Below, piece by piece: positions 1-64,000 of a DNA stretch of 64,000 nucleotides. Below the pieces are notes generated by a model. It made no database searches. It was not told the origin of the DNA and worked only from the letters and a program-made list of their open reading frames with translations. The position numbers were made by a program, and so were the translations under genes. Within the stretch, counting starts at the first letter, position 1. Each line of letters begins with the position of its first letter. Origin of the DNA: Aquisphaera giovannonii (lineage in GTDB: Bacteria > Planctomycetota > Planctomycetia > Isosphaerales > Isosphaeraceae); NCBI RefSeq assembly GCF_008087625.1, contig NZ_CP042997.1:5270001-5334000 (forward strand), in the 5' to 3' direction.

Positions 1-238
1 CCTGACACCGATTACCCCACGACGTCGATCCTCTCGAGGGCCTGGGCGCATCGATCTACGACACAAGCCCATGCAGATTCTGCTTTTGTGGATTACTCAG
101 AATTAGCTTGAGGCAGAACAACGTGTTTGATAAAGATACATTGAGTCACCACGTCCGGTGCTTGACGGTGAAATCCTCGACCGCACGAGAATGACGGATA
201 CTCTGCCGGTTGCCCTTAACACAAACATTTTGAAATGA

Positions 239-2128
239 GTGTCGGCTAAAATGATTATCATGCACAGGTACTCAAACCCCTGCGCGTATCTTTATCTTGC
301 CCTTACCGTGTTCGCCCTTAGCATTTGGACATCGCAGGCACAGGATCGGGGCCGCGCCAACAGTAACTCGCGGGAAGCTGCCGCCAACCTTTACTTGATG
401 CGCAACTTGGAACACACCCTTGAGTCGTGGAAACCGCCGTCGGACGATCCCGTCGAGATGGGGAATTGGGTGTACACGACACGAAGACGGTTGAAGACCC
501 TGAAGACCACCGCGGAAGCGTACAACTTGGATGGAGATGTAATTCGTGCTTACGATGAAGTGCTGGTTCTTCTCAAGGAATATGAGGCGTTCCTCAAGGA
601 AGTGGTCCTGTACGACTTGGTTGCGGACGTGGCCCGCCCCACACAGAAGCATTTCGCAATCATTGCCGCAGGAGAGACAACTGACTTCATCGGCACCACC
701 GCATCAGGTGCTGGTGCCGGGGGGGCAATCGGCAGCTTCTTCCCGGGTGTAGGGACTGTGCTCGGAGGAATCACCGGGGCAGGAATTGGGGGGGCTGCGG
801 CGATCGGGAAGACAGCACTGAATGTCATCCTCGATTGGAGAGATAAAGTCTCGAACGAGGCTAAGGACGAGGCGGTCAAGCAGGCCAAATATCAACACGT
901 CGAGATTCTTGCAAAGAATTTTGCCGCGACGAGAGACAACCTTCAGGTGCTCGCCAAGATTCTCGGCGGAAGAGAGAAGTACGGATGGGGCAGCCAAGTC
1001 GGGTTCGATGGATCGCTCGTTCAGTCCTTCACCAATCAACTGTCGTTGCGGCCCAACGACTCATTCCTTCATGCTTCGATTGGCACTCAGAGCGCCGAAG
1101 CGAATCCGGCCGCAGCAGCTAGGTCGCTCGCGAAGGCGGCGGAACTCGTGCCCCAAGACTTCGATGCACAGGCGGATGTATTTGATCTGGATCGCATGGA
1201 GCTTCTCCTTATGGCCGCGAGGGTTGCCGAAATCGGTGCTCGCCGATTAGGTGACAGAGGGCATGAGCTTGCGGGTCTCTCGGCGTCTTACTATCGCCAG
1301 GCACGCGACTGCGTGGAGAAGAAAGACGCGGGGTGGCCGCGCGAAATCAAAGTCGTATACGCCAGAGCTTGCGCCCTCGCCGGAGAAGCTCAAGAGGCTA
1401 ACGACACGATGGATCGATTGCTCAAGAATTCGCCTGACGATCCGTGGCTGCTTTACGATTATGCTTGCGTCAAATCTATGATGCACGAGCCGTCTACGCC
1501 TCTCTACCATTTAAGGAGATCCTTCTCAATTCTGCCCCGATGGCAGCCTTATGCACTCGAAGACTCTCGCCTTGCCTTCGCCGTCGTGCGTGACAAGAGC
1601 GTGATCGAGCGTATCTGCGCGAATCGGCTCGTCGGCTCGTGGAAAGATGCCAAGGGACTCACCCTCGAATTCTTTGAGGATGGAACGATGCGGCAAACCT
1701 CGGGCTACGAGGTTAAGGATGGAAATTTTGAGCAGGTCGGTGACAGCATCATCAAACTGAATACGAAAGACACCAGCAAGAGTTATATATATGATGTGGA
1801 CGACACTCGATTGAAAATCGAGGGCGGTGGAAAAGCTTACGAGTTATCACGCGTCCCCGCCCCGCTAATTGGTAAATGGAAGTACGGGTACGACGAGTTC
1901 GAGTTTCGAGCCAATGGCACTTGGCGGAGGCGACGCAAAGATGTGTTGACATCTGGTACTTACCTCACAATTTCACGCAGGGGTGACAACAGCATCGAAC
2001 TCCGATGCTTGCAGGATAATATCCTGAAGCCTGAGATGGAGAAGCGATTCAAAGTTCGCCCAGATAATGGCACGCTTCATGTGCGTGTTTGGAATGACAG
2101 CACCGATTACGATTACGAGCGCCAGTAA
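239..2128 (+). CDS. Secreted protein with glycine zipper and TPR-like region
   Basis: 629 aa from a GTG; ATG codons at 251 and 260 are in frame and the one at 260 gives a cleaner signal peptide. A hydrophobic stretch (LYLALTVFALSIW) ends at a plausible peptidase site after SQAQ, so export is likely. Residues about 154-188 form a Gly/Ala-rich glycine-zipper-like segment (GAGAGGAIGSFFPGVG) able to pack in a membrane. Residues about 265-430 are helical and TPR-like (repeated PxD, Ala-rich pairs). The C-terminus carries two similar small beta units (GSWKDAKGLTLEFFEDGT near 462 and GKWKYGYDEFEFRANGTW near 545), resembling lipocalin-like modules. Base composition is clearly lower in GC than most of the window and codon third positions are mixed. 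Function is not known; a cell-envelope or pore-like role is only inference. Confidence 0.75.
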   Translation: MSAKMIIMHRYSNPCAYLYLALTVFALSIWTSQAQDRGRANSNSREAAANLYLMRNLEHTLESWKPPSDDPVEMGNWVYTTRRRLKTLKTTAEAYNLDGDVIRAYDEVLVLLKEYEAFLKEVVLYDLVADVARPTQKHFAIIAAGETTDFIGTTASGAGAGGAIGSFFPGVGTVLGGITGAGIGGAAAIGKTALNVILDWRDKVSNEAKDEAVKQAKYQHVEILAKNFAATRDNLQVLAKILGGREKYGWGSQVGFDGSLVQSFTNQLSLRPNDSFLHASIGTQSAEANPAAAARSLAKAAELVPQDFDAQADVFDLDRMELLLMAARVAEIGARRLGDRGHELAGLSASYYRQARDCVEKKDAGWPREIKVVYARACALAGEAQEANDTMDRLLKNSPDDPWLLYDYACVKSMMHEPSTPLYHLRRSFSILPRWQPYALEDSRLAFAVVRDKSVIERICANRLVGSWKDAKGLTLEFFEDGTMRQTSGYEVKDGNFEQVGDSIIKLNTKDTSKSYIYDVDDTRLKIEGGGKAYELSRVPAPLIGKWKYGYDEFEFRANGTWRRRRKDVLTSGTYLTISRRGDNSIELRCLQDNILKPEMEKRFKVRPDNGTLHVRVWNDSTDYDYERQ

Positions 2129-2133
2129 CGAAG

Positions 2134-2162
2134 TTGACACATTGACCAAGCGTCCCTAATGC
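2134..2162 (+). promoter_or_regulatory. Possible sigma70-type promoter
   Basis: TTGACA at 2134-2139, 17-bp spacer, TAATGC at 2157-2162. It lies just upstream of the YidD-like gene. The leader would be very short, so the assignment is tentative. Confidence 0.3.
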
Positions 2163-2177
2163 CTGGGGAGTGTGAGG

Positions 2178-2678
2178 ATGCCCAAAAGAGTTCGGAAGAT
2201 CGTGTCCCAAGTCCTCTGGCCAATCGACCGCGCATTGGCGCTCGTGGCCTACCTGGGTGTCGCGATGTATCGTCACTGGCTCTCGCCCAGGAAAGGATTC
2301 GCATGCGCTCACGGCGCATTGACTCGTGAACCAAGTTGCTCGGAAGTGGCCGCTAAGGCTCTCTTGACGACAACCCTCTCTCAATCCATCCCCGTCATCA
2401 ATGAGCAGTTCGAGCAATGCCGACATACATATAGAGCGTACAAAAGCGATTTGCTCGGAAGTGCTAATGATCATCTTGCACAGTTTAGCACGCTTGCGAC
2501 CGTTGGTGTCCTCGGCTGCTGCGGAGGTGGTGGGGGTGGAGGAGGTGGTGGTGGCGGGCCTTTGTTCGCCCCCAACGAGGCGACCTTCGTGGCGAACGCT
2601 GGTCAGCCTCATCCGGCGGGGATTGTTCCACCCGCTTCTTTTGATGAGCCAGAACGATCCGCATCCGATCAAGTGTGA
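2178..2678 (+). CDS. YidD-like protein with poly-glycine tail
   Basis: 166 aa from the ATG at 2178, chosen because GGGGAG at 2165-2170 sits 7 nt upstream; a GTG two codons earlier is less well placed. Residues about 18-58 resemble YidD (membrane protein insertion efficiency factor): a hydrophobic helix (ALALVAYLGVAMYRHW), then LSP, then Cys and a PSCSEVAAKAL motif matching the family PTCSxYAxxAL. YidD is normally only 70-100 aa and helps YidC-dependent insertion at the inner membrane. Here the family part is followed by a helical stretch and then LGCC and about 12 consecutive Gly (near 117-130), with a Pro/Ala-rich end. The long Gly run and low-complexity tail are not typical. It lies between an exported protein and the 592-aa gene in the same low-GC block. 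Confidence 0.6.
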   Translation: MPKRVRKIVSQVLWPIDRALALVAYLGVAMYRHWLSPRKGFACAHGALTREPSCSEVAAKALLTTTLSQSIPVINEQFEQCRHTYRAYKSDLLGSANDHLAQFSTLATVGVLGCCGGGGGGGGGGGGPLFAPNEATFVANAGQPHPAGIVPPASFDEPERSASDQV

Positions 2679-2721
2679 CGATATCCCATTCGCCGCCTAG
2701 ATCCGGCCCGGGACGGGTGAT

Positions 2722-4500
2722 TTGAGAGATCATATATTGATCGACTCAGTATTCGAGAGGCTGACCGACGCGGATAATTTCCGCGATTTCGGCTACGATG
2801 AGCTTTGTGGGCTGGCTGGCCAATGGATCGAGTCCGTCCATCGCAAGATTTCCGATCCAGGGTTCAATCTCACGACTGCTGAGAGCGACTTGGACCGCTT
2901 GAAGCAATTCTTCGCGTGCCGGCATTTTGCCGAATTCCGCGCGAGGATTAGATCGCGAACATCCTTCCAAGCGGCACTGGTTGAGCTATTCCTTCAAGGC
3001 CGCATTCGCTCGTATGTCCTCGCCTATCTGAGCGTTCAGGAAGGAGAGGACTTCGAGGGTGCCGACGGTTACGACACTCACATTCCACTGTTCATTTCCC
3101 AATTGTTGCGTAACCTTGGTCGAGTCTCACTCTGTTCGTTGAACCTCCCACTCTGGAAGCTTAATGTTCACATTGATATTGATCCACTTGTGAATCTAAG
3201 AAGTTTGTATTCCCTTCTCCTTTTTGGTCATCGAGGCCGCAAGACTTCGCTCGTGACTCGCGCCGGAATCGCATGGCAACGCCTTGTGTTTCAATTGAAG
3301 GCAAAGCTTGTTTCGGCAGTTATGAGGATGACGCTATGGCGGACAATCGGACGCCGCCAGAATGACGGTTTCATTCGGCTACTACGATTCCCGGGCGTCC
3401 GTCGCCTTCTCGCCGTCGCCATCTTGGTCCTATTCCCTTCAGCACACGAGTTGACGGAACCAGAATGGCTGAGTCTCCTGAACCGTATTGAGGATTATTT
3501 TGTACGGCGTCTTAACGATTTGACGGCGGCGCTACCGGAGCAGTCGCTTAGCAATCATGGAGTCATCAAGCTCGTCAAGGTTGCTTTCGGCACAATCGTT
3601 GGCCGAGTCTCGGTACGCGACGCTCATGAAGCGAACAACAGTGAGTTTATATTTAATACTTTTAGAATTGCCTATTGTTGGGGAATCACATATCCTTTGG
3701 TAGACAATGTGCTCGACAGTTCCTCGACAGTGCAAGCCGTTCGCGAACAACTTACGCTCGCTCTGACGAACATTTTTAACAGCGAAAAAAGCACCGCGTG
3801 TTCGGGGTTGGCCGATGAGGGCTGTGATCCAGGTGTTCGGGAGGTGTCCGAGAGATTGAGGGAGGCTCTCTCCCTTGTCCCATCTGCCCGTCTTAAGGCG
3901 GCCAGGAGTTTGCTTGGAAATCTGCTCGAATCACACCGGAGAGATTCTCGGAGACGGATTTCGACAATCGGATTGAGCACCGAGGAATCTGTGCGATCCG
4001 AAGTGATGATTGATACCGCGCTAAAATCGGCGCTCGTGCGGCTGGCCACTATGGAGTTGTGTGGAATCGAAGTTGAGGAACTTACAATCTCTGGCTGCCT
4101 CGTTCGCTCTCTATTCAACCAACTCGGCGATGATCTTTGGGACATTTACGAAGATGCTGATGACGACCGCGTCACGCCTTATACGCTGTTCTTGTTGAAT
4201 GGGGGCGGAGGGAATCCATTCGACTTCTACTTCCGATATACGGCGTTCATGACCGATGGCTTTTCAAGGCGACGTCGGACTGCGGCATTAATGGGTTTTT
4301 GCGAAACGCTCCGCGATTCGCTTCTTTCTCTCCGCGATCGTCCAGAAGATTCGCTCGATGTTGCAGGGAACATTGCGGGTCTCATTGAACGCGCGAAGCA
4401 GCAGTCGGCATCAAACTTCGTGCAGGAGGTTCCGCATGTAGATTTCGACGCGGTACTCTTCGCGTTTGAAAAAGCGATGCTTGAACTTCTACCTTCTTGA
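2722..4500 (+). CDS. Putative class I isoprenoid synthase-like protein
   Basis: 592 aa from a TTG codon; no better start is obvious. The protein is mostly alpha-helical with a few hydrophobic helices (RRLLAVAILVLFP near 228). Two acidic motifs stand out: YPLVDNVLDSS with Asp328 and Asp332, and QLGDDLWDIYEDADDD with Asp470, Asp471 and Asp474. A first DxxxD after a YxLVD turn and a second DDxxD about 140 residues later, followed by a TPYT segment, is the layout of class I (trans-type) isoprenoid/terpene synthases, in which these Asp bind Mg-diphosphate. The length is greater than usual (300-400 aa), so an N-terminal extension of about 230 aa would need explaining. This is a motif-based suggestion; the protein is otherwise unrecognised. 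GC is near half, well below the flanking genes. Confidence 0.45.
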   Translation: MRDHILIDSVFERLTDADNFRDFGYDELCGLAGQWIESVHRKISDPGFNLTTAESDLDRLKQFFACRHFAEFRARIRSRTSFQAALVELFLQGRIRSYVLAYLSVQEGEDFEGADGYDTHIPLFISQLLRNLGRVSLCSLNLPLWKLNVHIDIDPLVNLRSLYSLLLFGHRGRKTSLVTRAGIAWQRLVFQLKAKLVSAVMRMTLWRTIGRRQNDGFIRLLRFPGVRRLLAVAILVLFPSAHELTEPEWLSLLNRIEDYFVRRLNDLTAALPEQSLSNHGVIKLVKVAFGTIVGRVSVRDAHEANNSEFIFNTFRIAYCWGITYPLVDNVLDSSSTVQAVREQLTLALTNIFNSEKSTACSGLADEGCDPGVREVSERLREALSLVPSARLKAARSLLGNLLESHRRDSRRRISTIGLSTEESVRSEVMIDTALKSALVRLATMELCGIEVEELTISGCLVRSLFNQLGDDLWDIYEDADDDRVTPYTLFLLNGGGGNPFDFYFRYTAFMTDGFSRRRRTAALMGFCETLRDSLLSLRDRPEDSLDVAGNIAGLIERAKQQSASNFVQEVPHVDFDAVLFAFEKAMLELLPS

Positions 4501-4558
4501 CTGGCCGGGTTCATTCCGTGCCGGGAATTACTTACTGCTATCAGCCGCAAAATATAAA

Positions 4559-4882
4559 ATGAACACTCAATTGCTGCATAATGAAACACCTGTCAGGGAC
4601 GGTGCCGCCAACCTTCAGCGCGGTGTCGAGACAGTAGGCGGGTGGCTGTTTCTCACGGATCAGCGTTTGATCTTTGAGCCCCACTCGCGGAACGTCCAGA
4701 AGCAAGTTGAGGTCGTCAACCTCTCCGACGTTGCGTTTGTGCATCCTGCATGGACACTGTTTTTTGGACTTGTTCCGCTTTTTCCTAACTCAATCCTTCT
4801 TTCTAGCAAGCGAGGTGCGGATCTTCGCTTCACGGTTTCCAACAAGACGGCTTGGATCGAGGCGATTCAGGGACTGCTATAG
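4559..4882 (+). CDS. GRAM/PH-like domain protein
   Basis: 107 aa from the ATG at 4559; the frame is open further upstream but that would overlap the preceding gene and add unlikely sequence. The pattern GGWLFLTDQRLIFEP, then a VEVVNLSDVAFV strand, a hydrophobic turn, LLSSKRGADLRFTVSNKTAWIEAI matches bacterial GRAM/PH-like folds (strand-rich barrel closed by a C-terminal helix beginning at the conserved Trp). Such domains often bind lipids or act as adaptor modules. It follows the 592-aa gene by about 60 bp on the same strand and shares its low GC, so the two may be co-transcribed. Confidence 0.55.
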   Translation: MNTQLLHNETPVRDGAANLQRGVETVGGWLFLTDQRLIFEPHSRNVQKQVEVVNLSDVAFVHPAWTLFFGLVPLFPNSILLSSKRGADLRFTVSNKTAWIEAIQGLL

Positions 4883-4916
4883 ATGTTGCCTTTGATTTAG
4901 TCATCGAACTGAATCA

Positions 4917-4990
4917 CCCGAACACCTGGGTCAAATGCCTTTGGGGTCAGAATGACCTCGGGGTCAGGTCAGAATGCCCTCGGGGCAAGA
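4917..4990. repeat. Short GGGGTCA repeat tract, left part
   Basis: Imperfect direct repeats built on GGGGTCAGAATGACC and CTCGGGGTCAGGTC variants (GGGTCAAATG, GGGGTCAG, CGGGGTCAGG, CGGGGCAAG). After the IS66 element is removed, this stretch is only about 100 bp from the tract at 7701-7910, so the two probably formed one repeat-rich intergenic region. Confidence 0.6.
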
Positions 4991-5025
4991 CAAGGGTGTA
5001 GGCAAGGCTAGGGTGTGAGCAACCG

Positions 5026-5033
5026 ATATCAGA
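5026..5033. repeat. IS66 target-site duplication, left copy
   Basis: ATATCAGA directly abuts the left terminal repeat and is repeated exactly at 7677-7684. Eight base pairs is the duplication size of the IS66 family. Confidence 0.92.
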
Positions 5034-5114
5034 GTAAGCGCTCGGTAAAACCATCCTTGCCAGGTCGGCTATCGTCGTGGGTTGGTCCCGAAGTACCGAC
5101 CCCGGAGATAGCCC

Positions 5115-5477
5115 ATGGCACGACCTAGAGATCCTCAGCTCGAGCGGACCTGGAGCCGCCGCCTGGAGAGGCACGGCGTCAGCGGCCTGTCGATCGCCGA
5201 GTTCTGCGAGCGGGAAGGCCTCGCGCCGGCCTCGTTCTACTACTGGCGGCGGCGGCTCGCGGCCGGGGCGACGCCCCCGGCCCAGGCCCCGCCCCTGTTC
5301 GTCCCGCTCCGCCTCGATGGCCCGCGAGGCCGCGACGGGGCGCCCGCCGCACGACCCTTCGAGATCGAGCTGCCCGCGGGCGTCCGCCTCCGCCTCGACG
5401 CCCCGCCGGAGCCGGAGTGGATCGGCCGCCTGGTCGCCGCGGTCGCCGGCCTCGAGGCCGGGAGGGGCGGCCCGTGA
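5115..5477 (+). CDS. tnpA: IS66 TnpA-type helix-turn-helix protein
   Basis: 120 aa. The first 50 residues contain a clear HTH (GLSIAEFCEREGLAPASFYY) followed by WRRRL, the pattern of IS66 orf1/TnpA proteins, which act with TnpB and TnpC in transposition by an unresolved role, probably DNA binding. The rest is Ala/Pro-rich and ends near a strand-rich stretch (FEIELPAGVRLRLD). The start ATG lies 80 bp inside the left terminal repeat. Its stop overlaps the start of the next gene by 4 bp (GTGA), indicating translational coupling. Confidence 0.9.
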   Translation: MARPRDPQLERTWSRRLERHGVSGLSIAEFCEREGLAPASFYYWRRRLAAGATPPAQAPPLFVPLRLDGPRGRDGAPAARPFEIELPAGVRLRLDAPPEPEWIGRLVAAVAGLEAGRGGP

Positions 5478-5824
5478 TCACCCTCCCGCCGACCTCCCGC
5501 GCCTTCCTCTGCACCAGGCCCGTCGACATGCGCAAGGGCTTCGACGGCCTCTCCGGCCTCGTCCGCTCGTGCTTCGCCGAGGACCTCCTCAGCGGCCACC
5601 TCTTCCTCTTCGTCAACCGCCGCGGCGACCGCCTCAAGGCCCTCTACTTCGACCGCGACGGCCTGGCCGTCTGGTACAAGCGGCTCGAGGCCGGCACCTT
5701 CCAGGTCCCCCCCTCCGCCGGCTCCGAGGGCATCGAGCTGGAGCCCGCCCAGCTCGCCATGATCCTCTCCGGCGTCGACCTCTCCACCGCCCGCCGCCGC
5801 AAGCGATTCCGCGCCGCATCCTGA
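5474..5824 (+). CDS. tnpB: IS66 Orf2/TnpB-type accessory protein
   Basis: 116 aa from the GTG at 5474, whose GTGA overlaps the tnpA stop. The sequence shows the IS66 Orf2 signature: an N-terminal PVDMRKGFDGLSGLV, then GHLFLFVNRRGDRLKALYFDRDGLAVWYKRLEAG. The family is small (about 115 aa), needed for efficient transposition, and of unknown biochemical activity. An upstream in-frame GTG/ATG would extend into tnpA and is less likely than the coupled start. Confidence 0.93.
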   Translation: MITLPPTSRAFLCTRPVDMRKGFDGLSGLVRSCFAEDLLSGHLFLFVNRRGDRLKALYFDRDGLAVWYKRLEAGTFQVPPSAGSEGIELEPAQLAMILSGVDLSTARRRKRFRAAS

Positions 5825-5882
5825 CGCCGCGGATCCCGGGCACGGACGCCCCGCGACGCTTGATTGTCGTGAAAATATCGAT

Positions 5883-7580
5883 ATGATTGACGGCATGAGC
5901 GACGCCCCTCTCATCCCCATCCCCGACGACCCCGAGGAGTGCCGGCGGCTGCTCCTGGAGTCGCTCCGCCGCATCGGCGAGCTGGAGCGCGTCCTCGACG
6001 CGACCGCCGCCGACTACGGCGACCTGCAGCGGAGGTACGCCGAGCAGGCCGAGTCGCTCGCGCTGCTGCGCCGCTACCTCTTCGGCCCCCGGCGCGAGCG
6101 CGTCGCCGACGACCCCGGCCAGGGGCACCTGTTCGGCCTCGGCGACGCCGCGATCGAGCGGGACTCCCTCGACGCCCCCGAGCCCGATGGGCCCGCGGCG
6201 GGCGAGCCCGCGACGAAGGCCCCGCGCCGGCCCCGGCCGTCGAGGCCGCGGGCCTCGCTGGATCACCTCCCGCACGTCCGCATCGAGCACGACCTGCCCG
6301 AGGCCGAGAAGTCCTGCCCCTGCTTCGGCGGCATGAAGCGGCGGATCGGCGAGGACACCTCCCGCGAGCTGGAGTTCATCCCCGCGAAGCTCGAGGTCCG
6401 CGTCCACGTCCTGCCCAAGTACGCCTGCCCGAGGTGCAAGGGCGGCGTGGCCGCCCCGCCGGTCCCGACCAAGCCCGTCCCCGGGGGCATCGCCGGGGCC
6501 GGCCTGGTCTCGTTCGTCCTGGTCAGCAAGTTCGCCGACCACCTGCCGTTATACAGGCTCGAAGATATCCTGTTTCGACACGGCGTCGCCCTGTCGCGGG
6601 GCACGCTCTGCGACTGGGTCCGCAACGCCGCCGACCTGCTCCGCCCGCTGGCCGACCTCCAGCGCGAGCGGGTCCTCGGCACCGACCTGATCTGGACCGA
6701 CGACACCTTCGTGACGGCGCTGGGCGGCGACAGGCCCGGCAGCACGAAGGCGTGGTTCTGGGCCTACATCGGCGGGGCCGAGGCGCCGTACGCCGTCTAC
6801 GACTTCACCATGAGCCGCGAGCGGGACGGGCCGGCGACGTTCCTGAAGGGTTATCGGGGCTACCTCCAGGCCGACGCCTACGGCGGCTACGACGGCATCT
6901 ACGCGGGCTCCGACGGGGCGATCGCGGAGGTCGCCTGCTGGGCCCACGCGCGGCGGAAGTTCTTCGAGGCGCGATCCAATGCGCCGGCAGAGGCCAACCG
7001 CATCCTCGAGTGGGTCCGCCGGCTCTACGACATCGAGGACCGGGGCCGCGAGCTGGCGGCCGAGGATCGCCGCTCGCTGCGACGGCGGGAGTCGGTGCCG
7101 ATCCTCGACCGGATCGAGGCGTACGTCGACGAGCTGAGGCCGCGGGCGCTGCCGAAGTCGGCGCTGGGCAAGGCGCTGACCTACGCGCGGAACCAGCGGG
7201 CGGCGCTGCGGCGGTACGTCGAGGACGGCCGGCTGACGATCGACAACAACGCGTCGGAGCGGGTGCTGAGGTTGCAGGCGATCGGGCGGAAGAACTGGCT
7301 GTTCCTGGGGAGCGAGGCGGCGGGCCCTCGCGCGGCGGTGCTGTTCACGATCCTGGCCGGCGCGAAGCGGCATCGGCTGGAGCCGTGGGCCTACCTGCGC
7401 GAGGTGCTCCTGCACCTGGCCGCCGGCGAGGCCGACCTGGAGTCGCTGCTGCCGGACCGCTGGGCGGCGGCCCACCCGGAGCACGTGCTGGAGCACCGGC
7501 TGGAGGAGTCGCGGCAGCGTGCGGCGCGACAGAAGGCCATCCGCGACCGCCGCCGCGCCGGCCGACCTCGCCGCGACTGA
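5883..7580 (+). CDS. tnpC: IS66 family DDE transposase
   Basis: 565 aa. In order: an N-terminal coiled coil (SLRRIGELERVLDATAADYG to about residue 60) with the LRRYLFGPRRE motif, a linker, a zinc-finger-like region near 140-180 (KSCPCFGGM ... YACPRCKGG), and the DDE domain. Catalytic candidates are Asp in WTDDTF, Asp in QADAYGGYDG and Glu in NNASERVLR; the WAHARRKFFEA and GRKNWLFLGSEAAG blocks are typical. The first zinc-finger half reads CPCF rather than the usual CPxCG, a small deviation. It is the DNA strand-transfer enzyme of the element and cuts at the GTAAGCG ends. Confidence 0.95.
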   Translation: MIDGMSDAPLIPIPDDPEECRRLLLESLRRIGELERVLDATAADYGDLQRRYAEQAESLALLRRYLFGPRRERVADDPGQGHLFGLGDAAIERDSLDAPEPDGPAAGEPATKAPRRPRPSRPRASLDHLPHVRIEHDLPEAEKSCPCFGGMKRRIGEDTSRELEFIPAKLEVRVHVLPKYACPRCKGGVAAPPVPTKPVPGGIAGAGLVSFVLVSKFADHLPLYRLEDILFRHGVALSRGTLCDWVRNAADLLRPLADLQRERVLGTDLIWTDDTFVTALGGDRPGSTKAWFWAYIGGAEAPYAVYDFTMSRERDGPATFLKGYRGYLQADAYGGYDGIYAGSDGAIAEVACWAHARRKFFEARSNAPAEANRILEWVRRLYDIEDRGRELAAEDRRSLRRRESVPILDRIEAYVDELRPRALPKSALGKALTYARNQRAALRRYVEDGRLTIDNNASERVLRLQAIGRKNWLFLGSEAAGPRAAVLFTILAGAKRHRLEPWAYLREVLLHLAAGEADLESLLPDRWAAAHPEHVLEHRLEESRQRAARQKAIRDRRRAGRPRRD

Positions 7581-7676
7581 GCCGGCCCCGGCGATGCCCA
7601 CACGGGAGCCGCCTCGCCCTCACACCCCGCCGGGGTGCCCCCCCCGCGCCCGGGCCTGGGACGGCCGAGCGCTTAC

Positions 7677-7684
7677 ATATCAGA
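7677..7684. repeat. IS66 target-site duplication, right copy
   Basis: ATATCAGA immediately after the right terminal repeat, identical to 5026-5033. Confidence 0.92.
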
Positions 7685-7700
7685 GGATTGCGAACTTGAG

Positions 7701-7910
7701 GGAAGCCAACGGGGAAGCCAACGGGGAAGCCAACGGGGTCAGGGGAAGCCAACGGGGCAGGGGAAGCCAACGGAGGCCAACGGGGTCATTCTGCGGAAGC
7801 CAACGGGGTCATTCGGGTCACCAACTGGGTCATTCGGGTCATTCTGCCAACTGGGTCATTCGGGAACTGGGTCATTCGGGTCATTCTGGTTCTCCACTGC
7901 GGTTTGGGAA
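7701..7910. repeat. Tandem short-repeat tract, 12-bp and 9-bp units
   Basis: Begins with three exact copies of a 12-bp unit GGAAGCCAACGG (7701-7712, 7713-7724, 7725-7736), continues with spaced variants, then changes to a 9-bp theme GGGTCATTC alternating with CCAACTGGGTCATTC. All six frames read as low-complexity peptide and there is no plausible gene from 7685 to 8042. It looks like an intergenic variable-number tract rather than CRISPR, since there are no unique spacers of constant length. Confidence 0.8.
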
Positions 7911-8042
7911 ATCTGGGTAAATCACTCGTTGCCCACGGAGGCAAACCAAGAGTCATCAAGGGCTTCCTGATCCCCCGCGGCGTGTTGGGCGTTGTGGAGC
8001 AGTCCCTGGGCGGTCCAGCCCTCTGATCCCATCGTTCTGGCA

Positions 8043-8663
8043 TCACGGCTCCGGCGACTCGGGCCGCCGGGGGAGCAGGTCGGCGATGGGGAGGCGGGCG
8101 ACGACGGCCCCGTCCAGCACGAGCTCGGCGGACTCGTCCTCGGCGAGGATCGCGGGGGTGTCATACCGGCCTGCGGCCTCGGGGCCCCGGGCGAGGGTGT
8201 GGACCTCCAGGAGCCGGCGGTTCAGGTCCAGGATCCCGTACACCGGGATGCCCGCCGCCGCGTATCCCTTCGGCTTCTTCGTCCGGTCCTGCGCCGAGGT
8301 GTCGCAGACCTCGACCACGAGGGCCAGATCCCCGGGGGCGGGTCGACGGGCCTCGTATCGCCGCCTGTCCCCGCGTGCCACCGTCACGTCGGGCTCCGGC
8401 CGCCAGCGCCCCCAGGAGGCGATCGACTTCTCCTCCCGCACGTGATAGCCGGCCGGCAACACGGCCTTGAGCGCATCGGCGACCGCACCCACCGCGAAAT
8501 CATGCGGCGGGTTCTTCGTCACCTCGTAGACCTCACCGTCCAGGAGCTCGACGTGCCGCCCCTCGAACAGGCCGGCGTCCAGCATCCGTTCGAACTCGGC
8601 CGCCGAGAACCGCACCCGGCCGCCTCGGGGCGATGCCGCGGCCTGCCCGATCGTCGTCGCCAT
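8043..8663 (-). CDS. Uma2 family (DUF820) PD-(D/E)xK protein
   Basis: 206 aa. The start is the ATG at 8663; the frame is open further upstream but the extension is low-complexity. Uma2 features: N-terminal RFSAAEFERMLDAGLFEGRH with HVELLDGEVYEV, then RPEPDVTVARG (Asp of the nuclease core), ALVVEVCDTS (Glu), and KKPKGYAAAGIPVYGILDL (Lys and the conserved AxxGIPxYxIxD). The family has a restriction-endonuclease-like fold and is expanded in Cyanobacteria and Planctomycetota; its substrate is unknown. It is transcribed away from the DUF4365 gene, with about 370 bp between. Confidence 0.88.
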   Translation of the reverse strand: MATTIGQAAASPRGGRVRFSAAEFERMLDAGLFEGRHVELLDGEVYEVTKNPPHDFAVGAVADALKAVLPAGYHVREEKSIASWGRWRPEPDVTVARGDRRRYEARRPAPGDLALVVEVCDTSAQDRTKKPKGYAAAGIPVYGILDLNRRLLEVHTLARGPEAAGRYDTPAILAEDESAELVLDGAVVARLPIADLLPRRPESPEP

Positions 8664-9033
8664 CGTCGTGCCTCCGTTGCTCGCCAGGGCGCCACAGCGG
8701 CCCCGCCACGGCGAGGTATGCGACCACCACCCCAGTATCGGGCCTCGCGGGCAGACCGGCAACTGCCCTCGCGCGAAGACCTCCGCCCACTCCCACGCGG
8801 GGCCCGGAGGACGCTTCCCGCGACCGGCCAGTGGCAAGACCAGGGCAGAAGAAACGTCGGGGGCAGAGGGGACTCCGGGGTCGGATGCACCCCCGCAGGC
8901 CCTGCTTCCTGACTCCGCAGGCCTTGCAGGATCCCAGCTTGTTGCAAGGTTCCCGGGCTTCTGCTGCCAGCTTCGCCGTAAATCCGCTATGCTTTGGGAG
9001 GGCCCAGGTACCACGGCGAGCGGGTCGGTGACC
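8664..9033. other. Intergenic region between divergent genes
   Basis: No convincing gene. A TATGCT box near 8988-8993 could be a -10 element for the DUF4365 gene. Frames open through this region give low-complexity peptides. Confidence 0.4.
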
Positions 9034-9573
9034 GTGTCGAAGAAAGCCTCCCAGACGAAGATGCAGGCGGCCCGCAAGAGGCGGACGCGCGAGCACGTCA
9101 TCGAGGCCCTCAGCGTGGCGCACCTGCAGTACTTCGTCGCCAATGCGGGATTCACGATGGCGTCGTCCAAGGAGGATTACGGCTACGACCTGGTCGTCAC
9201 GACGTTCGATCGCGATGGGTACATGGACCCGATGGCCGTCTACGTCCAATTGAAGGCCTCCGAGCGCCTGACGCCTCTCGCCGACGGCGTCAGCTACTGC
9301 TTCGACCTTGACGTTCGCGACGACAATCAATGGGCGGATGAGATCAATCCGGTGTTCCTGATCCTCTATGAGGCGTCCTCGATCCGAGCCTACTGGCTCT
9401 ACTTCCAGGAATACTTGCGACAGGCGGGCGGGCCCAAGCCGAAGAAGGGCGCGAGGACGATCCGCGTCCGCGTGCCGAAGGGAAATCGGGTCAAGACGAG
9501 CTTCTTCCGGCATGCCAGGCATCTCAAGCAGAAGGTGCATGCCGAGCTGGGCGGGGGGAAGGCCGATGCTTAA
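9034..9573 (+). CDS. DUF4365 domain protein, nuclease-like
   Basis: 179 aa from the GTG at 9034; GTG 9028, ATG 8989 and ATG 9061 are alternatives in frame. The core fits DUF4365: a basic helix (KMQAARKRRTREHVIEALSVAHLQYFVANAGF), then SKEDYGYDLVV with the Asp of a PD-(D/E)xK-type site, and VYVQLKASERL with the Gln-x-Lys pair, followed by FLILYEASSIRAYWLYFQEYL. DUF4365 proteins are believed to be nuclease-like and often lie in defence or accessory loci. Its last codons overlap the next gene by 8 bp (ATGCTTAA), so the two are translated together. Confidence 0.75.
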   Translation: MSKKASQTKMQAARKRRTREHVIEALSVAHLQYFVANAGFTMASSKEDYGYDLVVTTFDRDGYMDPMAVYVQLKASERLTPLADGVSYCFDLDVRDDNQWADEINPVFLILYEASSIRAYWLYFQEYLRQAGGPKPKKGARTIRVRVPKGNRVKTSFFRHARHLKQKVHAELGGGKADA

Positions 9574-9979
9574 GACGGGGGCGACATTCGCAGAGGTGAA
9601 GGCCGCGCTGACCGAGCTGGGCTTCGGGCACCGATACACACCGAAACATGTCTTCTTCAAACACTCATCCGGCACGCCGTTCTTCGCCCTGCCACGCTAC
9701 GCGCCCGGCCAGCGCCTCAGCTCGATCCACGCGTTGATGATCCGCACTCAGCTCGAGGATGCCGGGCTGATCGAGGAGGCGGAGCCGCGGTGCCGGCCGC
9801 TCGTCGGGACGGTGCTGCAGAAGACCGGCGGCGTGGCGAAGGTGAAGGCGAAGAAGAAGGCCGGCACGCCGCCGGCAGCGGCCGGGAAGCCCGCACCGCC
9901 GAAAGCGGGCAAGAATGATGCTGGGGGGCCTGAAGGCGGCAGGAAGCCGTCCGCGACCAAGGCCAAGGCCCACGCCTGA
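9566..9979 (+). CDS. HicA-like small protein with basic tail
   Basis: 137 aa starting at ATG 9566 inside the end of the DUF4365 gene. Residues 1-75 (FAEVKAALTELGFGHRY, HVFFKHSSGTPFFALPRY, MIRTQLEDAGLI) follow the HicA/YcfA-like double-stranded-RNA-binding fold: a helix, a His-containing strand pair and a C-terminal helix. The remaining 60 residues are Lys/Ala/Pro/Gly-rich, a flexible basic tail common in nucleic-acid-binding proteins. In HicA toxins the conserved His is catalytic; here the GSH motif is replaced by PKHVFFKH, so toxin activity is uncertain. No HicB-type antitoxin follows. The overlap with the nuclease-like gene suggests a two-protein unit. Confidence 0.5.
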   Translation: MLKTGATFAEVKAALTELGFGHRYTPKHVFFKHSSGTPFFALPRYAPGQRLSSIHALMIRTQLEDAGLIEEAEPRCRPLVGTVLQKTGGVAKVKAKKKAGTPPAAAGKPAPPKAGKNDAGGPEGGRKPSATKAKAHA

Positions 9980-10044
9980 ACCGATTTCGGCTCCGGCCGC
10001 AGAATCGCCGGCGCCATGCGCGAAGGTGGCGAAGGCCCATTCCG

Positions 10045-10095
10045 CCCTCACCCCACCCCTCTCCCGCCGAGCGGGAGAGGGAGATATCTTCGCTC
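10045..10095 (+). repeat. REP-like palindrome, copy 1
   Basis: CCCTCACCCCACCCCT then CTCCCGCCGAGCGGGAG and GGAGATATCTTCGCTC. The palindrome CTCTCCCGCcgaGCGGGAGAG can form a strong hairpin. The 50-bp sequence is identical to 15460-15510. Confidence 0.85.
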
Positions 10096-10131
10096 CTCGG
10101 CCTCGGCCTCGGCCTCGGCCTCGGCCTCGGC
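10096..10131 (+). repeat. (CTCGGC)6 microsatellite
   Basis: Six exact copies of a hexanucleotide directly following REP-like copy 1. The matching position after the copy at 15460 holds unrelated sequence of similar length. Confidence 0.9.
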
Positions 10132-10290
10132 GGGCGCAACAGATCCAGCCAGCGCACTCTCGCGTCATGGCCGTCGAAAACGGCCGGTTTCCAACAACCC
10201 AGCGGGGGCGACCGATGGGCCCGGCACCGGGGCGGTGGTCCTCCTCCGTCGGGTCGGCGATGGATCGCCCCCGCGGTCCGGCGGGCCGGT

Positions 10291-10650
10291 TCACCAGCCC
10301 ATGAGGCGGACGCCCCCCGCGAGATAGGCGTGCTCGATCAGCAGATAGGCGATCGTCGCCGCCAGGAACAGCATCGCCATGGCGACGAGGTAGAGCACGA
10401 GGGCCGCCGTCGCGCCGATGCGGAGCCGCAGGCGGCGGAGGAGACGCCAGGCGCCCCAGCCCATCAGGCCGTAGAGGGCGAATCCGCCCGCCGCCAGGGC
10501 GATCAGGGTGGGCTCGCCCCGGCGCTGGTCCCGGATGTTGACCAGGGCGACGGCCACGAACAGGGCCAGCAGCCAGAGCTGCCAGACCCGGAACTGGACG
10601 GGCGTCCGCACCGGCCGGGAAGCGGCGTCGGGCGTCTCGGCGTGGGTCAT
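10291..10650 (-). CDS. Small three-helix membrane protein
   Basis: 119 aa, start ATG at 10650. Three hydrophobic segments are visible: VWQLWLLALFVAVALVNI (about 23-40), LIALAAGGFALYGLMGWGAW (about 50-69) and AALVLYLVAMAMLFLAATIAYLL (about 82-104), the last leading to a short C-terminus. Arg-rich loops (RLLRRLRLR) between helices 2 and 3 indicate the cytoplasmic side. No domain is recognised; similar CAAX-protease-adjacent or unknown small membrane proteins are common in planctomycetes. It stands alone, facing the repeat-rich region. Confidence 0.65.
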   Translation of the reverse strand: MTHAETPDAASRPVRTPVQFRVWQLWLLALFVAVALVNIRDQRRGEPTLIALAAGGFALYGLMGWGAWRLLRRLRLRIGATAALVLYLVAMAMLFLAATIAYLLIEHAYLAGGVRLMGW

Positions 10651-10910
10651 CGCGCACCTCGGATCCCCCCGCGGTGGCGATCCGGCCCATCCGGCGCGGG
10701 AGAGTCATGACAATTGTCCGAAGCGGCCCGCGTCCGGTCAAGGGGCGTCATCGCGTGATCGGACTCACCCCCACCTGTATCCCTCCGTCTTAATGAGGGG
10801 ATCGGCTCCGGCTCTCGCCGATCGTCAAGGAGAGCCCGAAGCGAGGCCAGGCCCCGCCACGGCCGGGACGGCGAAGTCATGCGGGCGATCCCGAGGCGTC
10901 GCCGGCGGAT

Positions 10911-11012
10911 GGGATGACCACCACGGATGGCGCGGATAACACGGATGGGAGTCGATCCGATGCTCCCCGCTCCGTCATCCGCGGCATCCGCGCCATCCGT
11001 GGTGGCCATCCC
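10911..11012. repeat. Long inverted repeat, CCACGGATGG type, copy A
   Basis: Left arm 10911-10937 and right arm 10986-11012 are reverse complements over 27 bp with one mismatch; the 48-bp loop contains further ACGGATGG and CATCCG units. It could form a long hairpin. Confidence 0.85.
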
Positions 11013-11786
11013 GCCTCTGGGCCGGGTCTGCTCCTCCGCCTCGGCGTCCCGCCGCGATTCCGCCACGGTCGCCCGGAGACCTCGACCAGGCGCCAGGTTG
11101 TGGTCCCGGGGATGGGGATGATGCCGGCGATCTCGACCGGCGGCCCGGACCGCGGCCGGCGACCGGGATGCGCGATCGGCCGGATCTCGGCGATGACGGC
11201 GATTCCACCGGCGACGAAATCGGAGAAATCCGCGCGTCGACGCGCGAAAACCGCCCAACATGGCGCCAGTCTCTTATATAGGGGCATCGCGGTGCGCGTC
11301 GCGCGGGGCGGCGCCGCGATCGGGGATCGTTGCGGCCGGCCGTCCCTCGCCATGCCGCTACCCGGTCGATGGCGGATGGGGCGGCGGTCGACGGGGCGGC
11401 GATCGGCCGATTTTCGGTCGTGCTCGCGAAATCGGCCGTCCCGTCGCGCGGACCATGCCGGAGAGGGCCGCCGCGCGGGCGGCGTGCGGGGGCATCGCGT
11501 GTCGATTGGCAATTCGGATGTCGGTAGCCCGGCAGGCCCGGCGCCGGCCCGCGGGCCCCGTGCGGGTCGCGGGATCGGGGATGATCGGGGGGCCGGGAAT
11601 CGGGAATCGCTCGGGAGGCTCCGGGGGTGGGCTGACGGCCCCAACGTCTCCGGCGGGGCACGCCGGAGGCGACCGGGGGGCACGAGGAGGTGTCGAAACG
11701 CGTGAAGGACGGGGGCGGCGAAGCGGGATCGTCCCGAATGCTAGAGCCCCAACTTGACACCTCGCCGGGGAATTTATGGACATGTG

Positions 11787-11808
11787 ACCACCCGCGTGAG
11801 CGGGTGGT
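11787..11808. repeat. Perfect 9-bp hairpin
   Basis: ACCACCCGC, loop GTGA, GCGGGTGGT. A compact GC hairpin without a T tract, embedded in non-coding sequence; more like a dispersed palindrome than a terminator. Confidence 0.7.
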
Positions 11809-11900
11809 TCGGACGGGCGAAGCCTCCAGCCTCCGGCGTCAGCCGGATCTGCGGGACCGGCCTCGGCCCGCGGGAGGAGCCTCGTCCTCGCCTCGGTGCC

Positions 11901-11979
11901 CGACCCTGCTTCGAAAGCTGCGCCGCAAGTCCATCCGATGGAATACCTTGACTGCGGTTTTCGATCGGCTTCGCCGCCC
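11901..11979 (+). repeat. Dispersed 78-bp repeat, forward copy
   Basis: Contains TGCTTCGAAAG, CGCCGCAAGTCC and CGGTTTTCGATCGGCTTCGC. About three quarters of its bases match the reverse complement of 12384-12461, so the two form an inverted pair around the copy-B inverted repeat. Confidence 0.75.
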
Positions 11980-11995
11980 AAGAAGCGGAGAGGAC

Positions 11996-12090
11996 CCACC
12001 ACGGATGGCACGGAGAACACGGATGGAACGCGGGCCGCCCGCGCCGATCCGTCATCCGTGCCATCCGTGCCATCCGTGCCATCCGTGGTC
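11996..12090. repeat. Inverted repeat, CCACGGATGG type, copy B
   Basis: Left arm CCACCACGGATGGCACGGA at 11996-12014; the right side is a 9-bp tandem (CATCCGTGC, four units at about 12053-12088) that is its reverse complement. Same sequence theme as copy A at 10911-11012. Confidence 0.8.
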
Positions 12091-12303
12091 GTTGAAGATG
12101 CCCGCGACGAACGGTGCCCCATCGTGGCGCCTCCCCCGCCGCAACGCCTCGGCGTGGCTCCGCTCGTCCCGCGAGCCTGGGCGACGACCGGAGCCACCGT
12201 CGGGCCGGATGGCTGCCGCGGGGTGGCCGGGACATCCTCGGCGATCGGCACGGGCCGGCACCCCGCGGGCCGGCCTCGCCTCGCCCAGGGCCACGCCGCT
12301 CCC

Positions 12304-12516
12304 GGGGCGTCGCGATGCTCCGCCCCGGCCGCCCGGGTTGCGTTCGGGAGGCAGGGGAAGGTGTGAAAAACCTCGGCGCGAGGGGGTGGCGAAGCCGTTC
12401 GAAAACCGAGGTTGGGTTGTTTCCGGATAAGGACTTGCGGCGAGACTTTCGAAGCAGGTCGTGCCGACGACTGGAGCCACGGACGGGGGCGATTGCGGCC
12501 GGGGCGTCGCGATGCT
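12304..12516 (+). repeat. Direct repeat pair of 18 bp
   Basis: GGGGCGTCGCGATGCTCC occurs at 12304-12321 and again at 12499-12516, bracketing the reverse copy of the dispersed repeat. Confidence 0.6.
12384..12461 (-). repeat. Dispersed 78-bp repeat, reverse copy
   Basis: Read on the minus strand it gives CGACCTGCTTCGAAAG, TCGCCGCAAGTCC, CGGTTTTCGAACGGCTTCGC, matching 11901-11979. Confidence 0.75.
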
Positions 12517-12759
12517 CCTCTCCCGTCATCTGGACGTCTTTATGCTCTGTGGCTGACGGGACCCGGGTCGGCTTATCGGGACCCGCAAATCGAGCCGAGC
12601 GGTCCCTCCGGTCCCCTACCTCCATCGTTGGGGAAGGTCAGGGAGGGGGGCTGCAGGGCCTTCGATCGGAGGGCGAGCCGACGATGGCGAGCGGGCCCTC
12701 GACGAGATGCCCGAGTCTTCCTCCTGTCCGAGGCGGTCGCCCCCTCTCCCTACCCCTCC

Positions 12760-12765
12760 CCCGCG
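12760..12765. repeat. IS481 target-site duplication, left copy
   Basis: CCCGCG next to the left end, repeated at 14051-14056. Confidence 0.7.
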
Positions 12766-14050
12766 TGTATGGACCGGAGACATGGGTGGCGCGCGTTCGG
12801 GGACATGGGTGACGGGTCAGTGGAGGTCATTGTGCGCCCGGAGGTCGATGCCGGCAACCCGGTGGACGCCGAAGTAGACGCCGAAGGAGCCGTCGGCGTC
12901 GGCCGGCCGCACGGCCACGCGCTCGCCGCGGAACGCCTTGCCCAGGACGGCCCGGCGGCCGCGGAAGCTGATGGTCCCGTCGCAGGCCACCTTCCGCACC
13001 GCGTCGCCGGGGCCGTACTCCCACGAGGGGGGCGCCTCGGGGTAGGGCCGCTCGCTCATGCGGTAGCGGCTCGCCGGCACCGCCAGCCCCAGCGCCTCGT
13101 GCGGCCGCCGGTGGTTGTAGGTCTCGCGCCACGCCTCGAAGCCGGACCGGCAGGCCTCCAGGTCGCGGAAGGCCCGCCCCTGGATGACCTCCGCCTTGAG
13201 GGTGCGGTGGAACCGCTCGTCCTTGCCCTGGGTCTGGGGGTGGAACGGGCGGCCGTGGCTGACGCCGACGCCCAGCCGCAGCAGCCACACCGTCAGGCCC
13301 GTGTGCCGCGCCTCGCCGCCGCAGGGGCCCCAGGGCGAGCCGTTGTCGCAGAGGATCCGCTCGGGCAGGCCGTGGGCGCGGAAGGTGGCCTCCAGGAGGC
13401 GGCGCACCGTGGCCTCGCGCTGGTCGCCGCAGGCGTAGAGGCCCACGGCGTAGCGCGAGTGGTCGTCGAGGATCGTCAGCGGGTGGCAGCGGCCGGCCCC
13501 GGCGGCGAAGTGGCCCTTGAAGTCCATCTGCCAGAGGCGGTTGGGGGCGTCGTGCTCGAAGCGCACCCAGGGCGTCGCCGCCGCGGAGGCGGCCGGGTCG
13601 AGCCGGCCGTGGCGGCGGAGGATGGCGGTGATGGTGCTGGCGGCCGGGACGGCCGCCATCCCCATGGCGGCGAGGCGGGCGCGGAGCTTGCGGCCGCCCC
13701 AGGCGGGGTGGTCGTCGCGGAGGCGCAGGACGGCGGCCTCGAGGTCCCCCGGGCAGCGGGCCGGCGAGGAGGCCGGGCGGCGGGGGCGGTCGGCCAGGGC
13801 GTCGTCGCCGCCATCGCGGTGGCGGGCGATCCACTTGTAGGCGGTCTTGGGGCTGATGGCGAAGCGGCGGCACAACTCGCGGACGTTGGCCCCCTCGGCG
13901 GCGGCCAGGGCGACGAACTCGAGGCGCTGGGACATGAGCGACACATCCTTCCAGGGCATGGCGGGCCTCCTCGTTGTGGGGCCCGCCAGGATGCCACGAT
14001 GTGTCACCCATGTCCCCGAACACCTGTTACCCATCTCCCCGGTCTATACA
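12766..14050 (-). mobile_element. IS481-type insertion element
   Basis: 1285 bp bounded by 48-bp terminal inverted repeats (12766-12813 and 14003-14050) that agree at 40 positions, including an unbroken 19-bp inner part GTTCGGGGACATGGGTGAC. The outer ends start TGTATGGACCGG and TGTATAGACCGG. A 6-bp direct repeat CCCGCG flanks the element. It contains a single full-length transposase gene and nothing else. Confidence 0.9.
12817..13959 (-). CDS. IS481-type DDE transposase
   Basis: 380 aa from ATG 13959; the longer frame would begin inside the terminal repeat. Residues about 5-60 form an HTH (RLEFVALAAAEGANVRELCR, RFAISPKTAYKWIARHR), followed by a second HTH-like segment (HPAWGGRKLRARLAAMG). 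The integrase core shows PNRLWQMDFKGHF (first Asp), LTILDDHSRYAVGLYA, ERILCDNGSPWG (second Asp) and HPQTQGKDERFHRTLKAEV (Glu of the triad). The tail WRETYNHRRPHEALGLAVPASRY is characteristic of IS481/IS3-type enzymes. No frameshift is needed, consistent with IS481 rather than IS3. Confidence 0.93.
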   Translation of the reverse strand: MPWKDVSLMSQRLEFVALAAAEGANVRELCRRFAISPKTAYKWIARHRDGGDDALADRPRRPASSPARCPGDLEAAVLRLRDDHPAWGGRKLRARLAAMGMAAVPAASTITAILRRHGRLDPAASAAATPWVRFEHDAPNRLWQMDFKGHFAAGAGRCHPLTILDDHSRYAVGLYACGDQREATVRRLLEATFRAHGLPERILCDNGSPWGPCGGEARHTGLTVWLLRLGVGVSHGRPFHPQTQGKDERFHRTLKAEVIQGRAFRDLEACRSGFEAWRETYNHRRPHEALGLAVPASRYRMSERPYPEAPPSWEYGPGDAVRKVACDGTISFRGRRAVLGKAFRGERVAVRPADADGSFGVYFGVHRVAGIDLRAHNDLH

Positions 14051-14056
14051 CCCGCG
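14051..14056. repeat. IS481 target-site duplication, right copy
   Basis: CCCGCG directly after the right end. Joining the flanks restores a C-run/G-run hairpin (CCCCTCCCCC, short loop, GGGGGGAGGGG). Confidence 0.7.
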
Positions 14057-14130
14057 GTGGGGGGAGGGGACCGGAGGGAGGCGTCCCGACTCGTGGGGGC
14101 GGACACGCTTCGTGAGGGGGAAATCGAATC

Positions 14131-14166
14131 CGGCCTCCTCCTTGACCCGAGGGGGGTGGGAGGCCG
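14131..14166 (-). terminator. Possible terminator hairpin after nagB-like gene
   Basis: CGGCCTCC (14131-14138) and GGAGGCCG (14159-14166) can pair 50 bp downstream of the nagB-like stop on the minus strand. The loop is long and no T run is present, so this is weak. Confidence 0.3.
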
Positions 14167-14216
14167 AAGGCCGGACCGGCGTGGACGCCTTCCTCGCCGG
14201 GGTCTCCTCCTGCCGG

Positions 14217-15023
14217 TCAGCTCACCAGCTTCGCCGCCTCGCGGTCGAGGTGGAGGGTGGCGGACTTGTGGCGGCGGAGGATGGAGGCGGGGCAGGACTC
14301 GGCGACCGGGCCGCGGAGGGTGTTGAGCACGGCGTCGGCCTTGCGGGGACCGGTGACGACCACGGAGAGGACCGGGGCCCGCATCAGGGCGGGGATCGTG
14401 AGGGTCAGGGCGTGGGTGGGGACGTCGTCGATGTGGCCGAAGCCGCCGTCGTGGACCTGCTGCTTGCGGCAGGCGGCGTCCAGGCGGACGGGCTTGACGA
14501 GGACCGGATCCAGGAAGTCGGCGACCGGCGGGTCGTTGAACGCGAGGTGCCCGTTCTCGCCGATCCCCGCGCAGACGATGTCCGGCGGCTCGTTCAGGAG
14601 GACCTCCTCGTATTCCAGGCAGGTCCGCAGGGGGCGGTCGGCGCGCTCGCCGGGGATGAGGCGGAGGCGGGATGCGTCCAGGCCGACGAGGCGGAAGAGG
14701 CGCTCCTGGAGGTACCGGCGGAACGAGGCGGGGTGGTCGGCCTTGAGCCCGAGGTACTCGTCCATGTGCAGGCCGACGACCCGGGACCAGTCCACGTCCT
14801 TGGCGGCGACGAGGCCGGCGAGGAAGGCGTCCTGGCTGGGCGCGGCCGCGAAGAGGACGTTGGCCCGCCCCGCCTCCTCCTGGCGGCGGCGGATCGCCCG
14901 GCCGACCTCCATGGCCGCGGCCCGGCCGGCCTGGGCCCGGTCCTCGTGGACGACGACCTGGAGGGAATCGACGGCGAATCGCGACGGCGGCTTGACGAGC
15001 AGATCGGGGCCGGGGCCGCTCAT
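14217..15023 (-). CDS. nagB: Glucosamine-6-phosphate deaminase-like protein
   Basis: 268 aa from ATG 15023, preceded by GAGGAG 8 nt upstream; a frame extension to 15062 is possible but less well supported. It belongs to the NagB/6-phosphogluconolactonase fold: VVGLHMDEYLGL (catalytic Asp of the DEY motif), FRRYLQERLF, VCAGIGENGHLAFNDPP (the active-site loop; Asn stands where E. coli NagB has Asp141, as in several other bacterial NagBs, and Asp replaces the following Glu), ALTLTIPALM and GPRKADAVLNTLRGPV with a final CPASILRRH. This combination points to deamination of glucosamine-6-phosphate to fructose-6-phosphate in amino-sugar catabolism. It stands alone between an IS element and repeats. 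Confidence 0.8.
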   Translation of the reverse strand: MSGPGPDLLVKPPSRFAVDSLQVVVHEDRAQAGRAAAMEVGRAIRRRQEEAGRANVLFAAAPSQDAFLAGLVAAKDVDWSRVVGLHMDEYLGLKADHPASFRRYLQERLFRLVGLDASRLRLIPGERADRPLRTCLEYEEVLLNEPPDIVCAGIGENGHLAFNDPPVADFLDPVLVKPVRLDAACRKQQVHDGGFGHIDDVPTHALTLTIPALMRAPVLSVVVTGPRKADAVLNTLRGPVAESCPASILRRHKSATLHLDREAAKLVS

Positions 15024-15329
15024 GGGGAGGCTCCTCAGCGGGGCCGGGTCGCGAGGAGGCATCCCCGCCCGGCCCGGTCCGCTCTCGGGTCGGCGCCAGG
15101 CCCCCTCCGCCCGGTCGGCGCAAAGGTTATCCGAACGCCCGCGGTTGTGCCATCGGGGATCGCCCCGCGGGACGGCCCGGACGCATCGGGCCCCGGGCGG
15201 GGCGGCGGGTCGAATCCGGACCGGGAGGGCGAGGCGGGCCTGTTGAAGATAGGCCGTTTCCGGCGGCGTTGTCGTGAGATCGCGACGGCCCTATCCGCTA
15301 CGCCGACCGAGGACGAGGGGCGAAGACAG

Positions 15330-15511
15330 CTCCCTCTCCCGCTCGGCGGGAGAGGGCTGGGGTGAGGGTCCTCGATCGCCGCACTTTCGCGGTGGACTCC
15401 CGATCTCGGGCTCGCTGCATTCGCGAGAGCACAAGGTCCGCGGGCGGAGGCTCAACCCGCCCTCACCCCACCCCTCTCCCGCCGAGCGGGAGAGGGAGAT
15501 ATCTTCGCTCG
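15330..15511. repeat. MITE-like element with REP-like inverted ends
   Basis: Left end 15330-15368 (CTCCCTCTCCCGCTCGGCGG ... GGGGTGAGGG) is the reverse complement of the right end 15460-15497. The 90-bp interior (TCCTCGATCGCC, TTCGCGG, GGCTCGC, GCGGAGGC) resembles, on the opposite strand, the interior at 18821-18911. That shared interior suggests one unit of about 170-180 bp that has been copied, not two independent palindromes. Confidence 0.7.
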
Positions 15512-15608
15512 CCTTCCTTTGCTTTTGCTCGCCGGCCGTGGCTGGCGCAACAGATACGCGCGGCGAGTCCGATGGCTTGCGTCCCCGAAGATCGCCTCTT
15601 TCATCCGC

Positions 15609-15646
15609 CCACCCCACCTCTCCCGCAAGTGGGCGAGGGAGAGGGA
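15609..15646 (+). repeat. REP-like palindrome, diverged copy
   Basis: CCACCCCACCTCTCCCGCaagtGGGCGAGGGAGAGGG-type palindrome with a changed loop, about 100 bp after the preceding element. Confidence 0.7.
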
Positions 15647-15866
15647 TGGCGGACCGGCCGCACAACAGATCCGGGGATAATCCACCCGGCCGATCGCCCT
15701 CTTCCCAGCACCCCAGGGCGAGGCTCCCGCCGGGCCGGGCGCGGCGGGTGAAAGGTGGATGAAGGCGGGCGGGGCGGTGTCGACAGCCGGGGCGCCGGGC
15801 CCGAGAATGGTCCGACGATCCATCGCCCCCGCCGAGGGGCCCCGAAGCCCGCGTGGAGTCCCCCCG

Positions 15867-18404
15867 ATGCGTCTGTCCGCAACCATGCTGACCTTGTCCC
15901 TGTGTCTATCGGGCCTCGCCGGCATCGGGCCCTTCGCGGCGGCCGCCCAGGAGGCGACGGGACCCGAGGCGGCGCGGGCCCCGAGGGCGCGCGCCGTCCT
16001 GCCGGGGCTGGCCGGGGACGGGACCGTGCTGCTGCCCAACGGCTGGTCCTTGAAGCCGGCGGGCCGGCAGTCGGCGCTGGGGGACTTCCCGGTGCAGATG
16101 GCCCTCCATCCGAAGGCGCCGATCCTGGCGGTGCTCCACGCGGGGTACGGCGAGCACGAGGTCGTGACCGTCGCCGCGGCAACGGGCAAGGTCATCGGCC
16201 GCGTGGCCCTGCCGGAGACGTTCGCCGGGCTCGCCTGGTCGGCCGACGGCGCGAGGCTGTTCGTCGGCGGCGGGTTCGACGACTGCATCTATCGATTCGA
16301 CCACGCCGAGGGGCTGCTCTCGGACAGGGCCGTCCTGCCGCTGGGCAAGCCGCGGCGCGGGCCCGGGGGCGAGTCGAAGGTCCCCGGCGGGCTGGCCCTC
16401 TCGGGCGACGGGAAGGTCCTCTGGGTGGCAAACCTGTATGGCCATTCGTTGATGCGGCTCGACGCGGGCACCGGCGCGGTGCTCGACACGCTGGCGATGG
16501 AGGCCGACTCGTACCCGTTCGGCCTCGCCTGGGACGAGCCGGCGCACCGGCTGTACGCGAGCCTCTGGAACCGCGCGGCCGTGGCGGTCATCGACACCGA
16601 GGCCCGCAAGGTCGTCGCGACGATCGCCGCCCAGGAGCATCCCAACGAGATGCTGCTGGCGAAGGGGGGCAGGCTGCTGTACGTGGCCAACGCCAACCGC
16701 AACTCGGTGAGCGTGATCGACACGAAGGCAGGGGGCTCGATCGAGACCATCGGCACGGCGATCGACCCCGCGGCGCCGGCGGGCTGCACGCCGAGCTCGC
16801 TGGCGATGACGCCGGACGGCTCCGTGCTCCTGGTCGCCAACGCGAACACGAACCACGTCTCGCTGATCAACGTGAAGGAGCCCGGCGCGAGCACGCCGCT
16901 GGGCTTCATCCCGACCGGCTGGTATCCGACCTCGGTGCGGGTCTCGGACGACGGCAAGGCGATCTACGTGGCCAACGGCAAGGGGCAGGGCTCGAGGGCC
17001 AACCGCGGCGGGCCGGACCCGGTCCACGCCGCGCCGGGGGCCAACCTGCGGGAGTACATCGCCGGGCTCTTCCACGGGACGCTGTCGATCGTGTCCATGC
17101 CCGGGCCGAGGGAGATGGCGGCGTACTCGAACACCGTCTACGCGTGCAGCCCGGTCCGCCGCGGCGCCTCGGCCGCGGTCCGCGGCGAGGCCCCGCCGGC
17201 CGGGCACCCGATCCCCGGCCGCGTGGGCGACCCGTCGCCGATCAAGCATGTCGTCTACATCATCAAGGAGAACCGGACCTACGACCAGGTCTTCGGCGAC
17301 GTCCCCGGCGGCAACGGCGAGCCGGGCCTCTGCCTGTTCCCGGAGTCGGTCACGCCCAACCACCACGCGCTGGCGAGGGAGTTCGTCCTGCTGGACAACT
17401 TCTACGTCGACGGCGAGGTGAGCGCCGACGGGCACGAGTGGACGATGGGGGCGTACGCCACGGACTTCGTCGAGCGGACCTGGCCGTTGAGCTACCGAGG
17501 CGACCGCCGGGCGCCCTATCCGTCCGAGGGATCGCTCGCGATGGCGACCCCCGCGGGGGGCTACCTCTGGGACCGCGCCGCCGAGAAGGGCGTGAGCTAT
17601 CGCAGTTATGGAGAATTCATCAAGAACTCGGATGTCCCCGGGGCGCCGGCGACGACCGGCGTGAAGGCCTTGCAGGGGCACTTCGACCCGCTCTACCGGT
17701 CGTTCGACATGGCCTACCCGGACGTCCGCCGCGCGGGGCGGTTCCTGGAGGAGCTGGCGGGCTTCGAGAAGTCCGGGGAGATGCCGCGGCTGATCGTCAT
17801 GCGGCTGCCGAACGACCACACCGCCGGCACCCGGCCGGGATCCCCCACGGTGATGGCGTGCCTCGGCGACAACGACCTGGCGCTGGGGATGGTCGTGGAG
17901 GGGCTGAGCCGCTCCCGGTTCTGGAAGGAGACGGCGATCTTCGTGGTCGAGGACGACGCGCAGAACGGCTCGGACCACGTGGACGCCCACCGGACGGTGG
18001 CCCTGGCAATCAGCCCGTACGTCCGCCGCGGCACGGTGGACTCGACGATGTACAGCACGTCGTCGATGCTCCGGACGATGGAGCTGATCCTCGGCCTGGA
18101 GCCGATGAGCCAGTTCGACGCCTCGGCCCGGCCGTTGTATGCGGCCTTCGGCTCGCAGCCGGACCTGCGCCCCTACGCCAAGAGGCCGGCCGGCGTGGAC
18201 CTGGACGCCAAGAACACCCGCAACGCCCCGATGGCCGAGGTCTCGCAGAGGCTCGACCTGGAGATCGAGGACCGGGCCGACGACCTGGTGTTCAACCAGA
18301 TCATCTGGAAGGCCGTGCGGGGCGCGGGGGCGACGGCCCCGCCGCCGGTCCGGGCGGCGTTCGTGGTGCCGCGGCCGAAGGCTCGGGAGGACGATGACGA
18401 CTGA
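15867..18404 (+). CDS. YVTN beta-propeller / phosphoesterase fusion protein
   Basis: 845 aa from ATG 15867 (GGAG upstream); a longer open frame starts at 15759 but the chosen start gives a clean signal peptide (MLTLSLCLSGLAGIG, cleavage near AAAAQ). Residues about 60-400 are YVTN/6-phosphogluconolactonase-like propeller blades (KVLWVANLYGHSLMRLDAGT, RLLYVANANRNSVSVIDTK, SVLLVANANTNHVSLINV, KAIYVANGKGQ). The second half begins IKHVVYIIKENRTYDQVFGD, the opening motif of the phosphoesterase family PF04185 (phospholipase C/acid phosphatase type), with FVLLDNFYVDGEVSADGHEW, RLPNDHTAGTRPG and IFVVEDDAQNGSDHVDAHR giving the metal-site Asp/His. This fusion is common in planctomycetes. It is secreted; substrate unknown. 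Confidence 0.88.
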   Translation: MRLSATMLTLSLCLSGLAGIGPFAAAAQEATGPEAARAPRARAVLPGLAGDGTVLLPNGWSLKPAGRQSALGDFPVQMALHPKAPILAVLHAGYGEHEVVTVAAATGKVIGRVALPETFAGLAWSADGARLFVGGGFDDCIYRFDHAEGLLSDRAVLPLGKPRRGPGGESKVPGGLALSGDGKVLWVANLYGHSLMRLDAGTGAVLDTLAMEADSYPFGLAWDEPAHRLYASLWNRAAVAVIDTEARKVVATIAAQEHPNEMLLAKGGRLLYVANANRNSVSVIDTKAGGSIETIGTAIDPAAPAGCTPSSLAMTPDGSVLLVANANTNHVSLINVKEPGASTPLGFIPTGWYPTSVRVSDDGKAIYVANGKGQGSRANRGGPDPVHAAPGANLREYIAGLFHGTLSIVSMPGPREMAAYSNTVYACSPVRRGASAAVRGEAPPAGHPIPGRVGDPSPIKHVVYIIKENRTYDQVFGDVPGGNGEPGLCLFPESVTPNHHALAREFVLLDNFYVDGEVSADGHEWTMGAYATDFVERTWPLSYRGDRRAPYPSEGSLAMATPAGGYLWDRAAEKGVSYRSYGEFIKNSDVPGAPATTGVKALQGHFDPLYRSFDMAYPDVRRAGRFLEELAGFEKSGEMPRLIVMRLPNDHTAGTRPGSPTVMACLGDNDLALGMVVEGLSRSRFWKETAIFVVEDDAQNGSDHVDAHRTVALAISPYVRRGTVDSTMYSTSSMLRTMELILGLEPMSQFDASARPLYAAFGSQPDLRPYAKRPAGVDLDAKNTRNAPMAEVSQRLDLEIEDRADDLVFNQIIWKAVRGAGATAPPPVRAAFVVPRPKAREDDDD

Positions 18405-18485
18405 GCCCGCATAGGCGGGGGCTTGGTCCGTCGCTAGAATCGAGGCGGTCGGGTGGTTCCTGGAGTGGAGACGAGGGGGCGGCTC

Positions 18486-18710
18486 ATGGCGACGGTGATG
18501 CAGGCACCCCGCGAGATGGTCGAGGCGGTGGCCGACCTCCGGCTGCCGCCCAAGGCCGATCGTCGGCTGCAGTCCTTGATGGATCGCAACTCCGACGGGG
18601 TCCTGACCGCCGAGGAGCGCGACGAGTTGGAGGCCCTCGTCGAGCTGAGCGAGTCGATCGCCCTCCTGCGCGCCCAGGCGTTACGCGCCCTCGGCCGTCC
18701 GCCCCGATGA
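18486..18710 (+). CDS. Small orphan antitoxin-like protein
   Basis: 74 aa from ATG 18486. The sequence (VEAVADLRLPPKADRRLQ, LMDRNSDGVLTAEERDELEA, LVELSESIALLRAQALRALG) matches a small helical protein family frequent in Cyanobacteria and Planctomycetota, often found next to a PIN or HNH-type partner. DRNSDGVLTAEE resembles an EF-hand-like loop but the context suggests a linker between helices. Here no partner gene follows: the next 200 bp are REP-like sequence and an IS110 element. A TAGAAT box at 18435-18440 could be its -10. Confidence 0.7.
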   Translation: MATVMQAPREMVEAVADLRLPPKADRRLQSLMDRNSDGVLTAEERDELEALVELSESIALLRAQALRALGRPPR

Positions 18711-18762
18711 GTTCATGGGCCGCGATCTCCTATCACAAGTCCCCAGCTCACCACGACCATGA

Positions 18763-20115
<1,353 letters not shown>

Positions 20116-20132
20116 CTCCCAACACAGTCGCT

Positions 20133-20158
20133 CTCCCGCGAGCGGGCGAGGGAGAAGG
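20133..20158 (+). repeat. Right part of the interrupted REP-like palindrome
   Basis: CTCCCGCGAGCGGGCGAGGG, the half separated from 18912-18927 by the IS110 element. Confidence 0.75.
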
Positions 20159-20285
20159 ATTGCGGCGTCGGCGCTCGGCAGCATCTTCGCGAGGGCCTGC
20201 TCCTCGGCGGGCTTCGCCCTTGTCGATCGGGGCTGGCGCGTACAATAGGGGATCACCCCCAACCTCTCCGAGAGCGAGCGTCACG

Positions 20286-20741
20286 ATGCCAGGGACCACG
20301 GGCCAGACCGCCGTGCTGCTGATCGCGCACGGGAGCCGGCACGAGCCGGCGAATGAGGAGCTGCGGGATCTGGCGGCGAGGCTGGCGGGGCAGGGGGGGC
20401 ACCCGATCGTCGAGCCGTGCTTCCTGGAGCTGGCGGAGCCGAGCATCGCCATCGGCGGGGCGCGGTGCGCCAGCCGGGGTGCGAAGCTCGTCCTCATGAT
20501 CCCCTATTTCCTGTCCTCGGGGGTCCACCTGCTGCGGGACCTGACCGCCGCGCGGGATGCCCTGGAGGAGCGGTTCCCGGGGGTGGAGTTCCGGCTCGGG
20601 CCGCCGCTGGGGCCGCACCCGCTGCTGGACCGGCTGGTGGCCGCCCGGGTCGCGGACCTGGAGTCGGGGGCGGCCGCCCCGGTGCTCGCCTCTTCCCGAG
20701 AGATGGCGAGGCGATACGCGCCGCAGGACGGCGCCCACTAG
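20286..20741 (+). CDS. CbiX/SirB-type sirohydrochlorin chelatase
   Basis: 151 aa from ATG 20286. A short (single-domain) member of the chelatase family: VLLIAHGSRHEPANEELRDL has the metal-binding His of IAHGSR, followed by EPCFLELAEPSI, a Gly/Cys-rich helix cap and MIPYFLSSGVHLLRDL with the second His, then FRLGPPLGPHPLLDRLV. The family inserts Co or Fe into sirohydrochlorin for cobalamin or siroheme synthesis; CbiX-short is about 120-150 aa, so the size fits. A TACAAT box at 20241-20246 may be its -10. No other tetrapyrrole gene is in the window. Confidence 0.85.
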   Translation: MPGTTGQTAVLLIAHGSRHEPANEELRDLAARLAGQGGHPIVEPCFLELAEPSIAIGGARCASRGAKLVLMIPYFLSSGVHLLRDLTAARDALEERFPGVEFRLGPPLGPHPLLDRLVAARVADLESGAAAPVLASSREMARRYAPQDGAH

Positions 20742-20781
20742 GAGGCGGGTCGGGCGGGTCGTCCGGGAAGGGCCGCCGCCA

Positions 20782-20810
20782 TTGACACAATTCCGGCGAA
20801 GAGCTAGGGT
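20782..20810 (+). promoter_or_regulatory. Promoter for the DegT aminotransferase gene
   Basis: TTGACA (20782-20787), 17-bp spacer, TAGGGT (20805-20810), about 115 bp before the gene. The -35 is a perfect consensus match. Confidence 0.6.
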
Positions 20811-20924
20811 CGCCCGGCCGATCTTCTCCATGGAGGGAGAGTCCTCGGAAGACCTGCCCAGAGTGCATTTCGCACGCGTGCGCAGATCCTGCGTACCGCA
20901 TGAGGCGTCAAAGGAGTGATCGCC

Positions 20925-22103
20925 GTGAGCGTTTCCCACGAGCCCGCCGGAGTCCCGGCCCTCAACCTGAAGGCCCAGTACCAATCGATCCGCGACGAGA
21001 TCGAGACGGTCGTCCTGAACCTGCTGGAGAGCCAGATGTTCGTCCTCGGCCCCGAGGTCGCGGGGCTGGAGGCCGAGGTCGCCGCCTACTGCGGGGCCGG
21101 GCACGGCGTCGGCTGCGCGTCCGGGTCCGACGCGCTGCTGCTGCCCCTGATGGCGATGGACGTCGGCCCGGGCGACGAGGTCATCACCACGCCCTACACC
21201 TTCTTCGCCACCGCCGGCGCGATCTGGCGGACCGGGGCGAGGCCGGTGTTCGTGGACATCGAGCCGGACACGTTCAACATCGACCCGCACCTCATCGAGG
21301 CGGCGATCACGGGGCGGACCCGGGCGATCATCCCGGTCCACCTCTACGGCCAGGCCGCCGACATGGACCCGATCCGCGAGCTCGCCGCGAGCCGCGGGAT
21401 CGCGGTGGTCGAGGACGCGGCGCAGGCGATCGGCGCGGCCTACCGGGGCGTGCGGGCCGGGACGCTCGGCGACGCCGCGGCGTTCAGCTTCTACCCGTCG
21501 AAGAACCTGGGCGGCTTCGGCGACGGCGGCATGATGACCACCGACGACCCGGCCCTGGCCCGCCGGCTGGCGAGGCTCCGCGTCCACGGCATGGAGCCGC
21601 GGTACCACCACCACGAGGTCGGCTTCAACTCGCGGCTGGACGCCCTCCAGGCGGCCGTCCTGCGGGTCAAGCTGCGGCACCTCGACGCCTGGACGGCCCT
21701 CCGCCGCGAGGTCGCCGACCGCTACCGGAGCCTCTTCGCCTCGCACGGGCTGGAGGAGGTCGTCGCCGTCCCGCACGAGCGCCCGGGGAACTATCACGTC
21801 TACAACCAGTTCGTGATCCGGGTGCCGGCGGTCCTCCGGGACGGGCTCCGCGAGATGCTCGCGACGCGGAAGATCGGGACGGACGTGTACTACCCGATCC
21901 CGCTGCACCTCCAGACCTGCTTCGAGTCGCTGGGCCACCGCCCCGGGGACTTCCCGCACGCCGAGGCGGCCGCCCGCGAGACGATCGCCCTGCCGATGTA
22001 CCCCGAGCTGACGGAGGTCGAGCAGCGCCACGTCGTCGGCTCGATCCGCCAGTTCCTGGCCGGCTACGCCTCGTCGTCCATGACGACCGACCGCGCCGCC
22101 TGA
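20925..22103 (+). CDS. DegT/DnrJ/EryC1/StrS aminotransferase
   Basis: 392 aa from the GTG at 20925, placed 8 nt after AAGGAG (20911-20916); a GTG at 20916 lies inside that site. PLP-enzyme features: VGCASGSDALLLPLMAMDVG, GDEVITTPYTFFATAGAI, RPVFVDIEPDTFNIDP, GIAVVEDAAQAIGAAY (cofactor Asp) and FSFYPSKNLGGFGDGGMMT with the Schiff-base Lys193, then LRVHGMEPRYHHHEVGFNSR. The family transaminates keto-sugars for surface polysaccharides. Its PLP Lys and the DAAQ motif are intact. A hairpin terminator lies shortly downstream; the next gene converges on it. Confidence 0.92.
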   Translation: MSVSHEPAGVPALNLKAQYQSIRDEIETVVLNLLESQMFVLGPEVAGLEAEVAAYCGAGHGVGCASGSDALLLPLMAMDVGPGDEVITTPYTFFATAGAIWRTGARPVFVDIEPDTFNIDPHLIEAAITGRTRAIIPVHLYGQAADMDPIRELAASRGIAVVEDAAQAIGAAYRGVRAGTLGDAAAFSFYPSKNLGGFGDGGMMTTDDPALARRLARLRVHGMEPRYHHHEVGFNSRLDALQAAVLRVKLRHLDAWTALRREVADRYRSLFASHGLEEVVAVPHERPGNYHVYNQFVIRVPAVLRDGLREMLATRKIGTDVYYPIPLHLQTCFESLGHRPGDFPHAEAAARETIALPMYPELTEVEQRHVVGSIRQFLAGYASSSMTTDRAA

Positions 22104-22134
22104 GGTTCGCTCCCTCGGCGAGGGCCCGCGGGAT

Positions 22135-22155
22135 GCCGGGGCGTGCATCCCCGGC
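22135..22155. terminator. Hairpin after the aminotransferase gene
   Basis: GCCGGGG, 7-nt loop, CCCCGGC, 30 bp after the stop. No T run. Confidence 0.45.
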
Positions 22156-22180
22156 CCGCCGCGACCCCGCCCGCCCCGCC

Positions 22181-22210
22181 GGCCGGCCCGCCCTCACGCG
22201 CGGGCCGGCC
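22181..22210. terminator. Strong bidirectional hairpin between convergent genes
   Basis: GGCCGGCCCGC (22181-22191) and GCGGGCCGGCC (22200-22210) form a perfect 11-bp stem with an 8-nt loop, placed between two convergent stop codons. Confidence 0.6.
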
Positions 22211-22226
22211 CCGCGTGCCGCCGGCC

Positions 22227-22961
22227 CTAGGCGCAGAGCTCCAGGGCGTGGACCTCCCGGAGGCACTTGAGCACGTGCTGGTGGACCCGGGACATCGTCG
22301 GCTCCGAGCAGCCGATGGCCGCGGCGGCCTGCTGCTGGCTCATCCCCTCCAGGTAGATGTGCCGCAGGGTGAGGGCCTCGCGGCCCGGGAGCTGGCGCGT
22401 CCAGGTCTCCACGGCGTCGTGGTTGTCCAGCTCCTCGCCGACCGGGGGCTCCACGCGGCCGAGCCGCAGGAGCGGGGTGCCGTGCTGGGCGCGGCCGCCG
22501 GGCCCGCGATCCGGGGCCGCACACGCACCGCGACGCCGCCGCCGGCCGCGGAGCTTGCTCCAGGTGTTCAGCAGGGCGCCGTTGATCCGGATGCGGGCGA
22601 ACGTGGCGAAGTTGATCTCCCGCGAGGGGTCGAACGACTGGGCGGCCTCGACCAGCGCGAACAGGGCCGACTCCTCCCAGTCCTCCGCGTGCCTGGGGAT
22701 CCGGTCGGCCATCTCGCGGGCCATCTTGCGGGCCAGCGGCATGTAGCGGACGGCGAGCTGCTGCTGCTCGCGGTCCAGCGGCTGCCGGGGGGGCCGCGGG
22801 TTGCACCGCGCCGGATAGGCGGATGCGGATTCGGATGCGGCCGCGGCGGGCGGGCCCGAGGCCTCGGCCGAGCACGACGGCCGATTGGGATTGGTGCGGG
22901 GCGAGAAGCCTCGACGATCGTCGGGCATCGAGCGATCGGGGCGCGAATTGCGATCTTCCAC
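22227..22961 (-). CDS. Sigma-70 family factor (FliA/SigB-like)
   Basis: 244 aa from the GTG at 22961: AGGAGG (22969-22974, minus strand) lies 7 nt upstream, which decides it against the upstream ATGs. The first 60 residues are Pro/Ser/Arg-rich. Region 2 is LAVRYMPLARKMAREMADRI, ALFALVEAAQSFDP, REINFATFARIRINGALLN, which fits group 3 (FliA/SigB-like) sigma factors rather than ECF. Region 4 is REALTLRHIYLEGMSQQQAA, AAIGCSEPTMSRVHQHVLKC. An Arg-run linker with two Cys separates them. The neighbour upstream (155-aa helical protein) could be a partner, but no anti-sigma factor is recognised. Confidence 0.85.
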   Translation of the reverse strand: MEDRNSRPDRSMPDDRRGFSPRTNPNRPSCSAEASGPPAAAASESASAYPARCNPRPPRQPLDREQQQLAVRYMPLARKMAREMADRIPRHAEDWEESALFALVEAAQSFDPSREINFATFARIRINGALLNTWSKLRGRRRRRGACAAPDRGPGGRAQHGTPLLRLGRVEPPVGEELDNHDAVETWTRQLPGREALTLRHIYLEGMSQQQAAAAIGCSEPTMSRVHQHVLKCLREVHALELCA

Positions 22962-23113
22962 GAGTCCACCTCCTGGGCGCGTTGAGTGGCCAAGCATCAT
23001 CGGTTGACGTCCGCCAGCGTCGGCGAACTGGCTCGGGCCCGTCTCGGTCTCAAGGTGCCTGTCATCGGACCTTCGATCCCGCGTCGCGACGTCGCGGCGC
23101 GTTGCCTGAGGGC

Positions 23114-23581
23114 TCAGGCGTACCGGCGTTGCCTCGGCGCGGTCGCGGCCGGGGCGATGGCGGGGGGGAAATCGGCGGGGGCGCGGAGCGGGAGGGGTTG
23201 GGCGGCGGGGGCGGGGCAGGTCGGCATGTCGGCGGGCGGGGGGGCGGATGCCGAGGCGGCCGGCGCGGCCGTTTCCATTCCCCGCAGGAATTCGAGGATC
23301 CGCCCGGCGTCGCGGCGGCCCTCGCGGAGCACCTCGAGCTGCTCCCGCCGCCGGTCGCGGGCCCGCCGCAGGTACGCCTCGGCGAGGGCCGCATTGGCGC
23401 CCGGCGTGTCCAGGTATGCCCTCGCCCGGTCCCCCCGGTGCTCGAGCATCTTCAGGGTCGCGAGCGCCCGCTCGTTGCGGGTCCAGACCTCGACAAGCCG
23501 CTCGGCGGCGGCGAAGATCGGTCGACCCGCCGGGGATCGCGGGTAAGTCACCCGCAGCCCGGATCGAATGTCGTCTGACAT
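23114..23581 (-). CDS. Hypothetical helical protein
   Basis: 155 aa from ATG 23581 with an AAAGG site about 9 nt upstream. Residues about 18-95 are charged helix (FAAAERLVEVWTRNERALA, YLRRARDRRREQLEVLREG), probably a coiled coil; the last 60 residues are Pro/Ala-rich and disordered. No signal peptide, no known domain. It lies 150 bp upstream of the sigma factor gene on the same strand, so the two may be co-transcribed. Upstream is an A+T-richer 265-bp gap that likely carries its promoter. Confidence 0.55.
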   Translation of the reverse strand: MSDDIRSGLRVTYPRSPAGRPIFAAAERLVEVWTRNERALATLKMLEHRGDRARAYLDTPGANAALAEAYLRRARDRRREQLEVLREGRRDAGRILEFLRGMETAAPAASASAPPPADMPTCPAPAAQPLPLRAPADFPPAIAPAATAPRQRRYA

Positions 23582-23846
23582 CTTCGGGACCTTCTTTCTT
23601 AAGAGGGATAGCCACGCATCATTAATCCCGATGATGCAATGTATGATCTGTGTCGAGAAAGTCAATCAGAAAATTTGGAGGAGATGGCGACGATAGTGAG
23701 GGTGGCGTTCTATCTTAGATGGCCGTGGTCTGATTTAATAAAACCGGATAGGCCGCGGATTCCCACTTGAGGGAGGGGGACGTGCCGCGGGAAAGCTCGG
23801 GGGTGTGGCCCCTGTGTCATTCCTTTAAGTCTTTGAGGATAGGATA

Positions 23847-25004
23847 TTGAAGCGGGATGCCGGGGAGCCGGTCGATCGTTCGGCGGCCTGGATCTGCTCG
23901 ATCCGGGATCGTCTCCTGTCCTGGTATGCAGAAAATGGCCGGGATCTCCCGTGGAGGGGAGAAGGCGACCCATACCGGGTCCTGCTGTCCGAGATGATGC
24001 TCGTGCAGACGACGGTGGCGGCGGTGATCCCGTACTTCGCGCGGTTCCTGGAGCGGTTCCCGGACGTGCGGAGCCTCGCGGAGGCGCCCGAGTCGGACGT
24101 GCTGAAGGCCTGGGAGGGGCTGGGATATTACCGGCGGGCGCGGCAGCTCCACGAGGCGGCCCGGGTGATCGTGGCGCGGCACGCGGGGGTCATCCCGGCG
24201 GACGCGGAGGCGGTGCGGGCCCTGCCGGGGGTGGGCCGGTACATGGCCGGGGCGATCCTCTCGTTCGCGTTCGACCGGCCCGAGCCGATCGTCGAGGCGA
24301 ACACCCAGCGGGTCCTGGCGAGGTTGCTGGCCTGGGAGGAGGACCTGAAGACGTCGCGGTCGCGCGAGCGGCTCTGGGAGGCGGCCGGCCGGCTCGTGCC
24401 GCCGGAGGGGGCCGGCCGGTTCAACCAGGCGCTCATGGACCTGGGGGCCACGGTCTGCACGCCGAGGGCCCCGGCCTGCCTGATCTGCCCGCTCTCCACG
24501 CTTTGCGAGGCCCGGCGGCGGGGCATCCAGGACCGCCTGCCGGTGGCGGCCCCGAGGAAGCCCCCCCTGGCGGTGGCCGAGGCGTGCGTGCTGGCGGAGA
24601 AGAAGGGGGAGCTCCTGGTCGTCCGCCGCCGGGAGTCGGGGCTCTGGGCGGGCTTCTGGGAATTCCCGACGGTGCACCTGGAGGGGGCAGACCCCGCCGG
24701 CAGGTCCTTCGGCGAGCCGGTCGACCTCGAAGAGGGCGTGAGGCGCCTGACGGGCGTCCGCGTGCGGGTAGGGCCGGAGGTGCGGGCCCTCTCATACGGG
24801 GTGACGAAGCACAAGGTCCTGCTCCGCGTGCACCCGGCGAAGGCCGTCTCCGGGAGCCCCCGCCCCGGCCCCGGCCTGTCCGACGCCCGCTGGATCCCCC
24901 CGGCCGAGCTGCCCACCCTCACCCTGGGCGCCCCGGCGCGGAAGCTGGCGAGGTGGATCGCCGAGGATCCGAAGCGGCTGGAGTGGCCGTCGCAGGGGCG
25001 TTGA
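23847..25004 (+). CDS. mutY: A/G-specific adenine glycosylase MutY
   Basis: 385 aa from a TTG, preceded by GAGGATAGGA. MutY removes adenine opposite 8-oxoguanine. Visible: LSEMMLVQTTV with catalytic Glu49, the helix-hairpin-helix LPGVGRYMAGAILSFAF, and the 4Fe-4S cysteines Cys204, 211, 214, 220 with C-x6-C-x2-C-x5-C spacing as in E. coli. The residue aligned with catalytic Asp138 of E. coli (DGNVKRVLAR) is Glu150 here (EANTQRVLAR), a conservative change. The C-terminal 150 residues form the NUDIX-like domain that recognises 8-oxoG (LWAGFWEFPTVHLEG). Monocistronic by layout. Confidence 0.93.
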   Translation: MKRDAGEPVDRSAAWICSIRDRLLSWYAENGRDLPWRGEGDPYRVLLSEMMLVQTTVAAVIPYFARFLERFPDVRSLAEAPESDVLKAWEGLGYYRRARQLHEAARVIVARHAGVIPADAEAVRALPGVGRYMAGAILSFAFDRPEPIVEANTQRVLARLLAWEEDLKTSRSRERLWEAAGRLVPPEGAGRFNQALMDLGATVCTPRAPACLICPLSTLCEARRRGIQDRLPVAAPRKPPLAVAEACVLAEKKGELLVVRRRESGLWAGFWEFPTVHLEGADPAGRSFGEPVDLEEGVRRLTGVRVRVGPEVRALSYGVTKHKVLLRVHPAKAVSGSPRPGPGLSDARWIPPAELPTLTLGAPARKLARWIAEDPKRLEWPSQGR

Positions 25005-25360
25005 CGGATCTGCGGCGGGGCCGCGCGGCGTTGTCGACGAGCGGACTTGCTCGATATTGTAGGGTGCTCTAGAATCAGGATGGGTGGACCGGCCTCGCGC
25101 TCAAAGGTTTCGGTGTCGGGGGATTCGGGCTCGGAGGCCGGATCCCCAGGCCATGGCGGAGGGCACCGAAGGGGCCCGTCGCGGCCTCATGCCCCGGGGC
25201 ATCGGCGTGCGGGGGCCGGTGATGCGGGCCCCCACTGTTTTCCGCCGCGTCCTCGTCGTCGAACCGCGCCTCCCGTCGACGGGGCTGGCGTCGGGCGGAG
25301 TGTCCCTCGAAAAGCCGGCGCTGGTTTCGTGGCCGTCTGGTTGTGATGAAGGGGTAATGC
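25005..25360. other. clpX upstream region
   Basis: 355 bp without a gene. TTGCTC (25047-25052), 17-bp spacer and TAGAAT (25070-25075) make a good sigma70-type promoter; a transcript from there would have a leader of about 280 nt. No clpP or tig gene is nearby. Confidence 0.5.
25047..25075 (+). promoter_or_regulatory. Likely clpX promoter
   Basis: -35 TTGCTC, 17-bp spacer, -10 TAGAAT, in an otherwise GC-rich region. Confidence 0.5.
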
Positions 25361-26719
25361 ATGCCATCGGGTAAGGACATCTCGGGCGGCGGGGGCAAGC
25401 GAGGCGGAGGGGGCGGGTCCGTGTCGTCGGGGACGACGGGCGGGACCAAGAAGAACGCCTACTGCTCCTTCTGCCGCAAGAGCTTCCGCGACGTCGGCCC
25501 GCTCGTCGAGGGCCCCGGCGATGTCTACATCTGCGGCGACTGCATCGAGCTCTGCCAGTCCATCCTCGACGAGGAGCGGCGGCGGCGGGGCGTCCCCAAG
25601 ACCCTCTTCACCGACATCCCCACCCCGCGCGAGATCAAGGACCAGCTCGACGCCTACGTGATCGGCCAGGACCGCGCCAAGAAGGTGCTGGCGGTCGCCC
25701 TGCACAACCACTACAAGCGGCTCGTGCACGGCGAGGAGCCCAACCAGGAGGTCGAGCTCGACAAGTCCAACATCCTCCTCATCGGCCCGACCGGCTGCGG
25801 CAAGACCCTGCTGGCGCGGACGCTCGCGAGGATCCTCAACGTCCCCTTCGCCATCGGCGACGCCACCACGCTCACCGAGGCCGGGTACGTCGGCGAGGAC
25901 GTCGAGAACATCCTCCTGAAGCTCCTGCACGCCGCCGACTTCGACCTCGAGGCCGCCCAGCGCGGCATCGTCTACATCGACGAGATCGACAAGATCGGCA
26001 AGACGACGCACAACGTCAGCATCACCCGGGACGTCTCCGGCGAGGGCGTGCAGCAGGCCCTGCTGAAGATGCTCGAGGGCACGGTGGCCAACGTCCCGCC
26101 CCAGGGGGGCCGCAAGCACCCCGAGCAGCAGTACATCCAGATGGACACCAGCAACGTGCTGTTCATCTGCGGCGGCACGTTCACCGGGCTGGAGAACATC
26201 ATCGCCCGCCGCGTCGGCAAGAAGACCATCGGCTTCGGCAGCCAGTCCCAGGCCGAGCAGCACACCGAGCTCGGCGAGCTCCTGGGCAAGGTCACCTCCG
26301 ACGACCTCCTGGAGTTCGGCCTCATCCCCGAGTTCATCGGCCGGCTCCCCGTCATCTGCCCGCTCCAGCCGCTGGACGTGAGCGCCCTCATCCAGATCAT
26401 GACCGAGCCCAAGAACGCGCTGGTCAAGCAGTACAAGCGGTTCTTCGAGATGGAGGGCGCCGACGTCGAGTTCACCGCGGACGCCCTCGCCGAGGTCGCC
26501 AAGATGGCCAAGGCCAAGGACACCGGCGCCCGCGGCCTGCGGTCCATCGTCGAGGAGATCATGCTCGACGTCATGTTCGACCTGCCCGACCGCGCCGCCA
26601 AGGACAAGGGCAAGTTCATGATCACCGCCGAGGTGGTCCGCAAGGAGAAGAACCTCTTCGACAGCCCGCCCGTGCCCCTGACCGGCACCAAGGGGGAGCG
26701 CAAGAAGGAGAGCGCCTGA
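25361..26719 (+). CDS. clpX: ATP-dependent Clp protease ATPase subunit ClpX
   Basis: 452 aa from ATG 25361 (AAGGGG upstream). It starts with a Gly/Ser-rich tail of about 30 residues, then the C4 zinc-binding domain ([20 protein letters not shown]). The AAA+ core has Walker [14 protein letters not shown], Walker [12 protein letters not shown], the pore-side [14 protein letters not shown] segment and the sensor-2 [13 protein letters not shown] near the end. Length is close to the usual 420 aa plus the extended N-terminus. ClpX unfolds substrates and feeds them to ClpP; clpP is not in this window, unlike the common clpP-clpX pair. The gene ends 12 bp before a large inverted repeat. Confidence 0.97.
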
Positions 26720-26730
26720 GGAAGGGGAAT

Positions 26731-26960
26731 TCACCACAGAGGCACAGAGGGCACGGAGAAGACCGGAAGAGAAGAAACGACTGCGATGGATGTCCGGTGC
26801 CGGAAGCAAGCCCGAGTCGAGGGGCGTTTACCGCGGCTCCGGGCGAATGCCTCGCGTCTCCCACGTATCCCTTTGCAGGTTTCTCTTCGCCTTCTCCTTT
26901 TCTCTTTGCCTTCCTGGTTTCTCTTCCCGTCTTCTCCGTGCCCTCTGTGCCTCTGTGGTT
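26731..26960. repeat. Long inverted repeat, CCACAGAGGCACAGAGG type
   Basis: Arms 26732-26778 and 26915-26959 are reverse complements over about 45 bp (CACCACAGAGGCACAGAGGG, CACGGAGAAGACCGGAAGAG on the left) with few mismatches; the 140-bp interior is unrelated. It lies exactly between convergent clpX and an aminotransferase gene, where it could end both transcripts. This CACAGAGGCACAGAGG theme is widespread in intergenic DNA of planctomycetes and some other bacteria. Confidence 0.85.
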
Positions 26961-26968
26961 AGGCCCTC

Positions 26969-28081
26969 TTAGGCCAGTGATCGCAGCACGTCCAGCCCGC
27001 GTTTCAGGGTGTCGTCGGACGTGGCGTACGAGATGCGGAAGTGGGTGTCCCGGCGGCTGAAGACGTTGCCGGGGATGACGAGGAGCTCGCGCCTGATGGC
27101 CTCGGCGCAGAACTCCGATGCGGTGCCGCGGGGGGCCTTCGGGAAGACGTAGAAGGCGCCCGCGGGGCGGGTGAGCTCGTAGAGGCCGGAGAGGGCCTCG
27201 ACGACCATATCCCGCTTGCGGGAGTAGGCCTCGACCTGGCTTGAGGAGTCCAGGGCCTTGCCCCCCGCGAGCACGCGGGCGACGCCGAATTGCAGGGGCG
27301 TCGGGGCGCAGACGAAGGTGAACTGCTGGAGCTTGGCCATCTCCTGGATCAGCCGGGACGGGCCGTGCGCGTAGCCGAGCCGCCAGCCGGTCATGCCGAG
27401 GGCCTTGCTGAACCCGTCCACGACGAGCACGTCCTCGTTCCACTCGGCCGGCGACCGGGCCTCCCCGTCGAAGCAGAGCGAGCGGTAGACCTCGTCGCTG
27501 ATGAGCAGGATTCCCCGCTCCTTGCAGAGCAGTGCGAGGGCCCTCATGTCCTCGGTCGAGGCCACCACGCCGGTCGGGTTGTTCGGGCTGTTGACGATCA
27601 CCGCCTTGGTGCGCGGGGTCATCGCCGCGGCGACCTTCGCGGGGTCGATGCGGAAGTCCGGGTAGGTGTCCACCACCACCGTCACGCCCCCGGCCATGGT
27701 CGCCTGGTGCCGGTACATGACGAAGTAGGGGTCGAAGACGATGACCTCGTCGCCGGGGTTGACCGTCGCGATCAGGGCCAGCAGCATCGCGCCGGCGGTC
27801 CCGGCCGTGACGATCACGTCGCGGTCCGCGTGGCCGAGGCCCGCGAACGATCCGCGGATGGCCTCGCGGAGCTCCGGGATCCCGAGCGTCACGGAATACT
27901 GGTTGCGGCCCTCGCGGATCGCGTCGAAGGCGGCGTCCTTGATCGCGTCGTCCACGTCGAAGTAGGGCATGCCGATCGACAGGTCGATCGGGTCCTTCAT
28001 CGCCCGGGCCATCTCGAACGCCTTGCGGATCCCCGAGGCGTCGATCTGCGTCATCCGGTCGGCCAGCCAGGCGTCGTTCAT
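26969..28081 (-). CDS. Class I/II pyridoxal-phosphate aminotransferase
   Basis: 370 aa from ATG 28081. Fold type I features in order: IDLSIGMPYFDVDDAIKDAA, NQYSVTLGIPELREAI, VIVTAGTAGAMLLAL, GDEVIVFDPYFVMY, VNSPNNPTGVV (Asn contacting PLP), LISDEVYRSLCF (Asp) and VDGFSKALGMTGWRLGY with the Schiff-base Lys, then HFRISYATSDDTLKRGLD with the substrate-binding Arg. Closest by pattern to aspartate/LL-diaminopimelate-type aminotransferases; substrate not assignable. It lies 36 bp after apt on the same strand, so the two are probably one operon. Confidence 0.92.
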   Translation of the reverse strand: MNDAWLADRMTQIDASGIRKAFEMARAMKDPIDLSIGMPYFDVDDAIKDAAFDAIREGRNQYSVTLGIPELREAIRGSFAGLGHADRDVIVTAGTAGAMLLALIATVNPGDEVIVFDPYFVMYRHQATMAGGVTVVVDTYPDFRIDPAKVAAAMTPRTKAVIVNSPNNPTGVVASTEDMRALALLCKERGILLISDEVYRSLCFDGEARSPAEWNEDVLVVDGFSKALGMTGWRLGYAHGPSRLIQEMAKLQQFTFVCAPTPLQFGVARVLAGGKALDSSSQVEAYSRKRDMVVEALSGLYELTRPAGAFYVFPKAPRGTASEFCAEAIRRELLVIPGNVFSRRDTHFRISYATSDDTLKRGLDVLRSLA

Positions 28082-28117
28082 GACGGCTCCACCCCGCGTC
28101 GCGGTCGAATCTTCGGA

Positions 28118-28648
28118 TCAATACGTGATCAGGCTGAAGACCTCGGGGGGCGTCAGCCTGGCCCGGCCCTCGAGGAACGAGAGCTCGATCACGAAGGCGC
28201 AGGCGACGAGCTCGGCGCCGGCGGAGTGGACGAGGTCGATGCAGGCCTTCATCGTGCCGCCGGTGGCGAGGACGTCGTCGAGGAGGAGGACCCTGCGGCC
28301 CCGGCCCAGGGCGTCGGAGTGGACCTCCAGGCGGTCGCTACCGTACTCGAGCTGGTATTCCTGGGCGATCGTGGCGTACGGGAGCTTGCCCGGCTTGCGG
28401 ATGGGGACGAAGCCGGCGCCCATCTGCATGGCCAGCGGGGCGCCGAAGATGAAGCCGCGGGCCTCGGCGGCGGCGATGACCTCGACGCCGCGGCCGCGGA
28501 AGTGGGCGGCGAGCTGCTCGATGGCGGAGCGGAAGGCCTCGGGGCTGGCCAGGAGCGGCGTGATGTCCTTGAACTGGATCCCCGGCTTGGGGAAGTCGGG
28601 GATGTTGCGGATGTACTCGCGGAGGTCGATCGTCGCAGGCGCAGTCAT
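28118..28648 (-). CDS. apt: Adenine phosphoribosyltransferase
   Basis: 176 aa from ATG 28648. The family pattern is clear: [85 protein letters not shown] and the PRPP-binding loop [17 protein letters not shown]. Length equals that of typical Apt (about 170-180 aa). It salvages adenine to AMP with PRPP in the cytoplasm. The aminotransferase gene follows closely, a pairing without an obvious pathway link. Confidence 0.96.
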
Positions 28649-28990
28649 GGACAAAACGCTCCCGATGCGTCGGTCGGGCGGGGCCGGGGCCCGCCCGGCG
28701 GCCTCGCCCCCGCGGCCGGATCTCCCGGGCCGCGGCCGGCCGGGCCGCCCCTTCACTATGGGTCAGCCGCACCCGGTTGTCCAGCCGGGCGCGCCGGGGC
28801 CCGACCGGGCCGTGAACGGTCACCCGGGCCCTCATGGCCGCACGCCTCGACCCTTTTCGATCGCTTGCCGCGATGCGTCTCGATATTTTGAATCAAGAAG
28901 GTGCCCGCGATGCCGTCGCGGTCCCCGTCAATTCTCCTTGCACGCACCTGGACGAGGTTGCACGTGATTCAGCGGACGGAGTCTGTGCCG
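28649..28990. other. Divergent intergenic region
   Basis: 340 bp between apt (minus) and a secreted-protein gene (plus). TTGCCG (28865-28870), 17-bp spacer, TTGAAT (28888-28893) is a weak promoter candidate for the plus-strand gene. No gene seen. Confidence 0.4.
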
Positions 28991-31072
28991 ATGCGAGCCT
29001 GTACCGAACGGCCCCCCGTATTCCCGGCCGCCCTCTTCCTGGGACTGCTCTGCGCGGCACTCGGCGCCGGACGAGCACAGGCTCAGCCACCCGCGGGCAA
29101 GCTCTCGCGGTTCATCCCCGCGCAGGGCCTGAGCCTGTACCTCGAGTACGACGGGCTCGAATCCCACGCCGGGGCCTGGAAGGCCACGTCGGCCTGGCAG
29201 ATCCTGAACGAGACCCCGGCCGGAGGCTTGATGGCCGACGCGGCGCGTCAGACCTTCGACCAGCTCCGAAGGCTCCATCCCGATGCCCCGTTCGGCGGGG
29301 ATGACGTGCTCGCGTTCCAGGAGCATCTCACCCGCCGCGGCCTCGCGATCGCGTCGCTGAAGGCCGCCGGAGGGAACGCGACAGTCTTCGTCCTCCCGGG
29401 AATGGCGGGGGCGCCACGGGCCGACCGCGTCCGGCGGATGCTCCAGATCGCGGCGATGCCCGGTCGCGACAAGGCGACCTCGAAGCCCGTTCGGCTCCGG
29501 GGCCGCACCCTCAATGGGCTCGAGGAGGGGCCGGGCGACGGCGGGCCGCTCGCCAGGATCAGCCCGCCACCGCCGCTCACCTGGTGGATGGAAGGCGAGA
29601 CGCTCGTGCTGGTGAAAGGCCCGGAGGGCGGAACCGCCGCGTTCGGGCCGGATCGCCCCGATGTCGAGGAGAAGGCCAGGGCGGCCCACGCGGATTGCGT
29701 CGCACTCGTGCTCGACGCGATCGAGGACAAGGCGCCGAACGCGTCGACCCACCCCTTGTTCTCCGCGGCGATCGTCGAGGGCCGAGACATCGCCGGCTTC
29801 GAGCCGAACGGCCTCTTCGCGGCCGAGTCGAGCCGGGACGCCGGCGTGATCGGCGAGCTGTTGACCGGGCCGGGCGGCGAGGTCTCCACGAATTCGGTCG
29901 AGTATGCGATCTCGGCCGCCTTCGGCGTGACGAGGGCCAGGCGAGTCCTCGCGCGATGGGGCTTCCGCGGCAAGGCGCTGCTGGCCGACCTGCGCTTCGA
30001 GGGCCTCGGCGCCGACGCGGCGAAGGCCGGGCTGCTCGAACCGTCGGGCTTCCGCAAGGACCACCTGCCGCCGATCCCGCGCCGCTCAGGGGCGTTCGTC
30101 ATCGCCGCACCTCGGCGGCAGCTCGACTCGAAAACGACGACGGATGTTCTCGAAGGAGTCTCGGTCCGAGAGGAGTACCGCGGGCATTGGGAGGCCGCGA
30201 AGCTGGTCTTCGAAGACGCGGAGAACCGCCGCGCGATCCTCGGCCTTTTCGAGCGCCTGGGGCCGTCCTGGTGCCTTTACGCGGCACCGGGTGGGGCGTC
30301 GGGTAAGGAGACACTGGCCGCGCTCCAGGTCGACGTCAAGGACGTCGGCGACGCCGAGAAGGCACTCGACGCCCTGGCGTCGCGGCTCAACGCGTACTTC
30401 CGCGAGCAGGAGCTCGGAGAGGCGGGCGCGGGACAGGAAGGGCGCGTCCCCGCCCTGGTGCTCGAGCGCCTGCCCGGCTCCGGGCGCGGCTACCGCCTGA
30501 CATCGCCGAACGACCGCGTCCCCTGGCTCTCCGGGACGATGCAGCCGATGATCTTGATTGCGGGGTCGAGGATGGTCCTCGCGACGAACCCGGAGGTGGC
30601 CCGCGCGGCCCTGGCGGCCGAGCGGCGAGCCGAGGATCGCTGGCAGCCGTCGGGCGAGACGGCCCGGCTCTTCGAATGCCTGCCGTCGAACCTGTCGCTC
30701 CTATTCGTCGGTAACCCGCGCGATTCGGCCTGGCCCGAGGCGATCGCCGAGCTGGGAGGGACGACCACGCCGGCGATCGCACGGCTCCTCGGAGCCGATC
30801 TCGACGACCCTCCGGCTCGCCCGCGGCCATCGGAGCTGATGTCGCTGCTCGGGATCAAGCCGGCGGGGCACGACGGCAAGCCGCTGAAGGCCGAGGACCT
30901 GCGCCCCCTCATCTTCCCGAGCGTGTTCGCCGTGGCGATCGAGGCCCGGAGCGTCCGCATCCTGTCGCTCGAAGCCCTTCCCTTCGGCTGCCTCGGGGCG
31001 GAGGCCGTCTACAACCAGCAAGGGCTCTCCAAGTCCGTCACGCTCGAGCCACGTTTCGCGCCCGAACGTTGA
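28991..31072 (+). CDS. Secreted hypothetical protein (DUF3352-like)
   Basis: 693 aa from ATG 28991, which gives a signal peptide (PPVFPAALFLGLLCAALGAG, cleavage after AQA); the frame is open to 28901 but that adds no leader. The mature protein alternates alpha/beta segments: RFIPAQGLSLYLEYDGLESH, LTWWMEGETLVLVKGPEGG, SNSLFVGNPRD-like strands and paired ALDALASRLNAYF helices. The overall pattern (repeated strand-turn-helix units judging a person-size 'model' protein of 600-700 aa) recalls the DUF3352 proteins of cyanobacteria and planctomycetes, but no motif proves it. No catalytic residues recognised. Convergent with the giant gene that ends 52 bp downstream. Confidence 0.6.
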   Translation: MRACTERPPVFPAALFLGLLCAALGAGRAQAQPPAGKLSRFIPAQGLSLYLEYDGLESHAGAWKATSAWQILNETPAGGLMADAARQTFDQLRRLHPDAPFGGDDVLAFQEHLTRRGLAIASLKAAGGNATVFVLPGMAGAPRADRVRRMLQIAAMPGRDKATSKPVRLRGRTLNGLEEGPGDGGPLARISPPPPLTWWMEGETLVLVKGPEGGTAAFGPDRPDVEEKARAAHADCVALVLDAIEDKAPNASTHPLFSAAIVEGRDIAGFEPNGLFAAESSRDAGVIGELLTGPGGEVSTNSVEYAISAAFGVTRARRVLARWGFRGKALLADLRFEGLGADAAKAGLLEPSGFRKDHLPPIPRRSGAFVIAAPRRQLDSKTTTDVLEGVSVREEYRGHWEAAKLVFEDAENRRAILGLFERLGPSWCLYAAPGGASGKETLAALQVDVKDVGDAEKALDALASRLNAYFREQELGEAGAGQEGRVPALVLERLPGSGRGYRLTSPNDRVPWLSGTMQPMILIAGSRMVLATNPEVARAALAAERRAEDRWQPSGETARLFECLPSNLSLLFVGNPRDSAWPEAIAELGGTTTPAIARLLGADLDDPPARPRPSELMSLLGIKPAGHDGKPLKAEDLRPLIFPSVFAVAIEARSVRILSLEALPFGCLGAEAVYNQQGLSKSVTLEPRFAPER

Positions 31073-31123
31073 ATCGCATGCCGCCCCTTTCGGCTCACGT
31101 CGATGAGTCTAGGAGATGGTGTC

Positions 31124-34100
31124 TCAGCCCTTACGCCGCCTCGGCCCGCGGGGGTGCGCCTTGCCGGTCGTCTGTTTGCTTGGGGCGTTCACCTGGCCCG
31201 ACTGGCCCAGGCCCGCGGGGAGGAGCGTCGACTGCGGCGTCTTCTGGCGGGAGCGGGAGTTGAAGCCGGTGATGTAGTCGGCCAGGGCGATCGGGTTGCT
31301 CGAGAAGGTGTTGGCGCCGGTGGCCTTGCCCCGCCGGTTCCTGGTCCGCCCCTGGGGCACGCTGTTCTGCGGGGCGTCGTAGCGGAGCACGCCGTAGATG
31401 CCGTTGGCGATCACCTGGTTCGACAGCACCTGGTTGCCCACCGGCAGGGCGTAGACCGTGCCGTTGAAGTCGCGGCGGGTGATGTAGACGCCGACGAAGA
31501 CGTTGCCGGCGATGAGGTTGCCGGAGGCGGTGTTCGACGACGTGCCGAGGATGACGACCCCGTGGAGCTGGAGCCCGTAGTAGACGAGATTGCCGCCGGT
31601 GGACACCACCGGGTTGGCCGTCGGGTTGACGTCGCCGGGGTTCGCCGGGAAGGCCTTCGCGCCGGCGATGTTCGTGCCGATCCGGTTGTTCGAGATGACG
31701 TTGCCCAGGCCGGTGGCATTCTGCGAGGCGCCGACCTGGGAGCCGCCGCCGGAGATCTCGACCCCCGCCAGGCCGTTGGCCGAGATCAGGTTGCCGTCGA
31801 TGAGGTTGTTCGGCGAGCCGTTGACGAAGACGCCGAACTCGAAGTTCGGCACGGCGCGAGTCCCCGTCAGGTCGGTGCCGATGATGTTCTCCAGGACGGC
31901 GTTGCTGCCGGAGCCGGCGGCCGCGGCGGTCGTCGCCGGGCCGGTGATGTTGACGCCGATCTGGTTGCCCGAGATCAGGTTGCCGAAGCCGTGGCCGCCG
32001 ACGACGTTGCCCCGGGCGTTGAGGATGTACACCCCCGAGGTCTGGGTGGGCGCCAGGGCGTAGGCGGCGGCGAATGCGGCGGGCACGGCGGGCCGGCCGT
32101 CGCCGGCGAGGTTGGTGCCGAGGAAGTTGCCCTGGACGGCATTGCCCGTGGCGTTCGGCCCGGTGATCTCGACGCCGGCCTGGGCGTTGCCGGAGATGAC
32201 GTTCCGCACCAGCGAGGGGCCGAAGCCGGTCGGGGACGAGCCCGGCGGGTTCCAGGCGGTGGAGGCGCCGCCGACGAGGTTGCCCGGCGAGCCGTTGATC
32301 AGGACGCCGATCTGGCTGACCACGGCGCCCTGGCCGTTGAGGACCGGGCTGCCGCCGCGGTCCAGGCCGATCAGGTTCCCCTGGATGGCGTTGCCGTGGA
32401 CCCCCGGGCCGGACGCCTCCACGCCGACGGCCGTGCCGTCCCGGAGGCTCCCCTGGGTGAGGATGTTCCCCGCGCCGGGGGCCGCGCCGCCGATCGCGTT
32501 GCCGGCGGCCTGGTCGGCGAGCATCACCCCGACCAGGTTGGAGAGGTCGGCCGCGTCCGAGTGCGCGGTGCCGTCCAGGCCCAGGCCGATGTAGTTCCCC
32601 TGCACGGCGTTGCCGGACGACGTCCCGCCGATCCGGACGCCCGCCTGGGCGTTGCCGGAGATCACGTTGGCCGGGGAGAGCGGCACGTTCGTCCCGCCCA
32701 GCGTCGCCCCCCCGGCCTGGCCGACGACGTTGCCGGTGACGTTGTACAGGTAGACGCCGAAGGCCTGCTGCGACCCGGCGAGCCGGGCCGCGCCGGTGCG
32801 GTCGGTGCCGATGAGGTTGGAGGCGACGGCGTTCCCCGAGCCGTCGTTGTCGGACACCCTCGTGACGTACACGCCGTTGGAGAGGTTGCCGGAGATCAGG
32901 TTCGCGAGGCCGGCGCCGCCGACGCGGTTGCCCTGGGCGCTGAGGATGTCCACGCCGTCGGCGTTGGGGATCGCCGCCATGCCGGAGGCGTCGGTGCCGA
33001 TGAAGTTGCCGTAGACGTCGTTGCCAAAGGCCTTCAGGTTCGCGACCGGGCTGAAGATCGCGACGCCGGCCTGGGCGTTGCCGGAGATCAGGTTGCCCTC
33101 GGAGGCGCCCAGCGTCAGGGCCGGGGCCTGCCCGCCGCCGAGCCCGGCGTCCGCCCCGCCGACGAGGTTCAGCGACGAGCCGTAGATGAACACGCCGTTG
33201 CCGCCGTTGGGCCGGCTCGCGGTGCCGGCCCGGTTCGTGCCGATGAAGTTCCCCCGGAGGATGTTGCGGTATCCCGAGGGGGCGGGCGTGGTCTCCACGG
33301 CGTAGATCATGACGCCGCTCTGGCCGTTCCCCGAGACCACGTTGCCGGCGACGAGGTTGGCGTCCTCCGTGGCCCCGCCGGCCTTGCCCGTGGCGTCGAG
33401 GTAGATGCCGTTGCCCTGGTTGGCGATCGGGTTGTTGCCGGCCGGGTCCAGGCCGATGACGTTGCCGGAGATGCTGTTGCGGACCGTGTTCGAGCCGAAG
33501 AGGTGGACGCCGTTGCCCTGGTTGCCGGAGATCGTGTTGCCGGTGATCGCGTTGCCCACCGCCTCGGCGTCCCGGTTGGAGTCGTTCCCGCCGATGACGA
33601 AGACCCCTTCGGAGGTGTTGCCCAGCCTCGCGTCGCCGGCCGCGTCGGTGCCGATGAAGTTGCCCGAGATCGTGTTGCCGTCGGCGCTGTTGGCCAGGAG
33701 GACGCCGTAGAGGAGGTTCCCGGAGATGACGTTGCCGTCCACCGCGTTGGACGTCCCGCCGCTGATGACCAGGCCGGAGACGCGGTTGGGGTTGGGCTGC
33801 ATGGCCTGGCCGCCCCTGCCGTCGGGGGTCGGGGCCGCGCCGATGAAGTTGCCCGCGATGGCGTTCCGGGAGGCGGCGAACGTGAGCGAGCCGCTGGCGT
33901 CGGCCCCCTTCGAGATCAGGATCCCGCTGGCCTGGTTCCCGGCGATGACGTTCGAGCCCCCCGCGCCGCCGATCTCGTTGTCGCTCGAGCCGTTGATGAA
34001 GATCCCGTTCGCGGAGTTGCCGAGCCCGGTCCCGTTGATGGAATTGGTCCCGATCCAGTTCCCGCCGATGCCGATCCGCGAGGACTGGAGCAGGTCGATG

Positions 34101-37100
34101 CCGTTGGCCCGGTTGCCCGCGATGATGTTGCCGTCCACGCCGACGAAGGAGGCGGCCGTGCCGCCCGCCCCCGGGGCCGCCGCGACCGTCATCGCCCCCG
34201 AGATGCCGTCGAGGAAGAGCCCGTCCGACCCGTTGCCCGTGTTGACGACCTGCGAACTGCCGGGTCCGCCGCCGCCCCCGGGGACCGCGACCGTCTGCGA
34301 GATGGAGCCCCCCGCGGCGTCCGTCCCGATCCGGTTCCCCCGGACCGCGAGGTACGCGACGTTCTCCGAGCCGGGCGTCTGCGTCGCGGCGTGGATCCCC
34401 GCGGCGCGGTTGGCCGAGATCAGGTTGCCGAAGACCTGGACGTTCGAGGTGCCCAGGAGGAAGATGCCGTCCCCGAGGTTCCCCATGTTGACCACGGACC
34501 AGCCGAGCGCCTGCCCCCGGAAGTCGATCGCGTTGGCGACGGCCGCCGCGGCCTGGCCGGCGGCGTTCATGCCGATGATGTTGCCCTGGATCAGGATCGG
34601 CAGCGAGCCCGGGCCGGCGTCGCGGACGTTGCGGACCTCGATCCCCCGTCCCAGGTTCCCCGAGATGACGTTGGCGCCCGTGCCGCGGGCCGCGGCGCCG
34701 CCCCCGGACAGGTCGAAGGCGTCCGCCGCCGTCCCGCCGACGGTGACGCCCTGCAGGCCGTCGATCAGGATGCCGTCGAGCACGTTGCCCATCGGCTTCG
34801 GGGTCGTGCTCGCCGCGGCCGGATCCGCCGAGGCCGCGTCGACCACCGAGGTGCCGAACCGGTTCAGGCCGATGAAGTTGCCCAGGATCGCGACCCGGGC
34901 GAGGGTCGAATAGCCCGTCCCCCCCGCCGCGGCCTGCGCCGTGATCCCGCTCAGGCCGTTCCCGGAGATGGTGTTGTCCCGGATCGTCACGCCCGTGAGG
35001 GAGGTGCCCGCCGCGGCGGCGGCGGACTGCTCCAGGAGGATGCCGCTCAGGCCATTGCCCTGCGACGCCCCCGTGACCGGGCTGTGGGCGCTCAGCCCGT
35101 CCGCCGTGGTGCCGATGAGGTTGCCCTCCACCGCGAGGAACCCGCCGGGGCTGGGATGGCCGCCGGGCCCGGTGAGGGTCACGCCGGACCCGGTGAGGTC
35201 GCCGACGAAGTGGATGCCGTTGAGGGTGTTGCGGGAGATCAGGTTGTTCCGGACCGTGTTGGCCGGGGTGGTGGCGGACGGATCGGCGACGGGGACGCTC
35301 AACGCCCGGTCGTTCTGGGCGAGGATCCCGTCGCGGGCGTTGTCCGTGATCGAGTTCCCCAGCCGGACGATCACCGTGATCGCGTTGCCGTCGGCGCCCG
35401 GGCCGGTCACGGCCGCGTCGTCCCCGCCGATCGCGTTGCCCCACGACCCATTCAGCCAGATCCCGCCCTTGCCCTGCGCGCCCGAGCCGTTGCCGATGGC
35501 CAGCACGCCGGTGATGTCCGAGCCGACCTGATTGCCGACGACCGAGTTGCCCGCCACGCCGTCGAGCTCGACCCCGGCGACCAGGTTCCCCGAGATCACG
35601 TTGGCGTAGGGGCTGTCCGGCCGCCACCGCAGCGGGTCGGCGGCCCCCCGGCCCGCCGTCGCCGCCGCGAGCGCGGCGGAGTAGCCGATCGTGTTGCCCG
35701 CGGACGAGCCCTCGATCAGCACGCCGACCGGGTTGGAGAAGTTGCCGGAGCTGACGGCGCCGGTCTCGCTCGTGCCGATCAGCGCGTTGGCCACGACGTT
35801 CGCCGAGCCGCCCGTGATGCGGACGCCGGCGCCGGCGGATCCGGTGCCGCCGTTGCCCGAGACGAGGACCCGGTTCGCGTTGTCGGCCGCGGGGCCGCCG
35901 ATCGTGTTGCCCGAGGAATTGGTGACCCGGATGCCGTCGCCGCGGTTGCCGTTGTTCTGCTTGTCCTGGAACGCCGTCGTGCCCACCGTCGCGTTGATGA
36001 TCCAGTTGCCGTCCGACGCCCCCGAGGCGCCGGCCTGGCCGATGTCGATCCCGTCCCCGGTGTTCCCGGCGACGAAGACCCGGCTCACGGCGGCCGCGCC
36101 GCCGATCGAGTTCCCGCCCGAGCCGCCCGCCAGCAGGATGCCCGTCCCGTTGCCGTTGCCCGCGAGGGGGGCGTCCGGGTCGTACCCGAAGTAGCCGCGG
36201 GTGATGGAGTTGCCGGTCGTCTGGATCACGAGCCCGGCGCCGGCCTTGAAGCCGAAGAGACTCAGGCCGGCGATCGAGCTGCCGCTCGAGCCCCCCTGGG
36301 CGCCCGCCTTGGAGCCCAGCACCAGGCCGTTGACGGCCGAGGACGGGGGATCGGCGGGGTTGGTGTCCCTCGTGATCTTCGCCAGCAGCAGCGGGCTGAC
36401 GATGGACTGGACCTGCCCGAGGACCTGGGCCCGGGTCGACGGGTCCGGGGCCGACCCCAGCAGGCCGGATACCCGGCCCTTGAGCGCGGTGATGGCCGCG
36501 GCCTGCGTCGCGGGGAGGGCGGCCTCGCCGAGATCCAGGACGATCCTGCCGGCCGCGTCGAAGACCCGGATGGAGAGCAGGTTGCCGCCGTCGAGGCCCA
36601 CGTCCACGACGGACGTGCCCGCCGAGGGCAGCGACGAGCCGTCGGCCGCCAGCGAGACGAGCTGAAGCCCGTAGGTCGGGATCGCGCCGGGGGTGCCGAC
36701 GTCGATCGTCACCGGCCTGGTGATGGGCTCGAGGTCCGACTCCAGCGCGATCACCCGCGACGTCGTGAAGAACGCGGGCCCGAAGATGATCGTCGTGGAG
36801 GTGCCGGAGAGGTTGTAGTCGTGGATCACCTGCCGCAGCGAGCCGGTCCCGGTGTCCTCGTTGTTGGTGACCTCGTTCGGCTCCGCGACCTTCACAGCGT
36901 TGGAGAACGGGGAGGTGCTCCCGCCGGGGGCCGTGTCGGTCAGGAGGACCTGGCTGTTCGTCGTGACGCCCGTCACCGCGAGGGTGAACGTGTAGGTCCC
37001 GCCGCCGTCGGCCCTCACGTCGCCGGCCAGCGGGGCCCCCAGGAACTCCCGGGCGCCGTTCACGATCCGGTAGACCTCGAAGGTCGGCGTGCCGGCCAGC

Positions 37101-40100
37101 ACCGGGTTCACCGTCGTCGAGACGGAGAGGGTGCCCGAGCCCCCGGCCAGGGCGAGCGAGGCGCCCTGGACCGTCGGCGCGAGCTGGCCGGAGTTGGCGC
37201 CGGCCGCCAGGATGATGTCGTTGGCCTGGGCCGGCGTCCCCTGGCCGTTCGAGCCCGTGTACGTGTTCTCGCGGATCGTGTTCCCGTCGCCTGAGTTGAT
37301 CGACACGCCCCCCACGAGGCTGTTGGCGATCGTGTTGCCGCCGCCCGCGCCGCCGATGGTGTTGCCGCCGGCGCCCTGGATCAGGACGCCGACGTTGTTG
37401 GTGAGGACGGCGCCGCCCGGGTCGGTGCCGATGAAGTTCCCCGCGACCGAGGTCCCGGTCGCGCCGGCGACGACCTGGATGCCGGCGGACGAGGCGAAGC
37501 CGATGACGTTGGCGGCCGTGCCGCCGACCGTGTTGCCCGTGCCGCTGACGGCGACGTCGATCGCGTTGCTGAAGGCCACCGGCGAGCCGCCCGCGGCCGC
37601 GGTGCCCTGCGTGCCGAGCTTGTTGCCGGCGGCCGTGTTGTTCGAGCCCTCCAGCGAGATGGCCGTGCCGCCGGAGAGGAAGTCGATCGTGTTGCCGGCG
37701 CCGGCGGCGGCGCCGCCGATCGTGTTCTGCGAGGCGCCGGCCATGACGCGGACGCCGAAGGCCACGCCCGCGCCGAGCTTGTTGCCGCCCGGGTCGGTGC
37801 CGATGAAGTTGCCGGCGACGACCGCGGCGGTGCCGGCGGAGGAGACGAGGACCCCGGTGGGGTTGAAGCCGATGACGTTGGCCGCCCCGGCCGTCGTGCC
37901 GCCGACGGTGTTGCCGGCGGCGGAGATCGCCACGCCGGCGAGGTTGGCGAGGTTGTCGCGGGAGCCCGCGTCGGCGACGCCGATGAAGTTCCCCTCGACC
38001 ACGTTGCCGGCGGACGCCAGGGAGACGCCCGCGGCGTTGGAGCCGATGACGTTCCGCGCCGCGGCCGTCGTGCCGCCGACCGTGTTGCCGCTGCCGGCGT
38101 CGATGAGGACCCCGACGCCGTTGCCCGGCCCGGCCGCCCTGCCCGTGGCGTCCACGCCGAGGAAGTTGGAGGCGATCGTGTTGTCGTCCGAGCCGACGTG
38201 GATCGCCGCGCCCCCGAAGCCGACGAAGCCGAGCCCCTTGACCGTGCTGCCCTTCGAGCCGGCGGCGAGCAGGATGCCGTCGGCGGAGGAGCCCAGCGCG
38301 GCGCCCACGAGGAAGACCGTCGGCGTCCCGGCGTAGTCCGGCTGCGTCGTGGCGTCGATGACGATCGCCGCGGTGATGCCCGCCGGGTCGGTCAGCGGGG
38401 TCAGCAGGTTGATGAGGTGCGGGCCGGCGCCGGGGATGGCGAAGGTGATCCTCGACCCGGCCCCCGCCAGCACGTTGGCGACGGCCGCCCGGAGCGAGCC
38501 GGTGCCGCCGTCGTTCGCGTTCGTGACCTGGAGCGCGTTGCCGATGGCGACGACGCCGGAGAAGGCCGAGGTGTCGCCGCTCGGGTCGGTGGCCGTCACC
38601 AGGACGGTGTCGCTCGTGGTGATGCCCCCCGCGTTGGGCACCGTGATGACCTGCGCGGTGCCCGTCAGGGTCACGCCCGGGATCGCCTGGCGGAAGGAGC
38701 GGGTGGTGCCGCTGACGTAGACCTCCAGCGTCACGGGCTGGCCCCCCGCCGGCGACTGGCTCACGGAGAGCCGCAGGTTGCCGGAGGCGTCGAGGGCCGC
38801 GCTGGCCAGGATCGGGGCGGCGATGCCGCCGTTGGCCCCGGGGCCCAGCACGATGTCGGCGGCGGGGCCGGCGCCCGCCCTGTAGGTGTTGCGGCTGACG
38901 ACGTTCTGCCCGCCGGAGAGGACCGAGACCCCCTGGACGACGCTGTTGGCGACGGTGTTCGCCTGCCCGGAGAGCGCGCCGCCGACGGTGTTGCCGCTGG
39001 CGCCCTGGATCAGGACCCCCACGTTGTTGGTGAGCACGGAGTCGGCCGAGTCGGTGCCGATGAGGTTGCCCTCGACCGACGTGCCGGTCGCCCCGCCGCC
39101 GACCTGGACGCCCGCGGTCGACGCGAAGCCGATGACGTTGGCGGCCGCGGCCGTCGTGCCGCCGACCGTGTTGCCGGCGCCCGTGACCGAGACGCCGACC
39201 CCGTTGCTGAAGGCGAGCGGCGAGGCGGTGCCGTGGGTGCCGAGCTTGTTGCCGGCGGCGACGTTGTTCGGGCCCTCCAGCGAGATGGCCGTGCCGGTGA
39301 AGTCCACCGTGTTGCCGGCGATCGTCGCGGAGCCGGCCGCGGCCTGGATGCCGAGGAGGGTCCCGGCGCCGAGGTTCGCGCCGGCGGCGGTCGTGTTGAC
39401 GAGGTTGTTCGAGACGACCGCGGAGGCGCCGCCGATCAGGACCCCCGTGACGTTGAAGCCCAGCACGTTCCCCGCCGCGCCGCCGACGGTGTTGCCGGCG
39501 GCGGAGATCGAGATCCCCGTGACGTTGCCGACGTTGTCGTGGGTGCCGGCGTCGGCGACGCCCACGAAGTTGCCCTCGACCACGTTGCCCGCCGAGCCGA
39601 GCGCGACGCCGATGCCGTTGGAGCCGATCACGTTCCGGTCGGCCGCGGCCGTGCCGCCGACCGTGTTGCCCGTGCCCGTGTCCACGAGGATCCCGACGCC
39701 GTTGCCCGGACCGGCGGCCTTCCCGGTGGCGTCCACGCCCACGAAGTTGGACGCGACGACGTCGCCGCTCGAGCGGACGTGGATCGCCGCGCCGCCGAAG
39801 CCGACGAATCCCAGGCCCTTCACCGTGCTGCCGTCGGAGCCGGCGGCGAGCAGGATGCCGTCGGCCGTGCCGGGCAGCCCCGCGCCGACGAGGAAGACCG
39901 TGGGCGAGCCGGCGTAGCCCGGCTGCGTCGTGGCGTCGATGATCGTCTTCGCGGTGATGGGCGGCAGCGGGGTCAGCAGGCTGATGAGGTGCGGCCCGGC
40001 GCCGGGGATGGCGAAGGTGATCGTGGCGCCCGGCGACGCCAGCGCGTTGGTGATGGCCGTCCGCAGCGAGCCGGAGCCGCCGTCGTTCGCGTTCGAGACC

Positions 40101-41752
40101 ACCAGGGCGTTGCCGATCGTCGCGACGTTGGAGAACGGCGAGGTGCTGCCGGTGGGGTCCGTGGCGGTCACCAGGATGCTGTCGCTGGTCGTGAACCCCA
40201 CCGCGTTGGCCACGGTGATCTGCTGCGGCGTGGCCGTCAGGGTCTTGCCCGCGATCGTCGTCTTGAAGACCCGCGAGCCGGCGCCCAGGAGGTAGACCTC
40301 CAGGTCCACCGGCTGGGACCCGCCGGCCGGCTGGCTGATCGAGAGCGTCAGGGTGCCGGCCGTCGCGTCCACCGAGGCGCTGCCGAGCACCGGCGCCGCG
40401 ATGCCGTCGTTGGCGCCCGGGGCCACCACGATGTCCGCGGGGGGGCCCGACCCGCCGGCGTAGAGGTTCCGGCTCACGCGGTTGCCGGTCCCCGTCAGGA
40501 CCGAGACGCCCTGCTGCGCGCTGAAGCCGACCGTGTTGGCCAGCCCGGAGGCGCCGCCGATCGTGTTGCCGTCGGAGTTGAGGACCTGGATGCCGTACGC
40601 GTTGCCGCGGTTGGCCGCGGCGGCCGAGTCCGTGCCGATGAGGTTGCCGCCGATGAGGTTGCCGGAGGGCGTCGGGCCGGAGATCAGGATCCCGGCGCCG
40701 GTGTTGAAGTCGATCTGGTTGCCGGCGCCGGCGCCGCCGATCGTGTTGCCCCCGGCCTGGTTGATCTGCACGCCGAAGAGGTTGTGCAGGTTGCCCCCGG
40801 AGGCATTGGTGCCGATGAAGTTGCCCTGCACGGCGTTGGAGGTCGCCGCGGCGCCGTTGATCAGGATGCCGGTGTTGGTGCTGAAGGCGACGGTGTTGCC
40901 GGCGCCGGCGGTCGCGCCGCCGATGGTGTTCGTGCCGCCGCCGACGAGCACGCCGACGGCGTTGCCCCGGTCCTGGTTCGCGGCGTCGGTGCCGATGAGG
41001 TTGCCCTGCAGCAGGTTCGCGGCGGCGGCGGCGTCGATCTCGACCCCCGCGGTCGTGGCGAAGCCGATGGCATTGCCCGCGCCGGCGGCCGTGCCGCCGA
41101 TCGTGTTCAGCGTCCCCCCCGCGATCAGGACGCCCCGGGCCATGCCGCCGAAGTTCGTCCCGGAGGCGTCGGTGCCGACCACGTTGCCGAGCAGCGCGTT
41201 GTGGGCCGACGCGTCGATCTTCACGCCGATCGAGTCCGAGTACAGGACGTTCCCCTGGTTGGCCCCGGTGCCGCCGATCGTGTTGCCGTCGGACTGGGCG
41301 AGGATGCCGTAGCCGTTCAGGAAGCCGAAGACCGTGAGGCCCTGGATGACGCTGCCGCCGGACCCGGCCGCGAGGGTCAGGCCGTCGCCGGAGGTCAGGG
41401 CGGTGCCGTTGACCTTCACGACCGCCGCCTTGCCCAGGAAGGCCGCCTCGCTGGTGCCGTCGATCGTCACCACGCCGGTGATCGCCGGCAGCGCGCCCGA
41501 CGCGGGCGCCAGGTCGATCTGGTAGACCCCCGTGCCGTTGTCCGGGATGTGGAACTGGATCGTGTCCGCGCCGCCGGCCTGGTTCGCGTCGAGGATCGCC
41601 TGCCGGAGTGAGCCCGCCCCGGTCGCGGCGGTGTTGACCACGAGGATGTTGGCGGGCAGCACCCGCTCCTCGATCCTCTCCCAGTCGAGCGAGATCCGCG
41701 GCCTCTTCCCCCGGACCCGATCCCGCCGCCCGCCCTGACTGAAGAGGCTCAT
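31124..41752 (-). CDS. Giant parallel beta-helix surface protein
   Basis: 3542 aa from ATG 41752. The N-terminus SLDWERIEERVLPANI matches the planctomycete LEDR-type export motif; no classical signal peptide. Nearly the whole protein is right-handed beta-helix repeats of the NosD/pectate-lyase type, with hundreds of short units like GNTIGGTAAGAGNVI, GNFIGTDATG and NGVLIQGASGN. Four CSLREA-like modules (NANDGGSGSLRTAITN near 545, NANDGGTGSLRAAVAN near 1080, NNEDTGTGSLRQVIHD near 1634 and TAATGAGSLRQAILDANQAG near 42), each followed by TFAIPGAGPHLI-type and IDATTQPGYAG-type segments, divide it into blocks, joined by Ig-like strands (TLTLSISQPAGG). The C-terminus is basic (RTRNRRGKATG, PRGPRRRKG). 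It is probably a cell-surface adhesin or filament; Asn/Gly ladders are typical of such proteins. Confidence 0.9.
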   Translation of the reverse strand: MSLFSQGGRRDRVRGKRPRISLDWERIEERVLPANILVVNTAATGAGSLRQAILDANQAGGADTIQFHIPDNGTGVYQIDLAPASGALPAITGVVTIDGTSEAAFLGKAAVVKVNGTALTSGDGLTLAAGSGGSVIQGLTVFGFLNGYGILAQSDGNTIGGTGANQGNVLYSDSIGVKIDASAHNALLGNVVGTDASGTNFGGMARGVLIAGGTLNTIGGTAAGAGNAIGFATTAGVEIDAAAAANLLQGNLIGTDAANQDRGNAVGVLVGGGTNTIGGATAGAGNTVAFSTNTGILINGAAATSNAVQGNFIGTNASGGNLHNLFGVQINQAGGNTIGGAGAGNQIDFNTGAGILISGPTPSGNLIGGNLIGTDSAAAANRGNAYGIQVLNSDGNTIGGASGLANTVGFSAQQGVSVLTGTGNRVSRNLYAGGSGPPADIVVAPGANDGIAAPVLGSASVDATAGTLTLSISQPAGGSQPVDLEVYLLGAGSRVFKTTIAGKTLTATPQQITVANAVGFTTSDSILVTATDPTGSTSPFSNVATIGNALVVSNANDGGSGSLRTAITNALASPGATITFAIPGAGPHLISLLTPLPPITAKTIIDATTQPGYAGSPTVFLVGAGLPGTADGILLAAGSDGSTVKGLGFVGFGGAAIHVRSSGDVVASNFVGVDATGKAAGPGNGVGILVDTGTGNTVGGTAAADRNVIGSNGIGVALGSAGNVVEGNFVGVADAGTHDNVGNVTGISISAAGNTVGGAAGNVLGFNVTGVLIGGASAVVSNNLVNTTAAGANLGAGTLLGIQAAAGSATIAGNTVDFTGTAISLEGPNNVAAGNKLGTHGTASPLAFSNGVGVSVTGAGNTVGGTTAAAANVIGFASTAGVQVGGGATGTSVEGNLIGTDSADSVLTNNVGVLIQGASGNTVGGALSGQANTVANSVVQGVSVLSGGQNVVSRNTYRAGAGPAADIVLGPGANGGIAAPILASAALDASGNLRLSVSQSPAGGQPVTLEVYVSGTTRSFRQAIPGVTLTGTAQVITVPNAGGITTSDTVLVTATDPSGDTSAFSGVVAIGNALQVTNANDGGTGSLRAAVANVLAGAGSRITFAIPGAGPHLINLLTPLTDPAGITAAIVIDATTQPDYAGTPTVFLVGAALGSSADGILLAAGSKGSTVKGLGFVGFGGAAIHVGSDDNTIASNFLGVDATGRAAGPGNGVGVLIDAGSGNTVGGTTAAARNVIGSNAAGVSLASAGNVVEGNFIGVADAGSRDNLANLAGVAISAAGNTVGGTTAGAANVIGFNPTGVLVSSAGTAAVVAGNFIGTDPGGNKLGAGVAFGVRVMAGASQNTIGGAAAGAGNTIDFLSGGTAISLEGSNNTAAGNKLGTQGTAAAGGSPVAFSNAIDVAVSGTGNTVGGTAANVIGFASSAGIQVVAGATGTSVAGNFIGTDPGGAVLTNNVGVLIQGAGGNTIGGAGGGNTIANSLVGGVSINSGDGNTIRENTYTGSNGQGTPAQANDIILAAGANSGQLAPTVQGASLALAGGSGTLSVSTTVNPVLAGTPTFEVYRIVNGAREFLGAPLAGDVRADGGGTYTFTLAVTGVTTNSQVLLTDTAPGGSTSPFSNAVKVAEPNEVTNNEDTGTGSLRQVIHDYNLSGTSTTIIFGPAFFTTSRVIALESDLEPITRPVTIDVGTPGAIPTYGLQLVSLAADGSSLPSAGTSVVDVGLDGGNLLSIRVFDAAGRIVLDLGEAALPATQAAAITALKGRVSGLLGSAPDPSTRAQVLGQVQSIVSPLLLAKITRDTNPADPPSSAVNGLVLGSKAGAQGGSSGSSIAGLSLFGFKAGAGLVIQTTGNSITRGYFGYDPDAPLAGNGNGTGILLAGGSGGNSIGGAAAVSRVFVAGNTGDGIDIGQAGASGASDGNWIINATVGTTAFQDKQNNGNRGDGIRVTNSSGNTIGGPAADNANRVLVSGNGGTGSAGAGVRITGGSANVVANALIGTSETGAVSSGNFSNPVGVLIEGSSAGNTIGYSAALAAATAGRGAADPLRWRPDSPYANVISGNLVAGVELDGVAGNSVVGNQVGSDITGVLAIGNGSGAQGKGGIWLNGSWGNAIGGDDAAVTGPGADGNAITVIVRLGNSITDNARDGILAQNDRALSVPVADPSATTPANTVRNNLISRNTLNGIHFVGDLTGSGVTLTGPGGHPSPGGFLAVEGNLIGTTADGLSAHSPVTGASQGNGLSGILLEQSAAAAAGTSLTGVTIRDNTISGNGLSGITAQAAAGGTGYSTLARVAILGNFIGLNRFGTSVVDAASADPAAASTTPKPMGNVLDGILIDGLQGVTVGGTAADAFDLSGGGAAARGTGANVISGNLGRGIEVRNVRDAGPGSLPILIQGNIIGMNAAGQAAAAVANAIDFRGQALGWSVVNMGNLGDGIFLLGTSNVQVFGNLISANRAAGIHAATQTPGSENVAYLAVRGNRIGTDAAGGSISQTVAVPGGGGGPGSSQVVNTGNGSDGLFLDGISGAMTVAAAPGAGGTAASFVGVDGNIIAGNRANGIDLLQSSRIGIGGNWIGTNSINGTGLGNSANGIFINGSSDNEIGGAGGSNVIAGNQASGILISKGADASGSLTFAASRNAIAGNFIGAAPTPDGRGGQAMQPNPNRVSGLVISGGTSNAVDGNVISGNLLYGVLLANSADGNTISGNFIGTDAAGDARLGNTSEGVFVIGGNDSNRDAEAVGNAITGNTISGNQGNGVHLFGSNTVRNSISGNVIGLDPAGNNPIANQGNGIYLDATGKAGGATEDANLVAGNVVSGNGQSGVMIYAVETTPAPSGYRNILRGNFIGTNRAGTASRPNGGNGVFIYGSSLNLVGGADAGLGGGQAPALTLGASEGNLISGNAQAGVAIFSPVANLKAFGNDVYGNFIGTDASGMAAIPNADGVDILSAQGNRVGGAGLANLISGNLSNGVYVTRVSDNDGSGNAVASNLIGTDRTGAARLAGSQQAFGVYLYNVTGNVVGQAGGATLGGTNVPLSPANVISGNAQAGVRIGGTSSGNAVQGNYIGLGLDGTAHSDAADLSNLVGVMLADQAAGNAIGGAAPGAGNILTQGSLRDGTAVGVEASGPGVHGNAIQGNLIGLDRGGSPVLNGQGAVVSQIGVLINGSPGNLVGGASTAWNPPGSSPTGFGPSLVRNVISGNAQAGVEITGPNATGNAVQGNFLGTNLAGDGRPAVPAAFAAAYALAPTQTSGVYILNARGNVVGGHGFGNLISGNQIGVNITGPATTAAAAGSGSNAVLENIIGTDLTGTRAVPNFEFGVFVNGSPNNLIDGNLISANGLAGVEISGGGSQVGASQNATGLGNVISNNRIGTNIAGAKAFPANPGDVNPTANPVVSTGGNLVYYGLQLHGVVILGTSSNTASGNLIAGNVFVGVYITRRDFNGTVYALPVGNQVLSNQVIANGIYGVLRYDAPQNSVPQGRTRNRRGKATGANTFSSNPIALADYITGFNSRSRQKTPQSTLLPAGLGQSGQVNAPSKQTTGKAHPRGPRRRKG

Positions 41753-42325
41753 TCCAGGAGTCCTTCGCTATGACTCGCGATCGCGAGGGAGGCCATTCGC
41801 CGCGGCGGCCGGAGGACAACCCCCCGCCCGAACCCCCAGCAGGGATCCGCCCGGGCCAGCCCTATCGGGGCAACGAGCGCCCCGCGACATGTGCTAACCA
41901 TCAAGCTGGCGGGACGATTTCCGAAAACCCCCGGCCCGTGAACCTTATGGCGAGGCAAAGGCCATTGCCGGGCTCCCCGGCCTGCGGCCGACGGGAATCC
42001 GCGATGAGCAATCATTCACACTATCGTGATTGGTCCACGACCGCAATGGTGAGGCCCGGAAAGCCCACCTTCCGTCGCGATCCCGCATCGAACCGGCGCG
42101 GGCGGATGGCGAAGCTGCTCGCTGGCGGGAACGATCATGCCTCCACCGAACGAACCGATCCATTCTAGCCGAGAACTCGCGGATTGATGCCTTCAAGTCC
42201 CGCAAATTACCCAGATTTTCGCCGTTCCGATCCACACGAGAGCGAACGGCACGGCGACGGAACGGGCGGGGCGGGCCCGAACGGGCCCGATTCCGCTCCG
42301 GCGTTCGCGATCGTTCCGGTGCGCT
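41753..42325. other. Upstream region of the giant beta-helix gene
   Basis: 570 bp without a convincing gene, of somewhat lower GC (GCAATCATTCACACTATCGTG region near 42010). It should contain the promoter for the giant gene on the minus strand; no consensus boxes are clear. Confidence 0.4.
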
Positions 42326-43105
42326 TCACCATCCCTCGAGGCCCGTGTCGGCCTTGGGGAGGTGGGCCCTGATGGCCTTGATGAGCGGGGCGGGGTCTTC
42401 GGTCAGGCCGCTGAAGGCCATGGTCAGCAGTCGCTTGCCGGCCGCGTCCTTGAGCGTGACGAGGCGATCCCCGACGAGCCGGCCTCGGGGGTCATGATGG
42501 GTCTCGATGTCGCAGGAGTCGATGCGCGACCACGGGACGAAGCGGCGGCGGAAGCCGAAACGCCGCGGATAGCCCGTGACGCCGTAGGCGTCGGCCCAGG
42601 CCTGGGGCTTGCCGTGGTTCAGCTCGTAGAAGCAGCCGGCAGAGCATACGCCGAAGGCCCCGACGCAGGCGAGGACCTGGGGCCAGTGTCGCATGCCATC
42701 CGGATGCAGAAGGGACGCGGCTCCGGCGAGGGAAAATCCGAGGGAGGCCGCGCCGAATCCGATGTTGAGTCCGCGTTTCGCGTGGATCTCGACCCGCCCC
42801 TTCTCGGCGCTTTCGGGGATGGCCTCGAGATCGGCCCTGTACCAGGTTTCGACCGTCTTGCCGCTGTGGGCGAAGCGTTGCCGCTTGAGGATTACGTTCA
42901 CGATCTGGTGGGTGAGTCCGAAGACCGTGAGAAGCAAGACGGGGTGAACGTCGGGCTTGATTTGGATGCCGAGGGCGTCACCGATTCTCATCTCGACGAA
43001 TTTCGCCGCGAAGACCGCCGGTACGGAGATCAGAGCGAACAGGCACCCGACCGCGGCCTTCGGGGCCAGGGGCTTCCCGGCATCCTCGGGCGACTTCCCC
43101 TCCAT
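42326..43105 (-). CDS. Membrane protein, paralogue 1 of tandem pair
   Basis: 259 aa. Two hydrophobic segments near the start (AAVGCLFALISVPAVFAAKF and VHPVLLLTVFGLTHQIVNVI), a cytoplasmic strand-rich stretch (GRVEIHAKRGLNIGFGAASL), then helices near 120-165 (FSLAGAASLL, VLACVGAFGVCSAGCFYEL). The C-terminal 90 residues form a conserved module (GVTGYPRRFGFRRRFVPWSR, IDSCDIETHHDPRGRLVGDR, LLTMAFSGLTEDPAPLIKAI, RAHLPKAD) resembling a PH-like domain behind membrane helices. The gene is paralogous to the next one, most closely at the 3' end. Function unknown. Confidence 0.75.
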   Translation of the reverse strand: MEGKSPEDAGKPLAPKAAVGCLFALISVPAVFAAKFVEMRIGDALGIQIKPDVHPVLLLTVFGLTHQIVNVILKRQRFAHSGKTVETWYRADLEAIPESAEKGRVEIHAKRGLNIGFGAASLGFSLAGAASLLHPDGMRHWPQVLACVGAFGVCSAGCFYELNHGKPQAWADAYGVTGYPRRFGFRRRFVPWSRIDSCDIETHHDPRGRLVGDRLVTLKDAAGKRLLTMAFSGLTEDPAPLIKAIRAHLPKADTGLEGW

Positions 43106-43191
43106 CGCTCACCCTCGAACGAGATCGGATCGCCGGGCAGGGGACCCGCCACCGGCCCCCGCGCCCCGGTGTGGCATGGTAACGCGGGGCC

Positions 43192-43986
43192 TCACCAGTC
43201 GTCGATGCCCCGGTCGGGCTTGGGGAGGTGGGCCCTGATGGCCTTGATGAGCGGGGCGGGGTCTTCGGTCAGGCCGCCGAAGGCCATGGTCAGCAGGCGC
43301 TTGCCGGCCGCGCCCTTGAGCGTCAATAGGACGACGGAGGGCTTGCCCTGGATGTCGTGGCGGGTCTCGACGTCGCAGGACTCGATGCTTGACCACGGGA
43401 CGAACCGGCGGCGGAAGCCGAAGCGGAGGGGATAGCCCGTGACGCCGGAGGCGTCGGCCCAGGCCTGGGGCACGCGCCGGGCGAGATCGTAGAAGCAGCC
43501 GACGGTGCCCGCTCCGAAGAGGCCCAGGCCGACGACCGCGAATGGCCGGTATTCCTTGATGTCCGAATCCAGCAGGAGGAACGCCACGAGGGCGAGGGAG
43601 AATCCCAGGCAGCCCAGGCCGCACGCGAGGAGAACCCCGCGCCTCGCGTGGACTACGACCCGCTCCTCGTCGTCGCCATCGGGGCCGGCCCCGGGATCGG
43701 CCCGGTGCCAGGTCACGACCGTCTTGCCGCTCCGCGACAGGCCCTGACGCGTGAGGATCCGATCGGCGATCCATTTGGCGAGCATCATGTTCCCGATGGC
43801 CCCGCCGCCGACGAACCGGCCCACGTCGCGCCTGTGTCCCAGCCCGAGCCGGTGATCCAGGGCCAGGAGGACGACCATCTCGACGATGCCCAGAGGGATC
43901 ATGATGAGCATGACCAGGCACCCGACCTGGCTCGTCGAGGCCACAGCCGTCTCGTCATGCTCGGGCGACTCCCAGCTCCGGCCCAT
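43192..43986 (-). CDS. Membrane protein, paralogue 2 of tandem pair
   Basis: 264 aa, about 85 bp upstream of paralogue 1 on the same strand. Same plan: TM segments (GCLVMLIMIPLGIVEMVVLL, GVLLACGLGCLGFSLALVAF, PFAVVGLGLFGAGTVGCFYD) and the same C-terminal module (GVTGYPLRFGFRRRFVPWSS, IESCDVETRHDIQGKPSVVL, LLTMAFGGLTEDPAPLIKAI). The middle and N-terminal parts are diverged while the last 100 bp differ at only a few positions, which suggests gene conversion. Start at ATG 43986. Confidence 0.75.
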   Translation of the reverse strand: MGRSWESPEHDETAVASTSQVGCLVMLIMIPLGIVEMVVLLALDHRLGLGHRRDVGRFVGGGAIGNMMLAKWIADRILTRQGLSRSGKTVVTWHRADPGAGPDGDDEERVVVHARRGVLLACGLGCLGFSLALVAFLLLDSDIKEYRPFAVVGLGLFGAGTVGCFYDLARRVPQAWADASGVTGYPLRFGFRRRFVPWSSIESCDVETRHDIQGKPSVVLLTLKGAAGKRLLTMAFGGLTEDPAPLIKAIRAHLPKPDRGIDDW

Positions 43987-44205
43987 CGCCTGCCTCCAAA
44001 CGAGATCGCATCGCGGGGCGGAGGTCTTCGATGGGGCCCTCCGTCTCGGCCATGGGCATGGTAATTCGGCTCATGCCGAACCGGCAATGGACATCGCGTA
44101 GGCATCCAGATATGCCACGGCCCGGCGAGGCTCGTCGAGGCGTGCGGGCCCTCCTCTGCGGGGAGAGACGGATTCCAAACTGCGAGTCGGGCCGAGAGCT
44201 CCTGT

Positions 44206-44244
44206 CCCCTCTCCCGCTCGGCGGGAGAGGGCTAGGGTGAGGGG
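44206..44244. repeat. REP-like palindrome, facing copy 1
   Basis: CCCCTCTCCCGCTCGGCGGG then AGAGGGCTAGGGTGAGGGG; reverse complement of 44291-44328. Confidence 0.8.
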
Positions 44245-44290
44245 CTTCCCGCCGGGGCTCCCGGGCCCTCTTCGCCCGGGGTTGGCTCCG

Positions 44291-44328
44291 CCCTCACCCC
44301 AACCCTCTCCCGCCGAGCGGGAGCGGGG
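44291..44328. repeat. REP-like palindrome, facing copy 2
   Basis: CCCTCACCCCAACCCTCTCC then CGCCGAGCGGGAGCGGGG. With 44206-44244 it could fold into one long hairpin, a possible terminator for the giant gene ending at 44407. Confidence 0.8.
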
Positions 44329-44406
44329 GAAGTCTGATCGCTCCGCGTGCAGGAGGGCGAAGGCCGGCGCCGCGCTCGCGTTCGTCGTCGTCCCCTCGGC
44401 CCGCGG

Positions 44407-47400
44407 CTACTTCGCGTGGTGCTCCGATCGGATCGCGATGTGATGCGCCGGCTTCGCCTGGTCGTGATGCGCGGGCTTCGCGTGGGCGTGGGCATGCGCC
44501 TGGCGGGCCTTCCGGAACCGGGCCTTCCAGGCCGTCGGCAGGACGGTGTTGCGCCAGGTGAGCCGCGCCTCGTAGCTGCCGCCGGGGGTGCCGTCGGCGT
44601 TGCCGTCGAGGATCTGGCCATTGACGCCGACCAGGGCGCGAGGGCTGGCGCCGTCCACGGACAGGGTGTAGGTGCGGTGGAAGTTGAGCCTCTGGCGGAA
44701 CTTCAGGGTGACGGTGTTGTCGATCGCGTCGTAGATCGCCCTGGCGATGGCGATCCGGCGGCCGGCGGCGTCCTTCAGGGTGTAGGCGCGGACGTCCGTC
44801 GCCTTCGACGGATCCAGGGGCCGGTCGAAGGTGAGGACGATCGACGTGGGCATCATGTGGACGCCGTATCGCTGCAAGAGCACCACCCGCGGGCCGTCCG
44901 CGGCCGTGCCGCCCCCGCCATTGCCGCCATCGCCGCCGCCGTCGCCGCCGGTGGTCGCCGCGGCGGTCAGGGTGGCGGTGACGGTGGAGACCTGGCCCGT
45001 GGACAGCGACCGGATCTCCACGGTGACGGTCCCCGTCCCGGCGTCCGCGAGCGTGACGTCCAGGGGGATCGACCCGGTGGCCAGGCCCACCAGGCGGACC
45101 AGGCTCAGGGCCTGCGTGGGCCGGCCGTCGGGGCCGATCAGCGCGGCGGTGGCCCCGCCGGTCGTGCCGACGATGGTCACGCTGTACGAGTCGTCGGTGT
45201 TGCCCGTGTTGCTGAGCAGGATCAGGAACGAGCCGGTGCCCGGCGCCGACAGGCTCTGCGAGGCGGGCGTGAGCGAGGCCGACATCCCGGTCGTCGCGGC
45301 GATCGTCAGGTCGGCCTGGGCCATCGCCCGCACGCCGGGCGTGGCCCGCGACGTGGCCGTGGCGACCAGCGGCAGCGAGCCCGGCAGCGCGAGGCCCGGC
45401 GCGGTGGTGTTGATCGCGACGTACTGCCAGGCGTCCGGCGCCAGCGTGACCGTCGCGCTGCCGAGCGCGGCGAACAGCCCCGCGGGGCCGGCCAGCGCGA
45501 GGTCGTACGTCTCCGTGGTCGTCCCGGTGTTCGTCACGAGGAGCCGGTAGGGCGAGCCCGCCGCGGCGCTCCCCGGGTCGATCTCCAGCCGGACCCCCTG
45601 GGGGGCGATCGTCAGCGAGCCCGTCGCGGCGGCGGCGACGGACGAGTCCGAGCCCGACGTCGCCGCGACGGAGATCGGCACGGTCCCCGCGGCCGCCCCC
45701 CGCGAGGCGGTCACGCGCAGGGTGACGTCGCGGGAGGACGCGGCGCCCGGCGAGAGGGTGACCCAGGCCGGCTCGAACGAAGCATCGACGCCGTCCGGGA
45801 GGTCGGCGGACAGGTAGAACGTGTCGGAGGTCGTGCCGGTGTTCGTCACGCGCACGGTGTAGTACGTCGAGGTCCCCGGCCCGGCCGTCGCGGAGCCCGG
45901 CGTGAGCGTCACGACGACGCCGCGGGAGTCGGCGGCGGGCGCGGCGGCCGCCCCGGCGAGCGTGAGGCTGCCGCCGACGGTCCCGGAGATCCCCGCGGCG
46001 GCGGCCAGCACGGTGAAGCCGTAGGGACCCGTCGGCGTGAAGAGGTCCGTCCTGAGGGCCAGGTTGAAGTCCTGCTGGCCGCCGGCGGGGACGGTGATCG
46101 TCGACGGCAGGTTGGCCCACGAGGCGGGGACGCCGGAGATCGACATCGCGTAGGTGACGCTCGCCGACGTGGGATTGGAGACCGTGAGGGTGTAGGAGGC
46201 CGTCTGCCCCGGGGCCGCCGAGTTCGTCCCGGGGCTGAGCGTCAGGATCTGCTCGCCCGCGACGGCGACGGCCGGGGCGGTCACCGAGCCCGCGGTGCCC
46301 TGGCTGGTGAAGTCGGCCTTCGAGCCCAGCGTGACCGGGCGGGACCGGCCCGGCGCCAGGCCGGCGACGCTCTCCTGCCAGGTGATGGCCCGCGTGGTCG
46401 TCGTCGCGTCGAGCGAGAGGTCCCACACGTACGTGTCGTAATCGGCCCCGGGGATGACCTGCGTCGGCGCGACGCTGAACGAGCCGGGGACGACGCCCAC
46501 CCCCGTCCCCTTCGGCACCTGCACCGAGGCCGTGACGGGGACGGGCGTCGCCGAGCCGAGGGCGTAGATGATCAGGCCCGAGGTGCTGCTGGTGTAGAGG
46601 AGCCCCCCGGAGAGGTAGGCCCCCAGCACCTCGCTCGGCACCGAGACCTCCCGGACGCCCACGTCCGCCGGGTCGGTCGGGTCGAGGATCAGCATGTTCG
46701 GGGTGTCCGTGACCGCGCCGAGGGTCTCCGTGCCGATCAGGCCGCCGCCGACCGGGAACAGGTACATGATGTTGCGCGCGTCGCGGTCGAGCGTCTTCGT
46801 GGCGATGATGGAGGGGGACATCGGGTCGGAGATGTCCAGCGTGGCGACCACGACCTTCCCGGTCAGGCCCACGACGCCGCCGCCCCAGCTCTTCGAGGGG
46901 CCGATGATCACGGCCCGGTTTCCGTCGACGTAGACGCCGGTGACCTGCGCCATGCCCGGGACCAGCAGGCTGCCGGCGATCGTCGGGGCGTTGGGATTGG
47001 TCGCGTCGGCGATCAGCAGCTTGCCCGTGCCGTCGACGTCCCCGCCGGTCTCCGTGGTGCTGCCGATGTAGAGCAGGTGGTCGCCGACGGCCGCCTGCTG
47101 CCACATGTTCGTGGTGCCGTCGTAGGGGAAGCCGGTGGACGGGTCGGGCGGGCTGTCGTAGAGGGTGGTCCCGACGACCGGATGCGTCGGGTCGGAGATG
47201 TCCACCGGCGTCAGCTCGCCGAACTGGGCGAAGATCTGCCCGCTGAAGATGTAGTAGCGATACCAGCCCGAGTTCAGATAGGTCGTGTCGCCGACCACCG
47301 TGGGCCCCCCCTGGAACGACAGGTTGGGGATGTCGGTCTGGCCGAGGAGCGCCGGGTGCGCGGGATCCGCGAGCGAGTAGATGAGGAGCTTCACCGTCGG

Positions 47401-50400
47401 CCCGTTGTTGTCGGGCGAGGCCCGCACGATGAGCTCGCTCCCCTTGAGGTCCAGCCCCAGCTTGGTGCCGGCGGGGATGCCGTCGGTGAACGTCGAGACG
47501 AGGGCGGGGTGGGCGGGATCCGACACGTCCACGATGGCGAATCCGCCGGAGGTCGCGACGTACGCATCGTGGCCGTAGGTGACGACGTTCTGCACCTCCC
47601 CGCCGATCGGCGTCTGGCCGACGATATGGAGGGGGCTGAACGCGTCCGGGGTCGCGGTCACGTTGAGCGTGACCGTGGTCGTGCCGTCGCCGGCCGGCAG
47701 GGTGGCCGGGTCGGCGGTCGTCGTCACGGAGACCGGGCTGCCGATCAGCAGCGTCCCGGCCCCGGTGGCGCCGGCGATCGGGTTGCCGGCGAGGTCGGTG
47801 ACGGCGACCGCGATCGTGAGGTTCCCCTTCGCGTAGCCGGTCGTGTCCAGCGTCCTCAGGTCCACGGTCGTCAGCGTGGTGAGGACGCTCAGGGTGAAGG
47901 TCACCGGGCTGGACGTGAAGAGCACGCCGCCGCCGGAGTCCTTCACGACGTAGTAGGCCTTCGCGTCCCGGGCCTGGTTGACCGCGTTGAGCACGCGGGC
48001 GGCGACCTCCACCTTGGCGCCCGGCTCGACGAACGGGGTCGCGGGATCCACCGAGACGACCGCGACGGACTCCTGCCGGGCGGTGAGCGAGCCCGTCGCG
48101 GACTGCGAGATTTCCGCCGCCCCCTCGACCGTCGCGACGACCCGGAACGTGAACGGGTCGAGCTCGGTCGCCGAGGTCGAGGTCAGCGTGACGTACACCG
48201 TCGGCTGGCCGTTCCCCGGCGTGACCTGGCCGGGGGCGAGCGTGATCGACGCCTGGCTGAAGCTCGCGGTCACTCCCGAGGGCAGCCCGGCGACGGAGAG
48301 GTCGTACGTGGCCGCCTTGCTGCCCGTGTTCTGGAGGACGACCTGGAACGACACGGGGGCCTGGGGCAGGGCCGTCTGGGTGTTGGTCACGAAGCCGAGC
48401 GTGAAGCGGTACGAGGCCTCGTCGTCCAGGGTCTTCGCGAAGGCGCCGACGTCCCGGCCGATCGCCGTCACGGCCGCTTTCACCGCCTGGGGCGTCGTCG
48501 CCGCGGCCAGGGCGTCGCGGTCGGCCGAGAGGGTCGCCAGGCTCGGGGCGAGATAGGCGTCGGCCGAGGCGAGCGTCCGGATCGCGTCCAGGCTGGCCAG
48601 CGCCTGGCCCTTCGCCGCGGAGTTCGAGGGGTCCTGGACCAGGGCGGTGAGCGCCGCGGCCAGGTCGCCCAGGCGGCTCGACAGCCCGGCGTTGCCGAGC
48701 TGGCCGGCCGCGGCGGCGGCCGACGCGATGGCATCGGCGCCGGGGACGACCGTCTTCAGCGTCAGGGCGACGGACCTCGTGGAGGGCGAGGAGGCGTCGC
48801 CGTAGCTCGCGGTGACGGTCGCCCCGAGCGTGCTGTTCAGGGGCGTCGCGGCGGAGGGCGTCAGGGTGACCGTCCGCGTGACCGACGCGCCGGGGGCCAG
48901 CGAGACGATCAGGGGCGCCAGGCCGTCGAGCTGGAGGCCGGCGGCCGCCGAGGACGAGAGCGTGACGTTCGCCTCGGCCACGTTGCCGCGGTTCGTGATC
49001 GTGAGGGTGATCGTGCCGGGCGAGCCGGGCGTCGTGCCGACGGTCGTCGCGCTCGCGTCCACGGCCACGTCGTGGACGGCCGGCACGGTGAACGTGACCG
49101 CCCGAGTCCGGGTGATGGACGGGTCGGAGGTGCTGGTGGCCGTGACGTTGAAGGTGAGCACCGTCCCGGGCGCGGGGAGGGGCTGGCCGGGGGTCGGGAT
49201 CAGGTACAGCCCCACGACCGACGTGCCGCCGGCCGGGACGGTCACGCCGGCCAGGCTGGAGACGACGGTGAAGCCGGACGGCACCCCGCCGAAGGTCAGG
49301 TTGTACGTGTCCGCCGAGCCCCCCGCGTTGTGGACGCTCGCCCGGTACGCGGAGGGGAGGAGCACGCCGCCGAAGGACGTGCCGAGCACGGTCGCGCCGG
49401 CGCCGGTGCCGGTGTCCACCGGGACGCTCACGAGCGAGTCGGGGGCCACGGACAGGGTCATCCCCGCGGCGGTCGCGCCGACGTTCACCTCCACGAGCCG
49501 CCGGACGACCAGGTTGGGGTCGTCCACCGACCGCGCGATCAGGAGGACGGGGACGGTCCCGGACTGGAGCCCGGCCGCCGGCAGGGCGGTGACGCGGCCG
49601 GAGGCGTCCACGGTCACCGTCCATCCCTCGGGGGCCGTCGCGGTCAGGTCGAAACGACCGGCCAGGCTGGTCAGGACGCCGGCCTGGAAGGCGCCCGCCG
49701 CGTTCTGGTCGGCGGAGACCGGCGTCCCGGGGGCCGCGAGCTGGAGGACGCCCGAGGCGTTGCCGGCCATCGTCACCGCGTCGGCGCCGCCCCCGGCCGC
49801 GACCGTGATCGTGCCGCCGAAGCCCGAGAGCGCCAGGCCGTTCGCGGGGTCGAGCGCCCGGCCGCCGATGCTCAGGGAGCCGCCGCCGGCCGGATCTAAG
49901 GTGACCTCGGCGCCGGTCGCCTGGACGGCGGCCGAGCCCGCGAAGTCCGGCGAGCCGCCGGCGCCGGAGCCGGCGAGCTGGGCGGCGGAGGTGACGATCG
50001 TGTACGTCCCGGCGGGCAGCGTCACGCCCCCCACCGTCAGCCGGTCGGTCGTGAGCGTGATGGCCGCGGCGCCGGAGAGCGTCGCCTGGTAGCTGCTCCA
50101 CTCGCCGCCCACCGCCAGGACGCCCGGGCCCGCGGAGTAGAACGAGAGCGTCCCCTGGCCGGTGACCGAGTACGACACCGCCCCGGCGACCGTCGCGCCG
50201 AGCACGCCGCCGGCCGCGACGGCCACCGCGCCCGTGCCCACGACGTTCCCGGCCGCGTCCTTGACCTGGGCGGAGCCCGCCCGGAGCGAGGCGACCGGCA
50301 GGCCGACGACGCTCGAGGTCTGCCACGTCGCCGTCGCCGCCCCGGAGACCTGGAGGCTGCGGGCCGGCAGCGTCGCCGAGACCGCCCCGGCGGACAGGCC

Positions 50401-53097
50401 CGCGCCCGGCGTGGTCGTCGCGGTGGCGGCGTTCGGGGTCGCGGGGAGGAGCCTCGGCGCCGCGTCGCCCTGGTAGCCCTCGGCGGAGGGGTCGAACGCG
50501 TACTTGATCGCCGCGAGATAGGCGACCGAGAACCCCGCGACGAAGAGCGGCGGCTTGCCGATGAGGGCGGCCTCCAGCTCGCCCGTGATGGCCTGGAGGA
50601 CGATCGAGAGGTAATTCTTGAGGTTGGCCAGGGCGTCCGCGGCGGGGATGTGGGCGTTGTCGACGACGTAGTTGTTGTACAGCTTGAGCAGGAAGACGAT
50701 GAACTTGACGAAGCTCCCGGCGGAGGCCCCGGCGAAGACGCCCTCCGCGAACTGGTTGGACGCGCTATTGGGGTTGAGGAACTGGTTGGCGACGAACTCG
50801 ACGATGGAGCCGTGGCTGCCGTCCTGGAGGACGCCCGTCGTCTCGCCGGTGGACAGGTCGATCTCGTACCAGGCCAGCCGGCCCACGCCATTCACCGTCA
50901 CGGGTTGCGAGGGGACGATGACGTCCCTGCCGGCCTGCAGGGCCGCGGCGATGAGGGCCTTCGGGTCGGCCGGGATGTTGAGGCTGTCGAGCGCGCCCGG
51001 GTTGTCCGGGGTCAGCGAGACCAGCGGGATGCCCTGGGCCTTCGCGGCCGCGAAGACGGCCGGCGTGCCCAGCGGGACCCCGACCGTGATCGTGCCGGTG
51101 GACGCCGCGGAAGCATCCCCGAGGACGTCGCTCTCGACCTGGCTCTCCATGATCCCCCGGTCGTAGTTGAACCCGATGGTCGCGGCCCGGGCGTTCCCCG
51201 GCGCGGCCAGCACGCGGATGTCGTCCTTCAGGAGGTCGAGGCCGAGGTCCAGCCGCACGGTGCCGTCCGCACCGACCGTGGCGTCGCTCGAGGCGATGAT
51301 GAACTTCGGGGAGTCCAGGTAGGCCCGGACGTGCATGCCGGCGGCCATCGCCTGCGTGTAGGCGTCGGAGTCCTGCTCGAACTCCGCCAGGCGGCTCCGC
51401 TGCATCGCGATCAGCACGGCCTTGAACCGGTCGATCACCTGGGCGGCGAGGGCGTCGTGCGCGGGGCCGGCGGGGGTCGCGGCGAGCTGGTCCGCGAAGG
51501 CGGTGAAGGCCGACTGGAGGCCCGCGAGCTGGGCGGAAGCCGCCTGGACCGCGTGCGGGTTGTACAGGCCGGACTCCGCGTCGACCGTCCACAGGTCCAG
51601 CGGCGAGACCAGCGGGTCGGCGCCCGCGGCCGTCGAGGACGAGCCGCCGTTCCGCCGGATGGCCGGGCCGATGAGGTCGGCGAGCGTCCGGTCGTACGTC
51701 TCCGCGGACTGCCCCGGCCCGGTCGTCGTCAGGCGGAGGAAGAGGCCGGTGAGGACCGTGCTGCCGAGCGGGAAGTTCGTCCGCACCTCCTGGTAGGACG
51801 TCCCGGTGATGAGCCGGTCGGCGGACGGGTCCATGCCGTCGCCGCCGACGATCAGGTACGGCGTGTAGACGTTCGTCGTGCTCGAGAAGACCGGCGTCCC
51901 CAGCGACTGCGAGTTGACCAGGTTGCCGATCGTCAGCGGGTGCCCGACGAGGTCCACGGCGTTGAAGGTCTGGTCGAGCACGGTCGTCGTCGACGTGCCC
52001 GACAGGCCGAAGGCCTGGCTCGCCGTGTTCAGGATCTCGGCGGTCACGGCGACCTCCACCTTCTGGCGGAGCGAGTCCGGGACCTCGGCGAACGTGGCGG
52101 AGGCCGTCGCGAACGACCGCCCCGGGGCGGCCCCGGCGATCAGCGGGTCGGCGTCGATCATCCCGGATCCGGCGTCGTATCGGAACCAGGTGTGGTCGGT
52201 GGCCTCGGACAGGAGGGCCGGGTCGTTCGCCGGGTCGGCCGTGGGCGTGCCCGGTGCCAGGTAGCCGGCCGTCTGCGGGTACGCGGGGAACATCGACCGG
52301 ATCAGGGACTGCGCCTGCGCGTACGGGAGCGTGCCTCTGGCGTACTGCGCGGGGATGCCGGAGGCCCGCATCAGGGCGACGCCCAGGCTGGCGACGTCGA
52401 GCGAGTTGCCCGCGCCCGACCAGAGGGTGCCCCGCGCGCCGCGGAGGGAGCCGGGGTAGGACTCGTAGCCGACCTGCGCGTGCAGGAAGTCGAAGATCCG
52501 GGCCGGGTCGTAGTCGAGCCTCGCCGCCTCCTCCTGGACGTACGGGTCGGCCGCGTTGGCGTCCGGCGCGGAGGCCAGCAGGGACGCGTCGATCGCCCGG
52601 CCGGTCAGCGCGGCGGCGGGCGTGGAATCCGAGACGCCGGCGCCGTCGACGGTGGCGAACGCGGACGCCCCGCCATCGAGCTGGAGGGGCGTGGGGCTCG
52701 CCAGGGAGACGGTCACGGAGACGCTCGCCCGCCCGTAAGGCTGGAGCGTGCCCAGGCTCCAGGCCAGGTCCTGGCCGCTGCGGTCCGGCGCCCGGGATGC
52801 GCCCGCGAGCGTCACGCCCGGCTGCAGGCTAGTCTTGAGGAGGACCCCGGCCTCGGCCTTGGCCCCCTCGTTGTAAACCGTGTACGTGATGGTGACCTGA
52901 TTATTCGAGAGCCCCGAGGTGGTGTACGTGGACAGCGCGCGGCCGACCACGATCGCCTGGGGGAGCGTCGTCGCGGAGCCGGCGTCGAGCATCAGGCGGT
53001 CTTCCAGCGGCTCGATCGCGGGCCGACGGGGCCGGCGGCCCGCGCGGGAGGGGAGGCGGCCTTGCCGGGGAGTCCGCATGTCGTCGCGACGCACCAT
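44407..53097 (-). CDS. Giant surface protein with transglutaminase-like and propeller domains
   Basis: 2896 aa from the ATG at 53097, chosen because GAGGTG lies 6 nt upstream; ATGs at 53103 and 53106 are alternatives. Residues 20-40 contain RRPAIEPLEDRLMLDAG, the planctomycete export motif. Near 220-320 a transglutaminase-like fold is visible (AGNSLDVASLGVALMRASGI, AQYARG, DHTWFRYDAGSGMIDADPL), but the catalytic Cys position is not Cys. Further on are cadherin/CARDB-like beta domains (VTLSSSAAAGLQLDGLAPLI), a LVIVD-type beta-propeller near 1820-2170 (GGFAIVDVSDPAHPALVSTF), and more Ig-like repeats (GQTASYTLTVSNPTSASVTY). An SbsA-like module (IVLTFDRPLDPSKATDV) and a His-rich tail (QAHAHAHAKPAHHDQAKPAH) end the protein. 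Probably secreted and surface-bound; no enzyme function is supported. Confidence 0.9.
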   Translation of the reverse strand: MVRRDDMRTPRQGRLPSRAGRRPRRPAIEPLEDRLMLDAGSATTLPQAIVVGRALSTYTTSGLSNNQVTITYTVYNEGAKAEAGVLLKTSLQPGVTLAGASRAPDRSGQDLAWSLGTLQPYGRASVSVTVSLASPTPLQLDGGASAFATVDGAGVSDSTPAAALTGRAIDASLLASAPDANAADPYVQEEAARLDYDPARIFDFLHAQVGYESYPGSLRGARGTLWSGAGNSLDVASLGVALMRASGIPAQYARGTLPYAQAQSLIRSMFPAYPQTAGYLAPGTPTADPANDPALLSEATDHTWFRYDAGSGMIDADPLIAGAAPGRSFATASATFAEVPDSLRQKVEVAVTAEILNTASQAFGLSGTSTTTVLDQTFNAVDLVGHPLTIGNLVNSQSLGTPVFSSTTNVYTPYLIVGGDGMDPSADRLITGTSYQEVRTNFPLGSTVLTGLFLRLTTTGPGQSAETYDRTLADLIGPAIRRNGGSSSTAAGADPLVSPLDLWTVDAESGLYNPHAVQAASAQLAGLQSAFTAFADQLAATPAGPAHDALAAQVIDRFKAVLIAMQRSRLAEFEQDSDAYTQAMAAGMHVRAYLDSPKFIIASSDATVGADGTVRLDLGLDLLKDDIRVLAAPGNARAATIGFNYDRGIMESQVESDVLGDASAASTGTITVGVPLGTPAVFAAAKAQGIPLVSLTPDNPGALDSLNIPADPKALIAAALQAGRDVIVPSQPVTVNGVGRLAWYEIDLSTGETTGVLQDGSHGSIVEFVANQFLNPNSASNQFAEGVFAGASAGSFVKFIVFLLKLYNNYVVDNAHIPAADALANLKNYLSIVLQAITGELEAALIGKPPLFVAGFSVAYLAAIKYAFDPSAEGYQGDAAPRLLPATPNAATATTTPGAGLSAGAVSATLPARSLQVSGAATATWQTSSVVGLPVASLRAGSAQVKDAAGNVVGTGAVAVAAGGVLGATVAGAVSYSVTGQGTLSFYSAGPGVLAVGGEWSSYQATLSGAAAITLTTDRLTVGGVTLPAGTYTIVTSAAQLAGSGAGGSPDFAGSAAVQATGAEVTLDPAGGGSLSIGGRALDPANGLALSGFGGTITVAAGGGADAVTMAGNASGVLQLAAPGTPVSADQNAAGAFQAGVLTSLAGRFDLTATAPEGWTVTVDASGRVTALPAAGLQSGTVPVLLIARSVDDPNLVVRRLVEVNVGATAAGMTLSVAPDSLVSVPVDTGTGAGATVLGTSFGGVLLPSAYRASVHNAGGSADTYNLTFGGVPSGFTVVSSLAGVTVPAGGTSVVGLYLIPTPGQPLPAPGTVLTFNVTATSTSDPSITRTRAVTFTVPAVHDVAVDASATTVGTTPGSPGTITLTITNRGNVAEANVTLSSSAAAGLQLDGLAPLIVSLAPGASVTRTVTLTPSAATPLNSTLGATVTASYGDASSPSTRSVALTLKTVVPGADAIASAAAAAGQLGNAGLSSRLGDLAAALTALVQDPSNSAAKGQALASLDAIRTLASADAYLAPSLATLSADRDALAAATTPQAVKAAVTAIGRDVGAFAKTLDDEASYRFTLGFVTNTQTALPQAPVSFQVVLQNTGSKAATYDLSVAGLPSGVTASFSQASITLAPGQVTPGNGQPTVYVTLTSTSATELDPFTFRVVATVEGAAEISQSATGSLTARQESVAVVSVDPATPFVEPGAKVEVAARVLNAVNQARDAKAYYVVKDSGGGVLFTSSPVTFTLSVLTTLTTVDLRTLDTTGYAKGNLTIAVAVTDLAGNPIAGATGAGTLLIGSPVSVTTTADPATLPAGDGTTTVTLNVTATPDAFSPLHIVGQTPIGGEVQNVVTYGHDAYVATSGGFAIVDVSDPAHPALVSTFTDGIPAGTKLGLDLKGSELIVRASPDNNGPTVKLLIYSLADPAHPALLGQTDIPNLSFQGGPTVVGDTTYLNSGWYRYYIFSGQIFAQFGELTPVDISDPTHPVVGTTLYDSPPDPSTGFPYDGTTNMWQQAAVGDHLLYIGSTTETGGDVDGTGKLLIADATNPNAPTIAGSLLVPGMAQVTGVYVDGNRAVIIGPSKSWGGGVVGLTGKVVVATLDISDPMSPSIIATKTLDRDARNIMYLFPVGGGLIGTETLGAVTDTPNMLILDPTDPADVGVREVSVPSEVLGAYLSGGLLYTSSTSGLIIYALGSATPVPVTASVQVPKGTGVGVVPGSFSVAPTQVIPGADYDTYVWDLSLDATTTTRAITWQESVAGLAPGRSRPVTLGSKADFTSQGTAGSVTAPAVAVAGEQILTLSPGTNSAAPGQTASYTLTVSNPTSASVTYAMSISGVPASWANLPSTITVPAGGQQDFNLALRTDLFTPTGPYGFTVLAAAAGISGTVGGSLTLAGAAAAPAADSRGVVVTLTPGSATAGPGTSTYYTVRVTNTGTTSDTFYLSADLPDGVDASFEPAWVTLSPGAASSRDVTLRVTASRGAAAGTVPISVAATSGSDSSVAAAATGSLTIAPQGVRLEIDPGSAAAGSPYRLLVTNTGTTTETYDLALAGPAGLFAALGSATVTLAPDAWQYVAINTTAPGLALPGSLPLVATATSRATPGVRAMAQADLTIAATTGMSASLTPASQSLSAPGTGSFLILLSNTGNTDDSYSVTIVGTTGGATAALIGPDGRPTQALSLVRLVGLATGSIPLDVTLADAGTGTVTVEIRSLSTGQVSTVTATLTAAATTGGDGGGDGGNGGGGTAADGPRVVLLQRYGVHMMPTSIVLTFDRPLDPSKATDVRAYTLKDAAGRRIAIARAIYDAIDNTVTLKFRQRLNFHRTYTLSVDGASPRALVGVNGQILDGNADGTPGGSYEARLTWRNTVLPTAWKARFRKARQAHAHAHAKPAHHDQAKPAHHIAIRSEHHAK

Positions 53098-53389
53098 GAT
53101 CATCACCTCGATGCGAGCCCGGGAAACCTCTCGGTTCGGGCTGGATTTGGTCCGATGATTCGCGAAAGAATAAGGACGGCTCGGATCAAGAAGGCCGATG
53201 GTCGCGGCGAGCGGCGCCGCGAATCGGGGCCGGCCCCGCCCGGGGGAGGCCGGCGGGCGATGACCTCGCCCCTCGGACTAAACGCGCCGTCGCCTCCCGA
53301 ACGGACATCGTTGTTTCGTTTCAACAATGGATGTCGCGCCGGCCGTGGCGAATTTACCGAGGCTCCGTGATCCGACCCGAGGGCAGCCG

Positions 53390-53986
53390 ATGATCGACGA
53401 CCGCGGGTCGGGACTGGTGGCCCTGCTGGATCGCTTCCGGGCGGGTGACCCGCGGGCGGCCGGCGAGATCGTGGGGGCGTACGAGCCGCACCTGCGGCGG
53501 ATCATCCGCCTGCGGATCCGGGACAGCCGGCTGCGGCGGCTCTACGACTCCGCGGACATCTGCCAGTCGGTGCTGGCGAGCTTCTTCGCCCGGCTCAGCC
53601 TGGGGCAATTCGACCTGGAGAACCCGGCGCAGCTCGTCCGCCTCCTGGAGGCCATGGCGCGGAACAAGCTGGCCACCGAGGCGAGGAGGTCGGGCGTGGC
53701 CCGCCGGGTGGAGGTGGGGGCGGTCGCCGGGGCGGCCGACGGCACCGGCCCGCTCGACCGCCCGGTGCCGGGGCCTTCCGACACGGAGCGGGTCGCCTGG
53801 CGGGAGATGGCGGAGGTCGTCCGCGACCGCCTCTCCGACGACGAGCGGGCGATCTCCGACCTGCGGGCCGCCGGCTGCGAGTGGGCCGACATCGCGTCGC
53901 GGATCGGCGGCGGGCCGGACGCGGCGAGGAAGCGGCTGGAGCGGGCCTTCGACCGGGTGGCGCGCGAGCTCGGATGGGAGGGATGA
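53390..53986 (+). CDS. ECF sigma factor upstream of a kinase
   Basis: 198 aa from ATG 53390 (GAGGG upstream); the frame is open 63 bp further up. Region 2: LLDRFRAGDPRAAGEIVGAY, RRIIRLRIRDSRLRRLYDSA, DICQSVLASFFARLSLGQFD. Region 4: WREMAEVVRDRLSDDERAIS, LRAAGCEWADIASRIGGGPD, AARKRLERAFDRVARELGW. DLRAAG and WADIASRIGG give the -35 helix-turn-helix. This subtype, placed directly before a Hanks-type kinase gene, is typical of planctomycetes, where kinases are thought to control it in place of an anti-sigma factor. The stop TGA is directly followed by the kinase GTG. Confidence 0.9.
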   Translation: MIDDRGSGLVALLDRFRAGDPRAAGEIVGAYEPHLRRIIRLRIRDSRLRRLYDSADICQSVLASFFARLSLGQFDLENPAQLVRLLEAMARNKLATEARRSGVARRVEVGAVAGAADGTGPLDRPVPGPSDTERVAWREMAEVVRDRLSDDERAISDLRAAGCEWADIASRIGGGPDAARKRLERAFDRVARELGWEG

Positions 53987-56900
53987 GTGGCAACCCCGGA
54001 AGACCCTCCCGGTAGTCCGCCCCCGGAGGCGCCCCCGAATCCCGACCCGGCGGGGCAGGGGCGGGGGCCGGGCGGCCCGGGCCGGGCCGATCGGGAGCCC
54101 TCCGCCGGCCCCCCGCCCCGCGGCGAGGGGGGCGCGGGGGATCCGCCCTCCTCATCGGCGGGCGAGGGGGCCTCCCGGAACCCCTTCGGCGGCGCGGCCT
54201 GGAACCTCACGCTCCTGCTCGACGCCCAGAGCGTGGACTGGCAGCGCGGGGTCCGGGCGCCGGTGGAGGCCTACCTGCGACGCGGGGAGGACGAGCCGGG
54301 GGACGGCGAGCTGATCCTCAACCTCGTCTACCACGAGGTCCTGCTCCGCCGCCGGATCAACGGCGAGGAGCCGACGCTCGAGGAGTACGCGGCCCGCTTC
54401 CCCCACCTGGCCGACGAGCTCCGCGAGCAGTTCGCGCTCGACGCGGCGCTGCCGTTCGAGGAGACGGAGACGTCCGGACTGCCGCCGGCCGGCGTGCCCC
54501 CCGCGCCCGCGGACGTGCCGGGCTACGAGATCTTCGAGGTGCTCGGCCGCGGCGGGACCGGCGTCGTCTACCGGGCGCGGCAGCGGTCGCTCAACCGGCC
54601 CGTGGCGCTGAAGATGATCCTCGACGGGTCGCACTCGGGCGCCCGCCAGGCCGGCCGGTTCCGCGCCGAGGCCGAGGCGATCGCCCGGCTCCAGCACCCC
54701 GGCATCGTCCAGATCCACGAGGTCGGCGAGCACGAGGGGCGGCCCTTCCTGGCGCTCGAGTACGTGCCGGGCGGGACGCTCGACCGCGCCCTCGGCGGCA
54801 CGCCGCTGCCGGCGGACCGCGCCGCGGCGCTGGCGGAGCCCCTGGCCCTGGCCGTCGAGCACGCCCACGGGCGGGGCGTCGTGCACCGCGACCTGAAGCC
54901 GGCGAACGTCCTGCTGACCGCGGCGGGCGAGCCCAAGATCGCCGACTTCGGCCTCGCCCGGATCGTGGCCGGGGACTCCAACCAGACCGACAGCGGCGCG
55001 ATGGTGGGCACGCCCAGCTACATGGCCCCGGAGCAGGTCGACGGCGGCCCGGGGCGGGTGGGCCCGGCGGCCGACATCTACGCGCTGGGGGCGATCCTCT
55101 ACGAGGCCCTCACCGGCCGCCCGCCGTTCCGCGGCGAGTCCCCCGTGGAGACCCTGCTCCAGGTCCGCGGCGCCGACGTGGTGCCCCCCCGCCGGCTCCG
55201 CCCCGACCTGCCCCGGGACCTGGAGACGATCTGCCTGAAGTGCCTGGAGAAGGACCCGAGGCGGCGGTACGCGACGGCCCGCGCCCTCGCCGACGACCTC
55301 CGCGCGTTCCGCGACGGCCGGCCGATCGTCGCCCGCCCCGTCCCGGCCTGGGAACGCGCCTGGCTCTGGGCGAGGCGCCAGAGGGGGGCCGCCGCGGGCC
55401 TGGCCCTCGGCGCGCTGGCGCTGCTCGCCCTGCTCGCCGGCGGGGTCGTCCACAACCTCGTCCTGAGCCGCCTCAACGCGAAGCTCGAGCGGACCAACCG
55501 GGAGCTGATCGACGCCCGCGCGGGGGCCGAGGAGAACGCCCGCGACGCGCTCGCCGCGATCAGCCAGCTCCTGGTTCGGGTGGCCGACGAGCGGCTCGCC
55601 GGCGTCCCCGAGGCGGAGCCCGTCCGCCGCGAGCTCCTCCGCGACGCCATCGACCGGCTGGGGCCGCTCCAGCGTCGCAGCCCGTCGGACCCGGGGGCCC
55701 GCCTGGAGATGGGCCGCGCCCACCTCGGGATCGCCGCCATCCACGCGGCACTCGGGGAGTACGCGCGGTCGCGGGAGCAGTTCCGCGAGGCGATCGGCAT
55801 CCTCGAGGGCCTGCTGGCCGGGCACGGCGCCTCCGCGCCGATCCGGGACGAGGTCGCCCGCGCCCACCTGGGCCTGGCCGACCTCCTGCCGCCGGCGGAG
55901 GGCCGGCCCCATTTCCTCCGTGCCGTCGAGCTCTGGGAGCCCGCCGCCGAGTCGGATCCGGCGGCCCGCGGGCGGCTCGCCGCGGCCTACCTCAGCGTCG
56001 CCTCCTCGAAGGACGGGTTCGGCATCGCGCCGGGGGCGAGCTACTGCGAGAAGGCCGTCGCGATGCTCGAGGGCCTCTTCCGCGACGCCCCGGAGGCCTA
56101 CCGCTCCGACCTCGCCCGCGCCCACCACAACCTCGGCCTGGCCGAGGGCCGCGCCGGCCGCGTCGCCGGGGCGATCGAGCACTACCGCCGCGCCGAGGGC
56201 CTCTGGCGGGCCATCCCGGCCGATCGCCGGCCGGACGTGGACCAGGAGGCGCTCGCGACCTGCCAGAACGCGCTGGGACTGGCGCTCCAGGCCCGGCCCG
56301 GCGCCACGGAGGCGGACCTGAAGGAGGCCGAGGGCCTGCTCCGCGAGGCCGTGGGCTCGGACCGGGAGCTCGTCCGCCGCCATCCCCGGCTGGTGAAGCC
56401 GCGGATCGGCCTGGCCCAGGCGTGGAGCAACCTCGGCTCCTTCTACTGGTTCGCCCGCCGCTGGCGGGAGGCCGAGGAGGCCTACGCGAGCGCCCTCCGC
56501 GCCGCCGAGGAGGCCGCCCGCGACTTCCCCGAGAACCGGGGGCTGCAGGTCCTCCTCGCCCACGGCCACGGCGACCTCGCCGACGCCCGGTCCAAGCTGG
56601 GCAGGATCGACGAGGCCCGCGCCGGGTTCGGGCGGGCCCTGGCGATCGTCGAGCCCATCGTCGCCGCGTCGCCGGGCGACTCCGGGGCCCAGAAATGCCT
56701 GGGCGTGGTCCTCCTCAATGAGGCGAACACGGTCGCCGCCGTCTCCGGGTCGGCCGCCGCGCTGCCGTCACGCGAGCGTTCCGTGCGGGCCCTGGAGGCC
56801 GCCCACCGGCTCGCCCCGGGCGACGGCGAGGCGGCCTACATCCTCCGGGGCTCGAGGAGCAACCTGGCGGGGACGCTGGCCGCGCTGGGCCGCCATGACG

Positions 56901-57316
56901 AGGCCCTCGTCCAGTTCGACGCCCTGATCCGCGACGCCGACGAGGCGGCCCGCCCGCCTTTGATGCTCCAGCGGGCCCTGCTCCTCGCCCGCGCCGGCCG
57001 CCACGCCGAGGCGCTCGCCGCCGCCCGCCCGCTCGCGGATCGGCCGGGGCCCGACGGCGAGTCGTCGTACAACCTCGCCTGCGCCTTCGGCCTGATCGCC
57101 GCCTCCGCCGGGAAGGACCCGTCGCTCCCTTCGCCCCGCAAGGACGACGTCGTCGCCGAGTGCCGCCGCCGGGCCCTCTCCCTCCTGGACCGAGCCGCCG
57201 CGGACGACAAGTTCCCCCGCAAGGAGCTCCTGGACCTGCTCGCGAACGACGCCGACCTGGACGCGATCCGCGCCACGCCGGAGTTCGCCGCCCTGCGGAA
57301 GCGCCTGGGGCCGTGA
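53987..57316 (+). CDS. Ser/Thr protein kinase with TPR-like C-terminus
   Basis: 1109 aa from the GTG that follows the sigma factor stop with no gap, so translation is coupled. Residues 1-70 are Pro/Gly-rich; a helical segment with LEEYAARFPHLADELREQF (about 130-155) often precedes such kinases. The kinase domain shows GRGGTGVVYRARQ (P loop), VALKMI (Lys209), VHRDLKPANVLL (Asp302), KIADFGLARI and GTPSYMAPEQ, all intact. A transmembrane helix (GLALGALALLALLAGGVVHN) follows near 470, then a 600-residue region of TPR-like helix pairs (AIHAALGEYARSREQFREAI, GRVAGAIEHYRRAEGLW). Kinase inside, TPR part outside or periplasmic, is the usual topology. Confidence 0.93.
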   Translation: MATPEDPPGSPPPEAPPNPDPAGQGRGPGGPGRADREPSAGPPPRGEGGAGDPPSSSAGEGASRNPFGGAAWNLTLLLDAQSVDWQRGVRAPVEAYLRRGEDEPGDGELILNLVYHEVLLRRRINGEEPTLEEYAARFPHLADELREQFALDAALPFEETETSGLPPAGVPPAPADVPGYEIFEVLGRGGTGVVYRARQRSLNRPVALKMILDGSHSGARQAGRFRAEAEAIARLQHPGIVQIHEVGEHEGRPFLALEYVPGGTLDRALGGTPLPADRAAALAEPLALAVEHAHGRGVVHRDLKPANVLLTAAGEPKIADFGLARIVAGDSNQTDSGAMVGTPSYMAPEQVDGGPGRVGPAADIYALGAILYEALTGRPPFRGESPVETLLQVRGADVVPPRRLRPDLPRDLETICLKCLEKDPRRRYATARALADDLRAFRDGRPIVARPVPAWERAWLWARRQRGAAAGLALGALALLALLAGGVVHNLVLSRLNAKLERTNRELIDARAGAEENARDALAAISQLLVRVADERLAGVPEAEPVRRELLRDAIDRLGPLQRRSPSDPGARLEMGRAHLGIAAIHAALGEYARSREQFREAIGILEGLLAGHGASAPIRDEVARAHLGLADLLPPAEGRPHFLRAVELWEPAAESDPAARGRLAAAYLSVASSKDGFGIAPGASYCEKAVAMLEGLFRDAPEAYRSDLARAHHNLGLAEGRAGRVAGAIEHYRRAEGLWRAIPADRRPDVDQEALATCQNALGLALQARPGATEADLKEAEGLLREAVGSDRELVRRHPRLVKPRIGLAQAWSNLGSFYWFARRWREAEEAYASALRAAEEAARDFPENRGLQVLLAHGHGDLADARSKLGRIDEARAGFGRALAIVEPIVAASPGDSGAQKCLGVVLLNEANTVAAVSGSAAALPSRERSVRALEAAHRLAPGDGEAAYILRGSRSNLAGTLAALGRHDEALVQFDALIRDADEAARPPLMLQRALLLARAGRHAEALAAARPLADRPGPDGESSYNLACAFGLIAASAGKDPSLPSPRKDDVVAECRRRALSLLDRAAADDKFPRKELLDLLANDADLDAIRATPEFAALRKRLGP

Positions 57317-57325
57317 CGACGGCTC

Positions 57326-57650
57326 GTGGCAGCCGGCAAGCCCCGTGTGAGCCGGCTCGTCCCGGCGGCCGGGCGAGCCTGGGAGGCGGCGAGCCCCGTG
57401 GCAGCCGGCAAGCCCCGTGGGAGCCGGCTCGTCCCGGCGACCGGGCGAGCCTGGGAGGCGGCGAGCCCCGTGGGAGCCGGCTCCGCCCGGCGACCGGGTG
57501 AGCCGCGGCTTGCAGGTTGATGAGATGCGCCCCGACGAGCCCGGTGGGAGCCGGCTCCGCCCGGCGACCGGGTGAGCCGCGGCTTGCAGGTTGATGAGGT
57601 GCACCCCGACGAGCCCGGTGGGAGCCGGCTCCGCCCGGCGACCGGGTGAG
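57326..57650 (+). repeat. Tandem 72-bp and 74-bp repeats
   Basis: Two 72-bp units begin GTGGCAGCCGG at 57326 and 57398; the next units begin GTGGGAGCCGGC at 57470, 57544 (period 74) and 57618 (partial, to about 57650). The two types share CCGGCTCGTCCCGGCGACCG-like cores, so the 74-bp unit looks like a derivative. It lies in a 450-bp gap without genes, directly after the kinase gene. Confidence 0.9.
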
Positions 57651-57770
57651 CCGTCGCCCTCGGGATCGCCCGACGCACTCCGCACCAACGAGGGGCGTGA
57701 GCCGCGGGTCGTGGTTTCGACCGGAGGCCAGGATCCGGCGGCGGGCCGGCCCCTCGCCGCGGCCGCCGCA

Positions 57771-58181
57771 TCAGCCGTCCTTCGGGCCCCGCCCGGCCAG
57801 CTTCTCCTCGAGCGCGGCCAGCCTCAGCTCCACGCCCTTGATCTCCTTGATCACCTCGAAGCGGGACTGGTTGATGAGGTGCCGGAACAGGAAGGCCATG
57901 CCGAAGAGGAACCAGAACACGGCCGTCACCGCGACGTAGGTGCCCTCCACCTTGTGGAACATCAGGAGGCCGCTCCCGGTCAGCAGGATGGTCGTCAGCG
58001 CGACGATGTAGATCCACATCACGGCCGTCATGCGCCTCTCGCGCAGCAGCGCCTTCTCCTGGGTCGCGAGCATGGTCTCGATCTCCTTCCGGTAAGCCTG
58101 GTACGCGGAGCCCCGCGGCCCCCACTGGTCGAGCAGGCGGTCGCGGAGCGGTCCGGGATCGGGGGCGTTCTCAGGTCCCAT
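57771..58181 (-). CDS. Small membrane protein coupled to ECF sigma factor
   Basis: 136 aa; the start ATG 58181 overlaps the last 11 bp of the ECF sigma factor gene. N-terminal half helical and charged (YQAYRKEIETMLATQEKALL), then two transmembrane helices (WIYIVALTTILLTGSGLLMF and YVAVTAVFWFLFGMAFLFRH) and a coiled-coil C-terminus (LRLAALEEKLAGRG). Gene order and overlap match sigma/anti-sigma pairs; the charged N-terminus could bind the sigma factor, but no zinc (HxxxCxxC) motif is present, so this is inference. Confidence 0.65.
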   Translation of the reverse strand: MGPENAPDPGPLRDRLLDQWGPRGSAYQAYRKEIETMLATQEKALLRERRMTAVMWIYIVALTTILLTGSGLLMFHKVEGTYVAVTAVFWFLFGMAFLFRHLINQSRFEVIKEIKGVELRLAALEEKLAGRGPKDG

Positions 58182-58737
58182 GGCCTTGACGCCGCAGCGC
58201 CTCCTTGAGGGCCCGCTTGGCGTGGAAGATCCGCGACTTGACGGTCCCCGGCGGGCAGCCGACGACGGCCGCGACGTCGGCCACGGGCATGTCCTCCAGG
58301 AAGTGGAGGACCAGCACCTCGCGGTGCCGCACGTCGAGGGCGTCCAGCGCCCGGTGCACGGCGGCCGCATCCTCGGCGTCGAATCGGCCGTCGTCCTCGG
58401 GGGGCGACGCCTCCTCGGCGTCCTCGGCCAGCGACCGCTCGGCGGAGGCGCGGGCGACGTCGCGGCGGACGTGGCCGACGGCGTGCCCGCGCGTGACCCG
58501 GTACAGCCAGGTCCGCAGCGCGGAGGGCTCCTCCAGCCGGCGGAGCCCGCGGAAGGCCGTCATCCAGACCGCCTGGAGGACGTCCATCGCCGCGTCGTCG
58601 TCCCGGACGATCGACCGCGCGAAGTACAGCAGCGGCCGTTCCATCCGCGCGACCAGCTCCGCGAAGGCCGCCGGCTCGCCGAGCCGGCAACGGAGGGCCA
58701 ATCGCTCGTCCTCAATCTGCCTCGCCGTGCGTGCCAT
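58171..58737 (-). CDS. ECF sigma factor (RpoE-type)
   Basis: 188 aa from ATG 58737. Region 2: RLGEPAAFAELVARMERPLL, YFARSIVRDDDAAMDVLQAV, WMTAFRGLRRLEEPSALRTW, LYRVTRGHA. An acidic linker (EASPPEDDGRFDAED) follows. Region 4: ALDALDVRHREVLVLHFLED, MPVADVAAVVGCPPGTVKSR, IFHAKRALKEALRR with the clear HTH. The fold, size and linker are standard for group 4 sigma factors. It is followed by the overlapping membrane protein gene, its probable regulator. Confidence 0.9.
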   Translation of the reverse strand: MARTARQIEDERLALRCRLGEPAAFAELVARMERPLLYFARSIVRDDDAAMDVLQAVWMTAFRGLRRLEEPSALRTWLYRVTRGHAVGHVRRDVARASAERSLAEDAEEASPPEDDGRFDAEDAAAVHRALDALDVRHREVLVLHFLEDMPVADVAAVVGCPPGTVKSRIFHAKRALKEALRRQGHGT

Positions 58738-58899
58738 CCGACCTACAGTCGCGGCACGAGGCCCGCCGGTTCAAAGAAAATCCGGCGTCAGTTCGCCGGG
58801 CTGTCGTTGAACGTCCTGGCCGCGTAATCGCCGGATTGCCGGAGGGAGCCTCGCCTGATGTCTCCCGAGGAGATCGGAAGTCGGCGTTCCGCTGCTCGG

Positions 58900-58905
58900 T
58901 ATAAT
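58900..58905 (+). promoter_or_regulatory. -10 box of the antitoxin gene
   Basis: TATAAT preceded by CTCGG, an extended -10-like context, about 53 bp before the ATG. A clear -35 is not visible. Confidence 0.45.
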
Positions 58906-58957
58906 TCGCCTCGGCGATCCGCCCGGAGCCGATCGCGACGCGATCGAGAGGCACACG

Positions 58958-59194
58958 ATGATCAAGACCATCCGCGGCCGAGTCCACGGCCAGACGATCG
59001 AATTGAATGAAGCCCTCGGAATGGTCGAGGGGCAGGAAGTCGAGGTGAAGGTGAGGACGATCCCCCGCCCGCCACATCAACCGGGAGACGGTCTCCTTCG
59101 CACCGAGGGGGCCCTCCGCGACGACGCGGAATGGGATGACATCATGAAGGAGGTCCATCAGGCCAGGAAGCAGGAGAGACGGTCGCGGACCTGA
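58958..59194 (+). CDS. Antitoxin-like protein (DUF104/AbrB-type)
   Basis: 78 aa. The N-terminus MIKTIRGRVHGQTIELNEAL is a two-strand AbrB/DUF104-like fold with GxxxEVEVKVR, and the end GLLRTEGALRDDAEWDDIMK, EVHQARKQERR is the toxin-binding tail seen in many small antitoxins paired with PIN-domain toxins. Downstream only a remnant of that toxin survives. The start has GAGAGG 8 nt upstream. Antitoxins of this type bind their own promoter as well as the toxin. Confidence 0.8.
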   Translation: MIKTIRGRVHGQTIELNEALGMVEGQEVEVKVRTIPRPPHQPGDGLLRTEGALRDDAEWDDIMKEVHQARKQERRSRT

Positions 59195-59208
59195 TGATCG
59201 CGTCGTGA

Positions 59209-59301
59209 GCCCTCGTCCACAATCTGACTCTCGTCACTCATGACGCGTCGGATTACCGGCACATCCCCGGCCTGCGGCTGGACGACTGGATCAAGCCGTG
59301 A
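59209..59301 (+). pseudogene. VapC-type PIN toxin remnant
   Basis: Thirty codons in one frame, with no start, read [20 protein letters not shown] followed by DDWIKP and a stop. This is the C-terminal end of a PIN-domain VapC, including the conserved Asp pair of the THDxxDF-type motif. The upstream part of the toxin, including the catalytic N-terminal Asp, is gone; the gene next to the antitoxin has been deleted internally. Confidence 0.75.
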
Positions 59302-59366
59302 CGGCGAACGAAGCCGAAGGCCAAGGAGCAGCGGCCCCACGCCAGGAGAGCCCGCTGGTCGCCTCG

Positions 59367-59657
59367 TCAACCGCTCGGAAACTCGTAGGTCGTCCGGCTC
59401 TCCAACTCATCTTCGGCATTGACCAATCGGCCGACGACGCGGAGGAGACCCGCGGCCTCCAACGCGTCCAGATCTCTGCCTGAGAAGTCCGGCGGAATGG
59501 CCGACGAGTCGATGACCTTACCGCTCACTTCAAGCCAGTGGTATAGCCCGAACGGCAGATAACCGAGGTACTCGGTACAGTAGACGATGCGTCGAGCCTG
59601 TTCGTCAGCCACGGCCGATCGAAGACAGGCCAACAGGGCGGCTTGTGTCGGTGTCAC
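59367..59657 (-). CDS. Small hypothetical protein
   Basis: 96 aa from a GTG at 59657. Sequence is of mixed composition (AALLACLRSAVADEQARRIV, YCTEYLGYLPFGLYHWLEVS, IPPDFSGRDLDALEAAGLLR, VVGRLVNAEDELESRTTYEF), with lower GC than its neighbours. DALEAAGLLRVV looks like a winged-helix-type segment. No family recognised. It points towards the vapC remnant. Confidence 0.55.
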   Translation of the reverse strand: MTPTQAALLACLRSAVADEQARRIVYCTEYLGYLPFGLYHWLEVSGKVIDSSAIPPDFSGRDLDALEAAGLLRVVGRLVNAEDELESRTTYEFPSG

Positions 59658-59999
59658 ATTCGTGTCCGGTTGACGACCAACGCTCAGCGGACCCGGCGCG
59701 CCGCGGACAAGGCTCTATGATACCAGAAATGGTTGCGGCCGTCGGGGTCCGCTACGGGGCGGGGTTAGGCGACGGCCTCGCCACTCGCTACCACCGCCTG
59801 ACCGCCGGATTGAGGATGAGCAGTCAGGGGAACAGCGAGACGATGGCGAGGATGATCGCCCCCTGACGGGCATAGAGCAGAATCCGGAAGCCTCCGCCAC
59901 CGGACGAAGACGCTCGGCGGGACCGTATCGCCGGGAAGGTCCTTTCCGCCCGGGCCGACAGCATCGGGCCGCGTCCCGGACATGGCCCCCGGCCCCGGA
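59658..59999. other. Intergenic region, nothing recognised
   Basis: 340 bp of moderate GC. An open frame on the plus strand (59645-59866) has no start site or codon pattern that would support it. Confidence 0.4.
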
Positions 60000-60404
60000 T
60001 CAGTCGCCGTCGGGGAAGGTGAACTCGAAATCATAGAAGTGCGCCTTGCCCTCCATCCGGATCGCCATCGTACCCGAGAGGCCCGCGAGCTCGTCGGTGC
60101 CGGAGTCGGGGACGACCGTGATGCTCAGCGTCGGCGCACCGCGGTTCATGATCCCGGCGTGCTGGATGGAGAAGCTCCCGGCGCGGCCGCAGAGCGTCCC
60201 GGAGACCCGCTCTAACGCGACGTACCCGGCCGAGCCCGGGACGGCCGTCTGCGTCGCGAGCATCTCCCCCTTGCCGGTGGCTTCCAGGTCGCCCGAGTAG
60301 GCCTTGTCGATGGCCATCCGGCCGACGCTCGGGTCCCCGAAACCCTCGGCGGGGGCCTGGGGGGTGAGCTTCACCTCGAACGGGCCGCTGATCCGTCTGG
60401 TCAT
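60000..60404 (-). CDS. DUF3224 domain protein
   Basis: 134 aa from ATG 60404; a frame extension to 60446 is less likely. The family pattern is plain: SGPFEVKLTPQAPAEG, GRMAIDKAYSGDLEATGKGE, MLATQTAVPGSAGYVALERV, GTLCGRAGSFSIQHAGIMNR, LSITVVPDSGTDELAGLSGT, KAHFYDFEFTFPD. DUF3224 is a single-domain allene-oxide-cyclase-like beta barrel of unknown function, common in actinobacteria and planctomycetes. The whole domain is present. Confidence 0.85.
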   Translation of the reverse strand: MTRRISGPFEVKLTPQAPAEGFGDPSVGRMAIDKAYSGDLEATGKGEMLATQTAVPGSAGYVALERVSGTLCGRAGSFSIQHAGIMNRGAPTLSITVVPDSGTDELAGLSGTMAIRMEGKAHFYDFEFTFPDGD

Positions 60405-60697
60405 GGCATGCGTCCTTCGCTCGCGATTTCCCGGCAATCCCTGCACGCCCTCCGCCGCGGCATGTCTCGTCGCGGTTGGCGAGGGGTCAGACCGGGCTCA
60501 TTGTCTCGTGTTCGTCTGAATACCGGCGGGAGCATAGCGGCCATGCCGACGATGGGCAAGGCGGTTCGGATCGCCGACGGCATTCCATTCCGATGGAATC
60601 TTTTCCGCATCGGCTTGCGTCGGGGAACTGGCGACGGCATCATCCGACTGCCCGAGGGCCGGTCGCGGTGGCAACTCCCGGGGGCGAAAGACCGATC

Positions 60698-61250
60698 ATG
60701 TCCACCTGGTTCACGGCGGATCTTCCGGATGGTGGGTCCCGGATGCGATGGGGCCGGCTCCTGGCCTACGCGGCCGGCCCCGCGACGTGGATCGTGCTGG
60801 GCGTACTCGTGATGCGGTGGACCGGCGGCGGGACGTGGCAGGTGCTCTCGCTGACGCCGATGTGGGCCTTCTGGTGCGGGGTGGCCGTCTGGCTATTCCT
60901 GAGCGTGCGGCTGATCCCCCTGGATGGGATGTCTCTGACCTTGCGCGGATGGCTCCATGGCCTCGCCCCCGGGGTATTCCACCGGCAAGGCGCCGTCGCC
61001 GGTCCGGGGCCTCCTCGGCGTCTCCGCGATCCCCGCGGCGGTCATCGCGCTGTCTTACTTCTGCGACTTGGGGAGCGCCAGTTGGTGGAACCTCGCGATC
61101 CTGACGCTGAACTGGGCCGTTACCCTCTGGCTCGTGGCGTGGAAGGTCTGGTTCGTGGGGTTGGCCAGGCTCGCGGCGAAGGCGGATGGCGGGGCGGAGC
61201 CGCCCGACGGGTTGAGGGCCGCGCGGGATCTCGGGCCGCCGACCCCATGA
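60698..61250 (+). pseudogene. Four-helix membrane protein with a frameshift
   Basis: From ATG 60698 the frame encodes two transmembrane helices (LAYAAGPATWIVLGVLVMRW and TPMWAFWCGVAVWLFLSVRL), then GLAPG. After a CCCCC/GGGG run at about 60967-60976 the coding signal moves to another frame, which carries GLLGVSAIPAAVIALSYF and WNLAILTLNWAVTLWLVAWK and a normal-looking C-terminus to 61250. One extra C in the run would join them into a 180-residue four-helix protein. It may be a real inactivation or a sequencing slip. An ATG at 60957 would allow a separate second ORF. Confidence 0.55.
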
Positions 61251-61486
61251 CCTGATCGGGCCGGTGCCGCGGTGGTTTTCGTTCAGAAATGATGCCGCTA
61301 TACTTGTCGCTCCATGGCCGGTGGACCGGCAGGGCAGGCCTATCGGTCATGGAGCATCGGCGCGATTCCGCGAGCCCGGGGGGCTTTTCCTGTCATCTCC
61401 CCGGGGCGGGCGGACTTTCCTCCGAGGTGATCCCGGAGGCCGCCGGTCCGGCCGCCGAACATCCACGACCGTATCAAGGAGCCGAG

Positions 61487-64000
61487 ATGGCCCCCTCCGC
61501 CCTGCATCCGTCCGACCAGTCGTTGAAGGATTACGGCCTCGGCAGGCTGGACGCCATGCTCGCGCACGCGGTCGGCTCCCACCTGGAAGAGTGCGAGGAC
61601 TGCCGCCGGAAGGTGGCCGAGGCGACCTCGGACAGCCTCGTGGGCCGGCTCCGGGACGCCCGAGGCGGGAGTTCCACGGCCGGGCTGCCCGGCTCGTCGC
61701 TCGAGGGGATGTCGGGCCCGGGGGGCCCCGCCACGCCGCCGCCGGCGAGCAGCCTGCCGCCGGGGCTCGCCGATCATCCCGACTACAAGGTGCTCCGCGA
61801 GCTGGGCCGCGGCGGCATGGGCGTGGTGTACCTCGCCGAGAACACGCTGATGGGCCGCAAGGAGGTCCTCAAGGTCGTCAGCTCCCACCTGCTGGACCGC
61901 CCCGGGGTGCTCGACCGCTTCCGCCGCGAGATCCGGAACGCGGCGCTGCTCCACCACCCCAACGTCGTGACGGCGTACTCGGCCACCCGGATGGGGGAGA
62001 GCCTCGTCTTCGCGATGCAGTACGTGGAGGGCTACGACCTCGCGAAGCTCGTCGAGAAGAACGGCCCGCTGTCGGTCCCGCACGCCGCCAACTTCATCCA
62101 CCAGGCGGCGCTCGGGCTCCAGCACGCCCACGAGCGCGGGATGGTCCACCGCGACATCAAGCCGAGCAACCTCATGCTCGCCCGCGAGGGGAGCCGGCCT
62201 GTGGTCAAGATCCTCGACTTCGGCCTGGCGAAGGTCAGCAGCGAGGGGGGCATCGCCGCCTCGTTGACGCATTCCGGCCAGATGCTGGGGACGCCCCACT
62301 ACATCGCCCCGGAGCAGACGGTGGATGCCCAGAAGGCGGACATCCGGGCCGACATCTACAGCCTGGGCTGCACCCTCTACTGCCTGCTGGCCGGCCACCC
62401 GCCGTTCGACGCGGCGAGCCTCTACGAGCTCCTCCAGGCCCACCACTCGATGGACGCCCGGCCGCTCAACTTCCTCCGGCCCGAGGTCCCCGTCGAGCTC
62501 GCGGCCCTCGTGGCGAAGATGCTCGCGAAGGACCCCGCGCGGCGATTCCAGGCCCCCGAAGAGGTCGCCCGGGCCCTGGCGCCGTTCTTCAAGAAGACGA
62601 CGCCCGCGCCCGCGGATCCCGCGAGGCCGCCGGCCCCGGCGGTGCCGCCCCCTCCCCCCGCATCCGAGCCGCCGAACGTCTCTGCGAGACGAGACCCCGA
62701 GCCCGTGCCCGCGCCGCCGCGCCCGCCCCGGGCCGGCCGCCCGCCGGCGGGGGAGGGGGAGTCGCCCCTCGCGGGCCTGATCCGGGTCGAACAGGAGCCG
62801 CTCTCGGCCCCTCGCGAGCCGGAGCCCCGGCCCCTGCCGCCGATCCCGGGCGGGGCGTCCGACGGCCGCCGCCCGCGTCCCTGGCCGCTCATCGCCGCCG
62901 GGGCGGTCGGCTTCGTCGTCCTGCTCGGGAGCATCGTGATCCTCATTCGCACGAACAAGGGCGAGACCCGCATCGAGATCCCCGAGGGCAAGCGCGTCTC
63001 GGGCGAGGTCGACGACGTCCGCTTCGACCACACGCCGGCCCCGAGTCCGCCCGACCGGCCGCCCCCGACGACGGCGGGTACGAAGCCGGCGGAGTCCGCC
63101 CCGACGACCTCGCCCACGACGCTCCCCGCGATCCCGACCGGCAAGCCGGTCTACCTCCTCGACGCGGACAGCGGCCAGCGAGCCTGGGTCCGGCGCGCCG
63201 AGAAGGGGGAGCGGCTCTACCTATCCCAGCGAGGCCTCGGGGTCGATGCGTCGGTCGCGCGGTTCGTCTTCGATCGCGCGTCGGTACCCGATCGCTACCG
63301 CATCAGCCTCGCCGGCCAGGCGCTGTTCCTCCGCAGCGACTGCGCCGCGGGGAGGGCCGTCGAGCTCTCCGGCCCGCTCCGGAGCGACGACCTGGACCGC
63401 TATACGTTCGAGGTTGTCCCGGCACCGGGCGGCGCGTTCTACCTGAAGGACCGGTGCGAGGGGCGCTACCTCTGCGGCGAGCGGGCCGGCGTGGATCTCT
63501 ACGCCGTCCTCGACCAGGAACCGGCCGCCACGCGGCCCCGCCTGCGGTTCACCATCGACGACCGGGCGTCCGAGGGTGACGTACCGGCGGGCCCAATCGC
63601 GGGGGACGCCGTGAAGGCGGCCCCGCCGGCGCGGCTCGAGAGCCCGGCTGGGGGCGGCTGGCAATCGCTGTTCGACGGCAAGACGCTCGCGGGCTGGGAC
63701 GCCCACAGCGGCCCGCCGGCCAACTGGCGCGTCGAGGGCGGGGCGCTCGTCGTCACCGGGCCGGGCGACTGGCGGAAGTCCGGCTTCTTGATGAGTTCCC
63801 GCCGGCTCAGCCACTTCCGCCTGCGGTTCGAGTACGCGACCGACCCGGGCTCCAACGTCAATTCGGGGCTCGCCTTTTGGGCGGAGCCCTCCGATATCAC
63901 GGACGGCTTGCCCCATCCGCCCCAGTTCGAGATCTTCAGCAGGAAGCCCAACGGGGCCCTGGATAACGGCTCGCTCTTCTACCTGGATACCCTGAACAAC
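61487..64000 (+). CDS. Ser/Thr kinase with beta-trefoil and DUF1080 domains, partial
   Basis: Runs off the window: 838 codons from ATG 61487 and still open. N-terminal HAVGSHLEECEDCRRKV is a zinc-finger-like (ZAS-type) segment. Kinase domain: GRGGMGVVYLAEN, EVLKVVSSH (Lys129), MVHRDIKPSNLML (Asp223), VKILDFGLAKV, GTPHYIAPEQTVD. A Pro-rich linker and transmembrane helix (WPLIAAGAVGFVVLLGSIVI) near 470-490 follow. Outside is a beta-trefoil-like stretch (YRISLAGQALFLRSDCAAGR, FYLKDRCEGRYLCGERAG), then GWQSLFDGKTLAGWDAHSGP, the opening of DUF1080 (3-keto-disaccharide hydrolase-type). This suggests a kinase with an external carbohydrate-related sensor; DUF1080 fused to kinases is a planctomycete trait. 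A TATACT box at 61299-61304 may be its -10. Confidence 0.9.
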   Translation, partial: MAPSALHPSDQSLKDYGLGRLDAMLAHAVGSHLEECEDCRRKVAEATSDSLVGRLRDARGGSSTAGLPGSSLEGMSGPGGPATPPPASSLPPGLADHPDYKVLRELGRGGMGVVYLAENTLMGRKEVLKVVSSHLLDRPGVLDRFRREIRNAALLHHPNVVTAYSATRMGESLVFAMQYVEGYDLAKLVEKNGPLSVPHAANFIHQAALGLQHAHERGMVHRDIKPSNLMLAREGSRPVVKILDFGLAKVSSEGGIAASLTHSGQMLGTPHYIAPEQTVDAQKADIRADIYSLGCTLYCLLAGHPPFDAASLYELLQAHHSMDARPLNFLRPEVPVELAALVAKMLAKDPARRFQAPEEVARALAPFFKKTTPAPADPARPPAPAVPPPPPASEPPNVSARRDPEPVPAPPRPPRAGRPPAGEGESPLAGLIRVEQEPLSAPREPEPRPLPPIPGGASDGRRPRPWPLIAAGAVGFVVLLGSIVILIRTNKGETRIEIPEGKRVSGEVDDVRFDHTPAPSPPDRPPPTTAGTKPAESAPTTSPTTLPAIPTGKPVYLLDADSGQRAWVRRAEKGERLYLSQRGLGVDASVARFVFDRASVPDRYRISLAGQALFLRSDCAAGRAVELSGPLRSDDLDRYTFEVVPAPGGAFYLKDRCEGRYLCGERAGVDLYAVLDQEPAATRPRLRFTIDDRASEGDVPAGPIAGDAVKAAPPARLESPAGGGWQSLFDGKTLAGWDAHSGPPANWRVEGGALVVTGPGDWRKSGFLMSSRRLSHFRLRFEYATDPGSNVNSGLAFWAEPSDITDGLPHPPQFEIFSRKPNGALDNGSLFYLDTLNN

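Follow-up and report, generated by a model that had tools for sequence, protein, structure and literature searches.

A conserved, portable gene pair in planctomycetes joins a DUF4365 nuclease-family protein to an overlapping HicA-fold partner, a candidate defence unit

Introduction

What does a HicA-like gene do when the gene it overlaps encodes a DUF4365 protein? HicA is known as an RNase toxin held in check by HicB, and DUF4365 has mainly been described as the nuclease of an Argonaute system. The question arises from a pair of genes in the window, i.e., the whole 64,000-nucleotide stretch of Aquisphaera giovannonii DNA analysed here, which is part of a planctomycete genome of 10.5 Mb; the congener represented in genome collections is Aquisphaera insulae.

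The gene pair and its setting

A standalone DUF4365 gene on the plus strand (9034..9573; GTG start, 179 aa) encodes a predicted PD-(D/E)XK nuclease and is followed by a small plus-strand gene (9566..9979; 137 aa) whose ATG start lies at 9566 and whose product has a HicA-like fold. The GTG start at 9034 is conserved in A. insulae, and the DUF4365 stop codon ends at 9573. As the earlier note reported, the two genes overlap by 8 bp (9566..9573, plus strand), which read ATGCTTAA. The preceding plus-strand stretch, 8931..9033, is common to the window and A. insulae and presumably holds the promoter and leader.

A Uma2 gene (8043..8663, minus strand; PF05685, E 2.1e-20) is divergent from the pair, again as first described. 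Its proposed standing as a third related member found no support: Uma2 lies outside the block common to the window and A. insulae (8931-9983) and occupies 40 places in the window genome, and we regard it as a neighbour outside the pair unit. A Pfam search for Uma2 in seven genomes gave several hundred places and, among the matches listed, none on a contig with the pair. The expansion of the family in these genomes is very large, with the 40 places spread over contigs C1 and C3 of the window genome (G000) and 45-75 in each of six relatives in the order.

The pair locus is flanked by IS66 and rve transposase genes (Pfam). The IS66 transposase gene occupies 5883-7580, and just past its downstream end, at positions 7690-7890, lie dense degenerate direct repeats built of GGGAAGCCAACG and GGGTCATTCG units. 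The first 4,000 positions (1-4000) differ in composition, at 53-55% G+C vs about 72% elsewhere, and encode two proteins, one of 629 aa that is TPR/DUF5640-like (a weak match, under the Pfam cut-off) and one of 592 aa that has no Pfam match; this segment is probably acquired DNA.

Conservation of the pair

Searched with the small protein, 5 of the 45 genomes of the order gave a match, which overlapped a DUF4365 gene every time. A DUF4365 profile made from those five found 12 places in 7 of the 45 genomes (E <= 1e-5). Nine of them are close (E < 1e-48), and each of the nine has a small gene whose start lies within the DUF4365 stop; of the remaining places, one (L022) is a truncated frame and two (L021, L023) are longer, weaker DUF4365 genes without a HicA-like gene. 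When viral contigs were scanned with DUF4365 sequences from the nine places, a tenth pair came up, on a contig of 10 kb (L037). In all, 10 distinct places of this subfamily have downstream sequence, nine in planctomycetes of the window's order and one on the viral contig, and at each of the 10 a small HicA-like gene comes after DUF4365. In this count, repeated records of one place are taken once (e.g., L006, L002, L012 and L072 for A. insulae), L022 and the distant L024 are left out, and L019 is included, with a frame break about 50 residues into its small gene. The overlap measures 8 bp in eight pairs, 11 bp in L017 and 4 bp in L037. The claim of a conserved, translationally overlapping two-gene unit with no evident HicB is thus borne out; the pair is conserved and the small protein, rather than being found mostly alone, accompanies DUF4365 at every place.

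The association was examined from both sides. Across 37 loci, a profile of the small protein (E <= 0.01) matched only the pairs and a duplicate of the window; most pairs are rows of that profile, and the informative part of the scan is the absence of matches elsewhere. No HicA-like gene was found within about 1.5 kb of the other DUF4365 places among these loci. Conversely, 33 loci whose Pfam HicA matches are genuine or nearly so have no DUF4365 gene close by. Since both controls are negative, it is this particular subfamily of DUF4365 and this particular subfamily of HicA-like proteins that are associated. Distances between the DUF4365 proteins correlate with those between their small partners (Mantel r 0.87, n = 9 pairs, 1 of 5000 permutations as high), a correlation that shared ancestry alone explains in part.

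Apart from L024, the DUF4365 matches that 392 genomes of the phylum gave beyond the order are weaker and mostly belong to long fused frames; this search scored only about ten candidates per genome, so that absence there is weak evidence. The exception, L024 (G326 contig C104; L079 1829-3834), is a distant standalone DUF4365 gene (E 4.9e-29) beside a Mu-type portal gene. A second frame begins with a 4-bp ATGA overlap, the contig ends about 50 bases downstream, and the 18 visible residues are unlike the start of the HicA-like proteins; this DUF4365 may have a different partner.

The DUF4365 protein keeps a predicted nuclease active site

The window DUF4365 protein matches PF14280 with 60.3 bits (E 2.8e-16; cut-off 24.3) over residues 25-156 of the 180 aa scanned, its sole Pfam match. 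In PADLOC it matches PDC-M02A (1.6e-12, 45.4 bits) and Aga_REase (1.5e-11). Its AlphaFold model is poor (mean pLDDT 50), and the nuclease fold therefore rests on Pfam, PADLOC and the motif. Residues D48, D52 and Q72-x-K74 (D38, D42, Q62 and K64 in the viral-contig numbering) are invariant in 11 of 11 alignment rows, and the gene is under constraint between the window and A. insulae (dN/dS 0.22). The same QxK forms the active site of TmuRE, where a Q62A/K64A complex does not cleave DNA (PMC10810196). In this short Argonaute system, SPARDA, the DUF4365 domain is a DNase that remains inactive as long as the partner Argonaute has found no target (PMC10810196). Family and motif together predict that the window protein is a PD-(D/E)XK-type nuclease.

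The small protein has a diverged HicA fold

Because no library family matches the window small protein (Pfam, NCBIfam, or PADLOC at E up to 1), calling it HicA-like needed evidence from fold and profile. Its core, residues 1-70 (9566..9775, plus strand), is a constrained protein: window and A. insulae differ over these codons with a dN/dS of 0.097, vs 2.6 and 4.2 when the same DNA is read in the two other frames. AlphaFold models of three small-protein sequences show a confident alpha-beta-beta-beta-alpha core, with pLDDT about 90 across residues 10-70, and a low-confidence tail at about 50. The best five PDB matches in Foldseek are 1whz, itself a HicA-family protein (PMC3969222), and HicA chains, at modest E-values (0.009-0.18) that the disordered tail perhaps explains. 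In a VIA comparison the HicA family takes ranks 1-5 of 996 chains, with modest Z-scores of 6.4-7.3 and rmsd 2.1-2.3 over 56-63 aligned residues.

Profiles agree with the models. An hhalign comparison of eight small proteins (the viral one excluded) with 26 planctomycete HicA proteins gave a probability of 66 (E 7e-6), vs at most 0.4 for 30 column-permuted profiles, and of four phylum proteins weakly matched by a five-sequence profile of the small protein three are HicA_toxin according to Pfam. The viral-contig partner passes the Pfam HicA_toxin model outright (PF07927, 39.9 bits, cut-off 27) and has an intact KGSH; it alone passes among the partners scanned, and the window protein falls below the cut-off. 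By model and profile, then, the small protein has a HicA fold that has diverged.

The residues on which HicA toxicity depends have decayed in a patchy way. In Burkholderia pseudomallei HicA, G22C and H24A abolish toxicity and S23A does not (PMC3969222). The window equivalent of GSH is P-K-H, in which the Gly is lost to Pro and His28 aligns with the catalytic His of HicA; the earlier statement that the protein lacks GSH is right for the Gly and wrong for the His. The His persists in 6 of 10 partners (window, A. insulae, L016, L017, L019, L037) and is replaced by N, G, F and A in L014, L015, L018 and L020, respectively; both Gly and His remain in two, L037 and L019. Where the His is kept, as in the window protein, RNase activity may persist. 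Mapped on the tree, this pattern needs about three changes, two of them forced by well-supported branches. The alignments are most simply read as selection acting to keep the nuclease chemistry and the HicA fold, but not HicA catalysis.

Could the HicA-like protein still be an RNase toxin, with DUF4365 as its regulator, as an antitoxin in the place of HicB or as a second effector? The fold itself, the viral partner with its KGSH and the six retained His residues would fit such an arrangement. By inspection of the ORF lists around the small gene no HicB was noticed; the overlapping partner is DUF4365 in all 10 places. An antitoxin, however, would have no need of a fully invariant catalytic motif, DUF4365 acts elsewhere as an effector DNase (PMC10810196), the His has given way to N, G, F or A in four of 10 partners, and in the window a Gly required for toxicity is Pro. 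We consider a persisting toxin unlikely.

Beyond the core, a Lys/Ala/Pro-rich basic tail (9794..9976, plus strand) is present in the window protein, as the earlier note pointed out, but is apparently unconstrained: dN/dS is 1.0 from codon 77 on, and the tail occurs only in the two Aquisphaera copies. A role for it as an RNA-binding domain is unsupported at this dN/dS.

A portable cassette in varied surroundings

The window and A. insulae share the block 8931-9983 at 83.8% identity over 1058 columns (blastn), and blastn found no other similarity between window positions 1-20000 and the A. insulae locus L072. Since the two loci have only this block in common, the pair is a portable cassette of ~1.05 kb. 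In A. insulae it lies between two predicted tRNA genes. The gene upstream of that copy, which we take to be ceramidase-like, has an 83%-identical counterpart at 182 kb in the window genome, and the pair is absent from the 10-kb stretch around this counterpart (blastn).

One copy of the nine in planctomycetes resides in a recognised candidate defence operon. On contig C406 of genome G013 two genes precede the pair, one for a PDC-M02A-like DUF4365 protein and a small one that matches the beginning of PDC-M02B. All of these share a strand, with a helicase-C/NOV_C gene on one side and a DUF1156 methylase gene on the other, and PIN-domain and DUF499 genes lie further on. Of 94 neighbour proteins called, 63 were scanned with PADLOC, which finds one member each of HmaA (6.7e-89), HmaB (1.5e-138) and HmaC (1.9e-168); the Pfam domains of the C406 genes fit these three. 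The PDC-M02-like and HicA-like pairs thus stand in tandem within a single Hma-type operon (L075, about 9214-10953, minus strand). Hma, a candidate defence system, occurs in 26 phyla (PMC8565338) and was later placed among BREX-related systems, for which an anti-phage helicase and auxiliary PD-(D/E)XK nucleases are reported (PMC12839542).

This operon also suggests a restriction-like pair that acts without abortive infection: the HicA-fold protein would be a DNA-binding specificity subunit, DUF4365 would cut unmodified invading DNA, and methylation from other loci would protect the host. The copy sits between the HmaA-like helicase and HmaB-like methylase genes, and PD-(D/E)XK nucleases are auxiliary effectors of DUF499-centred systems (PMC12839542). 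Against this, no methylase was noticed beside the other planctomycete copies, as judged from the 25 commonest of 125 families; the viral contig does have a D12-type adenine methylase gene, about 2.3 kb from the pair and on the opposite strand. We hold this arrangement to be quite unlikely.

Other copies keep more ordinary company: the G032 copy adjoins a sugar-nucleotide dehydratase region, the A. insulae copy dehydrogenase and acetyltransferase genes, and the G019 copy a transcription-repair coupling factor (some of these names were read from translations). The unit is self-contained. Such surroundings, and the IS66 and rve transposase genes at the window locus, might speak for a service to the cell or to mobile elements (DNA processing or repair) in place of defence, which is very unlikely given a non-syntenic cassette sparsely present in the order (7 of 45 genomes) and the copies in the Hma operon and on the viral contig.

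What ties the pair to defence is a single operon and a single viral contig, together with the mobile distribution and the record of the families. The earlier suggestion of a toxin or defence unit accordingly gains from the Hma and viral-contig copies and loses from those among housekeeping-type genes; we infer a defence role from this balance. Searches further afield returned no additional pair. The window DUF4365 protein had no tblastn match in plasmids and phages; its homologues, used as queries, found plasmid DUF4365 proteins in part of the plasmid and phage searches, and the five plasmid regions examined hold long DUF4365 proteins, partly SPARDA-like, and no pair. The viral-contig pair had no match in E. 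coli genomes, and further viral-contig scans returned the same contig or nothing. In Streptococcus phage YS771 (L039 2926-3923), a short DUF4365-like gene with a different overlapping partner of 175 aa lies between IS200-type transposase genes.

Relation to known systems

The pair resembles several known systems in part. With the HicA of HicAB modules it shares the dsRBD-like fold and a close overlap with the partner gene, and its viral-contig partner passes the Pfam model; it differs in that the partner is a DUF4365 nuclease, the toxic Gly and His are eroded in most members, and the window small protein falls below Pfam detection. In the available text of Gerdes (2024), none of the 14 HicA contexts described includes DUF4365 or a standalone nuclease; class 14, SMC-HicA, may contain a NERD domain (PMC10865869). 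With SPARDA (TmuRE-Ago, DUF4365-APAZ) the pair has in common the DUF4365 domain with D and QxK and an effector kept with a nucleic-acid-binding partner. There, however, APAZ is fused and a short Argonaute is encoded next door, whereas the window DUF4365 stands alone, matches only PF14280 and, at 179 aa, has little room for APAZ, and its neighbour is the 137-aa HicA-fold protein.

PDC-M02, a phage-defence candidate in PADLOC, includes a DUF4365 protein, PDC-M02A; the score of the window protein against it is far below the 170 bits of the PDC-M02A-like protein of L005. As to PDC-M02B, PADLOC gave no family for the small protein of the window at E up to 1, nor for four homologues at E up to 10. 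By eye, the N-terminus of PDC-M02B resembles the helix-strands-helix arrangement of the HicA type, and relatives with which this likeness could be tested were found in 0 of 392 genomes. From Hma and related DUF499-centred BREX-related systems the window locus differs in that no Hma gene was noticed next to its pair, whereas the C406 pair is embedded in such an operon.

A search of open-licence articles in PMC found no paper with both HicA and DUF4365. A HicA domain has been validated in E. coli defence through DefensePredictor (PMC13092281). What is new here is the stable combination of two known elements, DUF4365 and the HicA fold, and in this pair the HicA fold has likely changed its role.

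Proposed mechanism

On balance we favour, with some reserve, a pair composed of a PD-(D/E)XK nuclease effector and a co-translated HicA-fold partner that binds the nuclease and/or nucleic acid, probably in defence against phages or plasmids. DUF4365 would be the effector, and the stop-start overlap would let the dsRBD-like protein be made in step with it. By binding the nuclease, nucleic acid or both, the HicA-fold protein would decide when the nuclease acts, either restraining it during normal growth or steering or activating it against foreign nucleic acid. As a result invading DNA would be destroyed, or the cell's own DNA in abortive infection. The predicted nuclease activity, a physical complex, the direction of control and the anti-phage or anti-plasmid role are the parts that we infer.

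A bolder version is tentative: the HicA fold may have been turned from a ribonuclease into a sensor or restraint of a DNA-cutting DUF4365, in a defence system undescribed in the papers searched, which would be a fifteenth HicA context, mobile enough for carriage by phages and pluggable into larger defence operons, Hma among them, as an effector cassette.

Outlook

The pair is a small, cheap and directly testable candidate defence system. A conserved and portable two-gene unit of this kind suggests that the HicA fold can partner a DNA nuclease, and it cautions that a HicA-like gene with no HicB is not necessarily an orphan toxin.
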